Source: Promicromonospora soli (GTDB taxonomy: Bacteria > Actinomycetota > Actinomycetes > Actinomycetales > Cellulomonadaceae). Taken from it: a DNA stretch of 64,000 bases. Location: assembly GCF_014653785.1 (NCBI RefSeq), contig NZ_BNAS01000008.1, positions 36,437 through 100,436 of the forward strand. The letters run 5' to 3'. A program made the translations under genes and the position numbers. This document shows positions 1-64,000 of this stretch, piece after piece (the stretch's first letter is position 1; each line of letters starts with the position of its first letter). The notes below the pieces were generated by a model. That model was not told where the DNA came from, did not search any database, and saw only the letters and a list, made by a program, of their open reading frames with translations.

Positions 1-14
1 GTCACCTGACTTCT

Positions 15-77
15 GGTTGTGGGCGCGATCGTTGCGACTTCGCGCCCGCTTTAGGCGCAACGATCACGCCCACAACC
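15..77. repeat. Palindromic repeat element, copy A
   Basis: Two 22-base arms (15-36 and 56-77) pair with one mismatch around a 19-base loop. The arms begin GGTTGTGGGCG and end CGCCCACAACC. A near-identical element lies at 13422-13483. It sits just after the glgC stop codon, so it may act as a terminator. Conservation of arm sequence and part of the loop at a second site points to a repeat family rather than a unique terminator. Confidence 0.75.
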
Positions 78-85
78 AAAGAAGG

Positions 86-1327
86 TCAGTCGACTACCGT
101 GCCCTTCGGGACCACCACCAGGCCGCTCTCCGTCACCGTGAAGCCCCTGGCGCGGTCCTCGTCGTGGTCGACGCCGATCCGGGCCCGCTCGTTGACGATG
201 ACGTTCTTGTCGACGATCGCCCGGTGCACGTGCGCGTACCGGTGCACCTGGACGTCGTCCATCAGCACGGAGTTCGACACGTTCGACCAGGAGTGCAGGT
301 GCACGCCCGGCGAGAGCACCGACCCGGCGGCCTGCGCGCCCGAGATGAGCACGCCCGGCGACACGATCGACTCCGCCGCGTGCCCCATCCGGCCCGGCCC
401 GGCGTGCACGAACTTCGCCGGCGGCAGCCCCGTGTAACCCGTGTACAGGGGCCACTCGTAGTTGTAGAGGTTGAAGATCGGGTGCACGGCGATGAGGTCG
501 GTGTGGGCGTCGTAATACGAGTCGATCGTCCCGACGTCGCGCCAGTAGCCACGGTCGCGCTCGGTGGAGCCGGGCACGTCGTTGCGGATGAAGTCGTAGA
601 CGCCGGCGGTGCCCTCGGCGACGAACGCGGGGATGATGTCGCCGCCCATGTCGTGCCGGGAGTCGGGGTTGGCGGCGTCCTTGGTGACGGCCTCGACCAG
701 CGCGTCGGCGTCGAACACGTAGTTGCCCATGGACGCGAGGATCTCGCCGGGGGAGTCGGGCAGGCCCGCCACATCTGTGGGCTTCTCCAGGAACTCGCGG
801 ATCTTGGTGGGGTCGGCGGGGTCGACGTCGATGACGCCGAACTGGTCGGCCATGCCGATCGGCTGCCGGATGGCGGCGACCGACGCGCGCGCACCCGACT
901 CGATGTGCGCGTCCACCATCTGCGAGAAGTCCATGCGGTAGACGTGGTCGGCGCCGACCACGACCACGATGTCGGGACGCTCGTCGTCGATGATGTTCAG
1001 GCACTGGTAGATCGCGTCGGCGCTGCCGAGATACCAGTGCTTGCCGACGCGCTGCTGCGCCGGCACGGGCGCCACGAAGTTCCCCAGCAGCGGCGACATG
1101 CGCCACGTCTTGGAGATGTGGCGGTCCAGGGAGTGGGATTTGTACTGCGTCAGCACGACGACGTGCAGATAACGCGAGTTGACGATGTTGGACAGGGCGA
1201 AGTCCACCAGGCGGTAGATACCCCCGAAGGGGACTGCCGGCTTGGCGCGGGCGGCGGTCAGCGGCATCAGCCGCTTTCCCTCGCCGCCGGCGAGGACGAT
1301 CGCTAGGACGCGGGGGGCAGAAGCCAT
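86..1327 (-). CDS. glgC: Glucose-1-phosphate adenylyltransferase
   Basis: This enzyme makes ADP-glucose from ATP and glucose-1-phosphate, the first committed step of bacterial glycogen synthesis, in the cytoplasm. At 413 aa it has the usual family length. The nucleotidyltransferase signature AGGEGKRL is at residues 13-20, followed by KPAVPFGG. The last ~110 residues look like the left-handed beta-helix domain that carries allosteric sites in this family. It is divergent from glgA, the same arrangement as in mycobacteria. The ATG follows a TAATCT hexamer by six bases and has no ribosome site, so the transcript is probably leaderless. Confidence 0.96.
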
Positions 1328-1333
1328 ACCGTG

Positions 1334-1339
1334 AGATTA
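1334..1339 (-). promoter_or_regulatory. -10 element of leaderless glgC promoter
   Basis: TAATCT on the minus strand ends six bases before the glgC ATG. Transcription would therefore begin at or next to the start codon. No Shine-Dalgarno sequence is present. A -35 element was not identified. Confidence 0.6.
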
Positions 1340-1389
1340 GGGCCTTGAGGCCCAGTACGTCAGGTGGCGCGCTGTGACGTCGCGCGCGC

Positions 1390-1395
1390 TAGGTT
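1390..1395 (+). promoter_or_regulatory. -10 element of leaderless glgA promoter
   Basis: TAGGTT is followed by six bases and then the GTG at 1402. This supports GTG 1402 over the in-frame ATG at 1492 as the start of glgA. Confidence 0.55.
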
Positions 1396-1401
1396 GGGCC
1401 C

Positions 1402-2724
1402 GTGTCCGATGTCCCAGCCTCGCCAGGCTTCGCCCCCGTCCCCATCCCCGGTCCGGTCTCCGTTCGGAGCACCACCCGGCGGCCCGCGGACATGCTCCGC
1501 GTGGACCTCCTGACCCGCGAGTTCCCGCCGCACGTGTACGGCGGCGCCGGCGTGCACGTGGCCGAGCTGGCCGCCGTCCTGGCGCAGCACGCGGAGGTGC
1601 GGGTGCGCTGCTTCGACGGCCCGCGCGACGCCGTGACGGAGGCGTCCGGCGTCACGGGCTACTCGACCCCGGCGGCCCTCTCGCGCGCGAACCCGGCCCT
1701 GGCCACCCTGGGCACGGATCTCGTGATGGCCGACGACGTCGCAGGCGCCGACCTGGTCCACTCCCACACCTGGTACGCCAACATGGCGGGCCACCTCGGC
1801 GGCCTCCTGCACGGCGTGCCGCACGTCGTCACCGCGCACTCCCTCGAGCCGCTGCGGCCCTGGAAGGCCGAGCAGCTCGGCGGCGGCTACGCGCTCTCGT
1901 CGTGGGCGGAGCGCACGGCCTACCTGGGCGCCGCGGGCGTCATTGCGGTCTCCGCGGGCATGCGGGCCGACATCCTGCGCGTCTACCCGGAGCTCGACCC
2001 CGAGCGCGTGCACGTGGTGCACAACGGCATCGACCTGTCGGGCTGGCGGCGGCCCGACACCGGGAGCTCAACGGTGCAGTCCGCCGCCGCGGCGACCGTG
2101 CGCCGGTACGGCATCGACCCCGACCGGCCCGCCGTCGTGTTCGTCGGACGGATCACCCGGCAGAAGGGCCTGCCGTACCTGCTGCGGGCCGCCGCCGAGC
2201 TGCCGCCGGAGGTGCAGCTCGTGCTGTGCGCGGGCGTGCCGGACACGCCCGCGATCATGGCCGAGGTGGTGGCCCTCGTGGAGCGCCTGCGCGAGACGCG
2301 CACCGGCATCGTCTGGATCGAGGAGATGCTCCCGCGGCCAGACCTCATCGCGGTCCTCGCCGCGTGCACCGTCTTCGTGTGCCCGAGCGTCTACGAGCCG
2401 CTCGGCATCGTGAACCTCGAGGCCATGGCCGTGGGCCTGCCTGTGGTGGGCACGGCGACGGGCGGCATCCCCGAGGTGGTCGACGACGGTGTCACCGGCC
2501 TGCTGGTCCCCATCGAGCAGTCCGACGACGGCACCGGCACGCCGCTCGACCCCGACCGGTTCGTCGCCGACCTGGCGGAGGCGCTCACCCGCGTGGCCAC
2601 CGACCCCGAGGGCGCGGCTGCGATGGGAGCCGCCGGCCGCCGTCGGGCCGAGGACCACTTCGCCTGGACGGCGATCGCGGACCGCACGATGGAGGTCTAC
2701 CGGCAGGTGCTGTCGCAGGCCTGA
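1402..2724 (+). CDS. glgA: Glycogen synthase / maltose-1-phosphate synthase (GlgA/GlgM type)
   Basis: A GT4-like glycosyltransferase that uses ADP-glucose from the neighbouring GlgC. Actinobacterial members either extend glucan or make maltose-1-phosphate (GlgM), and sequence alone does not decide. The family's N-terminal hallmark, LLTREFPPHVYGGAGVHV, begins near residue 34, and the E-x7-E sugar-nucleotide motif (EPLGIVNLE) is near residue 331. The GTG start adds about 30 residues before ATG 1492, which matches the usual family start. I keep GTG 1402 because a TAGGTT hexamer sits six bases upstream, but ATG 1492 is a real alternative. It converges with the next gene with only 13 bases between stops. 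Confidence 0.93.
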   Translation: MSDVPASPGFAPVPIPGPVSVRSTTRRPADMLRVDLLTREFPPHVYGGAGVHVAELAAVLAQHAEVRVRCFDGPRDAVTEASGVTGYSTPAALSRANPALATLGTDLVMADDVAGADLVHSHTWYANMAGHLGGLLHGVPHVVTAHSLEPLRPWKAEQLGGGYALSSWAERTAYLGAAGVIAVSAGMRADILRVYPELDPERVHVVHNGIDLSGWRRPDTGSSTVQSAAAATVRRYGIDPDRPAVVFVGRITRQKGLPYLLRAAAELPPEVQLVLCAGVPDTPAIMAEVVALVERLRETRTGIVWIEEMLPRPDLIAVLAACTVFVCPSVYEPLGIVNLEAMAVGLPVVGTATGGIPEVVDDGVTGLLVPIEQSDDGTGTPLDPDRFVADLAEALTRVATDPEGAAAMGAAGRRRAEDHFAWTAIADRTMEVYRQVLSQA

Positions 2725-2737
2725 ACCGCCATGAGGG

Positions 2738-3499
2738 TCAGGCGACCCGGCCGTAGGTCGCCGCGCTCATCGCGTGGCGGGCCGTGCGGTCCACCTCGCG
2801 CAGCGCCGTGGACCGCTGGTCGACCTGAAAGACGTTCACGGCGCCGCCGTCGTCCACCTTGCCCAGCGCCACTATCGCGCGCAGGCGCGCCGCGAGGTCC
2901 AGCACGCGGGCGCGCCGGCCGTCCAGGTGCGGCACCGGCCACGACGACGTGCTGGCCGACCGGATCCGCTCGATCGCGTCGGCCGCGTCGTCGCGCCAGC
3001 GGGCGACGTCGAGCTGGTCCAGGGCGTCCGTCGCGGTCATCAGGCTCGTGCGCAGCTCACGCTCGGCGTCGGCGACCGACCCGATGGTGCCGAGCACCAG
3101 CCGGGTCCACTCCGGGATCTCCAGCACGTGCCACGTCACCATGTGCCCTGGCTCGATGTGGCTGCCGAACGCCTGGACCCGCGGTATCGCGGCCCAGCTC
3201 CCGGCGTCCGTCGTGACCACGACGCACTCGCCGGCCTCAGTGGCCTCGTGGTTGGCCGCGGCAGGAACACCCGCGGCGTCGCCGGGTGCGGGCAGCAGCG
3301 CGCAGACCTCTCGCGGCCCCACCGTCCAGGCGGTGAAGAGCGTGTCGAGGTCGGTTCCGTCGGCAAAGCCGGGTAGCCCCTCCACGGTGTGCGGCTCGTC
3401 GTCGCCCACCACGGACTTCACGGCGTCCGAGGTGTCGCCCACGCCCTGCAGCCACAGGGCGAGCAGCACGCTCCGTGGGAGGTCCTGATCGGTGTCCAC
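2738..3499 (-). CDS. Hypothetical protein, 253 aa
   Basis: No family recognised. The protein is acidic and probably soluble: no signal peptide or membrane segment is visible. It has a region rich in Ala, Thr and Trp (AAIPRVQAFGSHIEPGHMV) and a C-terminal half that looks helical. The start was set at GTG 3499 because TACAGT lies exactly six bases upstream, the leaderless arrangement seen repeatedly in this window; the open frame continues further upstream but crosses the divergent promoter. It is divergent from the ABC ATPase gene with 43 bases between starts, so the two promoters abut. Confidence 0.75.
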   Translation of the reverse strand: MDTDQDLPRSVLLALWLQGVGDTSDAVKSVVGDDEPHTVEGLPGFADGTDLDTLFTAWTVGPREVCALLPAPGDAAGVPAAANHEATEAGECVVVTTDAGSWAAIPRVQAFGSHIEPGHMVTWHVLEIPEWTRLVLGTIGSVADAERELRTSLMTATDALDQLDVARWRDDAADAIERIRSASTSSWPVPHLDGRRARVLDLAARLRAIVALGKVDDGGAVNVFQVDQRSTALREVDRTARHAMSAATYGRVA

Positions 3500-3505
3500 C
3501 GCAGA

Positions 3506-3534
3506 ACTGTAAATGACTCCTCCTCGGGTAGGGT
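3506..3534. promoter_or_regulatory. Back-to-back leaderless promoters
   Basis: On the minus strand TACAGT (3506-3511) lies six bases before GTG 3499. On the plus strand TAGGGT (3529-3534) lies eight bases before ATG 3543. The two -10 elements are only 17 bases apart, so the divergent genes cannot have independent full-length -35 regions without overlap. Confidence 0.5.
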
Positions 3535-3542
3535 CGGGACCC

Positions 3543-4328
3543 ATGAGCTCGGTTCTCCACCTTGCGGGCGTAACCGTCCGTCGCGGCACCTCGATCATCC
3601 TCGATTCTGTGGACTGGCAGGTGAACGAGGGAGAACGGTGGATCGTTCTCGGCCCCAACGGCGCCGGCAAGACAACTCTCCTCCAGATCGTCGCCGCGCG
3701 CCTGCACCCGACGTCGGGCACGGCCACCATCCTCGACTCGACCCTGGGCAAGGTCGACGTGTTCGAGCTGCGCCCGCGGATCGGCCTCTCGAGCGCGGCG
3801 CTCGCGGAGCGTCTGCCGACGGCGGAGTCGGTGCGCGACGTCGTGCTGACCGCCGCCTACGGCGTGACCGGGCGCTGGCACGAGAGCTACGACGAGCTCG
3901 ACGAGCAGCGCGCGAAGGACCTGCTGGCGGCGTTCGACGTCGACCACCTCGTCGACCGCACGTACGGCACCCTCTCGGAGGGCGAGCGCAAGCGCGTGCA
4001 GATCGCCCGTGCGCTCATGACCGACCCCGAGCTGCTGCTGCTCGACGAGCCCGGCGCCGGCCTCGACCTGGGCGGCCGCGAGGAGCTCGTGGGCGCGCTG
4101 TCCGAGCTCGCGAGCGATCCCGCCTCGCCCGTGCTGGTGCACGTGACGCACCATGTCGAGGAGATCCCGCCGGGTTTCACCCACCTCCTGCTCATGAAGA
4201 AGAGCGGGATCCAGGCTGCCGGGCCGATCGAGGAGGTCCTCACCGCGGACAACCTCTCGGCCGCGTTCGGGCTGCCGCTGATCGTGGCGCACGGCGGCGG
4301 GCGCTGGCTCGCACGCGCCGCCCGCTGA
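3543..4328 (+). CDS. ABC transporter ATP-binding protein (ModF/YlmA-like)
   Basis: A 261-aa single nucleotide-binding domain. Walker A is GPNGAGKTT at residues 37-45, the signature is LSEGERKRV, Walker B is LLLLDEPGAGLD and the switch histidine is in VTHHVEE. The overall pattern resembles the COG1119 (ModF/YlmA) group. No permease or binding protein is adjacent, so the partner and substrate are unknown; it may work with a distant permease or have a non-transport role. ATG 3543 was chosen over an upstream in-frame ATG because it begins the conserved domain and follows a TAGGGT hexamer. A hairpin follows the gene. Confidence 0.88.
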   Translation: MSSVLHLAGVTVRRGTSIILDSVDWQVNEGERWIVLGPNGAGKTTLLQIVAARLHPTSGTATILDSTLGKVDVFELRPRIGLSSAALAERLPTAESVRDVVLTAAYGVTGRWHESYDELDEQRAKDLLAAFDVDHLVDRTYGTLSEGERKRVQIARALMTDPELLLLDEPGAGLDLGGREELVGALSELASDPASPVLVHVTHHVEEIPPGFTHLLLMKKSGIQAAGPIEEVLTADNLSAAFGLPLIVAHGGGRWLARAAR

Positions 4329-4343
4329 CCCGGGCTGCCGCGC

Positions 4344-4370
4344 TCCGGCGCGCTGCGCCGGACAGCGTTT
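4344..4370 (+). terminator. Terminator-like hairpin after the ABC ATPase
   Basis: TCCGGCGC (4344-4351) pairs perfectly with GCGCCGGA (4355-4362) across a 3-base loop, followed by a short TTT. Just downstream the decamer TTTGACGCGC occurs twice, 12 bases apart (4368-4377 and 4380-4389). Confidence 0.5.
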
Positions 4371-4618
4371 GACGCGCCCTTTGACGCGCGCTGCGGCGCC
4401 CGGGGAATTGGTAGCGCCGCACCGGCAGAAGCCGGAATGTCAGCGCGCTAGATAAAACCCGCTGAAACGTCGATTTCGCTACCGCTGTGTCAGTGGACCT
4501 TGGTAAAGTCCGGGCAAAGGTCCGAGGTAGCGGTAAATTCACCGCGAGGGCCCGTCGCCGGAGAGGTTCCGGCGGCGACCGGTCGCCAGCCGGAGTGGAC
4601 GCTCGGAGGGAGCAACCC

Positions 4619-5047
4619 ATGGCGTGGTTGTGGTGGGTAGGGGCGGCGCTGATATTCGCGCTGATCGAGCTCTTGTCGTTGGACTTCGTCTTCATCATGT
4701 TTGCGGGCGGCGCGCTGGCCGCAGCCGTCGCGAACGGCGCCGGTTCCCCCCTGTGGGTGCAGGCCATCGTGTTCGTGGTCGCATCGGTGGTGCTGCTGGT
4801 CACGCTGCGGCCCACGCTGATCCGACACCTGCGCAACAGCACGCCCAAGGCGCCCACCAACGCGGAGGCGAACCTCGGTCGCACGGCGTCGGTGGTCCAG
4901 GAGGTCAGCACCGCATCGGGGCTGATCAAGCTCAGCGGAGAGGTGTGGAGCGCGCGGGCCGTGCCTGGCTCGCCTCTGCTGCCTGCCGGCACTAGCGTTC
5001 GTGTCGTCCAGATCGACGGCGCGACCGCCGTCGTCGAGCCGGCGTAG
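4619..5047 (+). CDS. NfeD-like membrane protein
   Basis: 142 aa. The first ~65 residues hold hydrophobic helices (WLWWVGAALIFALIELLSL and IVFVVASVVLLVTL). The remainder forms the small OB-fold NfeD domain, with the GRTASVVQEV and GEVWSARAV motifs. NfeD proteins act with SPFH/stomatin proteins in membrane microdomains, and an SPFH gene follows 116 bases downstream. ATG 4619 is preceded by GGAGGGAGC. The open frame extends 44 codons further upstream, but that stretch is basic and unlike the family. The 290-base space before it holds the preceding gene's hairpin and an A/T-richer stretch that could contain the promoter. Confidence 0.88.
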   Translation: MAWLWWVGAALIFALIELLSLDFVFIMFAGGALAAAVANGAGSPLWVQAIVFVVASVVLLVTLRPTLIRHLRNSTPKAPTNAEANLGRTASVVQEVSTASGLIKLSGEVWSARAVPGSPLLPAGTSVRVVQIDGATAVVEPA

Positions 5048-5163
5048 CCGCCAGGCGCCTGGGCGCCGGCCTTGTCGTTCCTGCTTGAAGAAGTCCCAGA
5101 CAGTCCAGTCAGAAGCTTGAAATCGTCCGTGCGGGCCTGGGTGCTCGCGTAAAGGAGACGTTC

Positions 5164-6312
5164 GTGGAGTCATTCGGGCAAGTCCTGCTCTACCTGATCA
5201 TTGCCCTGGTCGTGATCGTCGGCATCGTCGCGGTGATCCGTGCCGTGCGGATCGTTCCTCAGTCGGTGGCGCTCGTGGTCGAGCGCCTGGGTCGGTACTC
5301 CAAGACGCTCGACCCCGGCCTGCACGTGCTGGTGCCGTTCGTCGACCGAGTCCGCGCCGGCGTGGACCTGCGTGAGCAGGTCGTGTCGTTCCCGCCCCAG
5401 CCGGTGATCACCAGCGACAACCTGGTGGTCGAGATCGACACGGTCATCTACTTCCAGGTGACGGACGCCAAGTCCGCGGTCTACGAGATCGCGAACTACA
5501 TCACGGCCATCGAGCAGCTCACCGTCACGACGCTGCGTAACGTCATCGGTTCGATGGACCTGGAGCAGACGCTCACCAGCCGTGACCAGATCAACGGCCA
5601 GCTGCGTGGTGTGCTGGACGAGGCGACCGGCCGCTGGGGCATCCGCGTCAACCGCGTCGAGCTCAAGTCGATCGAGCCGCCGCCCTCGATCCAGGGCGCG
5701 ATGGAGCAGCAGATGCGCGCCGAGCGTGACCGCCGCGCCGCCATCCTCACCGCGGAGGGCATCAAGCAGTCGGCCATCCTGACGGCCGAGGGTGAGAAGC
5801 AGTCCGCGATCCTGACGGCCGAGGGTGCCGCGCAGTCGCAGATCCTCCGGGCCGAGGGTGAGTCCCGAGCGATCCTCCAGGTCTTCGAGGCCATCCACCG
5901 GGGCGACGCCGACTCCAAGCTGCTGGCCTACCAGTACCTGCAGATGCTGCCGAAGATCGCGGAGGGCACGTCGAACACGACGTGGGTCATCCCGACCGAG
6001 TTCACCGCGGCGCTGGGCAGCATCGCCAAGGGCTTCGGCGGGGTGCCCGGCACCCCGGGCATCCCGACGCCGCCGAGTGGCGACGAGCAGCCGGGCGCAC
6101 CGCGCACCGCGGTCCTCGACCGGCCGCTGCTGCAGGACCCGGGCGAGGCCCTTGCCGAGGCGCAGCGCCAGGCCGAGGCCGCCGTGGCCGACGCGACGAG
6201 CGCCGGCACCCGGTCGGGCGAGCCGTTCGACCCCCGCACGGAGCGCGGCCAGCGTCCCGGCGGCGACTCGACGCCCCCGCCGCCGGTGCCCCCGGCACCG
6301 CCGGCCGGCTGA
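5164..6312 (+). CDS. SPFH/Band 7 (stomatin-like) membrane protein
   Basis: 382 aa with one N-terminal membrane anchor (residues ~5-28) followed by the SPFH domain (RIVPQSVALVVERLGRYSKT to ~residue 200). A helical region follows with four near-identical copies of an ILTAEG-type unit (ILTAEGIKQSA, ILTAEGEKQSA and so on), then a Pro-rich tail of about 90 residues. Such proteins scaffold membrane microdomains or protease complexes; the upstream NfeD gene is the usual partner. The GTG start has AAAGGAGA upstream. The repeated helix unit is typical of this family, not evidence of recent duplication. Confidence 0.92.
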   Translation: MESFGQVLLYLIIALVVIVGIVAVIRAVRIVPQSVALVVERLGRYSKTLDPGLHVLVPFVDRVRAGVDLREQVVSFPPQPVITSDNLVVEIDTVIYFQVTDAKSAVYEIANYITAIEQLTVTTLRNVIGSMDLEQTLTSRDQINGQLRGVLDEATGRWGIRVNRVELKSIEPPPSIQGAMEQQMRAERDRRAAILTAEGIKQSAILTAEGEKQSAILTAEGAAQSQILRAEGESRAILQVFEAIHRGDADSKLLAYQYLQMLPKIAEGTSNTTWVIPTEFTAALGSIAKGFGGVPGTPGIPTPPSGDEQPGAPRTAVLDRPLLQDPGEALAEAQRQAEAAVADATSAGTRSGEPFDPRTERGQRPGGDSTPPPPVPPAPPAG

Positions 6313-6339
6313 GCTGAGCCGGCCCGACGTCAGCAGTTC

Positions 6340-6377
6340 CCAGAAGCCCTCCGGTGTTCGCACCGGGGGGCTTCTGG
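6340..6377 (+). terminator. Strong hairpin after the SPFH gene
   Basis: Arms of 17 bases, CCAGAAGCCC... at 6340-6356 and ...GGGCTTCTGG at 6361-6377, pair at 16 of 17 positions around a TTCG loop. It lies 27 bases after the stop codon. A smaller perfect 8-bp hairpin (6303-6324) overlaps the stop itself. Confidence 0.8.
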
Positions 6378-6442
6378 CATGCAGGAATCTGCTCAGCGGG
6401 ATCCGCGCAGCAAATCTGCTCACCGAATAAAAAGTTGCGGAG

Positions 6443-6456
6443 TGAGTGCTCACTCA
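6443..6456. promoter_or_regulatory. Putative TetR operator
   Basis: TGAGTG-CT-CACTCA is a 6+6 inverted repeat 15 bases upstream of the TetR start codon and just before a TACCGT -10-like hexamer (6459-6464). This is where an autorepressor would block initiation. Confidence 0.55.
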
Positions 6457-6471
6457 TTTACCGTCGCGGGC

Positions 6472-7212
6472 ATGGACAGCGCACGACGTCGGGCAGTCCC
6501 CATGGCACCCGAGGACCGGAAGGCGGCCATCATCGACTCGGTGCTCCCGCTGGTCGCGGACCGGGGGAACGACGTGACCTCGCGCGAGCTGGCGCAGGCC
6601 GCCGGCGTCGCGGAAGGCACCCTGTTCCGGGCGTTCGGCGACAAGACCGCGCTGGTGGGAGCCGTAGCCGTCGAGGGCCTGCACCGGGCGGCCCGCCCTG
6701 AGGAGACACTCGCGGAGCTCGCCGCCATCGACCCCGGCCTTCCGCTGGAGCGGCGGCTGGAGCTGGTGATCGAGACGGGCCGTGACCGCTGGGCCGAGGT
6801 CATGCGGTGGATGTCCGTGCTGCGGCACCTGCACGGCACCATGCCCCCGCCCGACGACGGCGAGGCGCGCCGGAAGATGGGCGAGTTCCGCAAGGTGCTC
6901 ATGGCCCAGCGCGCGAGCCAGCGCGAGGCTACCGTCGAAGGCATCACCGCGGTCCTGGCGCCCGACCTGCACCGCCTGCGGGTCCCCGTCGAGGTGGCGA
7001 TCTCCCTCATCGAGTCCGCGACGGCGGGCACGCACTCGCCCATCGACAACCACCCCGCGGTTCCCGCCGATGTCCTGGCCGACGCCCTGGTGAACGGGCT
7101 CGCCGGTCCCGAGGAGCCGCGCTCCGTGCCACCCGAGCCGGAGTCCGCCAGGCCCCCCGGATCAGCTGAACCCCCCACGACCCGAACCCGCAGCCCCGAA
7201 GGGATCCATTGA
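6472..7212 (+). CDS. TetR family regulator of the adjacent ABC exporter
   Basis: 246 aa. The N-terminal helix-turn-helix is clear (VTSRELAQAAGVAEGTLFRAFGDK, residues ~31-54). The ligand domain follows, with a Pro/Glu-rich tail. ATG 6472 follows an inverted repeat and a TACCGT hexamer. The gene ends in TGATG, overlapping the first ABC exporter gene by one base, so regulator and exporter are translated from one message. The likely role is to repress its own operon until a toxic ligand binds. The ligand is unknown. Confidence 0.9.
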   Translation: MDSARRRAVPMAPEDRKAAIIDSVLPLVADRGNDVTSRELAQAAGVAEGTLFRAFGDKTALVGAVAVEGLHRAARPEETLAELAAIDPGLPLERRLELVIETGRDRWAEVMRWMSVLRHLHGTMPPPDDGEARRKMGEFRKVLMAQRASQREATVEGITAVLAPDLHRLRVPVEVAISLIESATAGTHSPIDNHPAVPADVLADALVNGLAGPEEPRSVPPEPESARPPGSAEPPTTRTRSPEGIH

Positions 7213-9008
7213 TGCTTGTCACGCTCGCCCGAAGGTACTTGGGCCCGTACCGCTGGGCGGTGGTCGCGGTGCTCGTCCTGCAGCTGGTGCAGACGCTCGC
7301 GGCGCTGTATCTGCCCAGCCTGAACGCGGACATCATCGACGACGGCGTGGTGGTCGGCGACATCGGCCACATCTGGAGCACCGGCGGCTGGATGCTCGTC
7401 GTCTCGCTGGGCCAGGTCGTCGCGTCGGTCGTCGCCGTCTACTTCGGCGCGCAGGTCGCTACGGCCTTCGGCCGGGACCTGCGGCGCGACCTGTTCCACA
7501 CCGTCCAGACCTACTCCGCGCGGGAGATGGCCCAGTTCGGCGCGCCGACCCTGATCACGCGCGGCACCAACGACGTGCAGCAGGTCCAGATGACCGTGCT
7601 CATGACGTTCACCATCATGGTGATGGCCCCGATCATGCTGGTCGGCGGCGTGATCCTGGCGCTGGCGGAGGACGTCACGCTGTCGGGGCTGCTGCTCATC
7701 ATCGTGCCGGTGCTGGCCGCCACGGCGGGCGTCATCGTGTGGCGCATGGTGCCGCACTTCCGGCGTATGCAGAAGCGCATCGACGCCATCAACAGCGTGC
7801 TGCGCGAGCAGATCACCGGGCTGCGGGTGGTCCGCGCGTTCGTGCGGGAGCACCGCGAGAAGGAGCGCTTCGGTGTGGTGAACGAGGAGCTGTTCGACAC
7901 CTCGCTGCGCGCCGGCCGCCTCATGGCGCTCACGTTCCCCGTGGTCATGCTCATCATGAACATGGCGTCCGTGCTCGTGCTGTGGTTCGGCGCGCGCGAA
8001 ATCGAGGCGGGGGGCATGCAGATCGGCTCCCTCACGGCGTTCCTGAGCTACATCATGTACATCCTCATGGCCGTGATGATGTCGACGATGATCTTCATGA
8101 TGATCCCGCGCGCCTCGGTCGCGGCGGAGCGCATCGGGGAGGTCCTGGAGACCAGGTCGTCCGTCGTCGACCCGGAGTCTCCGGTCGCCCTGGCGGGGGC
8201 CTCGACAGGCTCGACCAGCGGGGCCGACGACGACGGCGGGGCCGGCCCGCGCGGCCGCGTCACGTTCGAGGACGTCGAGTTCCGCTACCCGGGCGCTGAG
8301 GCGCCGGTGCTGCACGACCTGACGTTCACGGCCGAGCCGGGCCAGATCACGGCGATCATCGGCTCGACGGGTTCCGGCAAGACGACGCTCCTGAACCTGG
8401 TGCCGCGCCTGTTCGACGCGACGGGCGGCACGGTCCGCATCGACGGGATCGACGTGCGCGACGTGACGCAGCGCGACCTCGGCTCGCTCATGGGGCTCGT
8501 GCCGCAGAAGGCGTTCCTGTTCACCGGGACCGTCGCGGACAACCTCCGGTACGGCAAGCCCGACGCCTCCGACGAGGAGATGTGGGCGGCGCTCGAGGTG
8601 GCGCAGGCCAAGGACTTTGTCGAGGCGCTGCGCGACGACGAGAACGAGAGCGGCCTCGAGGCGGTGGTTGCCCAGGGCGGTGCGACGTTCTCCGGCGGCC
8701 AGCGGCAGCGGCTCGCCATCGCGAGGGCCGTGATCCGGGGGCCCCGCATCTACCTGTTCGACGACAGCTTCTCCGCGCTCGACTACTCGACCGACGCGCG
8801 GCTGCGGGCGGCCCTGCGGCCACAGACCGCCTCCGCCACGACGATCATCGTGGCGCAGCGGGTCGCGACCATCCGCGACGCCGACCAGATCCTGGTGCTC
8901 GACCATGGTCGAATCGTCGGCCGCGGCACGCACGCGGAGCTGCTGGCCGACAACCCGACGTACCAGGAGATCGTCACGTCCCAGATGAGCCTTGAGGAGG
9001 CGGCATGA
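7212..9008 (+). CDS. Heterodimeric ABC exporter subunit with degenerate Walker B
   Basis: 598 aa: a six-helix exporter domain (~1-320) followed by an ATPase domain. Walker A GSTGSGKTT is at about residue 384. The signature is the canonical FSGGQRQRLAIARA. Walker B reads IYLFDDSFSALD, with Asp where the catalytic Glu is expected. The partner subunit has the complementary pattern, so this pair forms one consensus and one degenerate ATP site, as in the BmrCD/TmrAB type of multidrug exporters. It is translationally coupled to the TetR gene. Its stop overlaps a tiny reading frame by ATGA. Confidence 0.93.
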   Translation: MLVTLARRYLGPYRWAVVAVLVLQLVQTLAALYLPSLNADIIDDGVVVGDIGHIWSTGGWMLVVSLGQVVASVVAVYFGAQVATAFGRDLRRDLFHTVQTYSAREMAQFGAPTLITRGTNDVQQVQMTVLMTFTIMVMAPIMLVGGVILALAEDVTLSGLLLIIVPVLAATAGVIVWRMVPHFRRMQKRIDAINSVLREQITGLRVVRAFVREHREKERFGVVNEELFDTSLRAGRLMALTFPVVMLIMNMASVLVLWFGAREIEAGGMQIGSLTAFLSYIMYILMAVMMSTMIFMMIPRASVAAERIGEVLETRSSVVDPESPVALAGASTGSTSGADDDGGAGPRGRVTFEDVEFRYPGAEAPVLHDLTFTAEPGQITAIIGSTGSGKTTLLNLVPRLFDATGGTVRIDGIDVRDVTQRDLGSLMGLVPQKAFLFTGTVADNLRYGKPDASDEEMWAALEVAQAKDFVEALRDDENESGLEAVVAQGGATFSGGQRQRLAIARAVIRGPRIYLFDDSFSALDYSTDARLRAALRPQTASATTIIVAQRVATIRDADQILVLDHGRIVGRGTHAELLADNPTYQEIVTSQMSLEEAA

Positions 9009-9085
9009 TCGACGATGGCGGAGCCGCGATCGTGCCGGCCGACCGGGTGCGGGTGTCCCGCAAGGCACAGGAGGAGGCGGCATGA
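9005..9085 (+). CDS. Small coupled ORF 1 (26 aa)
   Basis: ATG 9005 overlaps the stop of the first exporter gene in ATGA. The frame encodes 26 residues (starting MIDDGGAAIVPADRV, ending EEAA) and stops in another ATGA shared with the next small frame. The GGAGGCGGC ribosome site lies inside the end of the exporter gene. It is one copy of a tandem ~77-base duplication. The peptide is polar with no signal or membrane segment. It may be a real peptide, or a by-product of a duplicated junction kept because it maintains coupling. Confidence 0.45.
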   Translation: MIDDGGAAIVPADRVRVSRKAQEEAA

Positions 9086-9159
9086 TCGACAATGGCGGAG
9101 CCGCGATCGTGCCGGCCGACCGGGTGCGGGTGTCCCGCAAGGCACAGGAGGCGGCATGA
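9082..9159 (+). CDS. Small coupled ORF 2 (25 aa), duplicate of ORF 1
   Basis: Nearly identical to the preceding small frame: one D-to-N change and one Glu codon fewer at the C-terminus (QEAA versus QEEAA). It starts in an ATGA overlap with ORF 1 and ends in an ATGA overlap with the second exporter gene at 9156. Its own 3' end supplies the GGAGGCGGC ribosome site for that gene. Confidence 0.45.
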   Translation: MIDNGGAAIVPADRVRVSRKAQEAA

Positions 9160-11186
9160 GCGCGCAGGACAAGCCCCAGAGCAGCGCGGCGACCACTGCC
9201 GCGCCGCCGGCACCGCCGCGCGGTCCAGGCGGGGGCCCCGGCCGCGGTCCTGGGCCGATGGGTATGGGCATGGGCATGCCCGTGCAGAAGCCGATGGACT
9301 TCAAGGGTTCGCTGCGCCGACTCGCCGCCGTGCTGCGGCCGGAGCGCCTGAACGTCGTGGTCCTGATGGTGCTGGGCATCGGTTCGGTGGCGCTCACCGT
9401 GCTGGGGCCCAAGCTGCTGGGCAACGCGACGAACGTGATCTTCGCGGGCTTCGTGGGTTCGGGCTTGCCCGCGAACCTGACCACCGAGCAGGCGATCGAA
9501 GGGCTCCGCCAGCGGGGCCAGGACCAGCAGGCGGACCTGCTGTCCGGCGTGCCCGGCGTCGTGCCCGGTCAGGGCATCGACTTCACGCTGCTGGCGCAGA
9601 CCCTCGGCTGGGTGGTGGCGGCGTACCTCGGGGCGTTCCTGTTCGGCTGGCTGCAGGCGCGGATCACCACCGGCGTCGTGCAGCGGACGATGCGGAACCT
9701 GCGCGACGAGGTGGAGGCCAAGCTGCACCGCATCCCCTTGTCGTACGTCGATGCGAAGCAGCGCGGCGAGATCCTGTCGCGCGTCACCAACGACATCGAC
9801 AACGTGGCCCAGACGACGACGCAGACCCTCGCGCAGCTCGTGACCGCAGCGCTCACCGTGGTGGGCGTGCTCGGCATGATGTTCTGGATCTCGCCGGTCC
9901 TGGCCCTCGTGGCGCTGGTGACGGTGCCGCTGTCCGTGATCCTGACGGCGCAGATCGCCAAGCGCAGCCAGCCGCAGTTCGTTGAGCAGTGGGCGGCCAC
10001 GGGGCGCCTCAACGCGCACATCGAGGAGTCGTTCACGGGCCACGCGCTCGTGAAGGTCTACGGGCACCAGGAGACCACCGCCGAGGCGTTCGCCAAGGAG
10101 AACGGCGCGCTGTACTCGTCGAGCTTCAAGGCGCAGTTCATCTCGGGCACCATCCAGCCCGCGATGGGGTTCCTCGCGAACCTGAACTACGTGGTCGTGG
10201 CGGTGGTCGGCGGGCTCCGCGTGGCGTCCGGCACGCTGTCGCTGGGCGACGTGCAGGCGTTCATCCAGTACTCGCGCCAGTTCACGCAGCCGCTCACGCA
10301 GGTCGCAGCGATGATGAACCTGCTGCAGTCCGGCGTCGCCTCCGCGGAGCGGGTGTTCGAGCTCCTGGACGCGCCGGAGCAGTCGCCGGACCCGGCGGAG
10401 TCGCAGAAGGTGGAGCCCGTGCGCGGGCGCGTCGCGTTCGAGGACGTCACGTTCTCGTACACGCCGGACCGGCCGCTCATCACCGGGCTGAACCTGGTCG
10501 CGGAGCCGGGGCAGACCATCGCCGTCGTCGGCCCCACGGGCGCGGGCAAGACGACGCTGGTCAACCTGCTCATGCGGTTCTACGAGGTGGACGGCGGGCG
10601 CATCACGCTGGACGGCGTGGACACGCGCGACATGTCGCGCGACGACCTGCGCTCGTCGATCGGGATGGTGCTGCAGGACACGTGGCTGTTCAAGGGCACG
10701 ATCGAGCAGAACCTGCGGTACGGGGTGGCGGACGGCGTCACGGTCGGTGAGGAGGAGTTCCTCGCCGCCACCCGGGCCACCCACGTGGACCCGTTCGTGC
10801 GGACCCTTCCCGACGGCTACGACACCGTCGTGGACGAGGAGGGCTCCAGCGTCAGCGCGGGGGAGAAGCAGCTGCTCACGCTCGCGCGGGCGTTCCTCGC
10901 CGACCCGGCGATCCTGGTGCTCGACGAGGCGACGTCGTCCGTGGACACCCGCACCGAGGTGCTGGTGCAGGAGGCGATGAACCGGCTGCGCAAGGACCGG
11001 ACGTCGTTCGTCATCGCGCATCGCCTGTCCACGATCCGCGACGCCGACGTGATCCTCGTGATGGAGCACGGCGACATCGTGGAGCAGGGCTCGCACGACG
11101 AGCTGCTCGCTGCCGACGGCGCGTACGCGCGGCTGTACGCGAGCCAGTTCGCGGCGCCGGCGGTGGAGGAGCCGGCGGCGACGTAG
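9156..11186 (+). CDS. Heterodimeric ABC exporter subunit with canonical Walker B
   Basis: 676 aa. A Gly/Pro/Met-rich N-terminal stretch (~45 residues) precedes the exporter membrane domain and the ATPase domain. Walker A is GPTGAGKTT and Walker B is ILVLDEATSSVD with the catalytic Glu. The signature is SAGEKQLLTLARA, which deviates from LSGGQ. This complements the degenerate Walker B of the partner at 7212-9008. Start ATG 9156 has AGGAGGCGGC upstream and begins the conserved protein; frames reaching further upstream cross the duplicated junction. The probable function is drug, lipid or peptide efflux under TetR control. Confidence 0.93.
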   Translation: MSAQDKPQSSAATTAAPPAPPRGPGGGPGRGPGPMGMGMGMPVQKPMDFKGSLRRLAAVLRPERLNVVVLMVLGIGSVALTVLGPKLLGNATNVIFAGFVGSGLPANLTTEQAIEGLRQRGQDQQADLLSGVPGVVPGQGIDFTLLAQTLGWVVAAYLGAFLFGWLQARITTGVVQRTMRNLRDEVEAKLHRIPLSYVDAKQRGEILSRVTNDIDNVAQTTTQTLAQLVTAALTVVGVLGMMFWISPVLALVALVTVPLSVILTAQIAKRSQPQFVEQWAATGRLNAHIEESFTGHALVKVYGHQETTAEAFAKENGALYSSSFKAQFISGTIQPAMGFLANLNYVVVAVVGGLRVASGTLSLGDVQAFIQYSRQFTQPLTQVAAMMNLLQSGVASAERVFELLDAPEQSPDPAESQKVEPVRGRVAFEDVTFSYTPDRPLITGLNLVAEPGQTIAVVGPTGAGKTTLVNLLMRFYEVDGGRITLDGVDTRDMSRDDLRSSIGMVLQDTWLFKGTIEQNLRYGVADGVTVGEEEFLAATRATHVDPFVRTLPDGYDTVVDEEGSSVSAGEKQLLTLARAFLADPAILVLDEATSSVDTRTEVLVQEAMNRLRKDRTSFVIAHRLSTIRDADVILVMEHGDIVEQGSHDELLAADGAYARLYASQFAAPAVEEPAAT

Positions 11187-11211
11187 CGGGCATCGGCTGT
11201 TTCGTTGACCC

Positions 11212-11258
11212 GGTCGGCATATCGTGTTTCGATAGTATCGATAAACGATATGCCGACC
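11212..11258. promoter_or_regulatory. 47-bp palindromic operator
   Basis: Two 23-base arms pair at 21 of 23 positions around a single central G at 11235. The outer arms GGTCGGCATATCG and CGATATGCCGACC are perfect, and the core contains TATCGATA and three CGATA units. It is much more A/T-rich than its surroundings. It lies directly before the DUF2975/YozG-like pair, so the HTH protein encoded by that pair is the natural candidate to bind it. Confidence 0.75.
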
Positions 11259-11269
11259 GAAGGGTGACG

Positions 11270-11881
11270 ATGATGGCTCAGCGAGTGTCCAGTGGCCAGC
11301 GACAGGAGTTCGTGCTGCTGATTGTCCTGGGCGGCCTGGCCGTCCTCGTGGGTGCGGTGGGAATCGTCCGGGAGCTCATCCAGATCCTGCCCAACACGCA
11401 CATCCCGGTCGCGGTCGACCTCACGGACGTACCGCACGAGCTCCTGCTGGACGGCGCCTCCGGCGTCGGCTCCACCGGCGTCGAGGTCACCGACGCGGTG
11501 GTCCGCGTCTCCCACCTCGGCCCGACGCCGCTCGCGCTCGCGCTGGCCGCCGCGCTGCTGCCGGCGATAACGCTCATGGTGGTCGCGGCGTGCTTCACGG
11601 TGCTCGGGATGTCGTTCTACCGGGGGGACTTCTTCGTCCGCCGGTGCCTCGTAGCGATCATCACGGCGGCAGTGGCGCTGGTGGTGGCCTCCGTGGCGAT
11701 ACCCACGCTGCAGATGCTGGCGGCTGAGGGCGCCCTGGAGAGCCTCGGCGTGGGCTCCGGCCAGCTGGCGGCCATGGGCGTCGACGGGCCCCTCTCCCTG
11801 GCGGGTGCCCTGCTCGCCGCCGTCGGGCACGCCTTCTGGCGCGGCGTCCACCTGCAGGAGGACACGGAGGGCCTGGTCTGA
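11270..11881 (+). CDS. DUF2975 membrane protein
   Basis: 203 aa with four predicted membrane helices (FVLLIVLGGLAVLVGAVGIV, LALALAAALLPAITLMVVAA, LVAIITAAVALVVASVAI, PLSLAGALLAAVGHAFW). This organisation and the YozG-like partner gene match DUF2975, a membrane family almost always encoded with a small Cro/C1-type regulator. The molecular function is unknown. ATG 11270 was chosen because GAAGGG sits about six bases upstream; GTG 11264 and ATG 11273 are in frame. The stop overlaps the next gene by one base (TGATG). Confidence 0.85.
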   Translation: MMAQRVSSGQRQEFVLLIVLGGLAVLVGAVGIVRELIQILPNTHIPVAVDLTDVPHELLLDGASGVGSTGVEVTDAVVRVSHLGPTPLALALAAALLPAITLMVVAACFTVLGMSFYRGDFFVRRCLVAIITAAVALVVASVAIPTLQMLAAEGALESLGVGSGQLAAMGVDGPLSLAGALLAAVGHAFWRGVHLQEDTEGLV

Positions 11882-12111
11882 TGCCGACGGAGGACGGCGA
11901 CGGCCGCGTGCACTGCCGGCTGGACGAGCTCCTCGCGGAACGCGGCATGACGCTGGCGCGGCTGGCGGAGCTGGTCGGCGTCACGGTGGTGAACCTGTCG
12001 GTGCTCAAGAACGACCGTGCTCGGGCGATCCGGTTCTCCACCCTGACGGCGATCTGCGACGTCCTCCAGTGCGAGGTCGGTGAGCTCCTGGTGGTGACGC
12101 CACACGCGTGA
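11881..12111 (+). CDS. YozG-like Cro/C1 family regulator
   Basis: 76 aa, essentially one HTH_XRE domain: LDELLAERGMTLARLAELVGV, then VNLSVLKNDRARAIRFSTL, then ICDVLQCEVGELL. It resembles the YozG/HipB-like single-domain regulators that accompany DUF2975. One-base overlap with the membrane gene indicates coupled translation. It probably binds the 47-bp palindrome at 11212-11258 as a dimer or tetramer. Confidence 0.88.
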   Translation: MPTEDGDGRVHCRLDELLAERGMTLARLAELVGVTVVNLSVLKNDRARAIRFSTLTAICDVLQCEVGELLVVTPHA

Positions 12112-12121
12112 GACCCGGCGC

Positions 12122-12127
12122 TAGGGT
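12122..12127 (+). promoter_or_regulatory. -10 element of leaderless GH10 promoter
   Basis: TAGGGT is followed by six bases and then GTG 12134. It lies only 11 bases after the stop of the YozG-like gene. Confidence 0.55.
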
Positions 12128-12133
12128 CGGCGC

Positions 12134-13408
12134 GTGACCTCTCTCTTCACCGCGCCCGACGACGGACGCACGCCCGACCCAAGCCTGGCGCACCGGCACG
12201 CCGATGCCACCGTGACCCTGCGCGGACCGGACGGTGCGCCGCTCGCCGACCGCGACGTCGTCGTACGGCAGACCCGGCACGCGTTCCTGTTCGGCTGCAT
12301 CGGGTTCGACCTCATCGACCTCGCGAACGGCACCTCGCAGGACCCGGAGTACGACGGCCGCCTCGCCGACGCCTGGTTCGACGTCTTCAACCAGACCACG
12401 CTCCCGTTCTACTGGGGCACGTTCGAGCCCGAGCGCGGGGCCCCGCGGACCGAGCGCCTGCTCGGCGCGGCGCGCTGGTTCGCCGAGCGGGGCGTCGTGG
12501 TCAAGGGGCACCCGCTGGTGTGGCACACGGTCCAGCCGGGCTGGCTGCTCGGCCTGCCCGACGCCGAGGTGGAGCGGCTGCAGCGGGAGCGCATCCGGCG
12601 CGACGTCGGCGCCTTCCGGGGCGTGATCGACACGTGGGACGCGATCAACGAGGTGGTGATCATGCCCGTGTTCACCGCTGAGGAGAACTCGATCACGCCC
12701 CTGGCGCGGACCAAGGGGCGCGTCGAGATGATCCGGATGGCGTTCGAGGAGGCACGCGCCGAGAACCCGGGCGCGACGCTGCTGCTCAACGACTTCGACA
12801 TGTCGACGGCGTACGAGTGCCTCATCGAGGCGGTGCTGGAGGCCGGGATCCCGATCGACCGGCTCGGCCTGCAGAGCCACATGCACCAGGGCTACTGGGG
12901 CCAGGAGAAGACCCTCGCGATCCTGGACCGGTTCTCGCGCTACAACATCCCGATCCACTTCACGGAGACCACGCTGCTCTCGGGCGACGTGATGCCGGAA
13001 CACGTGGTGGACCTCAACGACTGGCAGGTCGAGTCGTGGCCGTCGACGCCGGAGGGTGAGGCGCGCCAGGCCGACGAGGTGGAGCGCCACTACCGCACGC
13101 TGCTGTCGCACCCGAGCGTGGAGGCCATGACCTACTGGGGCCTGTCCGACCGGGGGATGTGGCTGAACGCCCCGGGCGGGCTGCTGCGCGACGACGGGTC
13201 GCCGAAGCCCGCGTTCGACCGGCTGCGGGAGCTGGTCAAGGGCGAGTGGTGGCTGCCGCCCACGGAACTGCGTACCGACGCCGAGGGCCGGGTGCGGTTC
13301 GGCGGTTTCCTGGGCGACTACCGGATAACGGCCGACGGCGGTGCCGTGGACGTCACGCTGGACCACCCCGGCGCCCTGGACCTGTCCGCCACGCTCCCAC
13401 GGGACTAG
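12134..13408 (+). CDS. GH10 endo-1,4-beta-xylanase-like, no signal peptide
   Basis: 424 aa. The GH10 barrel is recognised by KGHPLVWH, WDAINEV (acid/base E173) and HFTETTL (nucleophile E278). The first ~50 residues and last ~60 look like small beta domains. There is no signal peptide or cell-wall anchor, unlike most xylanases. An intracellular enzyme acting on imported xylo-oligosaccharides is plausible, since GH10 enzymes can act on short oligomers. A leaderless promoter sits just upstream. A repeat-element hairpin follows, so it appears to be a single-gene transcript. Confidence 0.9.
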   Translation: MTSLFTAPDDGRTPDPSLAHRHADATVTLRGPDGAPLADRDVVVRQTRHAFLFGCIGFDLIDLANGTSQDPEYDGRLADAWFDVFNQTTLPFYWGTFEPERGAPRTERLLGAARWFAERGVVVKGHPLVWHTVQPGWLLGLPDAEVERLQRERIRRDVGAFRGVIDTWDAINEVVIMPVFTAEENSITPLARTKGRVEMIRMAFEEARAENPGATLLLNDFDMSTAYECLIEAVLEAGIPIDRLGLQSHMHQGYWGQEKTLAILDRFSRYNIPIHFTETTLLSGDVMPEHVVDLNDWQVESWPSTPEGEARQADEVERHYRTLLSHPSVEAMTYWGLSDRGMWLNAPGGLLRDDGSPKPAFDRLRELVKGEWWLPPTELRTDAEGRVRFGGFLGDYRITADGGAVDVTLDHPGALDLSATLPRD

Positions 13409-13421
13409 CTGTGCACCTCTT

Positions 13422-13483
13422 GGTTGTGGGCGTGATCGTTGCGCCTACGCGCCCGGTTTAGGCGCAACGATCCCGCCCACAAC
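13422..13483. repeat. Palindromic repeat element, copy B
   Basis: Arms at 13423-13446 and 13460-13483 pair at 23 of 24 positions around a 13-base loop. It shares GGTTGTGGGCG-GATCGTTGCG, a TTTAGGCGCAACGATC segment and CGCCCACAAC with copy A at 15-77. It lies between the converging ends of the GH10 and SDR genes and could terminate both. Confidence 0.78.
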
Positions 13484-13493
13484 AAATCGAGGT

Positions 13494-14252
13494 TCAGGGG
13501 GCGGCGATCGGTTCCAGCGCGTTCAGGGTCTCCACCACCTGGTCGTAGTCGCCGCGGACCTCGCCGTAGCGGAGGAACTTGACCCGCTCGACCTGGATCT
13601 CGTGCGCGTCGGGCTGGGACTCCAGGAGACTCATGGTCTCGTCGGCGTACTCGTCGAGCGGCATGGCGTGGGGGTCCTCGTCGTGGCCCGGCATGAGGGC
13701 GGTCTGCACGGACGGCGGCACCAGCTCGACCACGGACACGCTCGTGCCCGCGAACTGCAGCCGGATGCTCTCCGACAGCATGTGGATCGCGGCCTTGGAC
13801 GCGTTGTACGTCGCCGTCGCGCGCAACGGGGTGTGCGCCAGGCCGGACGACACGGTCAGGATGGTCGCGTCCGGCCGGCTCTGCAGGTGCTCGGTGAACG
13901 CGGCGATCAGCCGGATCGGGCCCAGCATGTTGGTGGTGACGACGGCCTCGGCGTCCGCGAGGAAGCCCGGGGTGCGCCAGTCCTCGGCTCGCATGATCCC
14001 GGCCATCGGAACCAGCACGTTCACCTCGGGGAACCGTTCGATCACCTCGGCGGAGACGACGGCGATCGAGGCCGCGTCCGCCGTGTCGATCCGCACGGTG
14101 GCCGGGCCCCGCTCGGCGGCGGCCTCCAGCGCTGCGGTGTCGCGGCCGCCGACGATCACGGTGTTGCCCCTTGCCTGGAGGCGGGTCGCCAGGGCGAGGC
14201 CGATGCCGCGCGTCCCGCCGGGAATGAAGATGGTGTTGCCTGTTGTGTTCAT
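13494..14252 (-). CDS. Short-chain dehydrogenase/reductase (DltE-like)
   Basis: 252 aa. The N-terminal Rossmann motif is GGTRGIGLALA, and the active-site Ser and YNASK motif (Tyr-x3-Lys) are present. The sequence resembles the DltE-type SDR group. The substrate is unknown. It is divergent from the MmyB-like regulator at 14354 with a perfect inverted repeat between them, an arrangement typical for an SDR controlled by that regulator. The start at 14252 opens the Rossmann fold; longer frames upstream run through the operator. Confidence 0.9.
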   Translation of the reverse strand: MNTTGNTIFIPGGTRGIGLALATRLQARGNTVIVGGRDTAALEAAAERGPATVRIDTADAASIAVVSAEVIERFPEVNVLVPMAGIMRAEDWRTPGFLADAEAVVTTNMLGPIRLIAAFTEHLQSRPDATILTVSSGLAHTPLRATATYNASKAAIHMLSESIRLQFAGTSVSVVELVPPSVQTALMPGHDEDPHAMPLDEYADETMSLLESQPDAHEIQVERVKFLRYGEVRGDYDQVVETLNALEPIAAP

Positions 14253-14297
14253 GGCCCCACGGTGCGGCCCCCGCGCCGACGGCGGGAGAGACCCGGT

Positions 14298-14324
14298 GAA
14301 CCAGGGACCGGCGATCCCTGGTTC
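14298..14324. promoter_or_regulatory. Inverted-repeat operator between SDR and MmyB-like regulator
   Basis: GAACCAGGGA (14298-14307) and TCCCTGGTTC (14315-14324) are perfect 10-base arms separated by seven bases. The site lies midway between the divergent genes, 30 bases before the regulator start and 46 before the SDR start. Confidence 0.7.
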
Positions 14325-14353
14325 GCATCCGTGGCGCGGCGCACGATAGGTGC

Positions 14354-15187
14354 ATGAACCGAGCCGCCCTCGCCGACTTCCTCCGCCGACGCCGCGAGGC
14401 CCTGCGCCCGTCCGACGTCGGGCTGGTGCCCGGGCCGCGCCGTCGGGCACCGGGGCTGCGCCGGGAGGAGGTGGCCGCCCTCACCGGGATGTCCGTGGAC
14501 TACTACGCGCGGCTGGAGCAGCAGCGCGGGCCGCAGCCGTCGGAGCAGATGCTCGCGGCGCTCGCGCGGGCGCTCCGCCTGACCGTGGAGGAGCGCGACT
14601 ACCTGTTCCGGCTCGCCGGGCACGGCGTGCCGCGGCGTCTGCCGCTCGAGTCGCACGTCGCGCCGGCCCTGCTCCGGGTGCTCGACCGGCTCGAGGACTC
14701 CCCGGCCCTGATCCTGTCGGGCCTGGGCGAGGTGCTCGTGCAGAACCGGCTCGCCGAGGCGATCTTCGGGGCGCCGCCGGCTACCGGCCTGGCCCGCAGC
14801 TCGGTGTACCGGTGGTTCATGGAGCCGGAGTCCAGGAACGTGTACCCGCCCGAGGACCACGAACGGCAGGGCCGGAGCCAGGTCGCCTCCCTGCGAGCGG
14901 CGCACGCGGCGGCCGGACCCGGTTCGGCCGCCGACGAGGTGCTGCGCGTCCTGCTGCGGGAGAGCCCCGAGTTCGTCCGCATGTGGGAGCTGCACGAGGT
15001 GTCCCGGCGGTTCGAGGACCACAAGACGCTGGTGCACCCCGAGCTCGGCCGGATCGACGTCGACTGCCAGGCGCTGTTCACCGAGGACCAGTCGCAGGCG
15101 TTGCTGGTGCTGACGCCGGCGCCCGGCACCGAGGCCGAGGAGAAGGTCCGCCTGCTGGCGGTGCTGGGCCACGAGACCTTCGCGTAG
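14354..15187 (+). CDS. XRE/MmyB-like transcriptional regulator
   Basis: 277 aa. An N-terminal HTH (LRREEVAALTGMSVDYYARLEQ, residues ~36-57) is followed by the MmyB-type ligand domain (YRWFMEPESRNVYPPEDHE to the C-terminus), which in this family binds small lipophilic molecules. It is divergent from the SDR gene. The 10+10 palindrome between them is its probable operator. This arrangement usually means that the regulator controls the neighbouring oxidoreductase. Confidence 0.93.
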   Translation: MNRAALADFLRRRREALRPSDVGLVPGPRRRAPGLRREEVAALTGMSVDYYARLEQQRGPQPSEQMLAALARALRLTVEERDYLFRLAGHGVPRRLPLESHVAPALLRVLDRLEDSPALILSGLGEVLVQNRLAEAIFGAPPATGLARSSVYRWFMEPESRNVYPPEDHERQGRSQVASLRAAHAAAGPGSAADEVLRVLLRESPEFVRMWELHEVSRRFEDHKTLVHPELGRIDVDCQALFTEDQSQALLVLTPAPGTEAEEKVRLLAVLGHETFA

Positions 15188-15200
15188 GCAGGGGCGCGGA

Positions 15201-15255
15201 GGCCGACATGAGAGTGCCCGGGCTGCAAGGCCCGGGCATTCTCATGGTGTCGGCC
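15201..15255. terminator. Large bidirectional hairpin
   Basis: GGCCGACA (15201-15208) pairs with TGTCGGCC (15248-15255). Inside these, TGAGA/TCTCA and TGCCCGGGC/GCCCGGGCA also pair, giving a stem of more than 20 bases. It lies between the converging MmyB-like regulator gene and the secreted-protein gene. Confidence 0.8.
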
Positions 15256-15265
15256 GATGCGACGA

Positions 15266-15793
15266 TCAGCCGGTGATCAGGACGTACGGGCTCGTGAAGC
15301 CCGCGAACGTCAGCGTGTAGGTCCAGCTCTCGAGCGTGACGCTGCCCGGCTGGACGGAGGGGGTCCAGTTGGGGTTCGGGCAGTCGGCCTGCGCGAGAAT
15401 CTCAGCGTTGGTCGGGGTCGTCGAGGTCAGCGCCGGGACGGTGAGCCGGCCGTTCTTGCTCGAGGTGAGGGACGCGCTGGTGACCTCGGTCACCGAGTCG
15501 TCGTGGGACTCGACGAGCGAGCCGCCGCGGTTGGTGCACTGGATGGTCGCTGAGTACGTCGCGGCCAGGGCGACCGTTGCGTTGGTGCGCCCGACGCCGG
15601 CGAGCTCATACGTGGTACAGCTGACACCCGCCGCGGACTCGGTACAGTCGATGGTTCCCGTCTGGAGGTGCGTGCCTGAGGGCGCATTCGCGGGGAACAC
15701 GGCTGCAGACGCCGGGCTGGAAAAGATCAGCAGGGCGAACAATGCGGTTATAGCGGTCAATACCGCTGTGAACGCGCGTTTTGAAGTGAACAT
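15266..15793 (-). CDS. Small secreted protein, 175 aa
   Basis: A classical Sec signal peptide ends at ASA, residue 30, after a hydrophobic stretch of about 18 residues. The mature part is Thr/Ser-rich with four cysteines (two in the first ~30 mature residues) and looks all-beta. No family recognised. It could be an extracellular binding or adhesion protein, but nothing near it indicates a role. The 356-base upstream space is unusually A/T-rich and holds a perfect inverted repeat (15851-15868), so expression is probably regulated. Confidence 0.8.
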   Translation of the reverse strand: MFTSKRAFTAVLTAITALFALLIFSSPASAAVFPANAPSGTHLQTGTIDCTESAAGVSCTTYELAGVGRTNATVALAATYSATIQCTNRGGSLVESHDDSVTEVTSASLTSSKNGRLTVPALTSTTPTNAEILAQADCPNPNWTPSVQPGSVTLESWTYTLTFAGFTSPYVLITG

Positions 15794-16149
15794 GGTGGTG
15801 CGCTCCTTCGTGTTTTGGACATGGCGCCCGAATGGCGCGCTCTTTGATTCTTCCGGGATGTCCCGGAAGGGATCGGATGGGTGTTCTGCGAGGTAGATGC
15901 CGGTGTTTACCTAGGCATCCAATCGCGACGTTACCTCTCCGTGATGTCGGTCACAATAGGTAGCGCAGGCCTACACATTTAGTCGTTTCAGTGCGACGGT
16001 CGAAGGGGTTAAAAAAGCATTCACGTGCATTTCATGGCCGATACATCTTCGTATTCTGATCGGCATTTCAGGCGGCATCAGAACGTCAGCGCAGCGCGCG
16101 CCGGTGTCCCTCTCGCCACTTCTCCGTCGGCGGATGCGAGGATCGTCCC
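15794..16149. other. Intergenic region with palindrome
   Basis: 356 bases with no convincing gene. TTCCGGGA-TG-TCCCGGAA (15851-15868) is a perfect 8+8 inverted repeat, 58 bases upstream of the secreted-protein start, and is a candidate operator. The stretch from about 15900 to 16080 is A/T-richer than the window. Near its end, GAGGAT (16138-16143) stands six bases before the GTG of the YchJ-like gene and is probably its -10 element. Confidence 0.5.
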
Positions 16150-16551
16150 GTGCACGACGACGAACGCTGCCCCTGCCTCTCCGGCGACACCTACGGCGCC
16201 TGCTGCGGGCGCTACCACTCCGGTGCCGCGACCGCACCGACCGCCGAGGCGCTGATGCGCTCGCGGTACTCCGCGTTCGCGGTCGGGGACGACGCCTACC
16301 TGCTGGCGACGTGGGCGCCGCAGACCCGGCCGGACACCGCCGGGACCGGCGACGAGCAGTGGCGCCGCCTGGACATCCACCGCACGGAGCGGGGCGGCCC
16401 GTTCGACACCACCGGCGTCGTCGAGTTCACCGCCTTCTACAGCTACCCGGCCACCGGCGTGCGGGGCAGCCTGCACGAGACCAGCCGCTTCGTCCGCGAG
16501 GCCGGGCGCTGGTACTACGTCGACGGCGACCGGGAGGCCCGCGACCGCTAG
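16150..16551 (+). CDS. YchJ/UPF0225 family protein
   Basis: 133 aa. The N-terminal Cys-rich SEC-C-like motif (CPCLSGDTYGACCGRYH) probably binds zinc. The body is the NTF2-like YchJ domain (ALMRSRYSAFAVGDDAYLLATW). The biochemical role of this widespread family is not established. The GTG start follows GAGGAT by six bases, so the message is probably leaderless. The gene converges with the response regulator, with 16 bases between stops. Confidence 0.9.
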   Translation: MHDDERCPCLSGDTYGACCGRYHSGAATAPTAEALMRSRYSAFAVGDDAYLLATWAPQTRPDTAGTGDEQWRRLDIHRTERGGPFDTTGVVEFTAFYSYPATGVRGSLHETSRFVREAGRWYYVDGDREARDR

Positions 16552-16567
16552 GGCTGGGCAGGCCGGG

Positions 16568-17179
16568 TCAGATCCAGCCTTCCTCCCAGGCGCGGTGGGC
16601 TGCCGCATGGCGGGTGGCGACGCCGAGCTTGGCCATCGCGGACGACAGGTAGTTGCGGACCGTCCCCGGCGCGAGATGCACGGCGCCGGCGATGTCCGAC
16701 ACGGGTGCTCCCGTCCGCGCCTCGCGCAGGACCTCCAGCTCGCGGTCCGTCAGCGGGCACTCGTTCTCCGTGAGCGCTGACGCGGCGATCTCCGGGTCCA
16801 CGTACCGGCGGCCCGCGGCGACGTCGCGCACGATCTGCGCGAGCCGCGCGGCCGGCGTCGACTTGGGCACGAAGCCGCTCACCCCGGCGGCGAGGGCCCG
16901 GCGCAGGACGGCGGGGCGGGCGTGCCGCGTGACGATGATGATCCGGGGCGGCGTGCCGTCGGTCCGGGCCAGGATCTGCGCGGCCGCGTGCAGCCCGTCG
17001 GTGGGCGGCATCTCGAGGTCCAGCACGGCGACGTCGGGCCGGTGCTGCTCGGCGAGCCGCACGGCGTGGGTGGTTGTGGCGGCCTCGGCCAAGACCTGCA
17101 GGTCGTCCTCGAGGTCGAGGAGGGCGCAGAGCGCACCGCGCAGCAGCTCCTCGTCGTCGGCCAGCAGCAGGCGGATCAT
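16568..17179 (-). CDS. NarL/DesR-type response regulator
   Basis: 203 aa. The receiver domain has the acidic pocket (LLADDEEL), the phospho-acceptor Asp in VAVLDLEMP and Lys in FVPKS. The C-terminal LuxR HTH (LTDRELEVLREARTG to NYLSSAMAKLGV) completes it. The start at 17179 overlaps the kinase stop by ATGA. The likely target is its own promoter region and the divergent membrane-protein gene, where a perfect inverted repeat lies at 18406-18421. Confidence 0.94.
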   Translation of the reverse strand: MIRLLLADDEELLRGALCALLDLEDDLQVLAEAATTTHAVRLAEQHRPDVAVLDLEMPPTDGLHAAAQILARTDGTPPRIIIVTRHARPAVLRRALAAGVSGFVPKSTPAARLAQIVRDVAAGRRYVDPEIAASALTENECPLTDRELEVLREARTGAPVSDIAGAVHLAPGTVRNYLSSAMAKLGVATRHAAAHRAWEEGWI

Positions 17180-18354
17180 CCGGCCACCGTCGCGGTGACC
17201 ACGAACCGGTCGTCGTCGCCGGCCCACGACAGACGCCCACCGACGGCGTCGAGCCGCTCCGCGAGGGACGCGAGCCCGGTGCCGTCGCCCGCAGATCCGT
17301 CGCCCGGCCGCGCCGGCCGTGCGCCGTCGTTGTCGATCACGAGGCGGGCGCCGGCGTCGTCGGGCACCAGGACGATCGCGGCGCGGGTGGCGCGGCTGTG
17401 CCGCAGCACGTTGGTGGTGGCCTCGCGCACCACGAGGCCGAGGAGGCTCCGCGGCGCGTCGGGGAGGGACGCCGCGAGGCCGGCGTCGACGTCGGCCCGG
17501 ACCTCGACGCCCGCAGCGGCCAGGACTTTTGACGCGTTGGCGATCTCAGCGTCCAGGGTGGTCCGGCGGTAGCCCTGCACCAGGGCGCGGGTCTCGCGCA
17601 GCGCGTCCCCGGCGAGCTGCTGCACCTCGCGCATCTGCTCGGCGGCCCGCGCCGGATCGGCCTCCGCCAGCCGCGCCGCTAGCTCGCTCTTCAGGGCGAT
17701 CACCTGGAGGTGGTGCCCCTGGATGTCGTGCAGGTCGGCGGCGAACCGGAGGCGCTCGTCGGCGACGGCGAGCTCCCCGGCGAGGCGCCGGGCATCGTCG
17801 AGACGGGCCGCGACCTGCCAGGCGTGGAGCATGCCGACCATGGCGGGGCCGAATGCCAGAACCATCAGGGCGGGCATCCACGCCGCATGCGCAACGTTGG
17901 GCTCGCCCATGGCCAGGGCCGCGACCAGCCCGATCGTCGGCAGCACGAGCAGGGCGGCGCCGAGCGTGAACCACGCCTGGCGGGCGGGCAGGAACGTGAC
18001 CAGCACCGAGATCGTGGCGGCGGGCGCGATCGGCCAGATGCCAAAGCTGCCGAGCGCGAGCGGCACCGCGGCGGCGACGAGCGCCGCGCAGCAGGCGGTC
18101 GCGAGCCAGGCGGCCGACGGCGCCTCGTCCCGGATCCGCCGTGCCAGCAGGACACCGCACGCGACGATCGTCGTCGCCGTCGCCAGACCCGTGAGGGCGC
18201 GGAGACCGGCCTGGACGTCCGGGTCCAGCACCCAGTCGCCGACCGAGAAGCCCAGCACGCACGCCACCGTCCCCGCGAGGACCCACCACGTGTTGCGGCG
18301 GAAGCTCACGAGGCCGCTGCCGTCGTCGTCCGCGACGGCCCTGGCGGTGCTCAT
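17176..18354 (-). CDS. DesK-like sensor histidine kinase
   Basis: 392 aa. About five to six membrane helices in the first ~200 residues are followed by the HisKA_3 motif (LHDIQGHHLQVIALKSEL) and the ATPase domain (VVREATTNVLRHS, then GTGLASLAERLDAVGG). The usual membrane signal for DesK-like kinases is lipid state or an envelope-active compound. ATG 18354 was chosen because CAGGAT lies six bases upstream; in-frame ATGs at 18408 and 18420 lie within the inverted repeat and would make the operator coding. Confidence 0.92.
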   Translation of the reverse strand: MSTARAVADDDGSGLVSFRRNTWWVLAGTVACVLGFSVGDWVLDPDVQAGLRALTGLATATTIVACGVLLARRIRDEAPSAAWLATACCAALVAAAVPLALGSFGIWPIAPAATISVLVTFLPARQAWFTLGAALLVLPTIGLVAALAMGEPNVAHAAWMPALMVLAFGPAMVGMLHAWQVAARLDDARRLAGELAVADERLRFAADLHDIQGHHLQVIALKSELAARLAEADPARAAEQMREVQQLAGDALRETRALVQGYRRTTLDAEIANASKVLAAAGVEVRADVDAGLAASLPDAPRSLLGLVVREATTNVLRHSRATRAAIVLVPDDAGARLVIDNDGARPARPGDGSAGDGTGLASLAERLDAVGGRLSWAGDDDRFVVTATVAG

Positions 18355-18405
18355 GACGCCATCCTGCCAGCGACGACGCCCCCCGGGCGGACTGCTGGGG
18401 GCCTT

Positions 18406-18421
18406 CATGACATCTGTCATG
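18406..18421. promoter_or_regulatory. Inverted repeat, probable response-regulator site
   Basis: CATGACA-TC-TGTCATG is a perfect 7+7 palindrome. It is centred about 60 bases upstream of the kinase start, a normal activator position, and about 127 bases upstream of the divergent membrane-protein gene. Confidence 0.5.
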
Positions 18422-18540
18422 CCGGCTCGTGACAGGTGCCCGCGACCAGGTGCGGTCCCGCACTACTGGCCGCGGCCGCCGTCGGACAGCGTGGAGACCA
18501 GCGCGGCGAGGAGCGCCGCCCGGAACGAGGAGACAGGGAC

Positions 18541-19041
18541 ATGACGGAGACAACGGGCCAGGCGGGATCGGCGCACGGGCACCTGCACGGGGCTGCGCAC
18601 GGGACGGGCCACGGGACCGTGCCCGCGACGCGGGCGCGCAAGGCGCTGAGGTTCCTCGCGCACCTGGCCGAGATGGTCGTGGTGATGGTGCTCGGGATGA
18701 TGCTGCTGGCACCGGTGTGGGACTGGGCGGGCGCGGCCCTCGGGATCGAGGCGGTGCTGGGCCGGCCGGACGTCGCCGCGGTCGTGATGGTTCTCGACAT
18801 GGTGGTCGCCATGACGGTGTGGATGCGGGTGCGGCGGCACGGCTGGGCCCCGATCTGGGAGATGAACGGGGCGATGGCGGCGCCGTTCGTGGTGCTGCTC
18901 GTTCTGTACTGGGCCGGCGCCGTCACCGCCGGCGACATGATGCTCTGGGGACACGTGCTGATGGTGCCCGCGATGGCGGGAGCGATGCTCCTGCGCCGGG
19001 CCGAGTACACCGAGCACGTCCATGGCCGGCGGCAGCGGTGA
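18541..19041 (+). CDS. His-rich membrane protein, 166 aa
   Basis: The N-terminal ~25 residues carry six histidines in AHGHLHGAAHGTGHG, a possible metal-binding tail. Four predicted membrane helices follow (for example MVVVMVLGMMLLAPVWDW and PFVVLLVLYWAGAVTAG), with many methionines. No family recognised. It is divergent from the two-component pair, and the palindrome at 18406-18421 lies between them, so it may be the system's target. GAGGAGACAGGGAC precedes the ATG. A strong hairpin follows. Confidence 0.75.
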   Translation: MTETTGQAGSAHGHLHGAAHGTGHGTVPATRARKALRFLAHLAEMVVVMVLGMMLLAPVWDWAGAALGIEAVLGRPDVAAVVMVLDMVVAMTVWMRVRRHGWAPIWEMNGAMAAPFVVLLVLYWAGAVTAGDMMLWGHVLMVPAMAGAMLLRRAEYTEHVHGRRQR

Positions 19042-19082
19042 CGGTCGTTCCCTGATCCGGGCGGCCCGCTCCGACCGGCGCC

Positions 19083-19112
19083 GATGAGCGGGGCCTTGCG
19101 GCCCCGCTCATC
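19083..19112. terminator. Bidirectional hairpin terminator
   Basis: GATGAGCGGGGCC and GGCCCCGCTCATC are perfect 13-base arms with a TTGC loop. It lies between the converging His-rich membrane protein and GH5 genes. Confidence 0.85.
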
Positions 19113-19124
19113 GTCATGCTGCCG

Positions 19125-20639
19125 TCACAGCGTCCAGCGCTGGTTGGCGCCGCCGTTGCACGGGTACTGCTTCAGCCGGACGCTGTTCGCCGTCGACGAG
19201 GCCGGCACGTCGAGGCACTTGCCCGAGTGCCGAGCGACGATCTCGACGTAGCCGCCGGTGACGCTGCGGAGCTGCCACTGCTGGTTGGTGCCGCTGCCGC
19301 ACGCGTACTGGATGATCGCAGCGCCGTCGGCCGTCGAGGCGTTGTTGACGTCCAGACACTTGCCGGAGTGCTGCGCGACGAGGTTGTGGTAGCCGTTGCC
19401 GAGGTCGTGCAGGGCCCACAGCTGGTTGGCCGCGCCGCCGCAGGTGTACTGGACGATCTCGGCCGCGTTCGCCGTCGACGCGCCGACCACGTCGACGCAC
19501 TTGCCGGAGCTCTGGTTCACGATGTCGGTGGCGCCGCTGCCGCCGTTGCCCGTGTTGGCGTTGACGTTGTCGCCCCACGCCCAGCGGAGGCGGTTGGCGC
19601 CGGATGCGTTGCGGATCGTGAGGTTGAGGTTGGTGCCGCTGCCGCCCTTGATGTACATCGAGTAGCCGTCGTAGCCGATGTCGCCGGGCTTGCCGCCGAT
19701 CGCCGGCCAGTAGGTGCCGCCCATCTGGTTCTCGCGCATGACGTCGGTGACCGCGCGGATGTGGCGGACGAAGTTGTCGCCGCTGTTCGGGTCGCCGTAG
19801 TTCAGGCCGCTGTTCATGGCCGCACCGAACTCGGTCATGACCGCGCGGGAGGCGCAGCTCCCGAGACGGGTGATGACGTGGTTGCGCCAGCCCTCGTACG
19901 TGTTCGTGCCGTAGAAGAACGCGTAGTGGTGGTAGGACAGCAGCGTCCCGCTGAAGCGGCTGTCGTTGCACACGTCGCGCAGATCGGCGCTGTAGCCGAC
20001 GCCGCCGATCAGGGTGCGGCCGCGCGGGGCGGAGTAGTGGTAGGCGATCCAGTCGGCGGCGACGTTGCGCCACTCGGTGGAGCTGTAGCCGTGCGGCTCG
20101 TTCATCGGCTCGAAGTACACGAGGCTGTTCGACCCGTACTGGGAGGTCACCGTCGACCACATGGTGTTCCACGCGGCGAGGTTGGTGATGCGGCCGCCGG
20201 ACGCGGCGCCGTCCTCCCAGTAGGCCAGGATGACCTTGAACCCTCGTGCGGTCGCGGCGTCGATCGCACCGCGATAGTTGTTCCACCAGGCGGTGCCGAC
20301 CGTATGCGTGTTGACCGGCAGACGCACGGTGTTGATGCCGAGGGTGTCCTCCATGTCGTCGTACACGGCGTTGGCCTTGGCCTGCACGGTGGCGTAGCTG
20401 TCGGAGCTGCTCAGCCCGTCGAGGACGAGCGGCCCGGTGCTGAAGTTGTCGCCCAGCACCGCCCAGTTCATGCCGCGGAACTGGCTGGTGGCGGCCGTGG
20501 CCGGGGTGTCGAGGGACAGCGCGGTGATCGGGAGCAGGATCAGGGCGGCCAGCATGCTGACCACAACCCGGTGCAGGGGCTGCCGGCGGGGGCGCCGCCG
20601 GGTGGGCGGAATGGAGCGGTGACGGTGAGGCGCGTTCAT
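19125..20639 (-). CDS. Secreted GH5 glycosidase with ricin-B lectin domain
   Basis: 504 aa. A long Arg-rich n-region and hydrophobic core form a signal peptide (cleavage near TAA, residue ~50). The GH5 barrel follows, with acid/base E181 in MNEPHG and nucleophile E270 in MTEFGA. The last ~130 residues form a ricin-type CBM13 with three QxW units (NQLWAL, NQQWQL, NQRWTL) and repeated SGKCLDV. It probably cleaves a beta-1,4-linked polysaccharide (cellulose, mannan or similar) outside the cell; the subfamily cannot be settled by eye. Confidence 0.92.
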   Translation of the reverse strand: MNAPHRHRSIPPTRRRPRRQPLHRVVVSMLAALILLPITALSLDTPATAATSQFRGMNWAVLGDNFSTGPLVLDGLSSSDSYATVQAKANAVYDDMEDTLGINTVRLPVNTHTVGTAWWNNYRGAIDAATARGFKVILAYWEDGAASGGRITNLAAWNTMWSTVTSQYGSNSLVYFEPMNEPHGYSSTEWRNVAADWIAYHYSAPRGRTLIGGVGYSADLRDVCNDSRFSGTLLSYHHYAFFYGTNTYEGWRNHVITRLGSCASRAVMTEFGAAMNSGLNYGDPNSGDNFVRHIRAVTDVMRENQMGGTYWPAIGGKPGDIGYDGYSMYIKGGSGTNLNLTIRNASGANRLRWAWGDNVNANTGNGGSGATDIVNQSSGKCVDVVGASTANAAEIVQYTCGGAANQLWALHDLGNGYHNLVAQHSGKCLDVNNASTADGAAIIQYACGSGTNQQWQLRSVTGGYVEIVARHSGKCLDVPASSTANSVRLKQYPCNGGANQRWTL

Positions 20640-20691
20640 GGCGTCGACCTATCTCGTGCATCGTTGCACGTAGCACGGGCTCGAACTGCGG

Positions 20692-20720
20692 ATGATGCGG
20701 ACGTTGACTATTAACGTCAA
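20692..20720 (-). promoter_or_regulatory. Promoter of the GH5 gene
   Basis: On the minus strand TTGACG (20715-20720) is separated by 17 bases from CATCAT (20692-20697). The -35 lies inside nested inverted repeats (GTTGAC/GTCAAC and GACGTT/AACGTC, ~20702-20720), and another repeat, CGTGCA-N4-TGCACG, lies at 20655-20670 between promoter and gene. Repressor control is therefore likely. Confidence 0.5.
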
Positions 20721-21009
20721 CATTGGCGCAAGTGTCCCGGTTTGCCCAAGTATGGTCAAGCAGTCGCGGAAGGCCGCTCCAGGCCGTGGCGGCAGGCCGT
20801 GGCGGCCGGGCCGACGGCGGGGGTCCGAACCCGGGGCTGCTCCGGCGGCGCCATTGACGCCGGAGGGCCCCGAGCCCGGCTCGGGGGAACAGGTCAGGCT
20901 GAGATCACTGCTGACCTGCGGTGCGGAGCCCGCGGGGGTGAGCCTGTGGCGGCGCACCGACTTCCGGGGCTTCCCTGTGGTGGGTTACGGCTAGTGGTCG
21001 CTCGGCTGA
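20721..21009. other. Intergenic region without a recognised gene
   Basis: Between the GH5 promoter and the sigma-factor terminator I see no gene with conserved features. It holds a tandem 13-base repeat (GGCCGTGGCGGCA-like, ~20782-20807) and a perfect 8+8 inverted repeat, CAGGTCAG/CTGACCTG, at 20890-20897 and 20911-20918. Short open frames here have skewed composition and no ribosome sites. Confidence 0.4.
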
Positions 21010-21041
21010 CGCCGGCTGGGCCCTCGGGTGCCCAGCCGGCG
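21010..21041 (-). terminator. Hairpin terminator of the sigma-factor gene
   Basis: CGCCGGCTGGGC and GCCCAGCCGGCG are perfect 12-base arms around an 8-base loop, starting two bases after the sigma gene's stop codon. Confidence 0.8.
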
Positions 21042-21042
21042 G

Positions 21043-21762
21043 TCACGCAACGAGGGGAATCGGGTTGACGACGTCGCGCAGCCGGGCCAGCGCCGACTCG
21101 AGGATCTGAGCCACGCGCTCCTTGGTCACGCCAAGGCGGCGGCCGATCTCGTCGAGGGTGCGGGTGGTGCCGTCCAGGAGCCCGAAGCGCATCTCCAGCA
21201 CCCGGGCCTCGACGGCGTCGAGGTGCCGCAGGGCCTGCCGGACGCGGCGGCGCAGCAGGGTCTGCTCGGGAGTGGGGCCGCCCGCGTCCGCCTTCTCGGC
21301 GTGCTCGGCGGCGGCGACCGCGCGGACGATGGAGCGGCGCACCCAGCGGTGGGCGTAGGCGGCGAACGTGCCGTGCGCGGGGTCGTAGGAGTCGGCGGCG
21401 CGCACCAGGCCGATATTGCCCTCCTGGACGAGGTCCATGAACGGCAGGCGGCCGGAGTAGGAGCCCGCGACCGCCGGGACGAGCCGGAGGTGGGCGAGGA
21501 CAAGACGCTCCTTTGCGTATTGCCCGTCCTTGACCTGTGCTTCGAGCCGGATGCGGAGGCCGGGGGATACCGCGGTGGCCTCGAGCGTGCGCGCGGCGTC
21601 GGTGCCGGCGACGGCCCGCTCGAGGAGGGACTCCAGCTGCGCGTCGTCAAGCGACGGCGTGCGCTCGATCATCGCTGCGTAGGACTGCGGCAACGCCGGG
21701 TGCGGGGTGGGTTCCTTGGTGCGGCGCGAGCGGGGCGACCGGGGATTTCGGGTAGTTCTCAT
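21043..21762 (-). CDS. RNA polymerase sigma-70 family factor
   Basis: 239 aa. Region 2 is clear (LPFMDLVQEGNIGLVRAADSYDP, then FAAYAHRWVRRSIVRAV), as is region 4 (LDAVEARVLEMRFGLLDGT, DEIGRRLGVTKERVAQI). It resembles the C-terminal parts of group 2 primary-like sigmas but lacks region 1.1 and most of region 1.2. The first ~50 residues are basic and Pro-rich. ATG 21762 was chosen because GAGGAGAG precedes it. No anti-sigma gene is adjacent. The upstream 230 bases are A/T-richer and hold a TATTCT -10 candidate. The regulon is unknown. Confidence 0.88.
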   Translation of the reverse strand: MRTTRNPRSPRSRRTKEPTPHPALPQSYAAMIERTPSLDDAQLESLLERAVAGTDAARTLEATAVSPGLRIRLEAQVKDGQYAKERLVLAHLRLVPAVAGSYSGRLPFMDLVQEGNIGLVRAADSYDPAHGTFAAYAHRWVRRSIVRAVAAAEHAEKADAGGPTPEQTLLRRRVRQALRHLDAVEARVLEMRFGLLDGTTRTLDEIGRRLGVTKERVAQILESALARLRDVVNPIPLVA

Positions 21763-21995
21763 CACAACTCTCCTCACGAGCGGGACGAACTTTCCTTGCC
21801 CGGAGAATATGGAGTCTTGGTGCCCTGAGGGAAGGGGCAGGGATTTCGCTATGAGAGATAACAGGACGATAACGGTGTGCCAGCCCGGTCGGTGGCGGCA
21901 ACAAGAGTTCCAGGCCAAGGCGGGACCCGGTCCGAGGCCGATGGCCGTCCGGCCGACCATGTGACAGCACGAGGCCGTCCCGGGACACTCGTGCC

Positions 21996-23078
21996 ATGGG
22001 CCCGCGCGCATTCCGCTGGGTGTTGCACGTCGACCTCGACCAGTTCCTGGTCGCGGTCGAGGTCCTGCGGCGCCCGGAGCTCGCCGGGCAGCCGGTTATC
22101 GTGGGCGGGCGCGGCGACCCCACAGAGCGGGCTGTCGTGTCGACCGCGTCGTACGAGGCGCGGAAGTTCGGAGTGGGGTCCGGCATGCCGCTGCGCATCG
22201 CTGCCCGCAAGGTCCCGGACGCGATCATCCTGCCCGTCGACCACGAGGTCTACCTCGAGGCCTCCGGGCACGTGATGGACACCCTGCGCGGGCTCGGCAT
22301 GGTGGTGGAGGTGCTCGGCTGGGACGAGGCGTTCCTGGGCTGCGACGCCGACGACCCGGAGGCGGTCGCCCACAGTGTGCAGGAGGCCGTCCTTGCCGCC
22401 ACCGAGCTGCACTGCTCGGTCGGCATCGGCGACAACAAGATCCGCGCCAAGATCGCCACCGGCTTCGGCAAGCCGTCGGGCGTCTTCCGCCTCACCGAGC
22501 AGAACTGGTTCGAGGTGATGGGGGAGCGGCCCACGATCGACCTGTGGGGTGTCGGCTCCAAGGTGTCCAAGCGCCTCGCCGCACACGGCATCGAGACAGT
22601 GGCGCACCTCGCCGCGGCCGACGGCGACGTGCTGGTCGGTGAGTTCGGGCCCCGCATGGGCGCCTGGTACGGCGACCTGGGTCGCGGGCACGGTTCCGCC
22701 GTCGTCGACGATGCGCCCTGGGTGGCGCGCGGGCACAGCCGCGAGACCACCTACCAGCGCAACCTCACCACGCCCGAGCAGGTGGAGGCGGCGCTGCGGG
22801 ACCTGGTCACGCAGGTGCACGCCGACACCGAGGCGGAGGGCCGGCCGGTCTTCCGGATGGGCCTCAAGGTGCGCTACGCCCCCTTCTTCACCCAGAGCTA
22901 CTCGAAGAAGCTCCCGGCGCCGACGCGGTCGCTCGGGGAGATGACCGCCGCCGTCCTCGCCCTCGCAGCGGGCATGGAGCCCGGTCGCGAGGTGCGCCTG
23001 CTCGGCGTGCGCGCCGAGATGGTGATGCCCGACGGCGGTGACCCCCTCGAGCGCACGCCCGTCCGCGGGCGGATCTGA
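21996..23078 (+). CDS. dinB: Y-family DNA polymerase IV, DinB2-like
   Basis: 360 aa. Palm catalytic residues are present in HVDLDQFL (D13, D15) and WDEAFLG. The thumb and little-finger domains follow. The residue aligned with the E. coli Pol IV steric gate (Phe13) is Leu18 here, as in mycobacterial DinB2, which uses ribonucleotides readily. This is a Pol IV that may bypass lesions and may insert rNTPs. No C-terminal clamp-binding motif is obvious. It stands alone, without a LexA box in its upstream region. Confidence 0.93.
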   Translation: MGPRAFRWVLHVDLDQFLVAVEVLRRPELAGQPVIVGGRGDPTERAVVSTASYEARKFGVGSGMPLRIAARKVPDAIILPVDHEVYLEASGHVMDTLRGLGMVVEVLGWDEAFLGCDADDPEAVAHSVQEAVLAATELHCSVGIGDNKIRAKIATGFGKPSGVFRLTEQNWFEVMGERPTIDLWGVGSKVSKRLAAHGIETVAHLAAADGDVLVGEFGPRMGAWYGDLGRGHGSAVVDDAPWVARGHSRETTYQRNLTTPEQVEAALRDLVTQVHADTEAEGRPVFRMGLKVRYAPFFTQSYSKKLPAPTRSLGEMTAAVLALAAGMEPGREVRLLGVRAEMVMPDGGDPLERTPVRGRI

Positions 23079-23118
23079 CCGCGCCCGTCCGCGACCTCCG
23101 GTCAGGGAGAATGGAGCG

Positions 23119-23946
23119 GTGACCACCCTCGACGTCGTCCGCGTGGACGACCCCGCCGACGAGCGCCTCGCCGACTACAACAGCCTCACCGACGTCGTGC
23201 TGCGTTCCAAGCACGAGCCGGCCAAGGGTCTTTACATCGCCGAGAGCTCGACGGTGATCCGGCGGGCGCTCGCCGCGGGCCACCGGCCGCGGTCGTTCCT
23301 CATGGCGCCGAAGTGGCTGGACTCGATGACCGACCTGATCGCCGAGACCGGCGCGCCCGTCTACGTCGCCGAGGAGCCGCTGCTGAAGGAGATCACCGGT
23401 TTCCACCTGCACCGCGGGGCCCTGGCCGCGATGCACCGGCCACCGCTGCCCGGGGTGCACGAGCTGCTCGCGGGTGCGCGCGGCGGGGCGGGGGCCCGCC
23501 GGGTCGCGGTGCTGGAGGACGTGGTGGACCACACGAACGTCGGTGCTGCCTTTCGCAGCGCCGCGGCCCTCGGCGTGGACGCCGTGCTCGTCTCGCCGCG
23601 CTGCTCGGACCCGCTCTACCGGCGCTCGGTGCGCGTGTCGATGGGCACGGTGTTCCAGGTGCCGTGGACGCGGATCGAGGCGTGGCCCGACGGCCTGCAC
23701 GACCTGCAGGACGAGGGCTTCACCGTCGCGGCGCTCGCACTGTCCGACGACTCGATCACGCTCGACGACCTCGTCGCGCACCCGCCGGAGAAGCTCGCGC
23801 TCGTGCTCGGCACGGAGGGCGACGGCCTGAGCCGGGGTGCGATCGAGGCCGCCGACCTGGTGGTGCGCATCCCGATGTCCGGGTCTGTCGACTCGCTCAA
23901 CGTCGCGGCGGCGTCGGCGGTCGCCTTCTGGGCCACCCGCGTCTGA
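23119..23946 (+). CDS. TrmH/SpoU family RNA 2'-O-methyltransferase
   Basis: 275 aa. An N-terminal substrate-binding domain (HEPAKGLYIAESSTVIRRAL) precedes the SPOUT knot with its three motifs: VVDHTNVGAAFRSAAALGVD, LVLGTEGDGLS and IPMSGSVDSLNVAAASAVAF. It methylates ribose in tRNA or rRNA; the target base is not predictable. GTG 23119 was selected because it opens the conserved region and GAGAAT lies six bases upstream. It is the last gene before the acquired-looking sugar locus. Confidence 0.93.
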   Translation: MTTLDVVRVDDPADERLADYNSLTDVVLRSKHEPAKGLYIAESSTVIRRALAAGHRPRSFLMAPKWLDSMTDLIAETGAPVYVAEEPLLKEITGFHLHRGALAAMHRPPLPGVHELLAGARGGAGARRVAVLEDVVDHTNVGAAFRSAAALGVDAVLVSPRCSDPLYRRSVRVSMGTVFQVPWTRIEAWPDGLHDLQDEGFTVAALALSDDSITLDDLVAHPPEKLALVLGTEGDGLSRGAIEAADLVVRIPMSGSVDSLNVAAASAVAFWATRV

Positions 23947-23988
23947 CGACGGCGACAACGGCGCCGGCGTGCCGTAGCGTGACGCGGC

Positions 23989-25356
23989 GTGACGACGACA
24001 TCGCAGACATCCGATCTTCCCGGCTCGGCCGACGCGTGGCGCCGATCGCTGCTCCCCGACAACATGCTCGACACGTGGTACGACCGTGCTCGCGCCGCGC
24101 TGCCCGGTTCCGACGTTCCGCGAGTGTTCCGCGCCTGCCTCGCTCGCACGATACATCGCAGCCTCATCCCCGACGGCGATGAGGTCGCCGTCATCACGGG
24201 AGACATCCCCGCGATGTGGCTGCGCGACTCCAGCACCCAGCTGTGGCCCTATCTCTCGATCGTCGCGGAGGATCCGCACGGTCGGCTGGCCGATGCGATC
24301 GGCGGCGTGCTGCGACGGCAGCTGCGGCTCATCGCGCGTGATCCGTACGCGAACGCGTTCAACGTCCGTCCAGACGGGCATGCGCATGACAGCGGGGACC
24401 GGTGGGGCGATCATCCCGCCGACCCGCACATCTGGGAGCGTAAGTACGAGGTCGACTCTCTCTGCTTCCCGGTCCAGCTGCTCGCGCGCTTCGTCGAGCT
24501 CACAGGCCGGCGTGAGCTGCTCGACGGCCTGTTCCTCGGCGCGGCCCGTTCGATCGTCGACACGCTGCGGCGCGAACGTCACCATGAGGAGCGCTCGCCG
24601 TACCGCTTCGAACGGCCGGGCGGAAACGTCCTGGACACCCTCGCGCGCGGGGGGCGGGGGAGCGAGACCGCCTTCACCGGGATGACCTGGTCCGGCTTCC
24701 GGCCGAGCGACGACGCCTGCGTGTTCGGGTACAACGTCCCTGCCAATCTTCACGCAGCGGCCGCCCTCGGCGACCTGGCGAGCCTCGTGGCGCCACGCGA
24801 CGCGGAGCTCGCCGCCGACGCCCGGCGGCTCGCCGAAGAGCTCCGAGTCGCGGTCGCGCGGCATGGTGTGGTCGAGCATCCCCGGTTCGGCGAGATCTGG
24901 GCCTACGAGGTCGACGGGCTCGGCGGACACCTTCTGATGGACGACGCGAACCTGCCGAGCCTCCTCTCCCTGCCGATCGTCGCCGGTATCGACAAGAGTG
25001 ATCCGCTCTACCGCCGGACGCGCGCGTTCGTTCTCTCGTCCGACAATCCGACGTTCACCCACGGATCCCGGCTGTCGGGAGTGGGGAGCCCGCACACCTG
25101 GCCGGGATGGGTGTGGCCACTTGCGCTCGCCGCGGAAGGGCTCACGGCGCCGAGCGCGGAGGATGCGGTGCGCCTGATGGAGACGATCGCTGCCACCACG
25201 GGGGCGACCGACCATATCCACGAGAGCGTGGACGCCGACGACGATGCACGCTTCACCCGCCCCTGGTTCTCGTGGGCCGACGCGACGTTCTGTCAGCTCG
25301 TGATCTCGGTCGTGGCGCCTGAGCGCCATGTTGCCCCCGGCGGCCCCTCGCGTTAA
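23989..25356 (+). CDS. GH125 exo-alpha-1,6-mannosidase
   Basis: 455 aa of the GH125 (former DUF1237) family, metal-independent exo-acting mannosidases that remove alpha-1,6-linked mannose from N-glycans or yeast mannan. Recognised by GDIPAMWLRDSSTQLWPY, YEVDSLCFPVQL, the DDACVFGYNVPAN region and HESVDADD, which should supply the catalytic acid and base. No signal peptide, hence cytoplasmic. Codon use shifts here toward more GAT than in preceding genes. It starts the N-glycan locus. A TAGCGT hexamer lies eight bases before the GTG. Confidence 0.92.
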   Translation: MTTTSQTSDLPGSADAWRRSLLPDNMLDTWYDRARAALPGSDVPRVFRACLARTIHRSLIPDGDEVAVITGDIPAMWLRDSSTQLWPYLSIVAEDPHGRLADAIGGVLRRQLRLIARDPYANAFNVRPDGHAHDSGDRWGDHPADPHIWERKYEVDSLCFPVQLLARFVELTGRRELLDGLFLGAARSIVDTLRRERHHEERSPYRFERPGGNVLDTLARGGRGSETAFTGMTWSGFRPSDDACVFGYNVPANLHAAAALGDLASLVAPRDAELAADARRLAEELRVAVARHGVVEHPRFGEIWAYEVDGLGGHLLMDDANLPSLLSLPIVAGIDKSDPLYRRTRAFVLSSDNPTFTHGSRLSGVGSPHTWPGWVWPLALAAEGLTAPSAEDAVRLMETIAATTGATDHIHESVDADDDARFTRPWFSWADATFCQLVISVVAPERHVAPGGPSR

Positions 25357-25406
25357 TGCCGCGTTAAAACATCGGACCTTTGTTAGCGAACCTCTGGTAG
25401 CCGGAC

Positions 25407-25435
25407 TAATTAACAGCTAGCGTGCCTGTTAATTA
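25407..25435. promoter_or_regulatory. Operator of the ROK regulator
   Basis: TAATTAACAG (25407-25416) and CTGTTAATTA (25426-25435) are perfect 10-base arms with a 9-base spacer, in an A/T-rich island 22 bases before the ROK start. The form fits ROK/NagC-type operators. I saw no second copy inside the locus. Confidence 0.7.
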
Positions 25436-25457
25436 ACCGGCGACAGGGATCGCGGAG

Positions 25458-26645
25458 GTGCACGGCATGGAACGCAGGGTGCTCTCCGCGAACGAACGCC
25501 TCGTCGTCGAGCTGCTTCTCGAGCACGGATCGCTGTCGCGCTCGGCACTGGCGAGATCTGCAGGGCTCTCCAAACCTGCCACGAACGACCTCGTGCAGCG
25601 ACTGGTCGATGCTGGATTCGTCGCCGCCGTGGGGGAGGTCTCGTCGGTGCGTCGCGGTCCCAACGCCGTCCATTTCCGGGCAGTCACCGACCTGGCACAT
25701 GTAGCGGGCGTGGAGATGCAGCCAGAGCACGTGCGCGTGGCCATCGCCGGTCTCGAAGGGCGCCCGCTCGTCGAGCTCGACCTGCCGCGGGACGATGCGA
25801 GCCCGGCGGCGCACGTCGCGGAGGCGGTGCGCAGGGCCGCGGCGAAGATCGGACTGGGGACCTCGGACCTGTGGAAGGTCGTCGTCGGCACGCCCGGTGT
25901 CGTGACTCCCGACGGCGATGTGGACTTCGTCTCCGGCCATCCCGACTGGCACACCGGTCAGCGTGATCGCCTGTCCCAGGCGCTCGGATGCCCGGTGCGC
26001 CTGGAGAACGACGTCAATCTCGCCGCGCTCGCAGAGTCAGAAGAAGGACGAGGTGCGGACGTCGACAGCTTCACGCTGCTGCGTCTCGACGAGGGCATCG
26101 GCGCGGCGACCGTGCTGGGAGGCGTCCTGTTGCGGGGGGCGCGCGGATACGCCGGTGAGATCGGTTTCGCGCCGGCCATGGCGTCGTCCGAGCGGATCGG
26201 TGACTTGGAGACCGGGTATCAGAGCTGGGTCGGGCGCGCGGCGATCGATGCGCTCGTGCGCGAGCAGGGCATGACCCACGTCTCCGCAGAGGAAGTGCTG
26301 ACCGCGCCGGATACGGAGACGGGCGCCGCACGAGTGCGGGCCGAGGTCGTCCGGCGGGTCGCGGCGCTGGTCGCCACCGTGTCGACGGTGATCGATCCGC
26401 AGCGAGTCGTACTTTCGGGCGCACTCGGCGAGGCGGGCGGTGAGCGACTCGCGACGCAGATCGAGGAGGCCATCTCCCGCGACTCCCCGCTCCGCGTACA
26501 GGTTGTCCCTGCCGCGCTCGGCAGCGGCTCCGTCGTCATCGGCGCGCTCGCCCTGGTCATCGACGACCTCCGCGATCACGTCTACGGAACGCCCACAGCG
26601 GCCGTCTCATCACGGGCCTGGCGGCAGAGGAGAGGAGATCCCTGA
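25458..26645 (+). CDS. ROK family transcriptional regulator
   Basis: 395 aa. An N-terminal winged HTH (RSALARSAGLSKPATNDLVQRL, ~residues 28-49) is followed by a ROK sugar-binding domain (VVVGTPGVVTPDG, LENDVNLAALAE, GYAGEIGF). The usual zinc-binding CxCGxxGC motif of ROK proteins is missing; YQSWVG stands where it would be expected. It probably senses an imported mannoside or other glycan fragment and represses the locus through the palindrome just upstream. GTG 25458 is preceded by GGGATCGCGGAGG; ATG 25467 is also possible. About 155 bases separate it from the binding-protein gene. Confidence 0.9.
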   Translation: MHGMERRVLSANERLVVELLLEHGSLSRSALARSAGLSKPATNDLVQRLVDAGFVAAVGEVSSVRRGPNAVHFRAVTDLAHVAGVEMQPEHVRVAIAGLEGRPLVELDLPRDDASPAAHVAEAVRRAAAKIGLGTSDLWKVVVGTPGVVTPDGDVDFVSGHPDWHTGQRDRLSQALGCPVRLENDVNLAALAESEEGRGADVDSFTLLRLDEGIGAATVLGGVLLRGARGYAGEIGFAPAMASSERIGDLETGYQSWVGRAAIDALVREQGMTHVSAEEVLTAPDTETGAARVRAEVVRRVAALVATVSTVIDPQRVVLSGALGEAGGERLATQIEEAISRDSPLRVQVVPAALGSGSVVIGALALVIDDLRDHVYGTPTAAVSSRAWRQRRGDP

Positions 26646-26800
26646 CCGGTTTCCTCGCGCAGGACGAACGCACGTGCGCTTCCTGACGCGTCCAGCTCCT
26701 CGCATCTCTTCCGCGCCCGTTCCCAGGCGCTCGCTTCATCGAACAACCCGGCGCCCCCATGATGCCGGTCGTCGTCATGCCCCCAGGAAGGAATCACACC

Positions 26801-28186
26801 GTGTCCGAATACGTTGCCAGACCCCTCCATCGCCGACTGCTGAGCTTAGTGGCAGGTCTTGCCGTCGTGCCAGCCGCCCTGACCGGGTGCGGCGTCGGCT
26901 CCGGCGCCGACACCGACGCCACCGCGATGGCAGGCTCCTGCGAGCTGTCAGAGGCCGTCACGAACGACGAGCCGATCACCGGGGAGCCCTCCGGTGAGAT
27001 CACGTTCCAGACCACGGCGCTCAAGCAGTCGTTCAGCCCCTACTTCGAGGACCTCATCGCCGCCTTCGAGGAGCAGTACCCCGAGGTGACCGTCACGTGG
27101 CAGGACGACCCTGGCGACGCGGAGTTCACGCAGCGGCTCGTCACGGACGCCCAGGGCTGCCAGCTGCCCGACGTCGTCAACCTGAACCAGACCACGGCCT
27201 ACGCGCTGTACCGGGAGAACTTCCTCCTGAACCTCTCGACCAAGGCCCCCGACGTCGGGGAGGAGTTCATCCCCTCGGTCTGGAACTCGCTCGTGTTCCC
27301 CGGATCCGACGAGCACTTCGTCATGCCCTGGTACTGGGGGCTCGGCGGGCTGCAGACCTACAACACCGAGCTGATGAAGCAGGTGGGGCTGGACCCGAGC
27401 GCGCCGCCGACCACGGTGATGGAGCAGTTCGACATGGCCGAGACCGTGGCGGAGAACAGCGACGGGCAGTTCTACGCGTTCACGGCCAGCCCCTCGCAGC
27501 GCGTGCCGAGCGACTGGCAGCTCATGGACGCGCAGATCATGAACGACGACGAGACCGAGTTCACCTTCGCCGACGACCCGAAGATCATCGAGTGGCTCCA
27601 GCGCTACGCGGAGCTCTACGAGGCCGGCGCGTTGCCGAGGGACACGCTCTCCACCGATGTCGACGTGACGCAGCTGTACTCAGCGGGCGATGTGGTCTGG
27701 GGATCGACCAACGCCTCCTTCATGCGCTATGTCCAGGAGACCAACCCGGACACGTACGAGATCACCGGCGTCTCCTCGCTGCTGGACGCTCGCGGTGACG
27801 CGTTCCAGGAAGGGCAGCTCATCGCGGTCCCGTCGACCTCCGACAACCCCGTCGCGGCACTCGCCTTCGCGGAGTTCCTGTTGAGCCCCGACTGGCAGAC
27901 GACATTCGTCTCGGACGAGCGCATCTCCAACTTCCCTTCGACGACGGAGTCACTCGACATCCCGAAGTTCACGGAGGTCTCGGACACCCCGCTGGGCGAG
28001 GCGAACAGGCTCTCGGTGGAGCTCGCCCCGGATGCCACGAACAGCTTCATCTACAACTGGTCGGACTCCGTGAACTCGGCGGTCCTCTCGGAGCTGCAGC
28101 TGGCGATCGCGGGATCCAAGGACCCCGAGCAGGCGCTCGCGGACGCGCAGGACGCGGCCAACGGCATCCTCGCCGAGCAGGGCTGA
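26801..28186 (+). CDS. Sugar ABC transporter binding lipoprotein
   Basis: 461 aa. The signal peptide ends in a lipobox (ALTGC), so it is anchored outside the cell membrane. The rest is a family 1 solute-binding protein (NLNQTTAYALY, VMPWYWGLGGLQTY). GTG 26801 has GGAAGGA nine bases upstream; the longer frame from 26759 would break the signal peptide. It delivers an oligosaccharide to the two permeases downstream; neighbouring mannosidases suggest an N-glycan-derived ligand. Its codons are GAC-rich, more like the genome core than its locus neighbours. Its last ~80 bases are part of a duplicated junction. Confidence 0.92.
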   Translation: MSEYVARPLHRRLLSLVAGLAVVPAALTGCGVGSGADTDATAMAGSCELSEAVTNDEPITGEPSGEITFQTTALKQSFSPYFEDLIAAFEEQYPEVTVTWQDDPGDAEFTQRLVTDAQGCQLPDVVNLNQTTAYALYRENFLLNLSTKAPDVGEEFIPSVWNSLVFPGSDEHFVMPWYWGLGGLQTYNTELMKQVGLDPSAPPTTVMEQFDMAETVAENSDGQFYAFTASPSQRVPSDWQLMDAQIMNDDETEFTFADDPKIIEWLQRYAELYEAGALPRDTLSTDVDVTQLYSAGDVVWGSTNASFMRYVQETNPDTYEITGVSSLLDARGDAFQEGQLIAVPSTSDNPVAALAFAEFLLSPDWQTTFVSDERISNFPSTTESLDIPKFTEVSDTPLGEANRLSVELAPDATNSFIYNWSDSVNSAVLSELQLAIAGSKDPEQALADAQDAANGILAEQG

Positions 28187-28321
28187 TCGGAGCATTCGAG
28201 ATGACCACTCCGATCAGCCCTGATCGCCGGATCCAAGAACCCGGCGCAGGCGCTCGCGCGGGACGCGCAGGGCGGCATCCTCGCCGATCAGGGCTGATCG
28301 GAGCACTCGAGATGACCACTC
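28105..28321 (+). repeat. Tandem duplication of the binding protein/permease junction
   Basis: Copy A (28105-28210) spans the 3' end of the binding-protein gene and an ATGACCACT start. Copy B (28222-28321) repeats it with scattered changes and small deletions. Both carry CTGATCGGAGCA(T/C)TCGAG before ATGACCACTC. The two ATGs (28201 and 28312) are 111 bases apart and in the same frame, so two start sites exist for the permease. Confidence 0.85.
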
Positions 28322-29289
28322 GGATCACGTCACGGCGTGCCGCGGTGCGTGCAGCGTCACCGCCGGCACGACGCCGCTCGCGCGGCGGGGCGACCTCGGG
28401 GGCCGCCCTGTACCGGCAATGGTGGACGCCCCTGCTGTGGACGGCACCGGCGATCGCGGTCATCGTCGGGTTCGGGATCTTCCCGTTCGTGAACACCGTC
28501 GTGCTCTCGTTCACCGATGCGAGGCCGCTCGGCGGAGGCGGATCGTGGGTGGGGTGGGAGAACTACGCCCGCCTGCTCACCGACAGCGCCTTCTGGCTGG
28601 CGACCCGCAACTCGATCTTCTACGCCGTGGTGGCCGTGCCTCTGCTCGTGGTGCTGCCGCTCGTCCTCGCGCAGCTCGTGGTCACCCGGATCCCCGGGAT
28701 CGGCTTCTTCCGGACCGGGTTCTACGCTCCCGTGGTTGCCTCGATGGTCGCCGTCGCGCTGGTGTGGCAGAGCCTCCTCAGCGAGCGCGGCCCCGTCAAC
28801 AGCGCGTTGCAGCAGTTCGGTCTGATCTCGTCTCCGATCCCGTTCTTGTCGGATACGACCCTCTTGCTGCTGTCGGCGATCGCGCTGACCGTGTGGAAGG
28901 GCCTCGGGTGGTACATGATCTTCTACCTGGCCGCCCTCGCCAACGTGCCGAAAGAGCTGTACGAGGCGGCCGAGCTCGACGGCGCGGGCCCGGTGCGCCA
29001 GTTCCTCCACATCACGGTGCCCGGCGTGCGGCTCACGATGCTGCTGATCGCGATCATGTCGGGCATCGGCTCGCTGCGCGTGTTCACCGAGATCTACGTG
29101 CTCGGCGGGGCCACGGGCGGACTCGGCGGGCAGGCGCGGACGCTGCCGTTCTACATCCGCGACACGGCCCTTGACCCGATCGCCGGCAACGCCGGATACG
29201 GAGCGGCGGTCTCCGTGGCGCTGTTCCTGCTCACAGTCGGGCTCGCCGTCCTCTCGCACCGTCTCGGATCGGAGAAGGAGGAGCCATGA
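28312..29289 (+). CDS. Sugar ABC transporter permease 1
   Basis: 325 aa from ATG 28312. Six membrane helices and the MalF-type EAA loop (ELYEAAELDGAGPVRQFLHI) mark a carbohydrate permease of the MalF/UgpA group. An in-frame ATG at 28201 with the same ribosome site would add 37 residues, but those are translated from a decayed copy of the binding-protein tail and look like junk (Arg/Gly/Ala-rich). I prefer 28312. The stop overlaps the next permease by ATGA. Confidence 0.9.
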   Translation: MTTRITSRRAAVRAASPPARRRSRGGATSGAALYRQWWTPLLWTAPAIAVIVGFGIFPFVNTVVLSFTDARPLGGGGSWVGWENYARLLTDSAFWLATRNSIFYAVVAVPLLVVLPLVLAQLVVTRIPGIGFFRTGFYAPVVASMVAVALVWQSLLSERGPVNSALQQFGLISSPIPFLSDTTLLLLSAIALTVWKGLGWYMIFYLAALANVPKELYEAAELDGAGPVRQFLHITVPGVRLTMLLIAIMSGIGSLRVFTEIYVLGGATGGLGGQARTLPFYIRDTALDPIAGNAGYGAAVSVALFLLTVGLAVLSHRLGSEKEEP

Positions 29290-30155
29290 GCATCGTCGAA
29301 CGCTCGCCGCGCAGGACCGTCGGACGCTCTCCGCGCCGGACGCGGGCGCTGATCGTGCGCTACGCGATCCTGACCGGCATCCTGGCGATCTCGATCGGGC
29401 CGCTGCTGTGGCAGCTCAGCTCGTCGCTGAAGGGTCAGGGGGAGGCGCTCTTCGGCACGGAGGCGACGTTTCTCCCGCAGGACCCCTCGTTCGCCGCGTA
29501 CGCGACGGTGTTCGAGCAGGTCCCGATGGCGCTGTACATCCGCAACAGCCTCATCATGTGCCTGCTGACGGTGGCGAGCCAGGTGGTCTTCCCCACGCTC
29601 GCCGGATACATGCTCTCCCGCCGGCAGTGGCGAGGGCGAACGGTGTTCTACTGGCTGCTCATCGTATCGATGATGTTCCCCTTCGAGTCGATCATGGTGT
29701 CGCTGTACATGCAGATCCGCGACCTGGGACTCGTCAACTCGTTCGTCGGGGTGTGGCTGCCCGGCGCGATCGCGGCGGTGAACGTGCTCATCATGCGGGC
29801 CACCTTCGCGGCCGTCCCCGACGAGGTGGAGGAAGCCGCCATGCTCGACGGCGCCGGCGAGTGGCGCCGCTTCGTGCGCATCTATCTGCCCGCCGCCCGA
29901 GGATCGCTCGTGGTGGTCGTCATCAACTCGTTCATCGCAGCCTGGGACGACTTCTTGTGGCCCTTCATCGTGCTCCGCTCGGAGGAGCTGTACACGCTCT
30001 CGCTCGGGCTGGCGCGTCTGTCCGCATCGTCGTTGTCGTTCGATCCCCGCGTGCTGATGGCGGGGTCGGTCATCGCGATCGTGCCGATCATGGTGCTGTT
30101 CATCGCGTTGCAGAAGCATTTCTTCAAGGGCGTCGAATCGGGAGCCATCAAATGA
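29286..30155 (+). CDS. Sugar ABC transporter permease 2
   Basis: 289 aa, MalG-type. Six membrane helices, with the EAA loop EVEEAAMLDGAGEWRRFVRI. ATGA overlaps at both ends link it to permease 1 and the fucosidase. No ATPase is encoded in the locus, so the importer probably uses a shared MsiK-like ATPase from elsewhere, as is common for actinobacterial sugar importers. Confidence 0.93.
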   Translation: MSIVERSPRRTVGRSPRRTRALIVRYAILTGILAISIGPLLWQLSSSLKGQGEALFGTEATFLPQDPSFAAYATVFEQVPMALYIRNSLIMCLLTVASQVVFPTLAGYMLSRRQWRGRTVFYWLLIVSMMFPFESIMVSLYMQIRDLGLVNSFVGVWLPGAIAAVNVLIMRATFAAVPDEVEEAAMLDGAGEWRRFVRIYLPAARGSLVVVVINSFIAAWDDFLWPFIVLRSEELYTLSLGLARLSASSLSFDPRVLMAGSVIAIVPIMVLFIALQKHFFKGVESGAIK

Positions 30156-31432
30156 CGATCCCGCACCATCCGGCACACCTCGTCCCGACGCCCGAGCAGC
30201 TGACGTGGCAGCGCCTCGAGCTCGGGATGTTCTTCCACTTCGGCCTGAACACCTTCCACGGGAAGGAATGGAGCGACGGCACGTTGCCGGCCTCGTCGTT
30301 CGATCCGTCCGAGCTCGACGCTGACGAGTGGGTGCAGCTCGCCGTCGAGGCAGGCGCCCGCTACGTGGTGCTCACGGCGAAGCACCACGACGGCTTCTGC
30401 CTGTGGCCCACGGCGACGACCGACTACTCGGTCGCGTCATCTCCCTGGCGAGAGGGACGGGGCGACGTCGTGGCCGAGGTGGCGCGCGCGTGCCGTGACG
30501 CGGGCATCGGCCTGGGGCTCTATCTGTCCCCCTGGGACCGTAACCACCCGGCGTACGCCGCCTCCGACGCCTACGCCGAGGTGTACGCCGAGCAGCTGAC
30601 CGAGCTGTGCACGCGGTACGGCCCGCTCGTCGAGCTGTGGTTCGACGGGGCGGGTTCCGAGGGATATGTGTACGACTGGGAACGCACCATGGCGATCGTC
30701 CACGAGCATCAGCCGCAGGCGATGGTGTTCAACATGGGCGCCCCCACGATTCGGTGGATCGGCAACGAGGACGGGTTCGCGCCCGATCCGGTCGAGTACA
30801 CGGTGAGTCATACCCAGATGAGCAACTACACGATCGTGACGACTCAGTTCGCCGATGCGCTCTATCTGCCTCCCGAGTGCGATGTCTCCGTCAGGCGGGG
30901 CTGGTTCTGGCACCCCGATGACGAGCCCAAGTCGCTCGAGCACCTGTTGGCCATCTATTACCGTTCCGTGGGCATGGGTGCGAACCTCCTCCTCAACGTC
31001 CCGCCCGATACGCGAGGACGCATCGACCCTGCCGACGCCGAGGTGATCCGTGCTCTCGGTGGGGAGGTCCGTCGGCGCTTCGGCGCCCCGATCCCTGCTG
31101 CGCTCGAGCGGGCCGGCGATGGCCGCTGGCGCGCTGTGCTCGGCGACGAGGCGGTGACCTTCGACCACGTGCTCGTACGGGAGGAGCTCTCTCGTGGTCA
31201 GCGCGTACGAGCCCACCGCCTGCGGGTCGACGGGGACGACGTCGGTTCCGGTCTCACGATCGGTGCGAACCGACTTCACGTCACGGGGACGCGGACGGCG
31301 CGCGTGGTCGAGCTGGAGGTCGATGGCGACGATCCGGTGATCGACGAGGTGCTCGTCTACCGCACGGGGGAACCAGTTGCGCCGACGGCCCCGGAGGGCT
31401 ACGTCGCGCCCACCGCGTACCCCGAGGACTGA
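30152..31432 (+). CDS. GH29 alpha-L-fucosidase
   Basis: 426 aa. Family hallmarks are LGMFFHFGLNTF, KHHDGFCLWPT, LVELWFDGAG (nucleophile D165) and GANLLLNVPPDTRGRI. The segment IRWIGNEDG resembles the GH29-B group, which prefers branched alpha-1,3/1,4-linked fucose; that fits removal of antenna or plant-core alpha-1,3-fucose, but it is inferred. No signal peptide. ATG 30152 overlaps the permease stop by ATGA, and the next gene starts one base after this stop. Confidence 0.92.
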   Translation: MTIPHHPAHLVPTPEQLTWQRLELGMFFHFGLNTFHGKEWSDGTLPASSFDPSELDADEWVQLAVEAGARYVVLTAKHHDGFCLWPTATTDYSVASSPWREGRGDVVAEVARACRDAGIGLGLYLSPWDRNHPAYAASDAYAEVYAEQLTELCTRYGPLVELWFDGAGSEGYVYDWERTMAIVHEHQPQAMVFNMGAPTIRWIGNEDGFAPDPVEYTVSHTQMSNYTIVTTQFADALYLPPECDVSVRRGWFWHPDDEPKSLEHLLAIYYRSVGMGANLLLNVPPDTRGRIDPADAEVIRALGGEVRRRFGAPIPAALERAGDGRWRAVLGDEAVTFDHVLVREELSRGQRVRAHRLRVDGDDVGSGLTIGANRLHVTGTRTARVVELEVDGDDPVIDEVLVYRTGEPVAPTAPEGYVAPTAYPED

Positions 31433-31433
31433 C

Positions 31434-33986
31434 GTGCGCGTGGACGGCGGAGAGGACCTGCTGCGGACGCTCGACCTCGCGGAGCTCGAGTGGACCGTGC
31501 GCCTGTCGAGCGCACCCGATGCGAGCGCACCCGATGCGTGCGGAGCCGGCGCGGCGCTGCCGGCCGATGAGCTCGCGTCCGTACGCGCGGGGATTCCGGC
31601 GCGGGTGCCCGGCAACGTGCACGACGATCTGCTGCGCGCGGGGATCATCCCCGATCCCTATCGGGACGACGCCGTGAACGGGCTGGCCTGGATCGGGGAG
31701 GGCGACTGGACGTACGAGGCGCCGCTCCCGGACGGGGCTGTGCGCGCCGGCGGTCGCGAGAGAGCCGAGCTGGTCTTCGAGGGCCTCCAGACCGTGGCCG
31801 TCGTCGAGATCGACGGCGTGCCGGTCGCGCACACGGAGAACATGCACCGACGGCACGGGACCGACGTGACCGGGCTGATCTCGCCGCACGGATCGCGGAT
31901 CAGCGTGGGATTCGCATCGGCGGCACGTGTCATGCGGGAGAGAGAGGCGGCAGATCCCGGAGGCCCGTTGCCCTACGACTGGGCCTACCCCTACAACAGG
32001 CTGCGCACGATGGCGTCCAGCGTCGGCTGGGACTGGGCGCCGCCGCTCGTCAGTGCCGGCATCTGGAGGCCGGCCAGGCTGGAGGTGTGGGAGGGCATCC
32101 GTCTCCGATCGCACGTGCGCACCTCGCTCGCGCCCGACCTGACCGACGGCGAGCTGATCGTCGATGTGGAGCTCGCCGCAGCCGGGGACGCCGTCGCTCG
32201 CGGCAAGGTCGACATCCGTCTCGGGGACCGGACATGGACGATCCCGGTCGACGGCGCGACCTCGGTCCGCCTGCCCGTCGCCGCGCCCGAGCTCTGGCAT
32301 CCGCGCGGTCACGGTGACCCCGTCCTGCACGAGGTCGTGATCGGGGTCGTGGGCACGGGAACGTGCGAGCGGCATCGTGTCGCCTTCCGCCATGTCGCTC
32401 TCGACACGGCGGTCGACGAGTGGGGCAGGAGGTTCGGCCTCGTCGTCAACGGGATCGCCGTACAGGCCCGGGGCGCGAACTGGATCCCCCAGGACCTGTT
32501 GATGTCGCGCGTGGGCGAACAGCGCTGCATCGGGCTCGTGGGTGAGGCCGTCGCCGCGAACATGACGATGCTGCGCGTCTGGGGTGGCGGCGTCTACGAA
32601 CAGGACGCGTTCTACCGCGCCTGCGACGAGGCGGGACTCCTCGTCTGGCAGGACTTCGCCTTCGCCTGCGCGGCCTATCCCGAAGAGGAGCCGCTGCGGG
32701 CGGAGGTGGAGGCCGAGGCACGTGAGCAGGTGCGGCGCCTCGCCGCTCACCCGAGCGTCGTCCTCTGGAACGGCTCCAACGAGTGCTTGCAGGGATGGGA
32801 CGACTGGGGGTGGCGCGAGAGGGTCGGCACACGCACATGGGGCGAGTCGTACTACCGGCGACTGCTTCCGGAGATCGTCGCGGAAGAGGGATGCGGAACG
32901 CCCTACGTCCCTTCGAGCCCTTTCTCGTCGTCTCCCGGCGTAGCCCCCAACGCGGATGGCGAGGGGACGGTGCACCTCTGGGACCAGTGGAACCTGCTGG
33001 ACCATACGACCTATCGCGATCATGTCCCGCGCTTCGTCGCCGAGCTCGGTCACCAGGCGCCGCCGGCATGGGCCACGCTCAGGGCGGCGCTCACCCGGAT
33101 GCCTGGCCGAGGCGACGACGCGCAGCTCGACCACCGGCAGCGGCAGATCGGTGGGATGAGACACCTCGTCCGCCGGCTCGACGGACACGTCCCGGAGCCC
33201 GATGCGCTCCTCGACGACCTGGACGACTGGCTGTGGGCGACGCAGCTCCAGCAGGCGGAGGCCCTGCGCGTCGCGGCGGAGCATCTGCGCGGCAGGTGGC
33301 CCCGGACGACCGGCCTGCTGGTCTGGCAGATGGGCGACGCCTGGCCGGGCATCTCCTGGTCGATCGTCGACCACGCCGGACGTCGCAAGCCCTCCTGGTA
33401 CGCCCTGCGCCGCGCCTTCGCGCCGCGCGCGGTCTCTCTCCAGCCGATCGACGGAACCCCGTACGTCGTCCTCGTCAACGACACGGGCGAGCCGTGGCAG
33501 GCGCACGTCGCTCTGCGCCGCGTGCACGTGGTCGACGGCGAGCTCGCGGCAGAGCTGCTCGAGGTGACGGTGCCGCCGCGGGACACCGCCCGCCGACGCC
33601 TCGGAGCGGAGGTGGTGCTTCCGCACCGGAGGCGGGAAGAGGTGCTCGTCGCCGATGTCGGCGAGCTGCGCGCGACGATGATGCTGTGCCGTCCTGACGG
33701 CGTGCGGTGGGCGGCGCCTCGCCCCGCCGTCAACATCGTGCGTGACGCCGACGGCTGGGACGTGACCGTCGAAGCAGACGTGCTGCTCGCCGACGTGTCC
33801 ATCATGGCCGACCGCCTCGCGCCCGCGGCGAGTGCGGACGACCAGCTGCGCACGCTTCTTCCCGGCGAGAGCACGACCTTCCGCATCCTCGCCGGCGGCT
33901 CGTTGTCCGGCGCCGATCACACCGATCCGTCCGCCTGGTCGGCACGCCCCCTGCTCCGAACGAGAAACGACCTGTGGCACCGATGA
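31434..33986 (+). CDS. GH2 beta-mannosidase
   Basis: 850 aa. A jelly-roll and Ig-like domains are followed by the barrel. Diagnostic motifs: LRVWGGGVYEQDAFYRACDE, LLVWQDFAFACAAYP, NGSNECL (acid/base E450) and FVAELGHQ (nucleophile E537). These are typical of beta-mannosidases that remove the single beta-1,4-mannose of the N-glycan core or cleave manno-oligosaccharides. Start GTG 31434 is one base after the fucosidase stop; GTG 31440 is also in frame. Residues 20-33 hold a short duplicated DASAPDA stretch. Cytoplasmic. Confidence 0.92.
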   Translation: MRVDGGEDLLRTLDLAELEWTVRLSSAPDASAPDACGAGAALPADELASVRAGIPARVPGNVHDDLLRAGIIPDPYRDDAVNGLAWIGEGDWTYEAPLPDGAVRAGGRERAELVFEGLQTVAVVEIDGVPVAHTENMHRRHGTDVTGLISPHGSRISVGFASAARVMREREAADPGGPLPYDWAYPYNRLRTMASSVGWDWAPPLVSAGIWRPARLEVWEGIRLRSHVRTSLAPDLTDGELIVDVELAAAGDAVARGKVDIRLGDRTWTIPVDGATSVRLPVAAPELWHPRGHGDPVLHEVVIGVVGTGTCERHRVAFRHVALDTAVDEWGRRFGLVVNGIAVQARGANWIPQDLLMSRVGEQRCIGLVGEAVAANMTMLRVWGGGVYEQDAFYRACDEAGLLVWQDFAFACAAYPEEEPLRAEVEAEAREQVRRLAAHPSVVLWNGSNECLQGWDDWGWRERVGTRTWGESYYRRLLPEIVAEEGCGTPYVPSSPFSSSPGVAPNADGEGTVHLWDQWNLLDHTTYRDHVPRFVAELGHQAPPAWATLRAALTRMPGRGDDAQLDHRQRQIGGMRHLVRRLDGHVPEPDALLDDLDDWLWATQLQQAEALRVAAEHLRGRWPRTTGLLVWQMGDAWPGISWSIVDHAGRRKPSWYALRRAFAPRAVSLQPIDGTPYVVLVNDTGEPWQAHVALRRVHVVDGELAAELLEVTVPPRDTARRRLGAEVVLPHRRREEVLVADVGELRATMMLCRPDGVRWAAPRPAVNIVRDADGWDVTVEADVLLADVSIMADRLAPAASADDQLRTLLPGESTTFRILAGGSLSGADHTDPSAWSARPLLRTRNDLWHR

Positions 33987-36226
33987 CGCCGTCGCACGCA
34001 AGAGGCCGCTCCGCGGTGGAGCCCGCAGCCGATGCGCGTGCCCTGACAGCCGGCATGACGCTGCGGGAGAAGGTCGGACAGCTCAATCAGCGGCTGCTCG
34101 GATGGCAGTGCGTCGAGCGGGTCGGCGGGCGCTGGAGGACGACGGCGACGTTGCACGAGGAGGTCGAGCGCTGGGGCGGACTCGGTGCGCTCTACGGGCT
34201 CTTCCGCGCGGATGCGTGGTCCGGACGCGACTGGGACAACGGCGTGCGGCCACAGGAGCGTGCCGAGGTCGCCGAGATGGTGGTGGCGGAGGTTCGCTCG
34301 GCATCCCGGCACGGTATCGGCCCCCTGCTCGTCGAGGAGGCCCCGCACGGGCATCAGGCACTGGGAGCGGCCCTGCTGCCCGTGAACCTCGCAGTGGGCG
34401 CGGCCTGGGACGAGGGGTTGTACGCGGAGGCGGCCGCGGCGGTGGCGTCCGACCTGCGCGCGGACGGCGTGCATCTTGCGCTCGTCTCGGCGCTCGACCT
34501 CCTGCGGGACCCGCGCTGGGGTCGTGCGGAGGAGTGCTATGGCGAGGTGCCCGCGCTCGCGGCGGCCATGACCTCCGCCGTCGTCACGGGAATGCAGGGC
34601 GGCGGACGATCCCGCCTCCTCGACGGGTCAGGCGTGGGCGTCGTGCTCAAGCACTTCGCCGCTCAGGGCGAGGGTGTCGGCGGACGCAACGGGCACTCCG
34701 CGCAGATCGGCATGCGAGATCTCCAGGAGCTGCATCTGCCGGCGGCTCTGGCGGGCGTGGGAGCGGGTGCAGTCGGGATCATGGCGGCCTACAACGACAT
34801 CGACGGCGTGCCCTGCGTCGCCAACGCGCCGTTGCTGACGGGGCTGCTGCGGGACAGCTGGGGCTTTGACGGGATCGTCATGGGCGACGGCCTTGCCGTC
34901 GATCGCATCGTGGAGCAGGTCGGCTCACCCCTGTCGGCGGCCGCCACGGCTCTCATGTCCGGCGTCGATCTCTCGCTGTGGGACACCTCTTTCGCACAGC
35001 TCGAGGAGGCGGTGGCTCTCCGACCCGACCTGGAGCGCGTCGTGGACCGCGCCTGCGAGCGGGTGCTCGCGGTGAAGGGTCAGCTCGGTCTGCTGCCGGG
35101 GACGCCGCGCCCGACGCCCGTGGCTGAGCGCGCGCGGGAGACCGCGGTGCTCTCGCACCGGATCGCCGCGCGCTCGGTCGTGATGCTCCCCGGCACCGGC
35201 GAGGACCGCGTCCGCGAGGTCCTGCCCGTGCGCGGTACCGGCGAGTGGGTCGTCACGGGACCGCGTGCACATGACGTCGAGGCCATGCTGGGCGACTACG
35301 TCCCGCCGCTCGCCGAGGAGGAGCGCGTGAGCATCGCCGGCGCCCTGGTGGCGGAGTCTCTCGAGTCGGAGGCATCGTTCGCCGCTGTCGACGCGGACGA
35401 CGTGTCCGCGTTCGCGGCCGCGTCGGGGGTGGTCGTCGTGCTCGGGGGGTCGAGCCACCGCCCCTACGGCAGTGTTTTCGCGGACAACGGGGCGAGCGCG
35501 GGGCAGACGGCGGCGGACTGCGGCGAGGGAGTCGACCTGTCCTCGCCCACACTGCCGGACGGGCAGGTGGAGGCGCTGTCCCGGGTGCGTCGGGCGGCCA
35601 GGGGGCCGGTCGTGGCCGTCGTCCTGGCGGGCCGTCCGTACGTCCTGAGCGACGTCGCGCGTCTGGCCGATGTGATCCTGCTGGCCTTCTACCCGGGGCC
35701 GCACGGCGGGCGGGCCATCGCCGACCTGGTCCTCGGACGCACCCAGCCGGTCGGCAGGCTTCCCGCCACGATGCCGTCGGCGCCGGGTGCGATCCCCGTG
35801 CGAGCGGACGAGCGCATGAGCGCCAGCGATGTCTATCACGATGTGGCGGAGCCGGTCCTGTGGCCCGTGGGCGCCGGTGGCGGATACGGCCAGGTCGACG
35901 GCGTCCAGGTGCGGGCGCTGCGGCGGGCGGAGGTCGTCGTAGTCGAGCTCGAGGGGCACGTGATCGAGGGCGAGTGGCCGGCCGAGGAACTGGCACAGGT
36001 GCGGGCCCTGCGGCGCGGTGGACACACCTGGCCGCGTGCCGAGCTCGTCGCGTGGCGGCGGATCAGAGCCCCTCAGGGCACGCGGTTTCGCGAGCACCTG
36101 GAGATCCCGCTTCGCGACGTCCTCCTGCCGCCCTCCGAACGTGCGCCCCTCGCTCGGGCGACGACCGACCTGGTGGTCTCCCTCGGCTCGTCGCGCGTGA
36201 CGCTCACCCTCGCCGATGACGCCTGA
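33983..36226 (+). CDS. GH3 beta-glycosidase
   Basis: 747 aa. An N-terminal GH3 barrel has KHFAAQGEGVGGRNGH and nucleophile D302 in GIVMGDG; an alpha/beta sandwich (VVVLGGSS, GPHGGRAIADLVLG) and a C-terminal fibronectin-like domain follow. It resembles BglX-type two-domain enzymes rather than NagZ hexosaminidases. The substrate could be beta-glucose, beta-xylose or another sugar. In an N-glycan locus, beta-1,2-xylose of plant glycans is attractive but unproven. It is coupled to the beta-mannosidase gene by ATGA. Confidence 0.88.
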   Translation: MTPSHARGRSAVEPAADARALTAGMTLREKVGQLNQRLLGWQCVERVGGRWRTTATLHEEVERWGGLGALYGLFRADAWSGRDWDNGVRPQERAEVAEMVVAEVRSASRHGIGPLLVEEAPHGHQALGAALLPVNLAVGAAWDEGLYAEAAAAVASDLRADGVHLALVSALDLLRDPRWGRAEECYGEVPALAAAMTSAVVTGMQGGGRSRLLDGSGVGVVLKHFAAQGEGVGGRNGHSAQIGMRDLQELHLPAALAGVGAGAVGIMAAYNDIDGVPCVANAPLLTGLLRDSWGFDGIVMGDGLAVDRIVEQVGSPLSAAATALMSGVDLSLWDTSFAQLEEAVALRPDLERVVDRACERVLAVKGQLGLLPGTPRPTPVAERARETAVLSHRIAARSVVMLPGTGEDRVREVLPVRGTGEWVVTGPRAHDVEAMLGDYVPPLAEEERVSIAGALVAESLESEASFAAVDADDVSAFAAASGVVVVLGGSSHRPYGSVFADNGASAGQTAADCGEGVDLSSPTLPDGQVEALSRVRRAARGPVVAVVLAGRPYVLSDVARLADVILLAFYPGPHGGRAIADLVLGRTQPVGRLPATMPSAPGAIPVRADERMSASDVYHDVAEPVLWPVGAGGGYGQVDGVQVRALRRAEVVVVELEGHVIEGEWPAEELAQVRALRRGGHTWPRAELVAWRRIRAPQGTRFREHLEIPLRDVLLPPSERAPLARATTDLVVSLGSSRVTLTLADDA

Positions 36227-36237
36227 AGGAGGCGCAG

Positions 36238-39200
36238 ATGGCCCTCGAACCAGATGACGTGACGCTCGGACGTCTGCGGCGATTTGTTGATGAACGTCTC
36301 ACGCCGGCGCTCGACACCGACCGGCTGCCGATGCGTGCGCTCGGCTGGTCGCGCCCCGGCGAGCCCCCCGCCGTCTCCGAGGCACTCGCACTGTCCGGGG
36401 ACGACCTCGTCGAAGTCGTCCTCGGACAGTCGTGGGGAGAGCCGTGGTCGACCACGTGGCTGAGCCTGAGCGCGGACATTCCTGTGGCGTGGGCGGGAGA
36501 GGAGGATCAGGTCGACGTAGTGGTCGATCTCGGATTCACCCGGGACACGCCCGGGTTCCAGGCGGAGGGTACGGCGCGCGACACTGCCGGTCGCGCGCTC
36601 AAGGGCATCTCGCCGCGCAACAGGCACGTTCCCCTGAGCCTCCTGCTCGAGCGCGATCCGGTCGCGGCTGGGCGATGGAGCGCGGGCGAGGCGCCGTTCC
36701 CCGTGCGGCTCTGGGTGGAGGCGGCGGCGAACCCCGTGCTGGATCCGGAGTTCGTGTTCGCGCCCACAGAGCTCGGGGATCCCGCGACTCTTCCGGCCCG
36801 GCACCAGTACCGGTGGGGGGAGTTCGTCGTGCGTCGGCGTCACCCTCAGGCATGGGCACTTCTGCGTGATCTCTCCGTGCTCAGCGAGCAGCGCGAGACG
36901 TTGCCGGCGTCGGACCTCCGGCGTGGGCGCATCCTGCGCGCCGTCGCTCGTGCGCTCGACCTCGTGCAGATCTCGTCGCCCGCCGCCGTGCGCTCGACGG
37001 CGCTGGAAGCGCGCGAGGCGCTCGCGCCTGTCCTGTCAGAGCCCGCTGCGCAGGCCGGGCATCACGTCGTGGCCGTCGGGCACGCGCACATCGATTCGGC
37101 GTGGTTGTGGCCGTTCCGCGAGACCCGCCGCAAGGTGGTGCGCACGTACGCGAACGCCCTGGCCCTGCTGCGGGAGTATCCCGAGACGACCTTCGCCACG
37201 TCGTCAGCGCAGCACCTGGCCTGGGTGAAGGAGGCGGAGCCCGAGCTGTTCGAGCGCATCGTGGCTGCCGCCCGCGAAGGGCGGTTCGTCCCGGTGGGCG
37301 GCATGTGGGTCGAGTCGGACACCATGCTCCCGGGCGGAGAGTCGATGGTGCGCCAGCTCGTCGAGGGCGTCTCCTGGATGGAAACGGAGCTGGGAGTGCG
37401 GTGCCGAGGCGTCTGGCTGCCGGACTCGTTCGGGTACTCCGCGGCCCTTCCTCAGATCGCGCGTGCGGCCGGCATGCGCTGGCTGCTCACTCAGAAGCTG
37501 TCCTGGAACGACACCAACCGCATGCCGCACCACACTTTCTGGTGGGAGGGCATCGACGGCTCGCAGGTGCTCACCCACTTCCCTCCGGTGGACAACTACA
37601 ACAGTGACCTCGCTCCGCGGCAGCTCGCGCACGCCGAGGCCAACGTCGCGGACTCCGACCCCGTGTCGGCGAGCGTCTCGCTCGCGCCGAGCGGGTGGGG
37701 GGACGGCGGGGGCGGTCCCACGCGCGAGCACGCGGAGAGCGCTCGCCGGCTGTCCGGCCTCGCGGGAACACCCGCCGTGTCCTGGGGCACACCCGAGGAC
37801 TTCTTCACAGACGTCGAGCGGCGCGCCGCGGAGACGAGCGAGGAGGGCGCACCCCTCGGCCGCTGGTCCGGGGAGATGCCCTTGGAGCTCCACCGGGGGA
37901 TCTTCACCTCACAGCACAGGACGAAGGAGGGCAACCGTCGATGCGAGTCACTGCTGCACGAGGCCGAGCTGTGGTCCGCCGTGGCGTCGCTGCGCTGCGG
38001 GGTCTCCTATCCGCGGGAGGAGCTCCGTGAGCTGTGGCGGGTGGTCCTGCTCCACCAGTTCCACGACGTGCTGCCGGGTACGTCGATCGCCTGGGTCTAT
38101 CACGAGGTCGAACGCGCGCACGCTCGGGTGATCGAACGGTGCGAGGAGCTCGTCTCACATGCCTTGCGGACGCTGGCCGGATCCTCGGACGGGCAGGGCA
38201 CAGACCTGCGGGTGAACTCCGGCCCCGTCGTGCTCAACGGCGTCGCCCCCTTCTCCGCGGGTGCTGTGCAGGAGGCTCGGCCCGCCCGTGCGGTCCGTTC
38301 CCGCGATCTCTGGGTCCTGGAGGACTCGTCCGTCCGTGTCGAGGTCGATGCCCGCGGACACGTGGTCGCCCTGGTCGATCGATCGAGCGGGCGCGACGCG
38401 ATCGGGCCGGCCGGCCCGGGAAACGTGGCCTCGCTTCACCGCGACCTCCCCAATCGCTGGGACGCGTGGGACATCGACGCGCATCACGATCGCGTCGTCA
38501 GGGATTTCCCGGAGGCGAGGGTGCGCGCACAGGATCACATGGTGATCATCGAGCGCGACCTGGCGCAGGCGCGTCTCGTGCAGCGCTTGGAGCTCGACCG
38601 CGGTGCGCTCCGGGTGACGACGGAGGTCGACTGGCATGCGCAGGAGGAGCTCCTGACGCTGTCGTGGCCGTGGGACCTGCGTGCCGACGACATCGCTGCC
38701 GAGACACAGTTCGGGCACGTGCGGCGGCCTATGCATCGCAACACCACGTGGCAGAGCGCACGGTTCGTGGACGCGGCGCATCGTTGGGTGCACGTGGGCG
38801 AGCCCGGCTTCGGTGTCGCCATCGCCAATCACGTCACGCACGGATACGACGCCGCGCGGACGACCCGTCCCGACGGCGGCACCACGACGCGCCTGCGGGT
38901 CCACCTTCTGCGCGGGCCACGGTATCCCGATCCGCGCGCTGACGAGGGCAGGCATGAGTTCGTCCATCTCCTGCGACCCGGTGCGACCGTCGCCGACGCG
39001 ATCGGCGACGGCCTGGCGCTCGCGCTGCCGTTGCGTGCCGTCTCCGGACCGGCGGACCCGGCATTGTTCGTTCCGCTCGTGAGGATCGAGGGTGAGGGGA
39101 TCGTCGTCGACACCGTCAAGCTGGCCGAAGACGGCAGTGGCGAGCTCGTCGTCCGGCTTCACGAGGCATGGGGAACCCGCGCGACCGGCAGGATCGAGGT

Positions 39201-39396
39201 CGACATCCCTGGGCTCACCCTGATGAGTACCGATCTGCACGAGCGCCCCCTCGCACCGGGCGACTCGGACGGCAGTCTCCACTTCCTCCCCGACGATGCG
39301 CCCGGAGCGGAGCGCAGCGGCGCGAACATGATGCTGCGTCCGTTCGGCATCCTCACCCTGAGGGCGTGCAAGTCGCGCGGTGAGGCAGTCCGGTAG
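36238..39396 (+). CDS. GH38 alpha-mannosidase
   Basis: 1052 aa, the full length of this family. An N-terminal domain (~270 residues) precedes the catalytic zinc site GHAHIDSAWLWPFRET (H282, H284 and D286 region). The nucleophile is D396 in WLPDSFGY. HQFHDVLPGTSIAWVY and beta-rich C-terminal domains complete it. It trims alpha-1,2/1,3/1,6-linked mannose; cytoplasmic here. GAAGGAGGC precedes the ATG, 11 bases after the GH3 stop. It is the last gene of the locus. A TTTAACC-centred small palindrome near 39420 follows. Confidence 0.94.
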   Translation: MALEPDDVTLGRLRRFVDERLTPALDTDRLPMRALGWSRPGEPPAVSEALALSGDDLVEVVLGQSWGEPWSTTWLSLSADIPVAWAGEEDQVDVVVDLGFTRDTPGFQAEGTARDTAGRALKGISPRNRHVPLSLLLERDPVAAGRWSAGEAPFPVRLWVEAAANPVLDPEFVFAPTELGDPATLPARHQYRWGEFVVRRRHPQAWALLRDLSVLSEQRETLPASDLRRGRILRAVARALDLVQISSPAAVRSTALEAREALAPVLSEPAAQAGHHVVAVGHAHIDSAWLWPFRETRRKVVRTYANALALLREYPETTFATSSAQHLAWVKEAEPELFERIVAAAREGRFVPVGGMWVESDTMLPGGESMVRQLVEGVSWMETELGVRCRGVWLPDSFGYSAALPQIARAAGMRWLLTQKLSWNDTNRMPHHTFWWEGIDGSQVLTHFPPVDNYNSDLAPRQLAHAEANVADSDPVSASVSLAPSGWGDGGGGPTREHAESARRLSGLAGTPAVSWGTPEDFFTDVERRAAETSEEGAPLGRWSGEMPLELHRGIFTSQHRTKEGNRRCESLLHEAELWSAVASLRCGVSYPREELRELWRVVLLHQFHDVLPGTSIAWVYHEVERAHARVIERCEELVSHALRTLAGSSDGQGTDLRVNSGPVVLNGVAPFSAGAVQEARPARAVRSRDLWVLEDSSVRVEVDARGHVVALVDRSSGRDAIGPAGPGNVASLHRDLPNRWDAWDIDAHHDRVVRDFPEARVRAQDHMVIIERDLAQARLVQRLELDRGALRVTTEVDWHAQEELLTLSWPWDLRADDIAAETQFGHVRRPMHRNTTWQSARFVDAAHRWVHVGEPGFGVAIANHVTHGYDAARTTRPDGGTTTRLRVHLLRGPRYPDPRADEGRHEFVHLLRPGATVADAIGDGLALALPLRAVSGPADPALFVPLVRIEGEGIVVDTVKLAEDGSGELVVRLHEAWGTRATGRIEVDIPGLTLMSTDLHERPLAPGDSDGSLHFLPDDAPGAERSGANMMLRPFGILTLRACKSRGEAVR

Positions 39397-39502
39397 CCCG
39401 CTACGCTTCTCGGACGGAACGGGTTTAACCGGCATAAATGCGACGGCAAGCCGAGGGCGCCGCAGCCCGTCTCCGGCCGGCGACAGCGACAGGAACGGGT
39501 GC

Positions 39503-40651
39503 ATGCAGCTACTACCACTCATCCAGCAGGCGCTGTCGGACGACGCCGGCCGGCTCCACCTGGCGACGGCGGCGGGACCGCCCGCACCGGGAGCTCTGAA
39601 CGGCCTCACGGTGCTGGTCGTCGGCTTCTGCTTCCTCGTGCCGATGGTCTGGATCTACGCGGTGCGCCAGAGGGGTTCCAGGGGGGCCCTTGCACGCCTG
39701 GCGACGGCGCTCGCGGTCCTCTCCCTGTGGTTTGTCGGCGCGAGCGCACTGGTCTACCCGGCGGGCGTCCTGACCTATCTCGGCACCGCCGAGCTCGAGA
39801 GCCACCCCGAAGCGTGGCAATGGACCGCCGTGTCGCCGCTGGTGGCACTCTTCTACGCCTGGTGGTTCGGGCGGGACTTCCCGCGCCCCCGCGTATCGAG
39901 TCTCCTCACACGGGCCGGGCTGCTGTACGGCGCGTGCCTGATAGCCGTGCTCTTGGCGGTGCACGCCGGCCTGCCGGTGTTCTCCATGGGGGGAGTCGGC
40001 AATCTCCTCGCCCTCACGGCAACGCTCGTATGCATCGTCACCTGGCAGCTCATCGATCGACTGCGGCCGGCGCAGCTGCTCGTCAGAGCGGGGTGGGTCC
40101 TCGCTGTGTGTGTTGCCGTCGTCTGGCTCGCCCTTGCCAACGACGTGCAGATCATGGCCGACCCTCGCACCGCTACTGGTGTCGGTCTGCTGGTTACCGT
40201 CGGACTGCTCGCCCTTTTGGCCCTCGCCGGTTCCGTGGCCTGTATCGGCGCATGGCGGCTCATCAACCGGCACGGGCGGCCGCTCCGCCGCGAGGCACTG
40301 CCAAGGCCCGGCGAGGTCTGGAACGCGGAGGTTCCTTTCGAGGACGACGGGAGCGAGTCGAAGGACCGGCCCGTCCTGGTGGTGCGCGTCTCCGGCGACC
40401 ACGCGGCCGTCATGAAGATCACGAGCCAGGACAAGTCCCGCTTCGACAGCTACCTCCACCTCCCGCACGCCCGCTGGCGGAAGGTACTGACGAAAGACAG
40501 CTGGCTGGATCTGGCGACCACGGACCTGCCGTTGCGGAACTTCCGCAGCCTGCGGGGCCGCTGCCGGCCCGACGTGTGGCGCGCCGTCACCAAGGGAGAC
40601 CTGCCCCGCCGCAAGCCGCGCGGTATCGCCGAGCCGGAGCTCCCGCACTGA
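39503..40651 (+). CDS. Seven-helix membrane protein fused to a PemK/MazF-like domain
   Basis: 382 aa. About seven membrane helices occupy residues ~30-255. The C-terminal ~115 residues (from LPRPGEVWNAEVPFEDD, through KDRPVLVV, MKITSQDKS, and SWLDL) match the PemK/MazF pattern seen in actinobacterial toxins (PG-E-W, K-x-RP-VLV, KITSQDKS). A membrane-anchored toxin-fold domain with no antitoxin gene beside it is unusual; it may be a regulated RNase, or a repurposed fold. ATG 39503 has CAGGAACGG upstream. It lies right after the sugar locus. Confidence 0.7.
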   Translation: MQLLPLIQQALSDDAGRLHLATAAGPPAPGALNGLTVLVVGFCFLVPMVWIYAVRQRGSRGALARLATALAVLSLWFVGASALVYPAGVLTYLGTAELESHPEAWQWTAVSPLVALFYAWWFGRDFPRPRVSSLLTRAGLLYGACLIAVLLAVHAGLPVFSMGGVGNLLALTATLVCIVTWQLIDRLRPAQLLVRAGWVLAVCVAVVWLALANDVQIMADPRTATGVGLLVTVGLLALLALAGSVACIGAWRLINRHGRPLRREALPRPGEVWNAEVPFEDDGSESKDRPVLVVRVSGDHAAVMKITSQDKSRFDSYLHLPHARWRKVLTKDSWLDLATTDLPLRNFRSLRGRCRPDVWRAVTKGDLPRRKPRGIAEPELPH

Positions 40652-40689
40652 GCAGGTCCGCTCAGCAGGTCCGGCTCAGCAGGTCGGGT

Positions 40690-41508
40690 TCAGAGGAGCT
40701 GGGACCGGCGCTGCGGAAACACGTCCTCCCGCTGGATCTCGTCCTGCCGGTCCTGCCAGCCCTCGAACTTGGCCTGCGCCTCCATCTCCTTGGCGCTGGG
40801 CGCCAGGCCCACCACCAGGAGCAGCAGGATCGTGCTGATGGTGACGCCGATGATGAGCGGGCCTAGGAGCGCTCCCACACCGATGCCGCCGTCGGCCGGG
40901 ACGACGCTCGCGACCTCGTCCACCCGCATGGCCGACATGCCCGTGTAGTGCATCCCGGAGACGGCGATGCCCATGATGAGCGCGGCGCCGGCGCCGGCGG
41001 CGAGGTTGCGCACCTTCGCGGACAGCCAGAGACCGGCGGTCGCGGCGAGGACGGCGACGAGCACCGACATGGCGACCGTGACGGCGTCGTAGTTGATCGC
41101 AACGCCCACGTGCAGGGCGCGCATGCCGAGGTAGTGCATGGCGGCGATGCCCAGGCCGGTGATCGTGCCGCCCCCGAGCAGCGCGAGGACTCCGACGCCC
41201 GCCCTGCGGACGATGAAGAGGCCGAGGCCCACGACGAGGATGGCGAGCAGGCCGCTCGCGATCGTCAGCGTCACGTTGAAGCGGGCCTCGGTGCCGCGGA
41301 CGTGGAACCCGAGCATGGCGACGAAGTGCATGACCCAGATACCGGTGCCGCCGATGGAGATCGCGCCGAGGGCGAGCCAGGCGGTGCTCGCCCAGCCGCG
41401 CGCGACGCGCGCGCGGGCTGCGCAGGTCAGGCCGACGGCGCACCCGGCGCACGAGAGCAGGAACGACAGGATGGGCGTGACCCAGCCGAGCGCGAAGTGG
41501 TCAATCAT
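40690..41508 (-). CDS. MHYT-domain membrane sensor
   Basis: 272 aa with seven predicted membrane helices and three M-H-x-x motifs (WVMHFVAMLGF, AAMHYLGM, SGMHYTGM), the MHYT repeat proposed to bind copper and sense a diatomic gas. The family often has a GGDEF/EAL domain attached, but here only a short charged tail follows, so output must go through another protein or the domain alone. Start at 41508 follows GGAGAGCTCC. Upstream lies a 2 x 18-base direct repeat. It converges with the PemK-like fusion gene; three copies of an AGCAGGTC(C/G)G unit lie between the stops. Confidence 0.88.
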   Translation of the reverse strand: MIDHFALGWVTPILSFLLSCAGCAVGLTCAARARVARGWASTAWLALGAISIGGTGIWVMHFVAMLGFHVRGTEARFNVTLTIASGLLAILVVGLGLFIVRRAGVGVLALLGGGTITGLGIAAMHYLGMRALHVGVAINYDAVTVAMSVLVAVLAATAGLWLSAKVRNLAAGAGAALIMGIAVSGMHYTGMSAMRVDEVASVVPADGGIGVGALLGPLIIGVTISTILLLLVVGLAPSAKEMEAQAKFEGWQDRQDEIQREDVFPQRRSQLL

Positions 41509-41799
41509 GGGGAGCTCTCCAGCAAGTACGAGGGAAGCGTTGGGTCTGCCGCCGACGGCGTCGTCGCGGGCAGTCAGCATGTTGCGATCGGTGCTAATTA
41601 GCCGATCGGTACCAATTAGAAGGGTCTGACGGGGTGAGATCCACCCTTTGGGGCGGTTGAGTTGGCGCGAAGAGGGTGATCTTTTTGGTCCCCGCGGGCT
41701 CTGTTTACGCGGCCGTCTTTTGTTCGTGGTGAGCCGTTCACACACGGCTCGACGGGGGCGAGCCGACAACCCGGAAGGAGCGGCGCAGGGCCGACAAAG
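41509..41799. other. Divergent promoter region of MHYT and SIP genes
   Basis: About 290 bases without a gene. It holds the 18-base direct repeats at 41585-41620 and, on the other side, a run of A/T-richer sequence (for example TGATCTTTTTGGT near 41680). The iron box begins at 41800. Confidence 0.5.
41585..41620. repeat. 18-bp direct repeat, candidate regulator sites
   Basis: Two adjacent 18-base units, CGATCGGTGCTAATTAGC and CGATCGGTACCAATTAGA, match at 15 of 18 positions. Each holds CGATCG and an AATTAG core. They lie 77-112 bases upstream of the MHYT start, near where its promoter should be. Confidence 0.5.
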
Positions 41800-41818
41800 T
41801 TAGGTTAGGCTCACCGTT
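41800..41818 (+). promoter_or_regulatory. DtxR/IdeR iron box overlapping the SIP promoter
   Basis: TTAGGTTAGGCTCACCGTT matches the 19-bp DtxR/IdeR consensus (TTAGGTTAGGCTAACCTAA) at 15 of 19 positions. It contains TAGGCT (41806-41811), a -10 hexamer seven bases before GTG 41819. Iron-loaded repressor would therefore cover the start of a leaderless transcript. Confidence 0.85.
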
Positions 41819-42796
41819 GTGACCATCAAGACCGAGGGGCTCGAAGCCAAGCCCTCGCGAATGTTCGATGTCGAGGTAGCGCGGGTGACGCGCCTGTGCC
41901 CGTCCTTCGTCCGCTTCACCTTCCGCGGCCCGGACCTGGACAAGTTCGCGGACAACGGCCGTGACCAGCGCATCAAGCTGCTCCTCCCGTCGCCCCGCGG
42001 TGGCTGGGACGCATTGCGCCGCGACGACCCCGACTGGTACGCCGCCTGGCGCGCGCTCCCGGACGAGCACCGCAACCCGATGCGAACCTACACGGTCCGC
42101 ACGGTGCGCCAGGACATGCGCGAGGTCGACGTGGACGTCGTGATGCACGGTGACTCCGGTCCGGCGTCGCGCTGGGCGCTGACCGCGTCCCCGGGCGACC
42201 CGCTGGTCATCATGGGACCCAACGCCGAGTACGACGGCATGCACGGCGGTGTCGAGTTCGCCCCGCCGGAGTTCAGCCACGCGCTGCTGCTGGCCGGTGA
42301 CGAGACCGCGGTGCCCGCGATCTCCGCCATCTGCGAGTCCCTGCCCGCTGACGCCGTGGGCGAGGTCTTCCTCGAGGTGCCCCACCCTGAGGACGGCTGG
42401 GCGCTCGCCGCGCCCGAGGGCGTGCGGGTGCACTGGCTGGCCCGCGACGGGCGCGAGCACGGCGACGTGCTGGTCCCGGCCGTGCAGGCGGCGGCGGACC
42501 AGCTGCTCGCGATGGGTGTGCGGCCGTCGTCGGACAGCTCGCCCGCCCTCACCGCGGCCGGGGTGGACCTGTCGGGCGAGGCGCACGACGTCGACATCGA
42601 CTCCGAGATCCTCTGGGAGGTGCCGATCGACGAGTCGGGCCGCCCCCTGGCCCAGGACACGGTGCTGTACGCGTGGCTCGCGGGCGAGGCGGGTGTCATC
42701 AAGACGCTGCGCCGCTACCTCGTGAACGAGTGCCAGGTCGACCGCAAGTCCGTGGCGTTCATGGGCTACTGGCGCAAGGGCCGCGCGGAGAGCTGA
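41819..42796 (+). CDS. Siderophore-interacting protein (FAD-dependent ferric-siderophore reductase)
   Basis: 325 aa. The FAD-binding domain ([14 protein letters not shown], and [20 protein letters not shown] with the R-x-Y-T flavin motif) is followed by the SIP/NAD(P)H domain ([30 protein letters not shown]). It releases iron from imported siderophores by reduction, in the cytoplasm. The GTG start lies within a leaderless promoter overlapped by the iron box, and no ribosome site is present, which supports this start. It stands alone, with no siderophore transporter adjacent. Confidence 0.95.
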
Positions 42797-42909
42797 CCGC
42801 GGCTTTCACCCACGCCTTCGCTCGCCGCGTGGTGCCCCGATACTGCCCCGACCCGGGAAATGCCTGGTCAGATGTGGTAAGTATCGGACCCTGACGTTCG
42901 GGAGGACGG

Positions 42910-44913
42910 ATGGGTGCGACGAGGCAGCCTGCAGGCAGTACCGAGCGCCGGGACGGTGGATCCCGGCCGTGGTGGAGCGACCACCGCGCGACGGTGTTCA
43001 CGGTGTTCGGCGGCGCCGCCGCCATCTGCACCGCCGCGATGGGTGTGGTGGACCGCTCGACCCAGATCGTGCTATTGGCGGTCTCCGTCGGCCTCGTGCT
43101 GGCCGGCCTGGCCTCGCTCGTCCGGATGCAGACGTACGCACGCTGGTTCCGGGCGTCGCGGAAGTGGGGTCGAGCCCACTGGGTCATCGTCCTTGTGGTG
43201 GCAGTCGTGGGGCTGGCCGGCTCGACGGGCGCCTCGCTCGGGCTGCAGTCGGCCCGCTCCTGCGAGGACCCGACCGAGGTGGCTGTCATGGTTCCCGAGG
43301 ACGGCGCCGCGGGCTTCGCGGCTGCGGCCACGGCGTTCGAACGCGACTCGACGACGGCGTTCTCCTGCCCCCGGTACCACGTGACCACGTTCGGCGTGGG
43401 CTGGCCCGCGCTCCGCGCGGCGTTCGCCTCCGGATGGGAGGACACGTCGGGCGAGGGCGGCCCGGCCTCGCTGGACCTCGGGCCGCGGCCGGACGTGTGG
43501 ATCGCGGAGTCCGGGGCCCAGGCCGACATCGTGGCCGCCGCGAGGCCGAGCAAGAGCTTCTGGGTCTCCGGCCGGACGCTCGTGGCCGGCTCGCCGCTGG
43601 TGCTGGCCGTGCCGGAGCCGCACGCGGCGGAGCTGAGCGCGACGACGGGGCCGGGCGACACCGTCCAGGAGCTGATGGCGGCGGCCGGCGCGGCGGGACT
43701 CGAGGTCGTGCGGGCCAACCCGGACACGTCCTTCGCCTCGGCGCTGCACACCGTGCGCCTCTACGCCGAGTCCGGCGTCGGCACCGACACCGAGGCGCTG
43801 GAGGCGCTGGAGCTCGACCTGGGGCACGCGCTCGAACAGGTCGGCCTGCCGGTCGGGACCGACAGCGCGCTGCTGTGCCGCCTCGACGCGCTGTCCGGGG
43901 CGGAGCCGCCCCGGGTGGCCGTGCTGACCAGCGAGCGCGCGATGATCGACGGCGGCACGGCCTGCCCCGCCTCCGGGGGGAGCGACAGCGACGCCGCGCT
44001 GGTCCCGTTCTACCCGGACTCTGCCCTCAGCCTGGACTACACCGCGGTGCAGCTCGACTGGAGCGGGAGCGAGGCGGAGCGCCGGGCCGGGGCAGCGGCG
44101 GCCTTCGTCGAGTGGCTCGGCACGGCCGAGGGGCAGGCGGCCCTCGACCGGGAGGCGGGCGTGCGGCGGCTGGACGGACGGCCGCCGTCGGGCGCGGACG
44201 GGCCGCTGCCCGGCCTGCAGGACGCGCCGGTCGTCGAGCCCGGCAAGAGGCTCCTGGCGTACACGCGTGTCCTGTCGACCGAGGAGCAGTACCGCACGGC
44301 CCGGCGACCGGCGCGGGTCCTGGTGCTGGTGGACTCGTCGGCGTCCATGGGCCGGCCCGCGGACGGCGACCGGCGCCGCATCGACGTCGCCGAGCGGGGC
44401 GTGCTCGGGGCGCTCGGGCATCTGAGCGGGTCCGACGAGGTGGGCATCTGGTCGTTCTCCGGGGAGGCCGGGTCGAGCCCCCGGCCGGTGCTGGACGTGA
44501 GCGCGAGCGCGGCGGCGCGCAGCGAGGCGCCGGAACGTCTGGGCGGGCTGCAGCCGGCCGGTCACACGCCCCTGTACGACGCGGTCGACGCCGGGACGTC
44601 CTACCTGGTCGGCCTCGACCCCGGCGGCGCCTCCCGCAGGCACCTGACCGCGGTGGTCGTGCTGACCGACGGGGAGAACCTCCCGGGCGGCGGCCCCGGC
44701 GCGGAGCTGTCGGCGTCCGACCTGGTCCGTTCCGCCCGCGCGGAGGCCGCCGCAGGCGTCCGGGTCTACGTTGTGGCGGTGGGCGAGGCGTCGTGCCAGG
44801 TGAGCGAACTGCAGCGGATCGCTGCCGAATGGGACGGCGAGTGCTGGGACAGCTCCTTCGGCGAGCTGGAGAGCACCCTGGGCAACCTCTTCGGGCAGCT
44901 GGGAGGTCGGTGA
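42910..44913 (+). CDS. Membrane protein with binding-protein-like and VWA domains
   Basis: 667 aa. Three membrane helices lie in residues ~25-115. A ~300-residue extracellular region resembling a periplasmic binding protein follows (VAVMVPEDGAAGFAAAATAF, RPDVWIAESGAQADIV). The C-terminal VWA domain has an intact MIDAS (DSSASM, TPLYD and LTDGEN). It should bind a metal-dependent protein ligand outside the cell. The next gene, one base away, encodes a Tat-exported binding protein, so the two probably act together. No permease or protease is present. GGAGGACGG precedes the ATG. Confidence 0.85.
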   Translation: MGATRQPAGSTERRDGGSRPWWSDHRATVFTVFGGAAAICTAAMGVVDRSTQIVLLAVSVGLVLAGLASLVRMQTYARWFRASRKWGRAHWVIVLVVAVVGLAGSTGASLGLQSARSCEDPTEVAVMVPEDGAAGFAAAATAFERDSTTAFSCPRYHVTTFGVGWPALRAAFASGWEDTSGEGGPASLDLGPRPDVWIAESGAQADIVAAARPSKSFWVSGRTLVAGSPLVLAVPEPHAAELSATTGPGDTVQELMAAAGAAGLEVVRANPDTSFASALHTVRLYAESGVGTDTEALEALELDLGHALEQVGLPVGTDSALLCRLDALSGAEPPRVAVLTSERAMIDGGTACPASGGSDSDAALVPFYPDSALSLDYTAVQLDWSGSEAERRAGAAAAFVEWLGTAEGQAALDREAGVRRLDGRPPSGADGPLPGLQDAPVVEPGKRLLAYTRVLSTEEQYRTARRPARVLVLVDSSASMGRPADGDRRRIDVAERGVLGALGHLSGSDEVGIWSFSGEAGSSPRPVLDVSASAAARSEAPERLGGLQPAGHTPLYDAVDAGTSYLVGLDPGGASRRHLTAVVVLTDGENLPGGGPGAELSASDLVRSARAEAAAGVRVYVVAVGEASCQVSELQRIAAEWDGECWDSSFGELESTLGNLFGQLGGR

Positions 44914-44914
44914 C

Positions 44915-46429
44915 GTGACGGGCGGCACGGCGGGCGGTGGTACGGCGAGTGGCGGCACGGCGGGCGGCGGCTCCCACGGAGTGATCACCCGCAGGGGTTT
45001 CATCGTGGGCGGCGCGGCGGGCCTGCTGGCGGGTGCAGGACTCCCGCTGGGCCTGGAGGGACTGTTCGGCGGCCCCGCGGACATGGAGACGTTCGGCGCG
45101 GGCGACCAGCTCACGATCCTCAGCGGCCGCGACGAGACCGACGGCGGGCAGCGCCGTCTGCTCGTGGACCTGTGGAACCGGGTGCACGAGGCGCACCCCG
45201 CGCGGATCGTCGAGGTGTCGAGCAACGCCGACCGCGCCTACAGCACCATGCTGTCCGCGGCGCAGGCCGGCGAGACGGGCTACGACGTCTACAACCTCGA
45301 CATCCCTTGGGTGCCGCAGTTCGCGCAGAGCGGCTACCTCCGGGTGCTCGACGGCGCCACTGGCGAAGGGTTCCTGGGCGAGCCGTGGGCGGCCGGCACC
45401 TGGGACGGCGCGGCGTACGCGCTGCCGTTCAACTCCGACGTCGGGCTGCTGTACTGCAACCTGGACCTGATCACCGAGTACTACGAGGGCCAGGTACCCG
45501 CGACCGACCCGATCCCCGTGCACGACGGCTGGGCCGGCCTCGACACGTTCGCGCACGAGGTCCTCGCCGCGGTGGGCGGCGACCGCCCCGGGCTGAGCCG
45601 CGCGCCCGTGGACACGGCGATCGCCCTGCAGCTGGCCGACTACGAGGGGTTCACCGTCAACCTCTGGGAGGTCCTGCTCGGTGCGGGCGCCGTCTCGGTC
45701 GACGCCGCGGGGCGCCCGGTCTTCCAGGACGTCGAGCAGATCGGGGCGACGGTCGAGAGCCTGGCGGCGCGGCTGCGTGCGTCGTCGGACGGCCCGAGCG
45801 GCGCGGCGGCGTCGCTCGCGTTCGACGAGCAGGGATCGCTCGCCGCGTTCGCCGCGGGCCGCGCGGTATTCCTGCGGCACTGGCCGCGTGCGCTGCGGCT
45901 GCTGCGCGGCGAGGACGCGGCGCCGTTCCGTGTCGGGTTCATGCCGGTGCCCGGCGGGGGAGTGCTCGGCGGGCAGAGCCTCGCCGTGGCGGCGGCCTCG
46001 AAGTACCCGGTCGCCGCCCGGCGCCTGGTCGAGTTCCTCACGGACGAGCGCAGCCACCAGGTGATCTTCGAGCGCGGGGGTTTCGCCGCGAGCCGCGAGG
46101 CGCCGTACCGCGACCCGGCCGCGCCGTGGGCGCGCGAGGCCGTGACCGACGGCCTGGCCGCGTCCCTGGTGGACTACGCGACCGGGAAGGGCGCCGCACG
46201 CACCAACGACGCGCTGCGCAAGGCCAACGACGCGCTGCGGCGGGCGGTCGACGGGGCGTCGCCCCGCCCGCGCCTGCAGCACTACGTGGAGCTCAGCGAG
46301 GAGTTCCGCCGGTACGTCAGGGCCGCCCTGTCCCCGGCCGGGTCCTCGGGCAGCGCCGCGCGGTTCGACGCCGCCGAGCTCGCCGAGCGCATGGACACGG
46401 CGATGGACGGCAAGGTCACACGCAGCTGA
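44915..46429 (+). CDS. Tat-exported family 1 solute-binding protein
   Basis: 504 aa. A Gly/Thr-rich N-terminus (22 residues, with repeated GGT units) precedes the twin-arginine signal ITRRGFIVGGAAG and its hydrophobic stretch. The rest is a sugar-type binding protein (GYDVYNLDIPWVPQFAQSGY, YALPFNSDVGLLYCN). No lipobox Cys is visible, so it is either released or held by partners. No transporter genes are near. Its start is one base after the VWA gene's stop, so the two are co-translated and may form a surface complex. Confidence 0.87.
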   Translation: MTGGTAGGGTASGGTAGGGSHGVITRRGFIVGGAAGLLAGAGLPLGLEGLFGGPADMETFGAGDQLTILSGRDETDGGQRRLLVDLWNRVHEAHPARIVEVSSNADRAYSTMLSAAQAGETGYDVYNLDIPWVPQFAQSGYLRVLDGATGEGFLGEPWAAGTWDGAAYALPFNSDVGLLYCNLDLITEYYEGQVPATDPIPVHDGWAGLDTFAHEVLAAVGGDRPGLSRAPVDTAIALQLADYEGFTVNLWEVLLGAGAVSVDAAGRPVFQDVEQIGATVESLAARLRASSDGPSGAAASLAFDEQGSLAAFAAGRAVFLRHWPRALRLLRGEDAAPFRVGFMPVPGGGVLGGQSLAVAAASKYPVAARRLVEFLTDERSHQVIFERGGFAASREAPYRDPAAPWAREAVTDGLAASLVDYATGKGAARTNDALRKANDALRRAVDGASPRPRLQHYVELSEEFRRYVRAALSPAGSSGSAARFDAAELAERMDTAMDGKVTRS

Positions 46430-46447
46430 CGCCGTGCGCGGTGGGTA

Positions 46448-46495
46448 TTGACGGTCGTGCTGCGGCCTGCTGTACTTAACGCATCGCGCAATTAA
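46448..46495 (+). promoter_or_regulatory. Promoter and possible operator of the ArsR-type gene
   Basis: TTGACG (46448-46453), a 17-base spacer and TGTACT (46471-46476) form a good promoter. TTAAC occurs at 46475-46479 and 46491-46495, so the A/T patch around the transcription start is a likely self-operator. AGGAAGG lies further down as the ribosome site. Confidence 0.55.
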
Positions 46496-46511
46496 CAGGA
46501 AGGCTAAATAC

Positions 46512-46886
46512 GTGCCTGACACCGCGTCCGACGTCGACACGCTCAGCGTCATCTTCGCGGCGCTCGCCGACCCGACCCGGCGCGCCATGCTGGCGCGCCT
46601 GCGGCAGGGGGAGACGACGGTGACGCAGCTCGCCGAGCCCTTCGCGATGAGCCTGCCCGCGGTGTCTCGGCACCTGAAGGTGCTGGAGCGGGCGGGGCTC
46701 GTGAGCAAGGGGCGGGACGCGCAGTGGCGCCCGTGCCGGCTCGACGCCGCGCCCCTGCGCGAGGTGGACGAGTGGGTGAAGGGCTACCGAGCCTTCTTCG
46801 ACGAGCGATACGACCGGCTGGCGGCGCAGCTCGCCGAGCCCACCACTGCGAGCACGACCGCCACCGACAAGACGGAGGAATCATGA
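46512..46886 (+). CDS. ArsR/SdpR-type HTH regulator
   Basis: 124 aa. Winged HTH with ALADPTRRAMLARLRQGETTV and SLPAVSRHLKVLERAGLV. No metal-binding Cys motif, so it belongs to the SdpR-like group often paired with SRPBCC proteins. GTG 46512 has an AGGAAGG site 10 bases upstream. An ATGA overlap couples it to the SRPBCC gene, the normal arrangement. Confidence 0.92.
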   Translation: MPDTASDVDTLSVIFAALADPTRRAMLARLRQGETTVTQLAEPFAMSLPAVSRHLKVLERAGLVSKGRDAQWRPCRLDAAPLREVDEWVKGYRAFFDERYDRLAAQLAEPTTASTTATDKTEES

Positions 46887-47404
46887 CCATCGAGCCGACC
46901 ACCGAGTCCGCCACTGAGTCCGCCACGGGGCCGACCACCGGCCGCGGGTTCACGATGACCCGCGAGCTGCCCGCGTCGCGCGACGCCGTCTGGGCGGCGT
47001 GGACCGAGCCCGAGAAGCTGCGCTGGTTCGCCGGCGTCGAACCCGGTTTCGACTTCGAGCCGAGCGTCGACCTGCGTGTCGGCGGCGCATGGCGCGTGCA
47101 CCTGTACCAGCCCGACGGCGTGGACTACTTCACCGGCGGCATCTACCAGGAGATCGTGCCGAACGAGCGCCTCGTGTTCGCGTGGGGCGCCGTCGGCGGC
47201 TGGCCCGAGCTCGACCCGTCCCGGGTCGACGAGGTGCCGGTGGTCACGATCGAGCTGGCCGACGGCGCCGACGGCTGCGTCATGACCACGAGCTTCCGCT
47301 TCGTCGACACGATGCCTGACACCGACGTGGCGAAGTGGTTCGACCTCGGGATCCGCGCGGGCTGGAGCGACACGATCGACCGCTTGGCGCCGGCGCTCAG
47401 GTAG
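46883..47404 (+). CDS. SRPBCC/AHSA1-like protein
   Basis: 173 aa. After a Thr/Glu-rich 20-residue start, the START-like fold shows as RELPASRDAVWAAWTEPEKL, LRVGGAWRVHL and GGIYQEIVPNERLVF. Small-ligand binding is likely; function is unknown. It is translationally coupled to the ArsR-type regulator, which probably responds to or regulates the same compound. Confidence 0.92.
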   Translation: MTIEPTTESATESATGPTTGRGFTMTRELPASRDAVWAAWTEPEKLRWFAGVEPGFDFEPSVDLRVGGAWRVHLYQPDGVDYFTGGIYQEIVPNERLVFAWGAVGGWPELDPSRVDEVPVVTIELADGADGCVMTTSFRFVDTMPDTDVAKWFDLGIRAGWSDTIDRLAPALR

Positions 47405-47426
47405 TCTCCGCGCCCGGCGAAGTTCC

Positions 47427-48005
47427 TCACCGCTCGATGCCGAGGTCCTCGACCACCTCGACGCCCGGCATCGCGCACAGCAGCGGTCCGGGCATCAGCA
47501 GCTTGGAGCGTCGCACGCCGGATCCCATCAGCGCCGACGTGCCTTCCTCGGCGAACCGGGAGTCGACGAGCACGCGGTAGCCCTCGGGCAGCCCGACCGG
47601 CGTGATGCCGCCGTACTCCATGTCCGAGTCGGCCACGGCGCGGTCCATCGGCAGGAACGACGCCTTGCGCACGTCGAGCAGCTTGCGCACGCGCCGGTTC
47701 ACGTCGGCGAACGTGCTGGCGGGAACGACGCACGCGGCCACCCGCTCGTCGTCGCCCCGCTTGCCGGCCACGAGCACGCAGTTGGCCGACGCCTCCGGCG
47801 GCAGGCCGTGCAGCTCGTTGAGGGTCGCCGTCTCGGCGTGGTCCGGATCGATCTCGGTGACGGCGACCTGGCCCGCCACGCGCGGGTCGGCCTGGGCCCA
47901 GGCGGTCAGGGCGGCGAGCACCGGGCCTGCGAGGAGCTCCGGGTGGTCGAGCGCGGGCGCCCAGACGAGGTCCCCGAGGGTGGGCAGGGTGGCGTTCTCG
48001 CTCAT
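47427..48005 (-). CDS. YbaK/ProX-type aminoacyl-tRNA deacylase
   Basis: 192 aa. The YbaK fold shows as AETATLNELHGLPPEASANCVLVAGKRGDDERVAACVVPA and LLDVRKASFLPMDRAV. This family hydrolyses mischarged tRNAs in trans. The start at 48005 overlaps the PEBP stop (ATGA), so it is the second gene of a two-gene unit. Confidence 0.88.
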   Translation of the reverse strand: MSENATLPTLGDLVWAPALDHPELLAGPVLAALTAWAQADPRVAGQVAVTEIDPDHAETATLNELHGLPPEASANCVLVAGKRGDDERVAACVVPASTFADVNRRVRKLLDVRKASFLPMDRAVADSDMEYGGITPVGLPEGYRVLVDSRFAEEGTSALMGSGVRRSKLLMPGPLLCAMPGVEVVEDLGIER

Positions 48006-48538
48006 CGGCTGTACGTCGCCGTCAGCGTGGCGCGCCCCAGCAGGTGGAAGTACACGTTGAACGCCACCTGCGCGTTCGAGCTGTCCGGGCTCAGGCCGAG
48101 CTCGCCGGGCTCCACGTCCAGGGCGTGCACGGCGAAGATGTACCGGTGCGGGTGGTCGCCGCGCGGCGGCCCCGCGCCCTCGAAGCCCGGCGTGTGGCCG
48201 TCGCTGTGGGTGTGGAACGCGCCGGCGGGAAGGCCCGAGCCGTCGGGGGCGCCCGCTCCGGTGTCGAGCGACGTCACATCGGCCGGCAGGTCCACGACGG
48301 TCCAGTGCTGGTAGCCCATCGGCGTCGGCGCGTCGGGGTCGTAGCAGGTCACGACGAACGACTTGGTGCCCTCGGGGAAGCCGCTCCACTCGAGCGCGGG
48401 GGAGACGTTCTGGTCGTGCGCGGCGTGCGCGTCCGGCATGCGCTCGCCGTCGGTCAGGTTGCTGCTCGTCAGCGCGAAGGTCGCGGGAGCGGGCAGCAGC
48501 GTGTACGGGTCCGGCGGGTAGGGGCGAGTGAAGTCCAT
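48002..48538 (-). CDS. YbhB/YbcL-type PEBP family protein
   Basis: 178 aa. Phosphatidylethanolamine-binding motifs DPDAPTPMGYQHWTVVDLP and GPPRGDHPHRYIFAVHALD are intact. The role in bacteria is poorly known. The start at 48538 has CAGAGT six bases upstream and no Shine-Dalgarno. It is the first gene of a pair with the deacylase. Confidence 0.92.
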   Translation of the reverse strand: MDFTRPYPPDPYTLLPAPATFALTSSNLTDGERMPDAHAAHDQNVSPALEWSGFPEGTKSFVVTCYDPDAPTPMGYQHWTVVDLPADVTSLDTGAGAPDGSGLPAGAFHTHSDGHTPGFEGAGPPRGDHPHRYIFAVHALDVEPGELGLSPDSSNAQVAFNVYFHLLGRATLTATYSR

Positions 48539-48769
48539 GAGTCCACTCTGCCGAATCGACGGCTCGGCTGCCAGCGACGTCACCCCTGGCGAGCACCGTC
48601 GATGTGCGCACAGGATGAGCTCGTGTTCGATGACTTCGTGGAAGAGCGGATCGACGTCGGCGACGTGGCACCGGGTGGCGCCGTTGCTCGCCGCCCCCGC
48701 GAGCGTGACGTCCTGAGCGACCCGGCGTCGGGCCGGTACGGTCTGGAGACGACGGAAAGGAAACCCCTC

Positions 48770-49519
48770 ATGACTCGTACCGCCATCGTCACCGGCGCGG
48801 CCCGCGGCATCGGCGCCGCCACGGCCCGCCGGCTCGCACAGGACGGCTTCGCCGTCGCCGTCCTGGACCTGCTGGAGGACCAGGCCAAGGCCACCGCGGA
48901 GGCGATAGTGGCCGACGGCGGCCGCGCGCTCGCCGTGGGCGTCGACGTCGCCGACGAGGAGTCGGTCGCGGCCGCCGTCGCCCGCGTCACCGCCGAGCTG
49001 GGCGCACCCACCGTGCTGGTGAACAACGCCGGCATCCTGCGCGACAACCTCCTGTTCAAGATGTCCGCGGACGACTGGGACTCCGTGCTGAGCGTGCACC
49101 TGCGGGGTGCGTTCCTCATGACCCGGGCCGTGCAGACGTCCATGGTGGAGGCCCGGTTCGGCCGCATCGTGAACCTCTCCTCGACCTCCGCCCTCGGCAA
49201 CCGCGGCCAGGCCAACTACTCGGCCGCCAAGGCGGGCATGCAGGGCTTCACCAAGACGCTGGCGATCGAGCTCGGCAAGTTCGGCGTCACGGCGAACGCC
49301 GTGGCGCCGGGGGTGGTCGAGACCGACATGATCCGGGCCACCGCCGAGCGCATCGGCATGCCGCTGGCCGACTACCTCGGCGCGGCCGCCGAGGACGTCC
49401 CCGTGGGCCGCGTGGGCCAGCCCGAGGACATCGCCAACGCCGTGTCGTTCTTCTGCTCGGAGCAGTCCGGGTTCGTGTCGGGCCAGGTGCTGTACGTGGC
49501 GGGCGGGCCGAAGGCGTGA
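48770..49519 (+). CDS. fabG: 3-oxoacyl-ACP reductase-like SDR (FabG-like)
   Basis: 249 aa. Cofactor motif TGAARGIG, NNAG, catalytic Ser in NLSSTSALG and YSAAK are all present. It reduces 3-oxoacyl-ACP or -CoA, or a related substrate. GGAAAGGAAA precedes the ATG. The following MaoC-like gene would catalyse the next chemical step (dehydration/hydration). Divergent from the PEBP unit, with a 231-base space between. Confidence 0.93.
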   Translation: MTRTAIVTGAARGIGAATARRLAQDGFAVAVLDLLEDQAKATAEAIVADGGRALAVGVDVADEESVAAAVARVTAELGAPTVLVNNAGILRDNLLFKMSADDWDSVLSVHLRGAFLMTRAVQTSMVEARFGRIVNLSSTSALGNRGQANYSAAKAGMQGFTKTLAIELGKFGVTANAVAPGVVETDMIRATAERIGMPLADYLGAAAEDVPVGRVGQPEDIANAVSFFCSEQSGFVSGQVLYVAGGPKA

Positions 49520-49529
49520 GGACGGCGGC

Positions 49530-50046
49530 GTGAGTGACGGCGGCGTGGGTGCCGGCGTGAGTGAGGCCGTGAGCGACGGCGGCGTGGGCGAGGTCATCGT
49601 CGTCGCCTCGCCGGCTGCCCTCGCCGACGCCGTGGGGCGGACGGCCACCGGCGAGTGGTTCGAGATCACGCAGGAGCGGATCGACGCGTTCGCCGACGCC
49701 ACCGAGGACCACCAGTGGATCCACGTCGACGTCGAGAAGGCGGCCGCCGGGCCGTTCGGCTCCACGATCGCCCACGGGCACCTCACCCTGTCGCTGCTGC
49801 CGCACCTGGCGTCGTCGCTCGTCGAGGTGGGCGGCACCGCCATGGCGATGAACTACGGCATGGACCGGCTGCGGTTCCTCGCCCCGGTGCCGGCGGGCTC
49901 GCGCGTGCGGGCCCGCACCGATCCTCTCGGCCGAGCCGACGCCGACCGGCGTACGTCTCGCCTCCAGGGTCACCGTCGAGCTCGAGGGGTCCGAGAAGCC
50001 GGCGCTGGTCGCGCACACGCTGTTGCTCTACGTGCCGGAAGCCTGA
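49530..50046 (+). pseudogene. MaoC-like dehydratase, frameshifted
   Basis: The MaoC hot-dog domain (GEWFEITQERIDAFADATED, HQWIHVDVEKA, TIAHGHLTLSLLPHL) is intact up to RVRART near 49920. The next codons leave the family pattern, but the +1 frame continues it exactly: LSAEPTPTGVRLASRV, TVELEGSEKPALVAHTLL, LYVPEA, stop at 50044-50046. One extra base in GATCCTCTCG (~49920-49930) would explain it. It may be a real mutation or a sequence error. The intact product would be ~171 aa. The start is uncertain because GTGAG(T/C)GACGGC repeats give several GTGs. Confidence 0.85.
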
Positions 50047-50490
50047 GCTTCGCTGGGGTGCAGGTGCACCTGGGATCGGGTGCCCGAAGGTCATGCCAGT
50101 GCGAGGAGTGCGGAGCGGGGCGTGAGCGAAGTGCCGGGGCGTCCGACAGGTCGCTGGTGAGGTGGCCTCGGGGAGCGGGTGCCAGGTCTGCTGGATTTCG
50201 TTCGGCCTGGCCCGACTCAGTTCGCCTCTGCTGAACAGTTCAGGAGAGGCGGCAAGCGCGCGGCTGAGGCGTACGCAGTTCACCCTGGCTGAACTGTTCG
50301 GCACAGCCCGCGAATCCTGGTCCCAACCGAACCTGGTTCAGCCCGCCCGGCACCCACTGAACGGGTGCACTGTGCGACGGCGCCGCCTCGCCCGAGAGCA
50401 TTTCGGCCCGTTCGCCGACCGAGCGCGGGCTGTGGGAAGCGCAGGTCGTCGAAGCTGGCCGGGGCACCGCAGTGTTGCGAGGCAGATGGT
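50047..50490. other. Intergenic region with a cluster of GTTCA/TGAAC palindromes
   Basis: No gene with recognisable features. Three inverted repeats share the half-site GTTCA(G)/(C)TGAAC: 50223-50251 (14-base arms, 13 matching, TGAACAGTTCA centre), 50276-50296 (CAGTTCA-N7-TGAACTG, perfect), and 50336-50341 with 50357-50362. They could be regulator sites, a folded RNA or terminators. Confidence 0.5.
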
Positions 50491-50545
50491 TTGACAGGCG
50501 TGCCCTGCGAGAGGTGTACTGGTGTTCTATCGAACATGCGTTCGA
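50491..50545 (+). promoter_or_regulatory. SOS promoter with LexA box for imuA'-imuB-dnaE2
   Basis: TTGACA (50491-50496), an 18-base spacer and TGTACT (50515-50520) form a strong promoter. TCGAACATGCGTTCGA (50530-50545) is a perfect match to the actinobacterial LexA/SOS box and lies at the transcription start. GGAGGG then leads to ATG 50599. Confidence 0.93.
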
Positions 50546-50598
50546 TTGGGTGCTCGACCGATCCGGTCACCACCGGCAGACACCATCGCTGGAGGGTC

Positions 50599-51792
50599 AT
50601 GACCGTTGTACCAGTCTCCTCGGAGGCCGGCACCGACTTCGACACCGGCGCCCCCGATGTCGAAGACAGTGCCGTCGTCGCGGACACCCGGCACGCCCGT
50701 GCGCTCGCAGCGCTGCGGTCCGCCGAGGTGCGCACCGGTGTGCGGAAACAGGCCACAGCCGCACGGGCCATCCAGGTGGTCCGCACCGAGCAGCCTCGCG
50801 AGCATCTTCCTGAGCAGCCCGCCGAGCCGGCGTTCGAGCCACTTGCTGAGCTGTCTGTCGAGTCGCCCGCTGGGTCGCCCCGCGAGCTGTCTCGCGAGCC
50901 ACGGGTACAGGTCCGGGCGCTGCGGGGTGGGCTCGCGACCAGGCCCGGGACCGAGTCCGCGACAAGGTCGGCCCCGTCGTCGGGCGGCCTGGTGGGCGCG
51001 CCGGGCGAGGACGCACGCATCCTGCCCGTCCACCCGCACCTCGCGGCCCTCCTGCCCGACGGCGGCCTGCGCACCGGCACCACCGTCGTGGTCCGGGGCT
51101 CGACGTCGCTCCTGCTCACCCTGCTCGCCGAGGCGTCCCGCGACGGGGCCTGGACCGTGCTGGCCGGGTACCCGGCCGCCGGGATGGCCGCCGCGGCCGA
51201 CGCCGGGTGCGACCTGGCACGCACCCTGGTGGTGCCGCTGCCGAGCGGGTCGGGTGTGGACGCGCCCCCCGTGCTCGCGGCGCTGATCGACGGCATGGAC
51301 GTGGTGGTGATCGGGCCGGAGGTGACGCTGCTGGACCACGACCGGCGCCGGCTGACGGCGCGCGCCCGCGAACGGGGGAGCGTGCTGGTGGCGGCGGGGC
51401 CGCCGAACGACGGCGCCGGCAGAGCGGGTCTCGGCAGTGCTGGTGCCGGAAGTGCGGGTGCCGGCTGGCCCGGTGCCCACGTGGTGCTCGAGGCCACCGC
51501 GGGGGCCTGGGCGGGGATCGACCACGGGGCGGGCTGGCTGCGGCGTCGGACCCTGCGGGTGCGGCGCACCGGGCGGGGGAGCGCGGCGCGCCCCCTGCAC
51601 CTGGACGTGGAGGTGCCGGTGTGCCGGGCGGCCGCCGGGGCCGCGGACCTCGTCGGAGGTGTGGAGCTCGTCAGAGGTACAGAGCTCGTCGGAGGCGTGG
51701 AGCTTGCCGCAGAGCAGAGTTCCGTGGTCGGGGAAGCCGGGACGACGGGCGGTGCCTCCGAGAGCCGTCCGCAGCTGGAGCTCGTCGGATGA
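50599..51792 (+). CDS. imuA': ImuA'-type mutasome protein
   Basis: 397 aa. A RecA/SulA-like core is visible from ~residue 140 (ILPVHPHLAALLPDGGL, RTGTTVVVRGSTSLLLTLLAEA, WTVLAGYP, DVVVIGP). The first ~130 residues are low-complexity, rich in Pro, Glu and Ser, and the C-terminus holds repeats of an ELVGG unit. It serves as the accessory factor of the ImuB-DnaE2 translesion complex. The family diverges fast, so identification rests on position plus the core motifs. ATG 50599 has GGAGGG just upstream; ATGA couples it to imuB. Confidence 0.88.
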   Translation: MTVVPVSSEAGTDFDTGAPDVEDSAVVADTRHARALAALRSAEVRTGVRKQATAARAIQVVRTEQPREHLPEQPAEPAFEPLAELSVESPAGSPRELSREPRVQVRALRGGLATRPGTESATRSAPSSGGLVGAPGEDARILPVHPHLAALLPDGGLRTGTTVVVRGSTSLLLTLLAEASRDGAWTVLAGYPAAGMAAAADAGCDLARTLVVPLPSGSGVDAPPVLAALIDGMDVVVIGPEVTLLDHDRRRLTARARERGSVLVAAGPPNDGAGRAGLGSAGAGSAGAGWPGAHVVLEATAGAWAGIDHGAGWLRRRTLRVRRTGRGSAARPLHLDVEVPVCRAAAGAADLVGGVELVRGTELVGGVELAAEQSSVVGEAGTTGGASESRPQLELVG

Positions 51793-53474
51793 CCACCGAC
51801 CGCGCCCCACGCGCCAACGATGCCGGCTCCGCCACCCCCGCCGCGCCGGTCGCCACCCGCACCGCCTGCCTCTGGGTGCCCGACTGGCCGGTCGTCGCGG
51901 CCCTGGTCGTCGCCGGCCTGGGCCCGGAGGTGCCCGCGGCCGTCACGGGCGGCCCCGGCGGGCGGATCATCGCGGTGTCCGCCCCCGCGCGCAGCGCCGG
52001 GGTGCGCCGCGGCATGCGCCGCCGCGAGGCCCAGGGGCGCTGCCCCGACCTGCAGCTCTGGCCGGCCGACGACGCCCGCGACGCCCGCGAGTTCGAGCCC
52101 GTCGCCGTGGCCGCGGAGACTGTGGTCTCCGGGCTGGAGATCGCGCGCCCCGGTCTGCTCCTGCTGCCGTCGGGCGGCGCGGCCCGCTACCACGGCTCCG
52201 AGCACGACCTGGCCCGCGAGCTGACCGAGCAGGTCGCCGTCCGCACCGGTCACGAGTGCCAGGTCGGGGTCGCCGACGGGTACCTGGCCGCGGTCCTGGC
52301 CGCCCGCGACGACGCCGTCGTGCCGCCGGGCGCCTCGCGGGACTACCTCGCGCCCCGCCCTGCGGCCGTGCTCGTGCACGCCCGCCCCGGGGACCGCACC
52401 CTGACCGAGCTGGTCGACCTGTGGCGCCGGCTCGGCGTGCGCACCCTGGCGGACCTGGCCGCCCTGCCCGACGCCGCCGTCGCCGCTCGCTTCGGCGACC
52501 TCGGCGTCTGGGCGCAGCGCCTCGCCCGGGGTCAGGACGTGCGGCCCCCGGCCCGGCGTCGGCTCGCCGAGGACCTGACCGTCACCGAGGAGCTGGACCC
52601 GCCGGCGCACCGGGTCGACGTCGCGACCTTCGCCGCCCGCCGCCTGGCCGAGCACCTCCACGACGACCTGGGCCGACGCGGCCTGGCGTGTGGGCGGCTG
52701 CGGATCACGGCGCGCGCCGTCGACCCGGTCACGGGCGAGGCCCGCACCCTGGAACGGCTGTGGCGCACCGACGACACGCTCGGCGGGCTGTCGGCCGCCC
52801 GGATCACCGACCGGGTGCGGTGGCAGCTGGAGGGCTGGCTCACGGCGTCGTCCCTCGGGCAGGGCGAAGCGCCCGCCCCGATCGCGGGCCTGACCCTGGC
52901 CGCCGAGGAGGTGGCTCCCGCCGGGGCGCTGCAGCCGCGCCTGTGGGGGCCCGGCGCGGGCGAGGACCTGCGCGCCCGCCGCGCCGTCGAGCGCGTGCAG
53001 GCCCTGCTCGGCGGCGACGCCGTCCTCACCGTCCGCCTCCAGGGCGGGCGCGACCCCCGCGACCGCGTCCAGCTCGTCCCCTACGGTGAGCAGGTCCCGC
53101 CCGAACGCGACCCCGACCGGCCCTGGCCCGGCGCCCTGCCGCCCCCGGCGCCGTCGGTAGTGCTGCCCGAGCCCGTCCCCGCACGCGTGCTCGACGCCGC
53201 GGGTCGCCCGGTGGTGGTCGGGGTACGCCTCGCGACGAGCGGCGACCCGGCGGTCGTGGAGGTGCCCGCCGCCGGCGCGACCGCTGTGGAGGCCCTGGTC
53301 GGTCGGCACGCGGTGACCGGCTGGGCCGGGCCGTGGCCGGTCGCCGAGAGATGGTGGACGCCCGGCGGCAAGCGGCGCGTGTTCCTGCAGGTGGTGACCG
53401 ATCTTCCCGGTGACGTGGGGCTGCTCCTGTCGGCGTCGTCGGGCACCTGGGTGCTGGAGGCGGTCTATGACTGA
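51789..53474 (+). CDS. imuB: ImuB, inactive Y-family polymerase subunit
   Basis: 561 aa. A Y-family fold (CLWVPDWPVVAALV, then RRGMRRREAQGRCPDL) lacks the catalytic D-x-D and D-E residues, as expected for ImuB. A clamp-binding-like motif, QPRLWG, occurs near residue 380. Its role is to bridge the beta-clamp, ImuA' and DnaE2 during damage tolerance. The gene starts inside imuA' (ATGA) and ends eight bases inside dnaE2. Confidence 0.94.
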   Translation: MTTDRAPRANDAGSATPAAPVATRTACLWVPDWPVVAALVVAGLGPEVPAAVTGGPGGRIIAVSAPARSAGVRRGMRRREAQGRCPDLQLWPADDARDAREFEPVAVAAETVVSGLEIARPGLLLLPSGGAARYHGSEHDLARELTEQVAVRTGHECQVGVADGYLAAVLAARDDAVVPPGASRDYLAPRPAAVLVHARPGDRTLTELVDLWRRLGVRTLADLAALPDAAVAARFGDLGVWAQRLARGQDVRPPARRRLAEDLTVTEELDPPAHRVDVATFAARRLAEHLHDDLGRRGLACGRLRITARAVDPVTGEARTLERLWRTDDTLGGLSAARITDRVRWQLEGWLTASSLGQGEAPAPIAGLTLAAEEVAPAGALQPRLWGPGAGEDLRARRAVERVQALLGGDAVLTVRLQGGRDPRDRVQLVPYGEQVPPERDPDRPWPGALPPPAPSVVLPEPVPARVLDAAGRPVVVGVRLATSGDPAVVEVPAAGATAVEALVGRHAVTGWAGPWPVAERWWTPGGKRRVFLQVVTDLPGDVGLLLSASSGTWVLEAVYD

Positions 53475-56400
53475 TGTGCCCGCCTACGCCGAGCTGCATG
53501 CCCACTCCGCGTTCAGCTTCCTCGACGGTGCCTCCCACCCCGAGGAGCTCGCCGCCGAGGGCGCGCGCCTCGGGCTGAAGGCGCTCGCGATCACCGACCA
53601 CGACGGGCTGTATGGGGTGGTGCGGTTCTCGCAGGCCGCCAAGGCCGTAGAGCTGCCCGCCGCGTTCGGGGCGGAGCTGCACCTGCCGGTCCCGGCGGGT
53701 GCATCCGGTGGTGGGGGCGGCGCGCCCGTGCTCGACCCGCCCACCGGGATCCCCGACCCGCGCGCCACGCACCTGCTCGTGCTCGCGCGCGGACCGCAGG
53801 GGTACCGCAACCTGTCGAGCGCTATCGGCACCGCGCACCTCGACGCCGGGGTCAAGGGCGCCGCGAGCTACACCATGGAGGGGCTGGGGGAGGCGTCGGG
53901 CGGGGAGTGGCTGGTGCTCACCGGGTGCCGCAAGGGTGCGGTCCGCCGGTCGCTGATGTCCGGCGGGCCGGGCGCCGGCGTCGGGCAGAACCGCACCGAC
54001 CGGCTCACCGCCGCCCGGCGGGAGCTGGACCTGCTGACCGACACCTTCGGCCGGGACAACGTCGCCGTCGAGATCACCGCCACCGGCGACCCGCGCGACG
54101 CCGACCTGCACGACGCGCTGGCCCTCCTCGCCCAGGGGGCGCACCTGCCGCTGGTCGCCACCACCGCCGCGCACTACGCGCGCCCCCGGGACAGCGACCT
54201 GGCCGGGGCACTGGCCGCCGTCCGGGCCCGGTCGAGCCTGGACGACCTCGACGGCTGGCTGCCCGGCGCGCCCACCGCCCACCTGCGCAGCGGCGCCGAG
54301 ATGGCGCGCCTGCACCGCCTGCACCCGCAGGCCGTGCCGACGGCGGCCGCGCTGGGGGAGGAGTGCGCGTTCGACCTGAAGCTCATCGCCCCCGACCTGC
54401 CGCCGTACCCGGTGGAGCCCGGGCACGACGAGGCGTCCTGGCTGCGCGTGCTCGCCTACCGCGGTGCGACGAAGTACTACGGCCCGCGCGAGAGCAACAA
54501 GAAGGCCTGGACACAGATCGACCACGAGCTGCAGGTCATCACCGACCTGAACTTCCCCGGGTACTTCCTGGTGGTCTACGACCTGGTGCAGTTCTGTCAC
54601 ACCCGCGGGATCCTCGCGCAGGGGCGGGGCAGCGCCGCGAACTCGGCGGTCTGCTACGCCCTGGGGATCACCGCGGTGGACCCGGTGAAGCACAAGCTGC
54701 TGTTCGAGCGGTTCCTCGCGCCGGAGCGGGACGGCCCGCCTGATATCGACGTCGACATCGAGTCGGTGCGGCGCGAGGAGGTGATCCAGCACGTCTACGA
54801 GAAGTTCGGGCGCAAGCACGCGGCGCAGGTCGCGAACGTCATCTCCTACCGGCCGCGGTCGGCGGTGCGGGACGCCGCCCGCGCGCTGGGCTACGACATC
54901 GGGCAGCAGGACGCGTGGTCCAAGTCGATCGAGCGCTGGGGGACGCTGAAGCCGAAGGCGGCCGTGCCCCAGAACAAGACCGCCGCCAAGGACGCCCGTG
55001 TCGCGGCGCTGTGGGGCCCGCGGGTCGTCGATGTGGTCACTGAGGAGGCGCGCCCCCCGGGAGAGCCCCGGCCGGACCCGACCCGCGCCGACGACACCCA
55101 CGACGTCGTGCCGTTCCGCACGCCGCCGTCGGCCGCGGAGGAGGGAGAGATCCCCGACGACGTGCTCGATCTCGCCGACCGGATGCTCCGCCTGCCCCGG
55201 CACCTGGGCATCCACTCGGGCGGCATGGTGATGTGCGACCGCCCGGTGATCGAGGTCTGCCCCGTGGAGTGGGCCCGCATGGAGGGCCGCACGGTGCTGC
55301 AGTGGGACAAGGAGGACTGCGCGGACGCGGGGCTGGTGAAGTTCGACCTGCTGGGCCTGGGCATGCTGACCGCCATCCGGTACGCGTTCGAGTTCGTCAA
55401 GGAGATGACCGGGGAGACGCTCACGCTGCACGGCCTGCCGCAGGACGACGCGGGCGTCTACGACCTGCTCTGCGCCGCCGACACCGTGGGCGTGTTCCAG
55501 GTGGAGTCCCGCGCCCAGATGGCGACGCTGCCGCGGCTGCAGCCGCGAGACTTCTACAGCATCGTCGTGGAGGTCGCGCTCATCCGGCCCGGTCCCATCC
55601 AAGGCGGCTCCGTGCACCCGTACATCGAGCGGGCCCGCGGGCGCGAGAAGGTCACGTACCTGCACCCGCTGCTCGAGAACTCCCTGAGCCGCACCATGGG
55701 CGTGCCGTTGTTCCAGGAGCAGCTCATGCAGATGGCGATCGACGTCGCCGGCTTCACGCCCAAGGAGTCCGACCAGCTCCGGCGCGCCATGGGTTCCAAA
55801 CGGTCGGTCGAACGCATGGAGGAGCTCCGCGAGCGGTTCTACGCGGGGATGACCGAGAACGAGATCCCGCCCGCCGCGCAGGACGAGATCTTCGAGAAGC
55901 TCAAGGCCTTCGCCGACTTCGGCTTCCCCGAGTCGCACGCCTACTCCTTCGCGTACCTCGTGTACGCGAGCTCATGGCTCAAGGTGCACCACCCGGCCGC
56001 GTTCTACGCGGGGCTGCTCGCGGCGCAGCCCATGGGGTTCTACTCGCCGCAGTCCCTGGCCGCCGACGCCCGCCGGCACGGGGTGCGCGTGCTGCGGCCC
56101 TCGGTGACGGAGTCGCGGGTGCTGGCCGGCGTGGAGCGGCTGGCTGACGGCGACCAGCAGCTCGCCGTCCGCATGGGGCTGGAGTCCGTACGCGGCATCG
56201 GCAAGGACAAGGCCGAGGAGATCGTCACGGCCCGGGACGACGGCGCGGGGTTCGCGTCGCTGCGGGATCTCGTGCGCCGGGTCGAGCTGTCGTCGGCCCA
56301 GCTCGAGGCGCTCGCCACGGGTGGCGCGCTGGAGCCGTTCGGCGTCGAGCGCCGGGAAGGGCTGTGGGCCGCGGGCGCGCTGGGCCAGGAGGGGCCGACG

Positions 56401-56862
56401 ACGCTGCCCGGTGTCAGTGTCGGCGTCGACGCCCCGATGCTGCCCGGGATGAGCGAGATCGAGCTCACGCAGGCCGACGCATGGGCCACCGGCATCACGC
56501 CCGACTCGTACCCGACGCAGCACGTGCGGCCGGGGCTGGCGGCGGCGGGCGTGCTCACCGTGGCGCAGGCGATCGCGACCGAGCCGGGGCGCCGGATCGC
56601 CGTCGGCGGGGTGGTGACGCACCGGCAGCGGCCGGGCACGGCCGGGGGAGTGACGTTCCTGTCCCTGGAGGACGAGACGGGGCTGCTCAACGTGATCTGC
56701 ACCGTCGGGCTGTGGCAGCGGTTCCGGAAGGTGGCGCGGTCGGCGCAGGCGATGGTGGTGCGGGGCCGGATCGAGGCGGCCGACGGCGCCGTCAACCTCC
56801 TCGCGGAGCACCTGTCCACGCTGTCGCTGACGGTCCCGGCGCGGTCGCGGGACTTCCAGTAG
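53467..56862 (+). CDS. dnaE2: Error-prone DNA polymerase DnaE2
   Basis: 1131 aa. An N-terminal PHP domain (YAELHAHSAFSFLDGASHPEE) is followed by the family C polymerase core with the DxDxD motif PDIDVDIE (~residue 425), helix-hairpin-helix and OB domains (VAVGGVVTHRQRPGTAGGV). It performs error-prone translesion synthesis with ImuB. Translation is coupled to imuB by an 8-base overlap. The cassette is under the LexA box at 50530-50545. Confidence 0.96.
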   Translation: MTDVPAYAELHAHSAFSFLDGASHPEELAAEGARLGLKALAITDHDGLYGVVRFSQAAKAVELPAAFGAELHLPVPAGASGGGGGAPVLDPPTGIPDPRATHLLVLARGPQGYRNLSSAIGTAHLDAGVKGAASYTMEGLGEASGGEWLVLTGCRKGAVRRSLMSGGPGAGVGQNRTDRLTAARRELDLLTDTFGRDNVAVEITATGDPRDADLHDALALLAQGAHLPLVATTAAHYARPRDSDLAGALAAVRARSSLDDLDGWLPGAPTAHLRSGAEMARLHRLHPQAVPTAAALGEECAFDLKLIAPDLPPYPVEPGHDEASWLRVLAYRGATKYYGPRESNKKAWTQIDHELQVITDLNFPGYFLVVYDLVQFCHTRGILAQGRGSAANSAVCYALGITAVDPVKHKLLFERFLAPERDGPPDIDVDIESVRREEVIQHVYEKFGRKHAAQVANVISYRPRSAVRDAARALGYDIGQQDAWSKSIERWGTLKPKAAVPQNKTAAKDARVAALWGPRVVDVVTEEARPPGEPRPDPTRADDTHDVVPFRTPPSAAEEGEIPDDVLDLADRMLRLPRHLGIHSGGMVMCDRPVIEVCPVEWARMEGRTVLQWDKEDCADAGLVKFDLLGLGMLTAIRYAFEFVKEMTGETLTLHGLPQDDAGVYDLLCAADTVGVFQVESRAQMATLPRLQPRDFYSIVVEVALIRPGPIQGGSVHPYIERARGREKVTYLHPLLENSLSRTMGVPLFQEQLMQMAIDVAGFTPKESDQLRRAMGSKRSVERMEELRERFYAGMTENEIPPAAQDEIFEKLKAFADFGFPESHAYSFAYLVYASSWLKVHHPAAFYAGLLAAQPMGFYSPQSLAADARRHGVRVLRPSVTESRVLAGVERLADGDQQLAVRMGLESVRGIGKDKAEEIVTARDDGAGFASLRDLVRRVELSSAQLEALATGGALEPFGVERREGLWAAGALGQEGPTTLPGVSVGVDAPMLPGMSEIELTQADAWATGITPDSYPTQHVRPGLAAAGVLTVAQAIATEPGRRIAVGGVVTHRQRPGTAGGVTFLSLEDETGLLNVICTVGLWQRFRKVARSAQAMVVRGRIEAADGAVNLLAEHLSTLSLTVPARSRDFQ

Positions 56863-56911
56863 GACACCCGACGGCGCGGCGGACCGGCGGGCAAGACATA
56901 CGCAGCGGGGA

Positions 56912-56950
56912 GGGTAACGGAGCGGTAGCAATGCTCCCTCTCCGTTACCC
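56912..56950. terminator. Bidirectional hairpin after dnaE2
   Basis: GGGTAACGGAG (56912-56922) pairs perfectly with CTCCGTTACCC (56940-56950). It lies between the converging dnaE2 and kinase genes. Confidence 0.75.
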
Positions 56951-56993
56951 ACCCCGCGGAGTAGTAGTCGCCCCGTGCCGACCCGGCAGTGGG

Positions 56994-59108
56994 TCAGCCC
57001 AGGTGCAGCAGGCCGGCACCCGTCGCCCACAGGGCCACCGACCCCGCGCCGACGAGCAGCGCGGAGAGCACGTAGAACCAGATCCGCATCTTGTGGCCGG
57101 CGATGCGCAGGAGAACGGCCAGCCCGAACGCGGCGACGGCGAGTGCCGGCGCGGCGAGGAACGGGTCGCCCGCCTGGGGACCCCGGCTGACCAGCACGTA
57201 CGCGGCGGCCAGGAGCAGCAGCCGGGGAACCCAGCGCAGCAGCGCGCCGAGCAGGCGCAGCGGCCACGGCCTCCTGCGCGGCGGAGCCGGTGTGGGGGCG
57301 GCAGGTCTCGGCTGCGTGCCCGGACGCACACCCGGCTGCATGCTCGGCGGGCGGTTCGCGGGGGGCCGCTGGACGGCGGGGGCCTGTATGGCGGGCATCG
57401 GGCGGGTGGCGCGCACCGATGGGCCCGCCCCCGCCTGCCGCGGTGCCGGTCCGAGGTGCTTGACCGGGCTCTTGCGCGGCTCGAACGACTGCGGTGGCGG
57501 GTTGCGGACGACCTGGGTCGCCGCGGCAGCCTGGGGCGTGACAGGCGAGGGTACGGCAGCTACGGGCGAGTCTGACGGCGGCCCGCCCGGCCCGCTGCCG
57601 ACGGCGGCCCGCTCGTTCACCGGGGCGGGCTCCGGGCTGCGGAACGCACGCCAGCCGCGGAGCGTGTCCGCGTGGCCGTCAGGGGGAGACGTGACCTGCC
57701 AGCGCATCGCCTCCCAGATCCAGTCCTTGATCTCGGCGGGGGTGCGGCCGCCGGCGACGTGCGCACCGATCTCCGCGACGTGGTCGGCGACGACCTGCTC
57801 CGCGGCGCCGTCGAAACCGTCCGCGTGCACCTCGGCCAGGACGCTCATGAGCGCGCGGTCGTAGACGAGGGCGTGCCAGGGCTCCGGGGTGCGGTAGTTG
57901 GGCGTGGCGTCGTCGGACCGGTCAGGGTCGCGCTGGAGCACCTTGGTGTGGCCCCGGCCGGGCAGCACGTCGGTCGCCGGGAGCGCGGCCACCTCGGCGG
58001 CCGTCACGCCGTCGCTGAGCAGCTGCGAGGTGAGCAGCAGGGTCGGGTCGGGCGTCGTGCTCGCGAGGCGGGCCCGCACGACCCCCGCGATGTTCTCCAG
58101 CGGCGGGCGGTGGTTCGGCTGGTACCGGGTCATGGCGAGGATCAGCGCCCGCAGGTGCCGGTCGATGACCGGCCGCTCGGGCAGGGGGTCCTCGTCCGGT
58201 GCGAGGTCGGCCAGCTCCTCGTCCACGAGGTCGGTGGCCACCAGGTCGCGGCCCAGGAAGTTCAGGTCCAGCGGCAGCGTGCCCGTGCTCCCATACACGA
58301 GCAGCAGGCCCAGGCTGTACACGTCCGACCGCGGGTGCACCCGGCGCCCGAACAGCTCCGGCGCCATGTAGGAGAAGGTTCCGGCAGGCTGCGTCGACGT
58401 CGCGGCGTCGAAGACCTTGGCGATGCCCAGGTCGATGAGCACCGCGCGGTCGCCGTCGACCATGATGTTCGCCGGCTTGAGGTCACGGTGCAGGCAGCGC
58501 TCCTCCTGCAGCACGAGCAGCGCGTCGACCAGCTGCATGGCCAGGCGCAGCGCCTGTGGCCCGGACAGCGGCCCTTCCTCGCGCACCCGGTCCCGCAGCG
58601 TGGTGCCGGGCACGAGCTCCATCGCGAACCAGGGCTGGTCCGCGTCCAGGCCGGCCTCCACGAAGCGCGGGAAACCGCGACCGTCCAGGCGCTCCAGGAG
58701 ATGCGCCTCCTGTGCGAAGCGCTCCCGGGCGTCGTCGTGCAGGCCGGTCAGGACCTTGAGGGCTACCTCGTCGCCGTCGTCGGCCTGTGCCCGGTACACG
58801 TGCGCGAAACCGCCGTGGCCCAGCGCCTCGGCGAGGGTGAACCGGCCCAGGCGCTCGCCGCTGGCCGGGATGCGCCGAACCGGCCGGACGGGGAGCGCCG
58901 CGGCGCGCAGGGCGGGCACGGGCGCGGGCACGGGCACGGGTGCCGGTTCGGGCTCTGGCTCGGGTTCGCGCTCCGATTCCGGTTCCGGTTCCGGTGCGGG
59001 GGCTGCTGGGGGCGCGGGCTCCGGCTCCGGCTCGGGTGGCGGGACCGGACCTGGGTCGACGACCGCCGCCGGCGCGACCTCGCCGACGCCCGGCGCTGGT
59101 GACGTCAT
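56994..59108 (-). CDS. Ser/Thr protein kinase with C-terminal membrane helices
   Basis: 704 aa. A Pro/Glu low-complexity N-terminus (~60 residues) precedes the kinase domain: glycine loop LGHGGFAHVY, Lys in VALKVL, HRDLKPANIM near residue 205, DLG in place of DFG, and APE. A second, helical domain (IKDWIWEAMRWQ) follows, then a Pro-rich linker and two or three C-terminal helices, so the kinase faces the cytoplasm. No PASTA sensor. ATG 59108 follows TAGGTT by seven bases; TTG 59117 is the longer alternative. Confidence 0.92.
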   Translation of the reverse strand: MTSPAPGVGEVAPAAVVDPGPVPPPEPEPEPAPPAAPAPEPEPESEREPEPEPEPAPVPVPAPVPALRAAALPVRPVRRIPASGERLGRFTLAEALGHGGFAHVYRAQADDGDEVALKVLTGLHDDARERFAQEAHLLERLDGRGFPRFVEAGLDADQPWFAMELVPGTTLRDRVREEGPLSGPQALRLAMQLVDALLVLQEERCLHRDLKPANIMVDGDRAVLIDLGIAKVFDAATSTQPAGTFSYMAPELFGRRVHPRSDVYSLGLLLVYGSTGTLPLDLNFLGRDLVATDLVDEELADLAPDEDPLPERPVIDRHLRALILAMTRYQPNHRPPLENIAGVVRARLASTTPDPTLLLTSQLLSDGVTAAEVAALPATDVLPGRGHTKVLQRDPDRSDDATPNYRTPEPWHALVYDRALMSVLAEVHADGFDGAAEQVVADHVAEIGAHVAGGRTPAEIKDWIWEAMRWQVTSPPDGHADTLRGWRAFRSPEPAPVNERAAVGSGPGGPPSDSPVAAVPSPVTPQAAAATQVVRNPPPQSFEPRKSPVKHLGPAPRQAGAGPSVRATRPMPAIQAPAVQRPPANRPPSMQPGVRPGTQPRPAAPTPAPPRRRPWPLRLLGALLRWVPRLLLLAAAYVLVSRGPQAGDPFLAAPALAVAAFGLAVLLRIAGHKMRIWFYVLSALLVGAGSVALWATGAGLLHLG

Positions 59109-59115
59109 GACGGGC

Positions 59116-59121
59116 AACCTA
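59116..59121 (-). promoter_or_regulatory. -10 element of leaderless kinase promoter
   Basis: TAGGTT on the minus strand ends seven bases before the kinase ATG at 59108, without a Shine-Dalgarno sequence. Confidence 0.5.
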
Positions 59122-59172
59122 CCAGCGTGGATGTGTCGGTCCGAGGAAAGTCTCAGGCCATACGGAAGTACG

Positions 59173-59634
59173 TCAGCGGTGTGGCTGCCCGGCCAGCGAG
59201 TGCCGGCACCGGGACAGATACGTGCGGAGGATCTCCGTCTGGCCCAGGTCGAAGCCCTCGAGCATCCGGGCCTCGATGCCGGCCACGTCGTCGGAGAGGT
59301 TGTCGAGGACCTGTTGGCCCTCCCGGCTCAGCGCGAGGAGGTACTGCTTGCGGTTGCTCGGGTCCCGCTCACGGGTGACGAACCCGCGGCCGAGCAGGTA
59401 GGTCACCATCTCGGCCATCGTCTGGGCCCGGACGAACGAGTTCCTGGCCAGCTCTGCCGAGGTCATCCCGGGATGCCGTTCCAGCACGGTGAGCGCGGTG
59501 TACTGCAGGGCGGTCAGGTCGGCGCCGGCAACTACGTCGTCGAGCGCCTGCCGTACGGCCAGCTCGACCTGCTTGATGATGTAAAGCAGGGTCACGTCCT
59601 GGTCATGGGCCGGAAGGGCCTCCGGACTCGTCAT
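59173..59634 (-). CDS. MarR family regulator of the adjacent ABC importer
   Basis: 153 aa from ATG 59634 (GTG 59655 is an alternative). Winged HTH with MTSAELARNSFVRAQTMAEMV and the wing RERDPSNRKQYLLAL. It is divergent from the Liv-type importer operon. The same ATCAGG-N3-CCTGA(T/C) palindrome precedes both this gene and the importer, which makes it a repressor of both. The ligand is probably the imported compound. Confidence 0.92.
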   Translation of the reverse strand: MTSPEALPAHDQDVTLLYIIKQVELAVRQALDDVVAGADLTALQYTALTVLERHPGMTSAELARNSFVRAQTMAEMVTYLLGRGFVTRERDPSNRKQYLLALSREGQQVLDNLSDDVAGIEARMLEGFDLGQTEILRTYLSRCRHSLAGQPHR

Positions 59635-59672
59635 GTAGGTCCCCGCCCCCGCCACTCGATCCGCCGCCTTGT

Positions 59673-59687
59673 ATCAGGTCTCCTGAC
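59673..59687. promoter_or_regulatory. MarR operator, site 1
   Basis: ATCAGG-TCT-CCTGAC, a nearly perfect inverted repeat about 40 bases upstream of the MarR gene start. It shares its arms with site 2 at 59767-59781. Confidence 0.65.
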
Positions 59688-59766
59688 GACCAGTCAGTCT
59701 GCGGTGGTGCTGGCGCACTGTCAACCGGACCCTTGACGGCCGGTGTGACCGCCGCCATACTCCATC

Positions 59767-59781
59767 ATCAGGGTTCCTGAT
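59767..59781. promoter_or_regulatory. MarR operator, site 2
   Basis: ATCAGG-GTT-CCTGAT is a perfect 6+6 inverted repeat 55 bases before the importer's first gene. A further half-site, CCTGATAAC, lies at about 59791-59799. Confidence 0.7.
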
Positions 59782-59835
59782 AACAGAAAACCTGATAACT
59801 CGAACGTCTCGGCCCGTCTCAATGAAGAGGTGACC

Positions 59836-61026
59836 ATGTTCAAGTCCCGACTTGCTGTTATCGCCATGGCTGGAGCGCTCAGCCTGTCGGCGTGCAGCTC
59901 CTCCGGCGGCACCCCCGCAGAGGGCTCCGGCCCCATCAAGATCGGCGTAGTCATCCCGCTGACCGGCTTCTTGTCACCCCTGGGCGCGGGAGACAAGGCG
60001 GCCATCGAGCAGGAGGTCGCGGCGATCAACGAGGCAGGAGGTGTCCTCGGCCGCGACCTGTTGGTCACCATCAAGGACGACAAGTCCGATGTCCCGCAGT
60101 CGGTCACGGAGTACAACCAGCTGGCCGCGGACCGCGGCTACAGCGCCATCCTGTCGTCGTCGTTCGTGTCGGCGTCGACCGCAGTGGGGCCGAGCGCGGA
60201 GTCCAACAAGATCCCGACGGTGGCACTGGGACCTGTCAGTGCGTTCGCGGACGGCAGCAACCCCTACGCGTTCACGGGTGTCGCCATTCCTGAGGTCTAC
60301 GCCCAGGCGATGGTCGACCACGTGGCCGACCAGGGCTACGAGACACTGGCGATCGGCTATGTCGGTGACGACCTCTACGGCGAGACCGGCAACGAGGCGA
60401 CCCTCGCTGCGGCGAAGGAGGCCGGCATCGACGTCGTCGTCGACGAGGCCTTCGACCAGACGGGAACGGACTTCACCCCTCTCGTCTCCAAGGTGAAGGC
60501 GGCCGCTCCCGACGCGTTCCTGGTCTGGGGCGCCGGCCCAGCGCCGGTGATCATCACCAAGCAGATGGAAGGCAGTGGCATCCCGCTGCTGATGACGGGA
60601 GCCCAGGCGTCCCAGCTGTACGTCGAGCCCGCTGGTGAGGCGGCCGAGGGCGTCACGATGACCAGCAGCATCGCCGTGCCGGGACGCGAGCTCCCCGCCG
60701 GTTCGCTCAAGGACCTCGTCGACGCCTTCGCCGACCCGTGGGTCGAGGCCAACGGCACCTACCCGCCCCAGTTCGCGTTCGACGGCGCGACCGGCGTCCA
60801 GCTGCTCGTCGCCGCCATCGAGAAGGCGGGATCGGCGGACCGGGAGAAGGTGCGCGACGCCTTGGAGGACCTCGACGAGCTCACGCCGACCGGCCGGTTC
60901 ACGTTCTCGTCCGACGACCACGCCGGCCTGGACACCGACGCGGTAGCGATCGTCACGGTCACCGACGGCGACTTCAAGACCACGGAGTACTCGCTGGCAC
61001 GGTTCGAGACCGATCTGCCGAGCTGA
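59836..61026 (+). CDS. Liv-type ABC binding lipoprotein
   Basis: 396 aa. Signal peptide with lipobox LSAC, then a Peripla_BP_6 receptor (IKIGVVIPLTGFLSPLGAG, AINEAGGVLGRDL). Branched-chain amino-acid-type importers also carry aromatic acids, amides or urea, and the MarR control suggests an inducible catabolic substrate rather than amino acids. ATG 59836 has AAGAGG upstream. It is the first gene of a five-gene operon. Confidence 0.93.
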   Translation: MFKSRLAVIAMAGALSLSACSSSGGTPAEGSGPIKIGVVIPLTGFLSPLGAGDKAAIEQEVAAINEAGGVLGRDLLVTIKDDKSDVPQSVTEYNQLAADRGYSAILSSSFVSASTAVGPSAESNKIPTVALGPVSAFADGSNPYAFTGVAIPEVYAQAMVDHVADQGYETLAIGYVGDDLYGETGNEATLAAAKEAGIDVVVDEAFDQTGTDFTPLVSKVKAAAPDAFLVWGAGPAPVIITKQMEGSGIPLLMTGAQASQLYVEPAGEAAEGVTMTSSIAVPGRELPAGSLKDLVDAFADPWVEANGTYPPQFAFDGATGVQLLVAAIEKAGSADREKVRDALEDLDELTPTGRFTFSSDDHAGLDTDAVAIVTVTDGDFKTTEYSLARFETDLPS

Positions 61027-61051
61027 CCGCAGGCAGACGACGGGAGAGACC

Positions 61052-61825
61052 ATGCTCACGATCGACCGGGTGTCGCGCAGCTTCGGCGGCGTCTACGCCA
61101 ACCGGGACGTCACACTGACCGTGGCGGAGGGCGAGGTGCGCGGCATCATCGGCCCCAACGGAGCCGGCAAGTCAACACTGTTCAACCTCGTCGCGGGTCA
61201 CATCCGGGCGGAGAGCGGCACGATCAGCCTCGCCGGACGGCGGATCGATCGGCTGCCGGCGCACGCGAGGGCACGCCAGGGTGTCGGGATCGTGTTCCAG
61301 GGCGCTCGGGTCTTCCCCGGGATGAGCCTGCTGGCAAACGTGATGGTGGGCGCGCACGCGCACACCCGGGCCGGCGTCGTCGCGGCGGCGCTGCGCCCAC
61401 CGTCGCAACGGCGGGAGGAGCGGGCGATCCGGGCCCAGGCCGAGGACTGCCTGAGCCGGGTGGGACTCCTCGACTGGGCCTCGCGCCCGGCCGAGGGGCT
61501 CCCGCTCGGCCAGCAGCGCCGGCTCCAGGTCGCCCGCGCGCTCGCGGGGCTGCCGCGGGTGCTCCTCCTCGACGAGCCGGCATCGGGGCTGCGCGCCGCG
61601 GAGCGGCAGGAGCTCGCCGAGCTGATCGGTGAGCTGCGCCGCGACGGGACCACGATCCTGCTGGTCGAGCACGACGTCGGCCTGGTCACCTCGCTCGCCG
61701 AGCGCATCACCGTGCTGGACCTCGGGCGGGTGATCGCCGACGGTACGCCTTCCGAGGTCACGTCCGACCCCGCGGTGATCAAGGCCTATCTCGGAACAGG
61801 AGCCTCGCATGCTGCGGATCGATGA
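61052..61825 (+). CDS. Liv-type ABC ATPase (LivG-like)
   Basis: 257 aa. Walker A GPNGAGKST, signature LPLGQQRRLQVARAL (LSGGQ degenerate), Walker B VLLLDEPASGL, H-loop VEHDVGLV. Overlaps the next ATPase gene by 17 bases. Confidence 0.93.
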   Translation: MLTIDRVSRSFGGVYANRDVTLTVAEGEVRGIIGPNGAGKSTLFNLVAGHIRAESGTISLAGRRIDRLPAHARARQGVGIVFQGARVFPGMSLLANVMVGAHAHTRAGVVAAALRPPSQRREERAIRAQAEDCLSRVGLLDWASRPAEGLPLGQQRRLQVARALAGLPRVLLLDEPASGLRAAERQELAELIGELRRDGTTILLVEHDVGLVTSLAERITVLDLGRVIADGTPSEVTSDPAVIKAYLGTGASHAADR

Positions 61826-62519
61826 CCTTGTGGTGCGCTACGGGTCCGCGGTCGCCGTCGACGGCATCTCGTTCGAGGTCGGTGCGGGCGAGATGGTTGC
61901 CCTCGTCGGCCCCAACGGCGCCGGGAAGTCGACCCTCATCAACGCGATCAGCGGACTGGTCGCGCCGCACTCCGGGACCGTGGCCTGCGAAGGCCGGATC
62001 GCCCAGGTGCCGGAGGGCCGACAGATGTTCGCCGACATGAGCGTCGAGGACAACCTGCTGCTCGGCGGCTGGTCGATCCGCAACCGGGACCTCGGCGAGG
62101 TGTACGACCTGCTGCCCGACCTCGCCGGCATGCGCAAGCGCAAGGCGGGTCGGCTCTCCGGCGGCCAGCAGCAGATGGTGGCGGTCGGGCGCGCCTTGAT
62201 GGCCCGTCCGGACCTCCTGGCGATCGACGAGCTGTCACTGGGGCTCGCGCCTCTTGTGGTGGCCGAGCTGGCCGAGCACCTCCGCTTCCTCAACCGGGAG
62301 CGCGGCACCGCCGTCCTCCTGGTCGAGCAGGAGGTGACGCTCGCCTTCGACGTCTGCCCGCGCGCCCTGGTGCTGGAGGCCGGCCGGATCATCGCGGCCG
62401 GACCGTCGGTCGAGCTGGCGCAGAGCGAGACGGTGCGCAAGGCCTACTTCGGCGACCTCGCCGTCGCCGAGACGATGACGGGTGCGACCGCCCCCGCAAC
62501 AACGGAGGTGTCCCCATGA
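61809..62519 (+). CDS. Liv-type ABC ATPase (LivF-like)
   Basis: 236 aa. Walker A GPNGAGKST, signature LSGGQQQMVAVGRAL, Walker B LLAIDELSLGLAP, H-loop VEQEV. A short C-terminal extension (ATAPATTEVSP) follows. The LivH gene overlaps its stop by ATGA. Confidence 0.93.
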   Translation: MLRIDDLVVRYGSAVAVDGISFEVGAGEMVALVGPNGAGKSTLINAISGLVAPHSGTVACEGRIAQVPEGRQMFADMSVEDNLLLGGWSIRNRDLGEVYDLLPDLAGMRKRKAGRLSGGQQQMVAVGRALMARPDLLAIDELSLGLAPLVVAELAEHLRFLNRERGTAVLLVEQEVTLAFDVCPRALVLEAGRIIAAGPSVELAQSETVRKAYFGDLAVAETMTGATAPATTEVSP

Positions 62520-63370
62520 CCGAGCTCGTCGCCTATCTCATCTCGGGGATCGCCCTGGGCTCGTCGTTCGCTCTGATCGGCAGCGGCCTGGTCGTGGTGC
62601 ACCGGGTCACGCGCGTGGTCAACTTCGCCCAGGGGTCGGTCGCCATCGTCGGTGGCATGACGTCCGCCACCCTGTTGAACGGGTTGCTGCCGCACGGCCT
62701 GGGCGAGATCGCGGCCGTCGTGTTGTGCGGGGTGCTGGGCGTCCTCGTCGGGCTGCTGGCGATCGGTCGTCGCGGCACTCCGCCTCTGATCTCGCTGATC
62801 GTGACGCTCGGAGCGTCCATGCTCGTCTCCGCGGCGATCATCTGGCTGTGGGGTCAGGACCCCGTCACCCCACCGGGCCTCGAAGGTTCGGTGACAGTTC
62901 TCGGGGCCGAGGTGGAGCGTCAGCGCCTGCTCGTGGTCGCAGCGACGGGTGTGGCGTTCGCGGCTCTGACCCTGTTCTTCTCGCGCTCCTACCTCGGCAA
63001 GGGGCTGACGGCCAGCGCGTCGAATCCCTTCGCGGCGAGGATGGTCGGCATCGACGTCCGCAAGATGGGGCTGCTCGCGTTCGGCCTGGCCGGGATCCTC
63101 GGTGGCCTCGCCGGAGTGCTCATAGCTCCGAGCAACCCGCTCTCGTTCTACTCGGACCTGCCGCTGGTCCTCAGCGGCTTCGCGGCCGCCGTCTTCGGTG
63201 GTCTGACCAGCCCCCTGCGCACGTTGTTCGGCGGCCTGGGTCTCGGCGTCGCCGGCCAGCTGACCGCCGGCTACCTCAACGGGTCGTACCAGACCGAGAT
63301 GGCGCTCCTCCTGATGCTGGTCATCATGATCATCCGGAGCCGCGCCCTCGTACAGGAGGAGGTCAAGTGA
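62516..63370 (+). CDS. Liv-type ABC permease (LivH-like)
   Basis: 284 aa with about eight membrane helices. Conserved features are ISGIALGSSFALIGSGLVVVHRV and VVNFAQGSVAIVGG at the start, and GLTASASNPFAARMVGIDV in the cytoplasmic loop. It ends in TGATG, one base into the LivM gene. Confidence 0.93.
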   Translation: MTELVAYLISGIALGSSFALIGSGLVVVHRVTRVVNFAQGSVAIVGGMTSATLLNGLLPHGLGEIAAVVLCGVLGVLVGLLAIGRRGTPPLISLIVTLGASMLVSAAIIWLWGQDPVTPPGLEGSVTVLGAEVERQRLLVVAATGVAFAALTLFFSRSYLGKGLTASASNPFAARMVGIDVRKMGLLAFGLAGILGGLAGVLIAPSNPLSFYSDLPLVLSGFAAAVFGGLTSPLRTLFGGLGLGVAGQLTAGYLNGSYQTEMALLLMLVIMIIRSRALVQEEVK

Positions 63371-64000
63371 TGGACCGTGTCAACCCCAGGAACGTCCTGG
63401 TAGTCGTCGCGGCGGTCGCCGGGTGCGTCGCGCCGTTCGTGATGGGCGATCTCACCTTCCTGATGCGCATGCTTCTCGCGGCCATCGTCGTGACGGGGCT
63501 GTCCCTGCTGATGGGGTACGCCGGCCAGGCCTCCCTCGGCCAGGGCGCGTTCGTCGCAGTTGGTGCGGTCACGGTAGCTGTCGGGACCACGCGCTGGGGG
63601 CTGCCGCCCCTCCTCGTGCTCGTCGCAGCCCCGATCGTCGCCGGCGCCTTCGCCGCCTTGGTCGGCGTGCCACTGCTGCGACTGAGGGGCCACTACCTGG
63701 CGTTCGGGACGTTGGCCCTGCTGCTCATGGTGCAGACCGCGATGAGCACCCTCGACTTCCTCGGCGGCGCGTTCGGTATCAGCGGCATCCCCGCGTTCGG
63801 CGTCGGCGGGAGCGTGTTCACGGACCAGCGCCCTTACGTGCTGCTCGCTCTCGGGCTGCTCGCGCTGGTCCTGTTCGTCACCCACCGGATCGTGGACAGC
63901 CGCTTCGGTCGTGGTATCCGGGCGCTTGCGGGCAGCGAGACCGCGGCGGAGTCGGCGGGCGTCCCGGTCATGCGCGGCAAGCTCGTCATCTTCGCGCTGT
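63370..64000 (+). CDS. Liv-type ABC permease (LivM-like), cut by window end
   Basis: At least 210 residues are visible and no stop is reached. The LivM hallmarks are LLMGYAGQASLGQGAFVAVGA and RLRGHYLAFGTLALLLMVQ; GRGIRALAGSETAAESAGV marks the coupling loop. The operon may continue beyond the window. Confidence 0.92.
   Translation, partial: MDRVNPRNVLVVVAAVAGCVAPFVMGDLTFLMRMLLAAIVVTGLSLLMGYAGQASLGQGAFVAVGAVTVAVGTTRWGLPPLLVLVAAPIVAGAFAALVGVPLLRLRGHYLAFGTLALLLMVQTAMSTLDFLGGAFGISGIPAFGVGGSVFTDQRPYVLLALGLLALVLFVTHRIVDSRFGRGIRALAGSETAAESAGVPVMRGKLVIFAL

Follow-up and report, generated by a model that had tools for sequence, protein, structure and literature searches.

Which glycan is served by the gene cluster at positions 23989-39396 of the Promicromonospora soli window, and whether that glycan carries plant-type decorations, is the question that this locus raises. 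The window is the whole 64,000-nucleotide stretch of DNA analysed here (C8:36437-100436), from a source genome of 5.38 Mb in 20 contigs, and all of the locus genes are on the + strand. Profile searches confirm in this interval all nine families that the first-pass annotation had named, every one above its Pfam cut-off, with scores of 442 bits for GH125, 108 for the ROK regulator, 86 for the sugar-binding protein (SBP), 50 and 65 for the two permeases, 150 for GH29, 135 for the GH2 N-terminal domain, 158 and 81 for GH3, and 295 and 117 for GH38; the GH29 and GH2 values were taken with longer starts, and later comparisons used the starts at 30152 and 31434. The genes had been described as mostly coupled by ATGA overlaps, but exact overlaps are present at two junctions and the description holds for those two only (PermA/PermB, 29286-29289; PermB/GH29, 30152-30155). 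From GH29 to GH38 the genes are closely packed (a 1-base gap, a 13-base overlap and an 11-base gap), and true gaps of 101 and 113 bases separate GH125 from ROK and ROK from the SBP. None of the five enzymes, including the alpha-mannosidases GH38 and GH125, has a signal peptide as judged by eye, in agreement with the earlier description.

The mannosidases belong to families found in N-glycan-core loci. GH125 (23989..25356, start codon uncertain; Pfam PF06824) is annotated as an exo-alpha-1,6-mannosidase, and the GH38 alpha-mannosidase (36238..39396) has its best PDB matches in 7ufs, 7ufr, 7ufu and 7uft (E values from 1.5e-199 to 2e-181), of which we take 7ufr to 7ufu to be B. longum enzymes. 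The GH2 protein (31434..33986) matches entries all named beta-mannosidase (5n6u at 1.5e-109, 6bye at 6.3e-101 and 2vjx at 1.6e-86) and is an exo-beta-mannosidase by these matches; it is the candidate beta-mannosidase for the core Man-GlcNAc linkage in a locus that has no GH5_18.

The GH3 gene (33974..36226) is predicted from its relatives, alignment and neighbourhood counts to encode a beta-xylosidase acting on N-glycan beta-1,2-xylose. Its closest solved relatives in sequence searches are the Thermotoga maritima beta-xylosidases 7zb3 and 8c7f, as had been anticipated. The catalytic pair, D305 and E518, was placed by alignment with 8c7f (whose title gives mutants D281N and E517Q) and is intact, both residues being invariant across the 12-sequence alignment A1. 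At E122 a glutamate is also found in 7zb3, whereas 3u48 and 8va3 have aspartate at that place; EmGH1, titled a beta-glucosidase, has the glutamate too, so this mark is not exclusive to xylosidases. The best NCBIfam model, beta-xylosidase/alpha-L-arabinosidase, scores 276 bits where its cut-off is 1050, and thus no curated equivalog fits. A structure model of mean pLDDT 72.6 returns a T. maritima beta-xylosidase at the top of a fold search, in which xylosidases and glucosidases are not separated, and the model leaves the specificity undecided. A profile search of the genome for GH39 found none, a result that is uninformative.

The GH29 product (30152..31432) finds its best PDB matches in 4zrx, 8ayr, SpGH29 and 3ues (1e-93 to 1e-73), with a lead of more than 40 orders of magnitude over 6gn6, 2wvt and others, which match at 1e-27 or weaker. 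The subfamily labels of most of the GH29 PDB chains compared here are those that we assume them to carry; 3ues is named an alpha-1,3/4-fucosidase, and the nearest characterised relatives are of this type, again as the first-pass annotation would have it. Residues D165 and E206 are invariant in alignment A2 and line up with positions of 3ues that are presumably its nucleophile and acid/base. SpGH29 is treated under subfamily B, which usually cuts alpha-1,3/4 linkages, those of Lewis antigens among them (PMC10154630). We therefore predict a subfamily-B-like alpha-L-fucosidase of the alpha-1,3(/4) type, a class within which core alpha-1,3-fucose is not separable from Lewis-type alpha-1,3/4-fucose.

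Comparison of the neighbourhoods of related GH3 genes supports assignment of the locus to the N-glycan core. Scanning genome contigs with alignment A1 gave 489 confirmed stretches, the best 80 of which are taken as clade loci, each examined to within about 10 kb of the GH3 (some contigs are shorter); the controls are 20 chosen loci of 20 kb from related genomes, around GH3 genes that score lower and are more distant, two of them paralogues in the source genome itself. An N-glycan-core mannosidase (GH38, GH125, GH5_18 or GH2) lies nearby in 63 of the best 80 of 489 loci and in none of the 20 controls (Fisher 3e-11), a contrast that counts sequences rather than events because the loci are mutually related. 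Among the same best 80 of 489, GH38 or GH125 is found in 61, a GH5_18 or GH2 beta-mannosidase in 51, and a GH85 or EndoS-type endoglycosidase near the GH3 in 17. These counts, with the GH85 and GH5_18 neighbours, bear out the N-glycan-core assignment made earlier. A nearby mannosidase is lacking in seventeen of the 80 loci, of which some are on short contigs and six in Enterococcus, and the clade is thus not purely N-glycan-linked. In a tree of 79 of the 80 loci, the window and 18 of the 20 controls, the clade is split from the controls at 98% SH-aLRT, and the mannosidase link is seen in three well-supported branches; L079, in which gene calling missed the GH3, and controls L133 and L136, in which no GH3 was called, were left out.

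Three arrangements recur among these loci. The first, arrangement (i), has the order GH125-ROK-SBP-PermA-PermB-GH29-GH2-GH3-GH38 and is present in Promicromonospora, Isoptericola, Krasilnikoviella, Antribacter, Jiangella and Lentzea; in some hosts GH125 is displaced, absent or past the contig end. Arrangement (ii) is GH38-SBP-Perm-Perm-GH5_18-GH3, often with an adjoining GH85 that seems from its N-terminus to be secreted, in Streptomyces, Nonomuraea, Cellulomonas, Microbacterium, Brachybacterium, Promicromonospora panici and Bifidobacterium. In arrangement (iii), found in Curtobacterium, Plantibacter and other Promicromonospora, GH5_18 and a LacI gene are divergent from SBP-Perm-Perm-GH3-GH125, and other versions with GH38 or GH125 occur in Enterococcus, Globicatella, Lapidilactobacillus and Companilactobacillus. 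GH2 (10 of 79 loci) and GH5_18 (40 of 79) never share a locus, which is what two alternatives would show. The GH5_18 call was checked on one representative, whose PDB relatives include BlGH5_18, BlMan5B, ScGH5_18 and 6gvb (a C. acnes exo-beta-1,4-mannosidase) and whose first-ranked match, 9y4v, is titled only glycosyl hydrolase. GH5_18 loci of Streptomyces and Bifidobacterium have reportedly been treated by Higgins et al. (2021). Ten neighbour proteins picked by hand comprise nine endoglycosidases by Pfam, seven GH85 and two EndoS-type, and one GH38.

With a GH3 nearest to beta-xylosidases and a GH29 nearest to alpha-1,3/4-fucosidases, the two sequences are best read as directed at plant-type decorations (beta-1,2-xylose and core alpha-1,3-fucose), and the locus is probably a ROK-controlled system that imports and digests the core of plant-type N-glycans. 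Its enzyme families match five of the six linkages in the free plant glycan Man3XylFucGlcNAc2; only GlcNAc-GlcNAc is left over, a bond that two GH20 genes elsewhere in the genome could serve. The locus has no antenna families. Both marks reach beyond plants, so that 'plant-type' describes structure and not source: beta-1,2-xylose occurs in some invertebrates too. Together they mark plant N-glycans (PMC4154441), and invertebrates also carry core alpha-1,3-fucose (PMC10154630).

The principal alternative, which we consider unlikely although it deserves some weight, is a general N-glycan-core locus for high-mannose or animal glycans, in which the GH3 would trim something else or be a passenger and the GH29 would act on Lewis antennae. 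The core families are indeed shared with the Bifidobacterium, Cutibacterium and streptococcal pathways (PMC6160142, PMC10154615), and the taste of subfamily B for Lewis alpha-1,3/4 linkages (PMC10154630) would suit it. A passenger GH3, however, agrees poorly with its company of mannosidases in three well-supported tree branches and with solved relatives that target beta-xyloside; human core fucose is alpha-1,6-linked, which is not the usual target of subfamily B (PMC10154630), and no beta-galactosidase family is among the locus genes to deal with Lewis antennae. Much less probable is a locus for fungal xylomannan of the Cryptococcus or Tremella type, an alpha-1,3-mannan with beta-1,2-xylose and sometimes fucose: GH38, GH3 and GH29 would suit such side chains, but the GH2 or GH5_18 beta-mannosidases and the GH85 neighbours would have no evident role, and the nine locus genes include no glucuronidase, GH76, GH92 or GH99. 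Utilisation of beta-mannan, yeast alpha-mannan or xylan is the least credible, for although a GH2 beta-mannosidase and a xylosidase-type GH3 are common in mannan and xylan loci, GH125 and GH38 are alpha-mannosidases found in none of the 20 control GH3 loci, and the nine genes include no endo-mannanase, endo-xylanase, GH76 or GH99 endo-mannanase, nor GH92, the GH76, GH99 and GH92 families being hallmarks of yeast alpha-mannan use.

If plant-type N-glycans are the substrate, the question becomes how they are released. The first-pass annotation had seen neither an endoglycosidase nor a GH20 in the window and proposed a search for both in the rest of the genome. None is in the window (contig C8) and two GH20 genes are encoded elsewhere, on C4 and C5, as are the GH18 and MsiK-like genes on these other contigs, but no endoglycosidase of the families searched is found elsewhere either. 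Profile searches of the source genome gave no GH85, PNGase A, PNGase F C-domain, EndoS-type or PF16126 match (the last of which we take to be GH163), and its sole GH18 is chitinase-like, nearest to chitinase B, 1kfw. With no releasing enzyme in these families, release would fall to another organism, to the plant or to an enzyme of another family, and the bacterium would depend on free N-glycans or on glycans that others have released.

The distribution of such enzymes over the clade is uneven. Among the best 80 loci, GH29 is present in 15, an endoglycosidase in 17 and both in none (hypergeometric 0.018), but on the tree there are only four independent pairs (sign test p 1), so that this exclusion is a pattern and not a demonstrated rule. 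Searches for PNGase A, GH85, the PNGase F C-domain and EndoS-type enzymes covered 50 of the 80 loci (49 genomes) and the source genome, and that for PF16126 covered 12 genomes. GH85 is encoded in 1 of 11 genomes with actinobacterial GH29-GH3 loci (the source genome included) as against 17 of 23 with arrangement (ii) (Fisher 0.0006), and the six arrangement (ii) genomes without it are bifidobacteria or a Bifidobacteriaceae MAG. Within arrangement (i), the source genome again included, GH85 is found in one of nine genomes, that of Lentzea, which is the exception throughout: GH85 and PNGase A are joined there by weak but above-cut-off matches to PNGase F and EndoS-type enzymes. PNGase A was considered as an explanation for the GH29-type loci, but it occurs in 4 of 50 genomes (2/9 with arrangement (i) and 2/23 with arrangement (ii)) and does not separate the types.

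The separation of GH29 from endoglycosidases fits the chemistry of release. We tentatively suggest that one GH3 xylosidase clade may be at the centre of two complementary systems for plant N-glycans in Gram-positive bacteria, each matched to a mode of release, in which the endoglycosidase loci (GH85 or EndoS-type, with GH5_18 and no fucosidase) would take glycans with one GlcNAc, the core fucose staying on the protein. Free Man3Fuc1Xyl1GlcNAc2 occurs in plant extracellular fluid (PMC12622904), and nearly all complex or truncated plant free N-glycans are described as keeping both GlcNAcs because the plant endoglycosidase is inactive on the core-fucosylated unit (PMC4154441). According to the same source the truncated forms are mainly vacuolar, and longer ones bearing GlcNAc or Lewis a are found in culture broth (PMC4154441). 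These locations, and the antennae of the broth glycans, which have no matching enzymes in the locus, speak against the plant-type reading, as do the lack of a GH20 in the locus and of a releasing enzyme in the families searched.

In a plausible scenario the lipoprotein SBP would bind a glycan already released, for which the paucimannosidic plant Man3Xyl1Fuc1GlcNAc2 is the best match; the two permeases, powered by a shared MsiK-type ATPase, would import it, and the enzymes would degrade it in the cytoplasm. If the order follows that of Bacteroides massiliensis, GH38 would first remove alpha-1,3-mannose, GH3 and GH29 would then take beta-1,2-xylose and core alpha-1,3-fucose, GH125 or GH38 and GH2 would afterwards remove alpha-1,6-mannose and beta-1,4-mannose, and the residual chitobiose would pass to a GH20 encoded elsewhere. 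In B. massiliensis a GH3 and a GH29 act on plant N-glycans, each working better once alpha-1,3-mannose has been removed, and the GH29 clears Lewis X, the nearest core mimic among the glycans tested (PMC9522356).

The importer consists of the SBP (26759..28186; Pfam SBP_bac_8/SBP_bac_1), with a lipobox-like ALTGC recognised by eye, and two permeases, PermA of the UgpA/MalF type (28201..29289, start uncertain) and PermB of the UgpE/MalG type (29286..30155), both matched by Pfam, with NCBIfam scores below cut-off. The search for an MsiK-like ATPase proposed earlier returned one UgpC/MsiK-type gene above the family cut-off (G000:C5:355291-356403), which probably serves this importer; the gene is a common one, also above cut-off in 8 of 14 control genomes, and is thus not specific. 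The ROK protein (25458..26645) has a winged helix and a ROK domain by Pfam, and matches the NCBIfam regulators NagC and Mlc far below their cut-offs. The gap between GH125 and ROK contains a perfect palindrome (25407..25435) with 10-base arms and a 9-base spacer, a probable ROK repressor site. Its less strict version, TTAAC...GTTAA, is present a single time in the window, against a mean of 0.02 in 50 shuffles of the window. The palindrome is common to five genomes with varying flanks, and in Jiangella is upstream of GH125. A search of nine genomes found one exact site each in the source genome and four others; the pattern was derived from these sites themselves, and so only its uniqueness counts as a test. 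With up to three mismatches allowed, the source genome still has no second site; Antribacter has one more, at three mismatches, and a reversed control pattern matched once, in Lentzea. In Isoptericola 4D.3, Isoptericola QY 916 and Krasilnikoviella, inspection by eye shows a degenerate palindrome at most, and in Lentzea a different one. A scan for sigma-70 promoters and terminators was at chance. We infer that ROK is a dedicated repressor with one operator; from 25407-25435 it would hold the operon silent as long as no product sugar is bound to it.

Gram-positive N-glycan-core loci are already known, as is plant N-glycan breakdown in Bacteroides and Xanthomonas, the latter process having been shown so far mainly in a plant pathogen and gut Bacteroides. 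The locus resembles the C. acnes NGD loci (PMC6160142) and the B. longum GH38/GH125 operon (PMC10154615) in its cytoplasmic GH38 and GH125 and in a beta-mannosidase that may serve Man-GlcNAc, and sugar ABC transporter genes and a regulator are described near the former, as here (PMC6160142). It differs from them in the additional GH3 and subfamily-B-like GH29, in having GH2 in place of GH5_18, and in the absence of GH20 and GH18/GH85 from the locus. GH3 and GH29 together with an alpha-1,3-mannosidase are shared with the B. massiliensis plant N-glycan pathway, where action on xylosylated, core-fucosylated glycans was shown (PMC9522356). The Bacteroides system is reported to use a PNGase, GH92 and several loci, with GH3 and GH29 predicted periplasmic (PMC9522356); here there is a single locus, with GH38/GH125, acting in the cytoplasm and with no releasing enzyme. 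The likeness to Xanthomonas nix that had been proposed is loose. A fucosidase and other plant N-glycan exo-enzymes do share one cluster there (PMC5700972, PMC10154630), but NixE belongs to GH29 subfamily A and carries a signal peptide (PMC10154630), unlike the B-like, cytoplasmic enzyme of the locus, and the Gram-negative cluster also has NixF, which cuts between the two GlcNAcs, and the beta-galactosidase NixL (PMC5700972, PMC10154630). No GH3-bearing Gram-positive N-glycan locus is among the matches listed in the open-access literature, and we claim no priority. If correct, our reading would give Gram-positive bacteria a compact cytoplasmic route for plant N-glycans, and the GH3 relatives in Bifidobacterium, Enterococcus and Companilactobacillus might mean that not only Bacteroides but also other bacteria of guts and fermented foods use plant N-glycans. 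The locus offers a defined enzyme set, an importer and a one-site regulator that are testable on one defined glycan.

Within the genus the locus is accessory, since its GH3 is present at 92% or more in only 2 of 13 Promicromonospora genomes, the source genome and Promicromonospora sp. AC04. An island origin was considered from G+C content but is unconvincing, with genes at 65-73% and flanks at 71-73%. In the AC04 locus GH125 is reduced to adjoining stretches that match residues 4-41 and 431-455, and we note that a separate GH125 is present in that genome beside a second GH3 that belongs to the wider clade (L046).

The counterpart locus in Promicromonospora sp. AC04 retains only a remnant of GH125 (L047:1293-1480), in which the two ends of the gene alone are left and are fused directly, and which is positioned upstream of the conserved palindrome, the putative ROK operator (window 25407-25435). 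At the right end, the AC04 match to the window stops at 39401, before the gene just 3' of GH38 (39503-40651), and the product of this gene, for which there is only a sub-threshold match to PemK/MazF, thus apparently lies outside the GH125-GH38 module. Two glycoside hydrolases stand alone upstream of the locus: one is a GH10-family protein (12134-13408), the other a GH5 that carries ricin-type lectin domains (19125-20639). Window positions 50992-56862 probably constitute a mutagenic repair cassette that includes an IMS-family protein (51789-53474); the 1131-aa protein that follows it has an N-terminal start that by appearance resembles DnaE2.

Among relatives of the locus GH3, a predicted beta-xylosidase, a mannosidase is absent near GH3 in six Enterococcus members (L110, L120, L121, L123, L125 and L126). 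Two of these loci, L110 and L121, encode ahead of GH3 a protein of 443 aa that by appearance resembles a PTS permease, and L121 also has a LacI-like regulator after GH3. These neighbourhoods point to a different substrate for these Enterococcus enzymes.

In the Bifidobacterium aerophilum relative, GH3 is followed immediately downstream by genes for an EndoS-type protein and for a large GH85 (L072:12451-18388); this would be of interest as a possible plant N-glycan locus in a Bifidobacterium. A GH84-type hexosaminidase lies close to a GH38-GH5_18-GH3 arrangement in three other loci (L037:16610-18496, L057 and L058).
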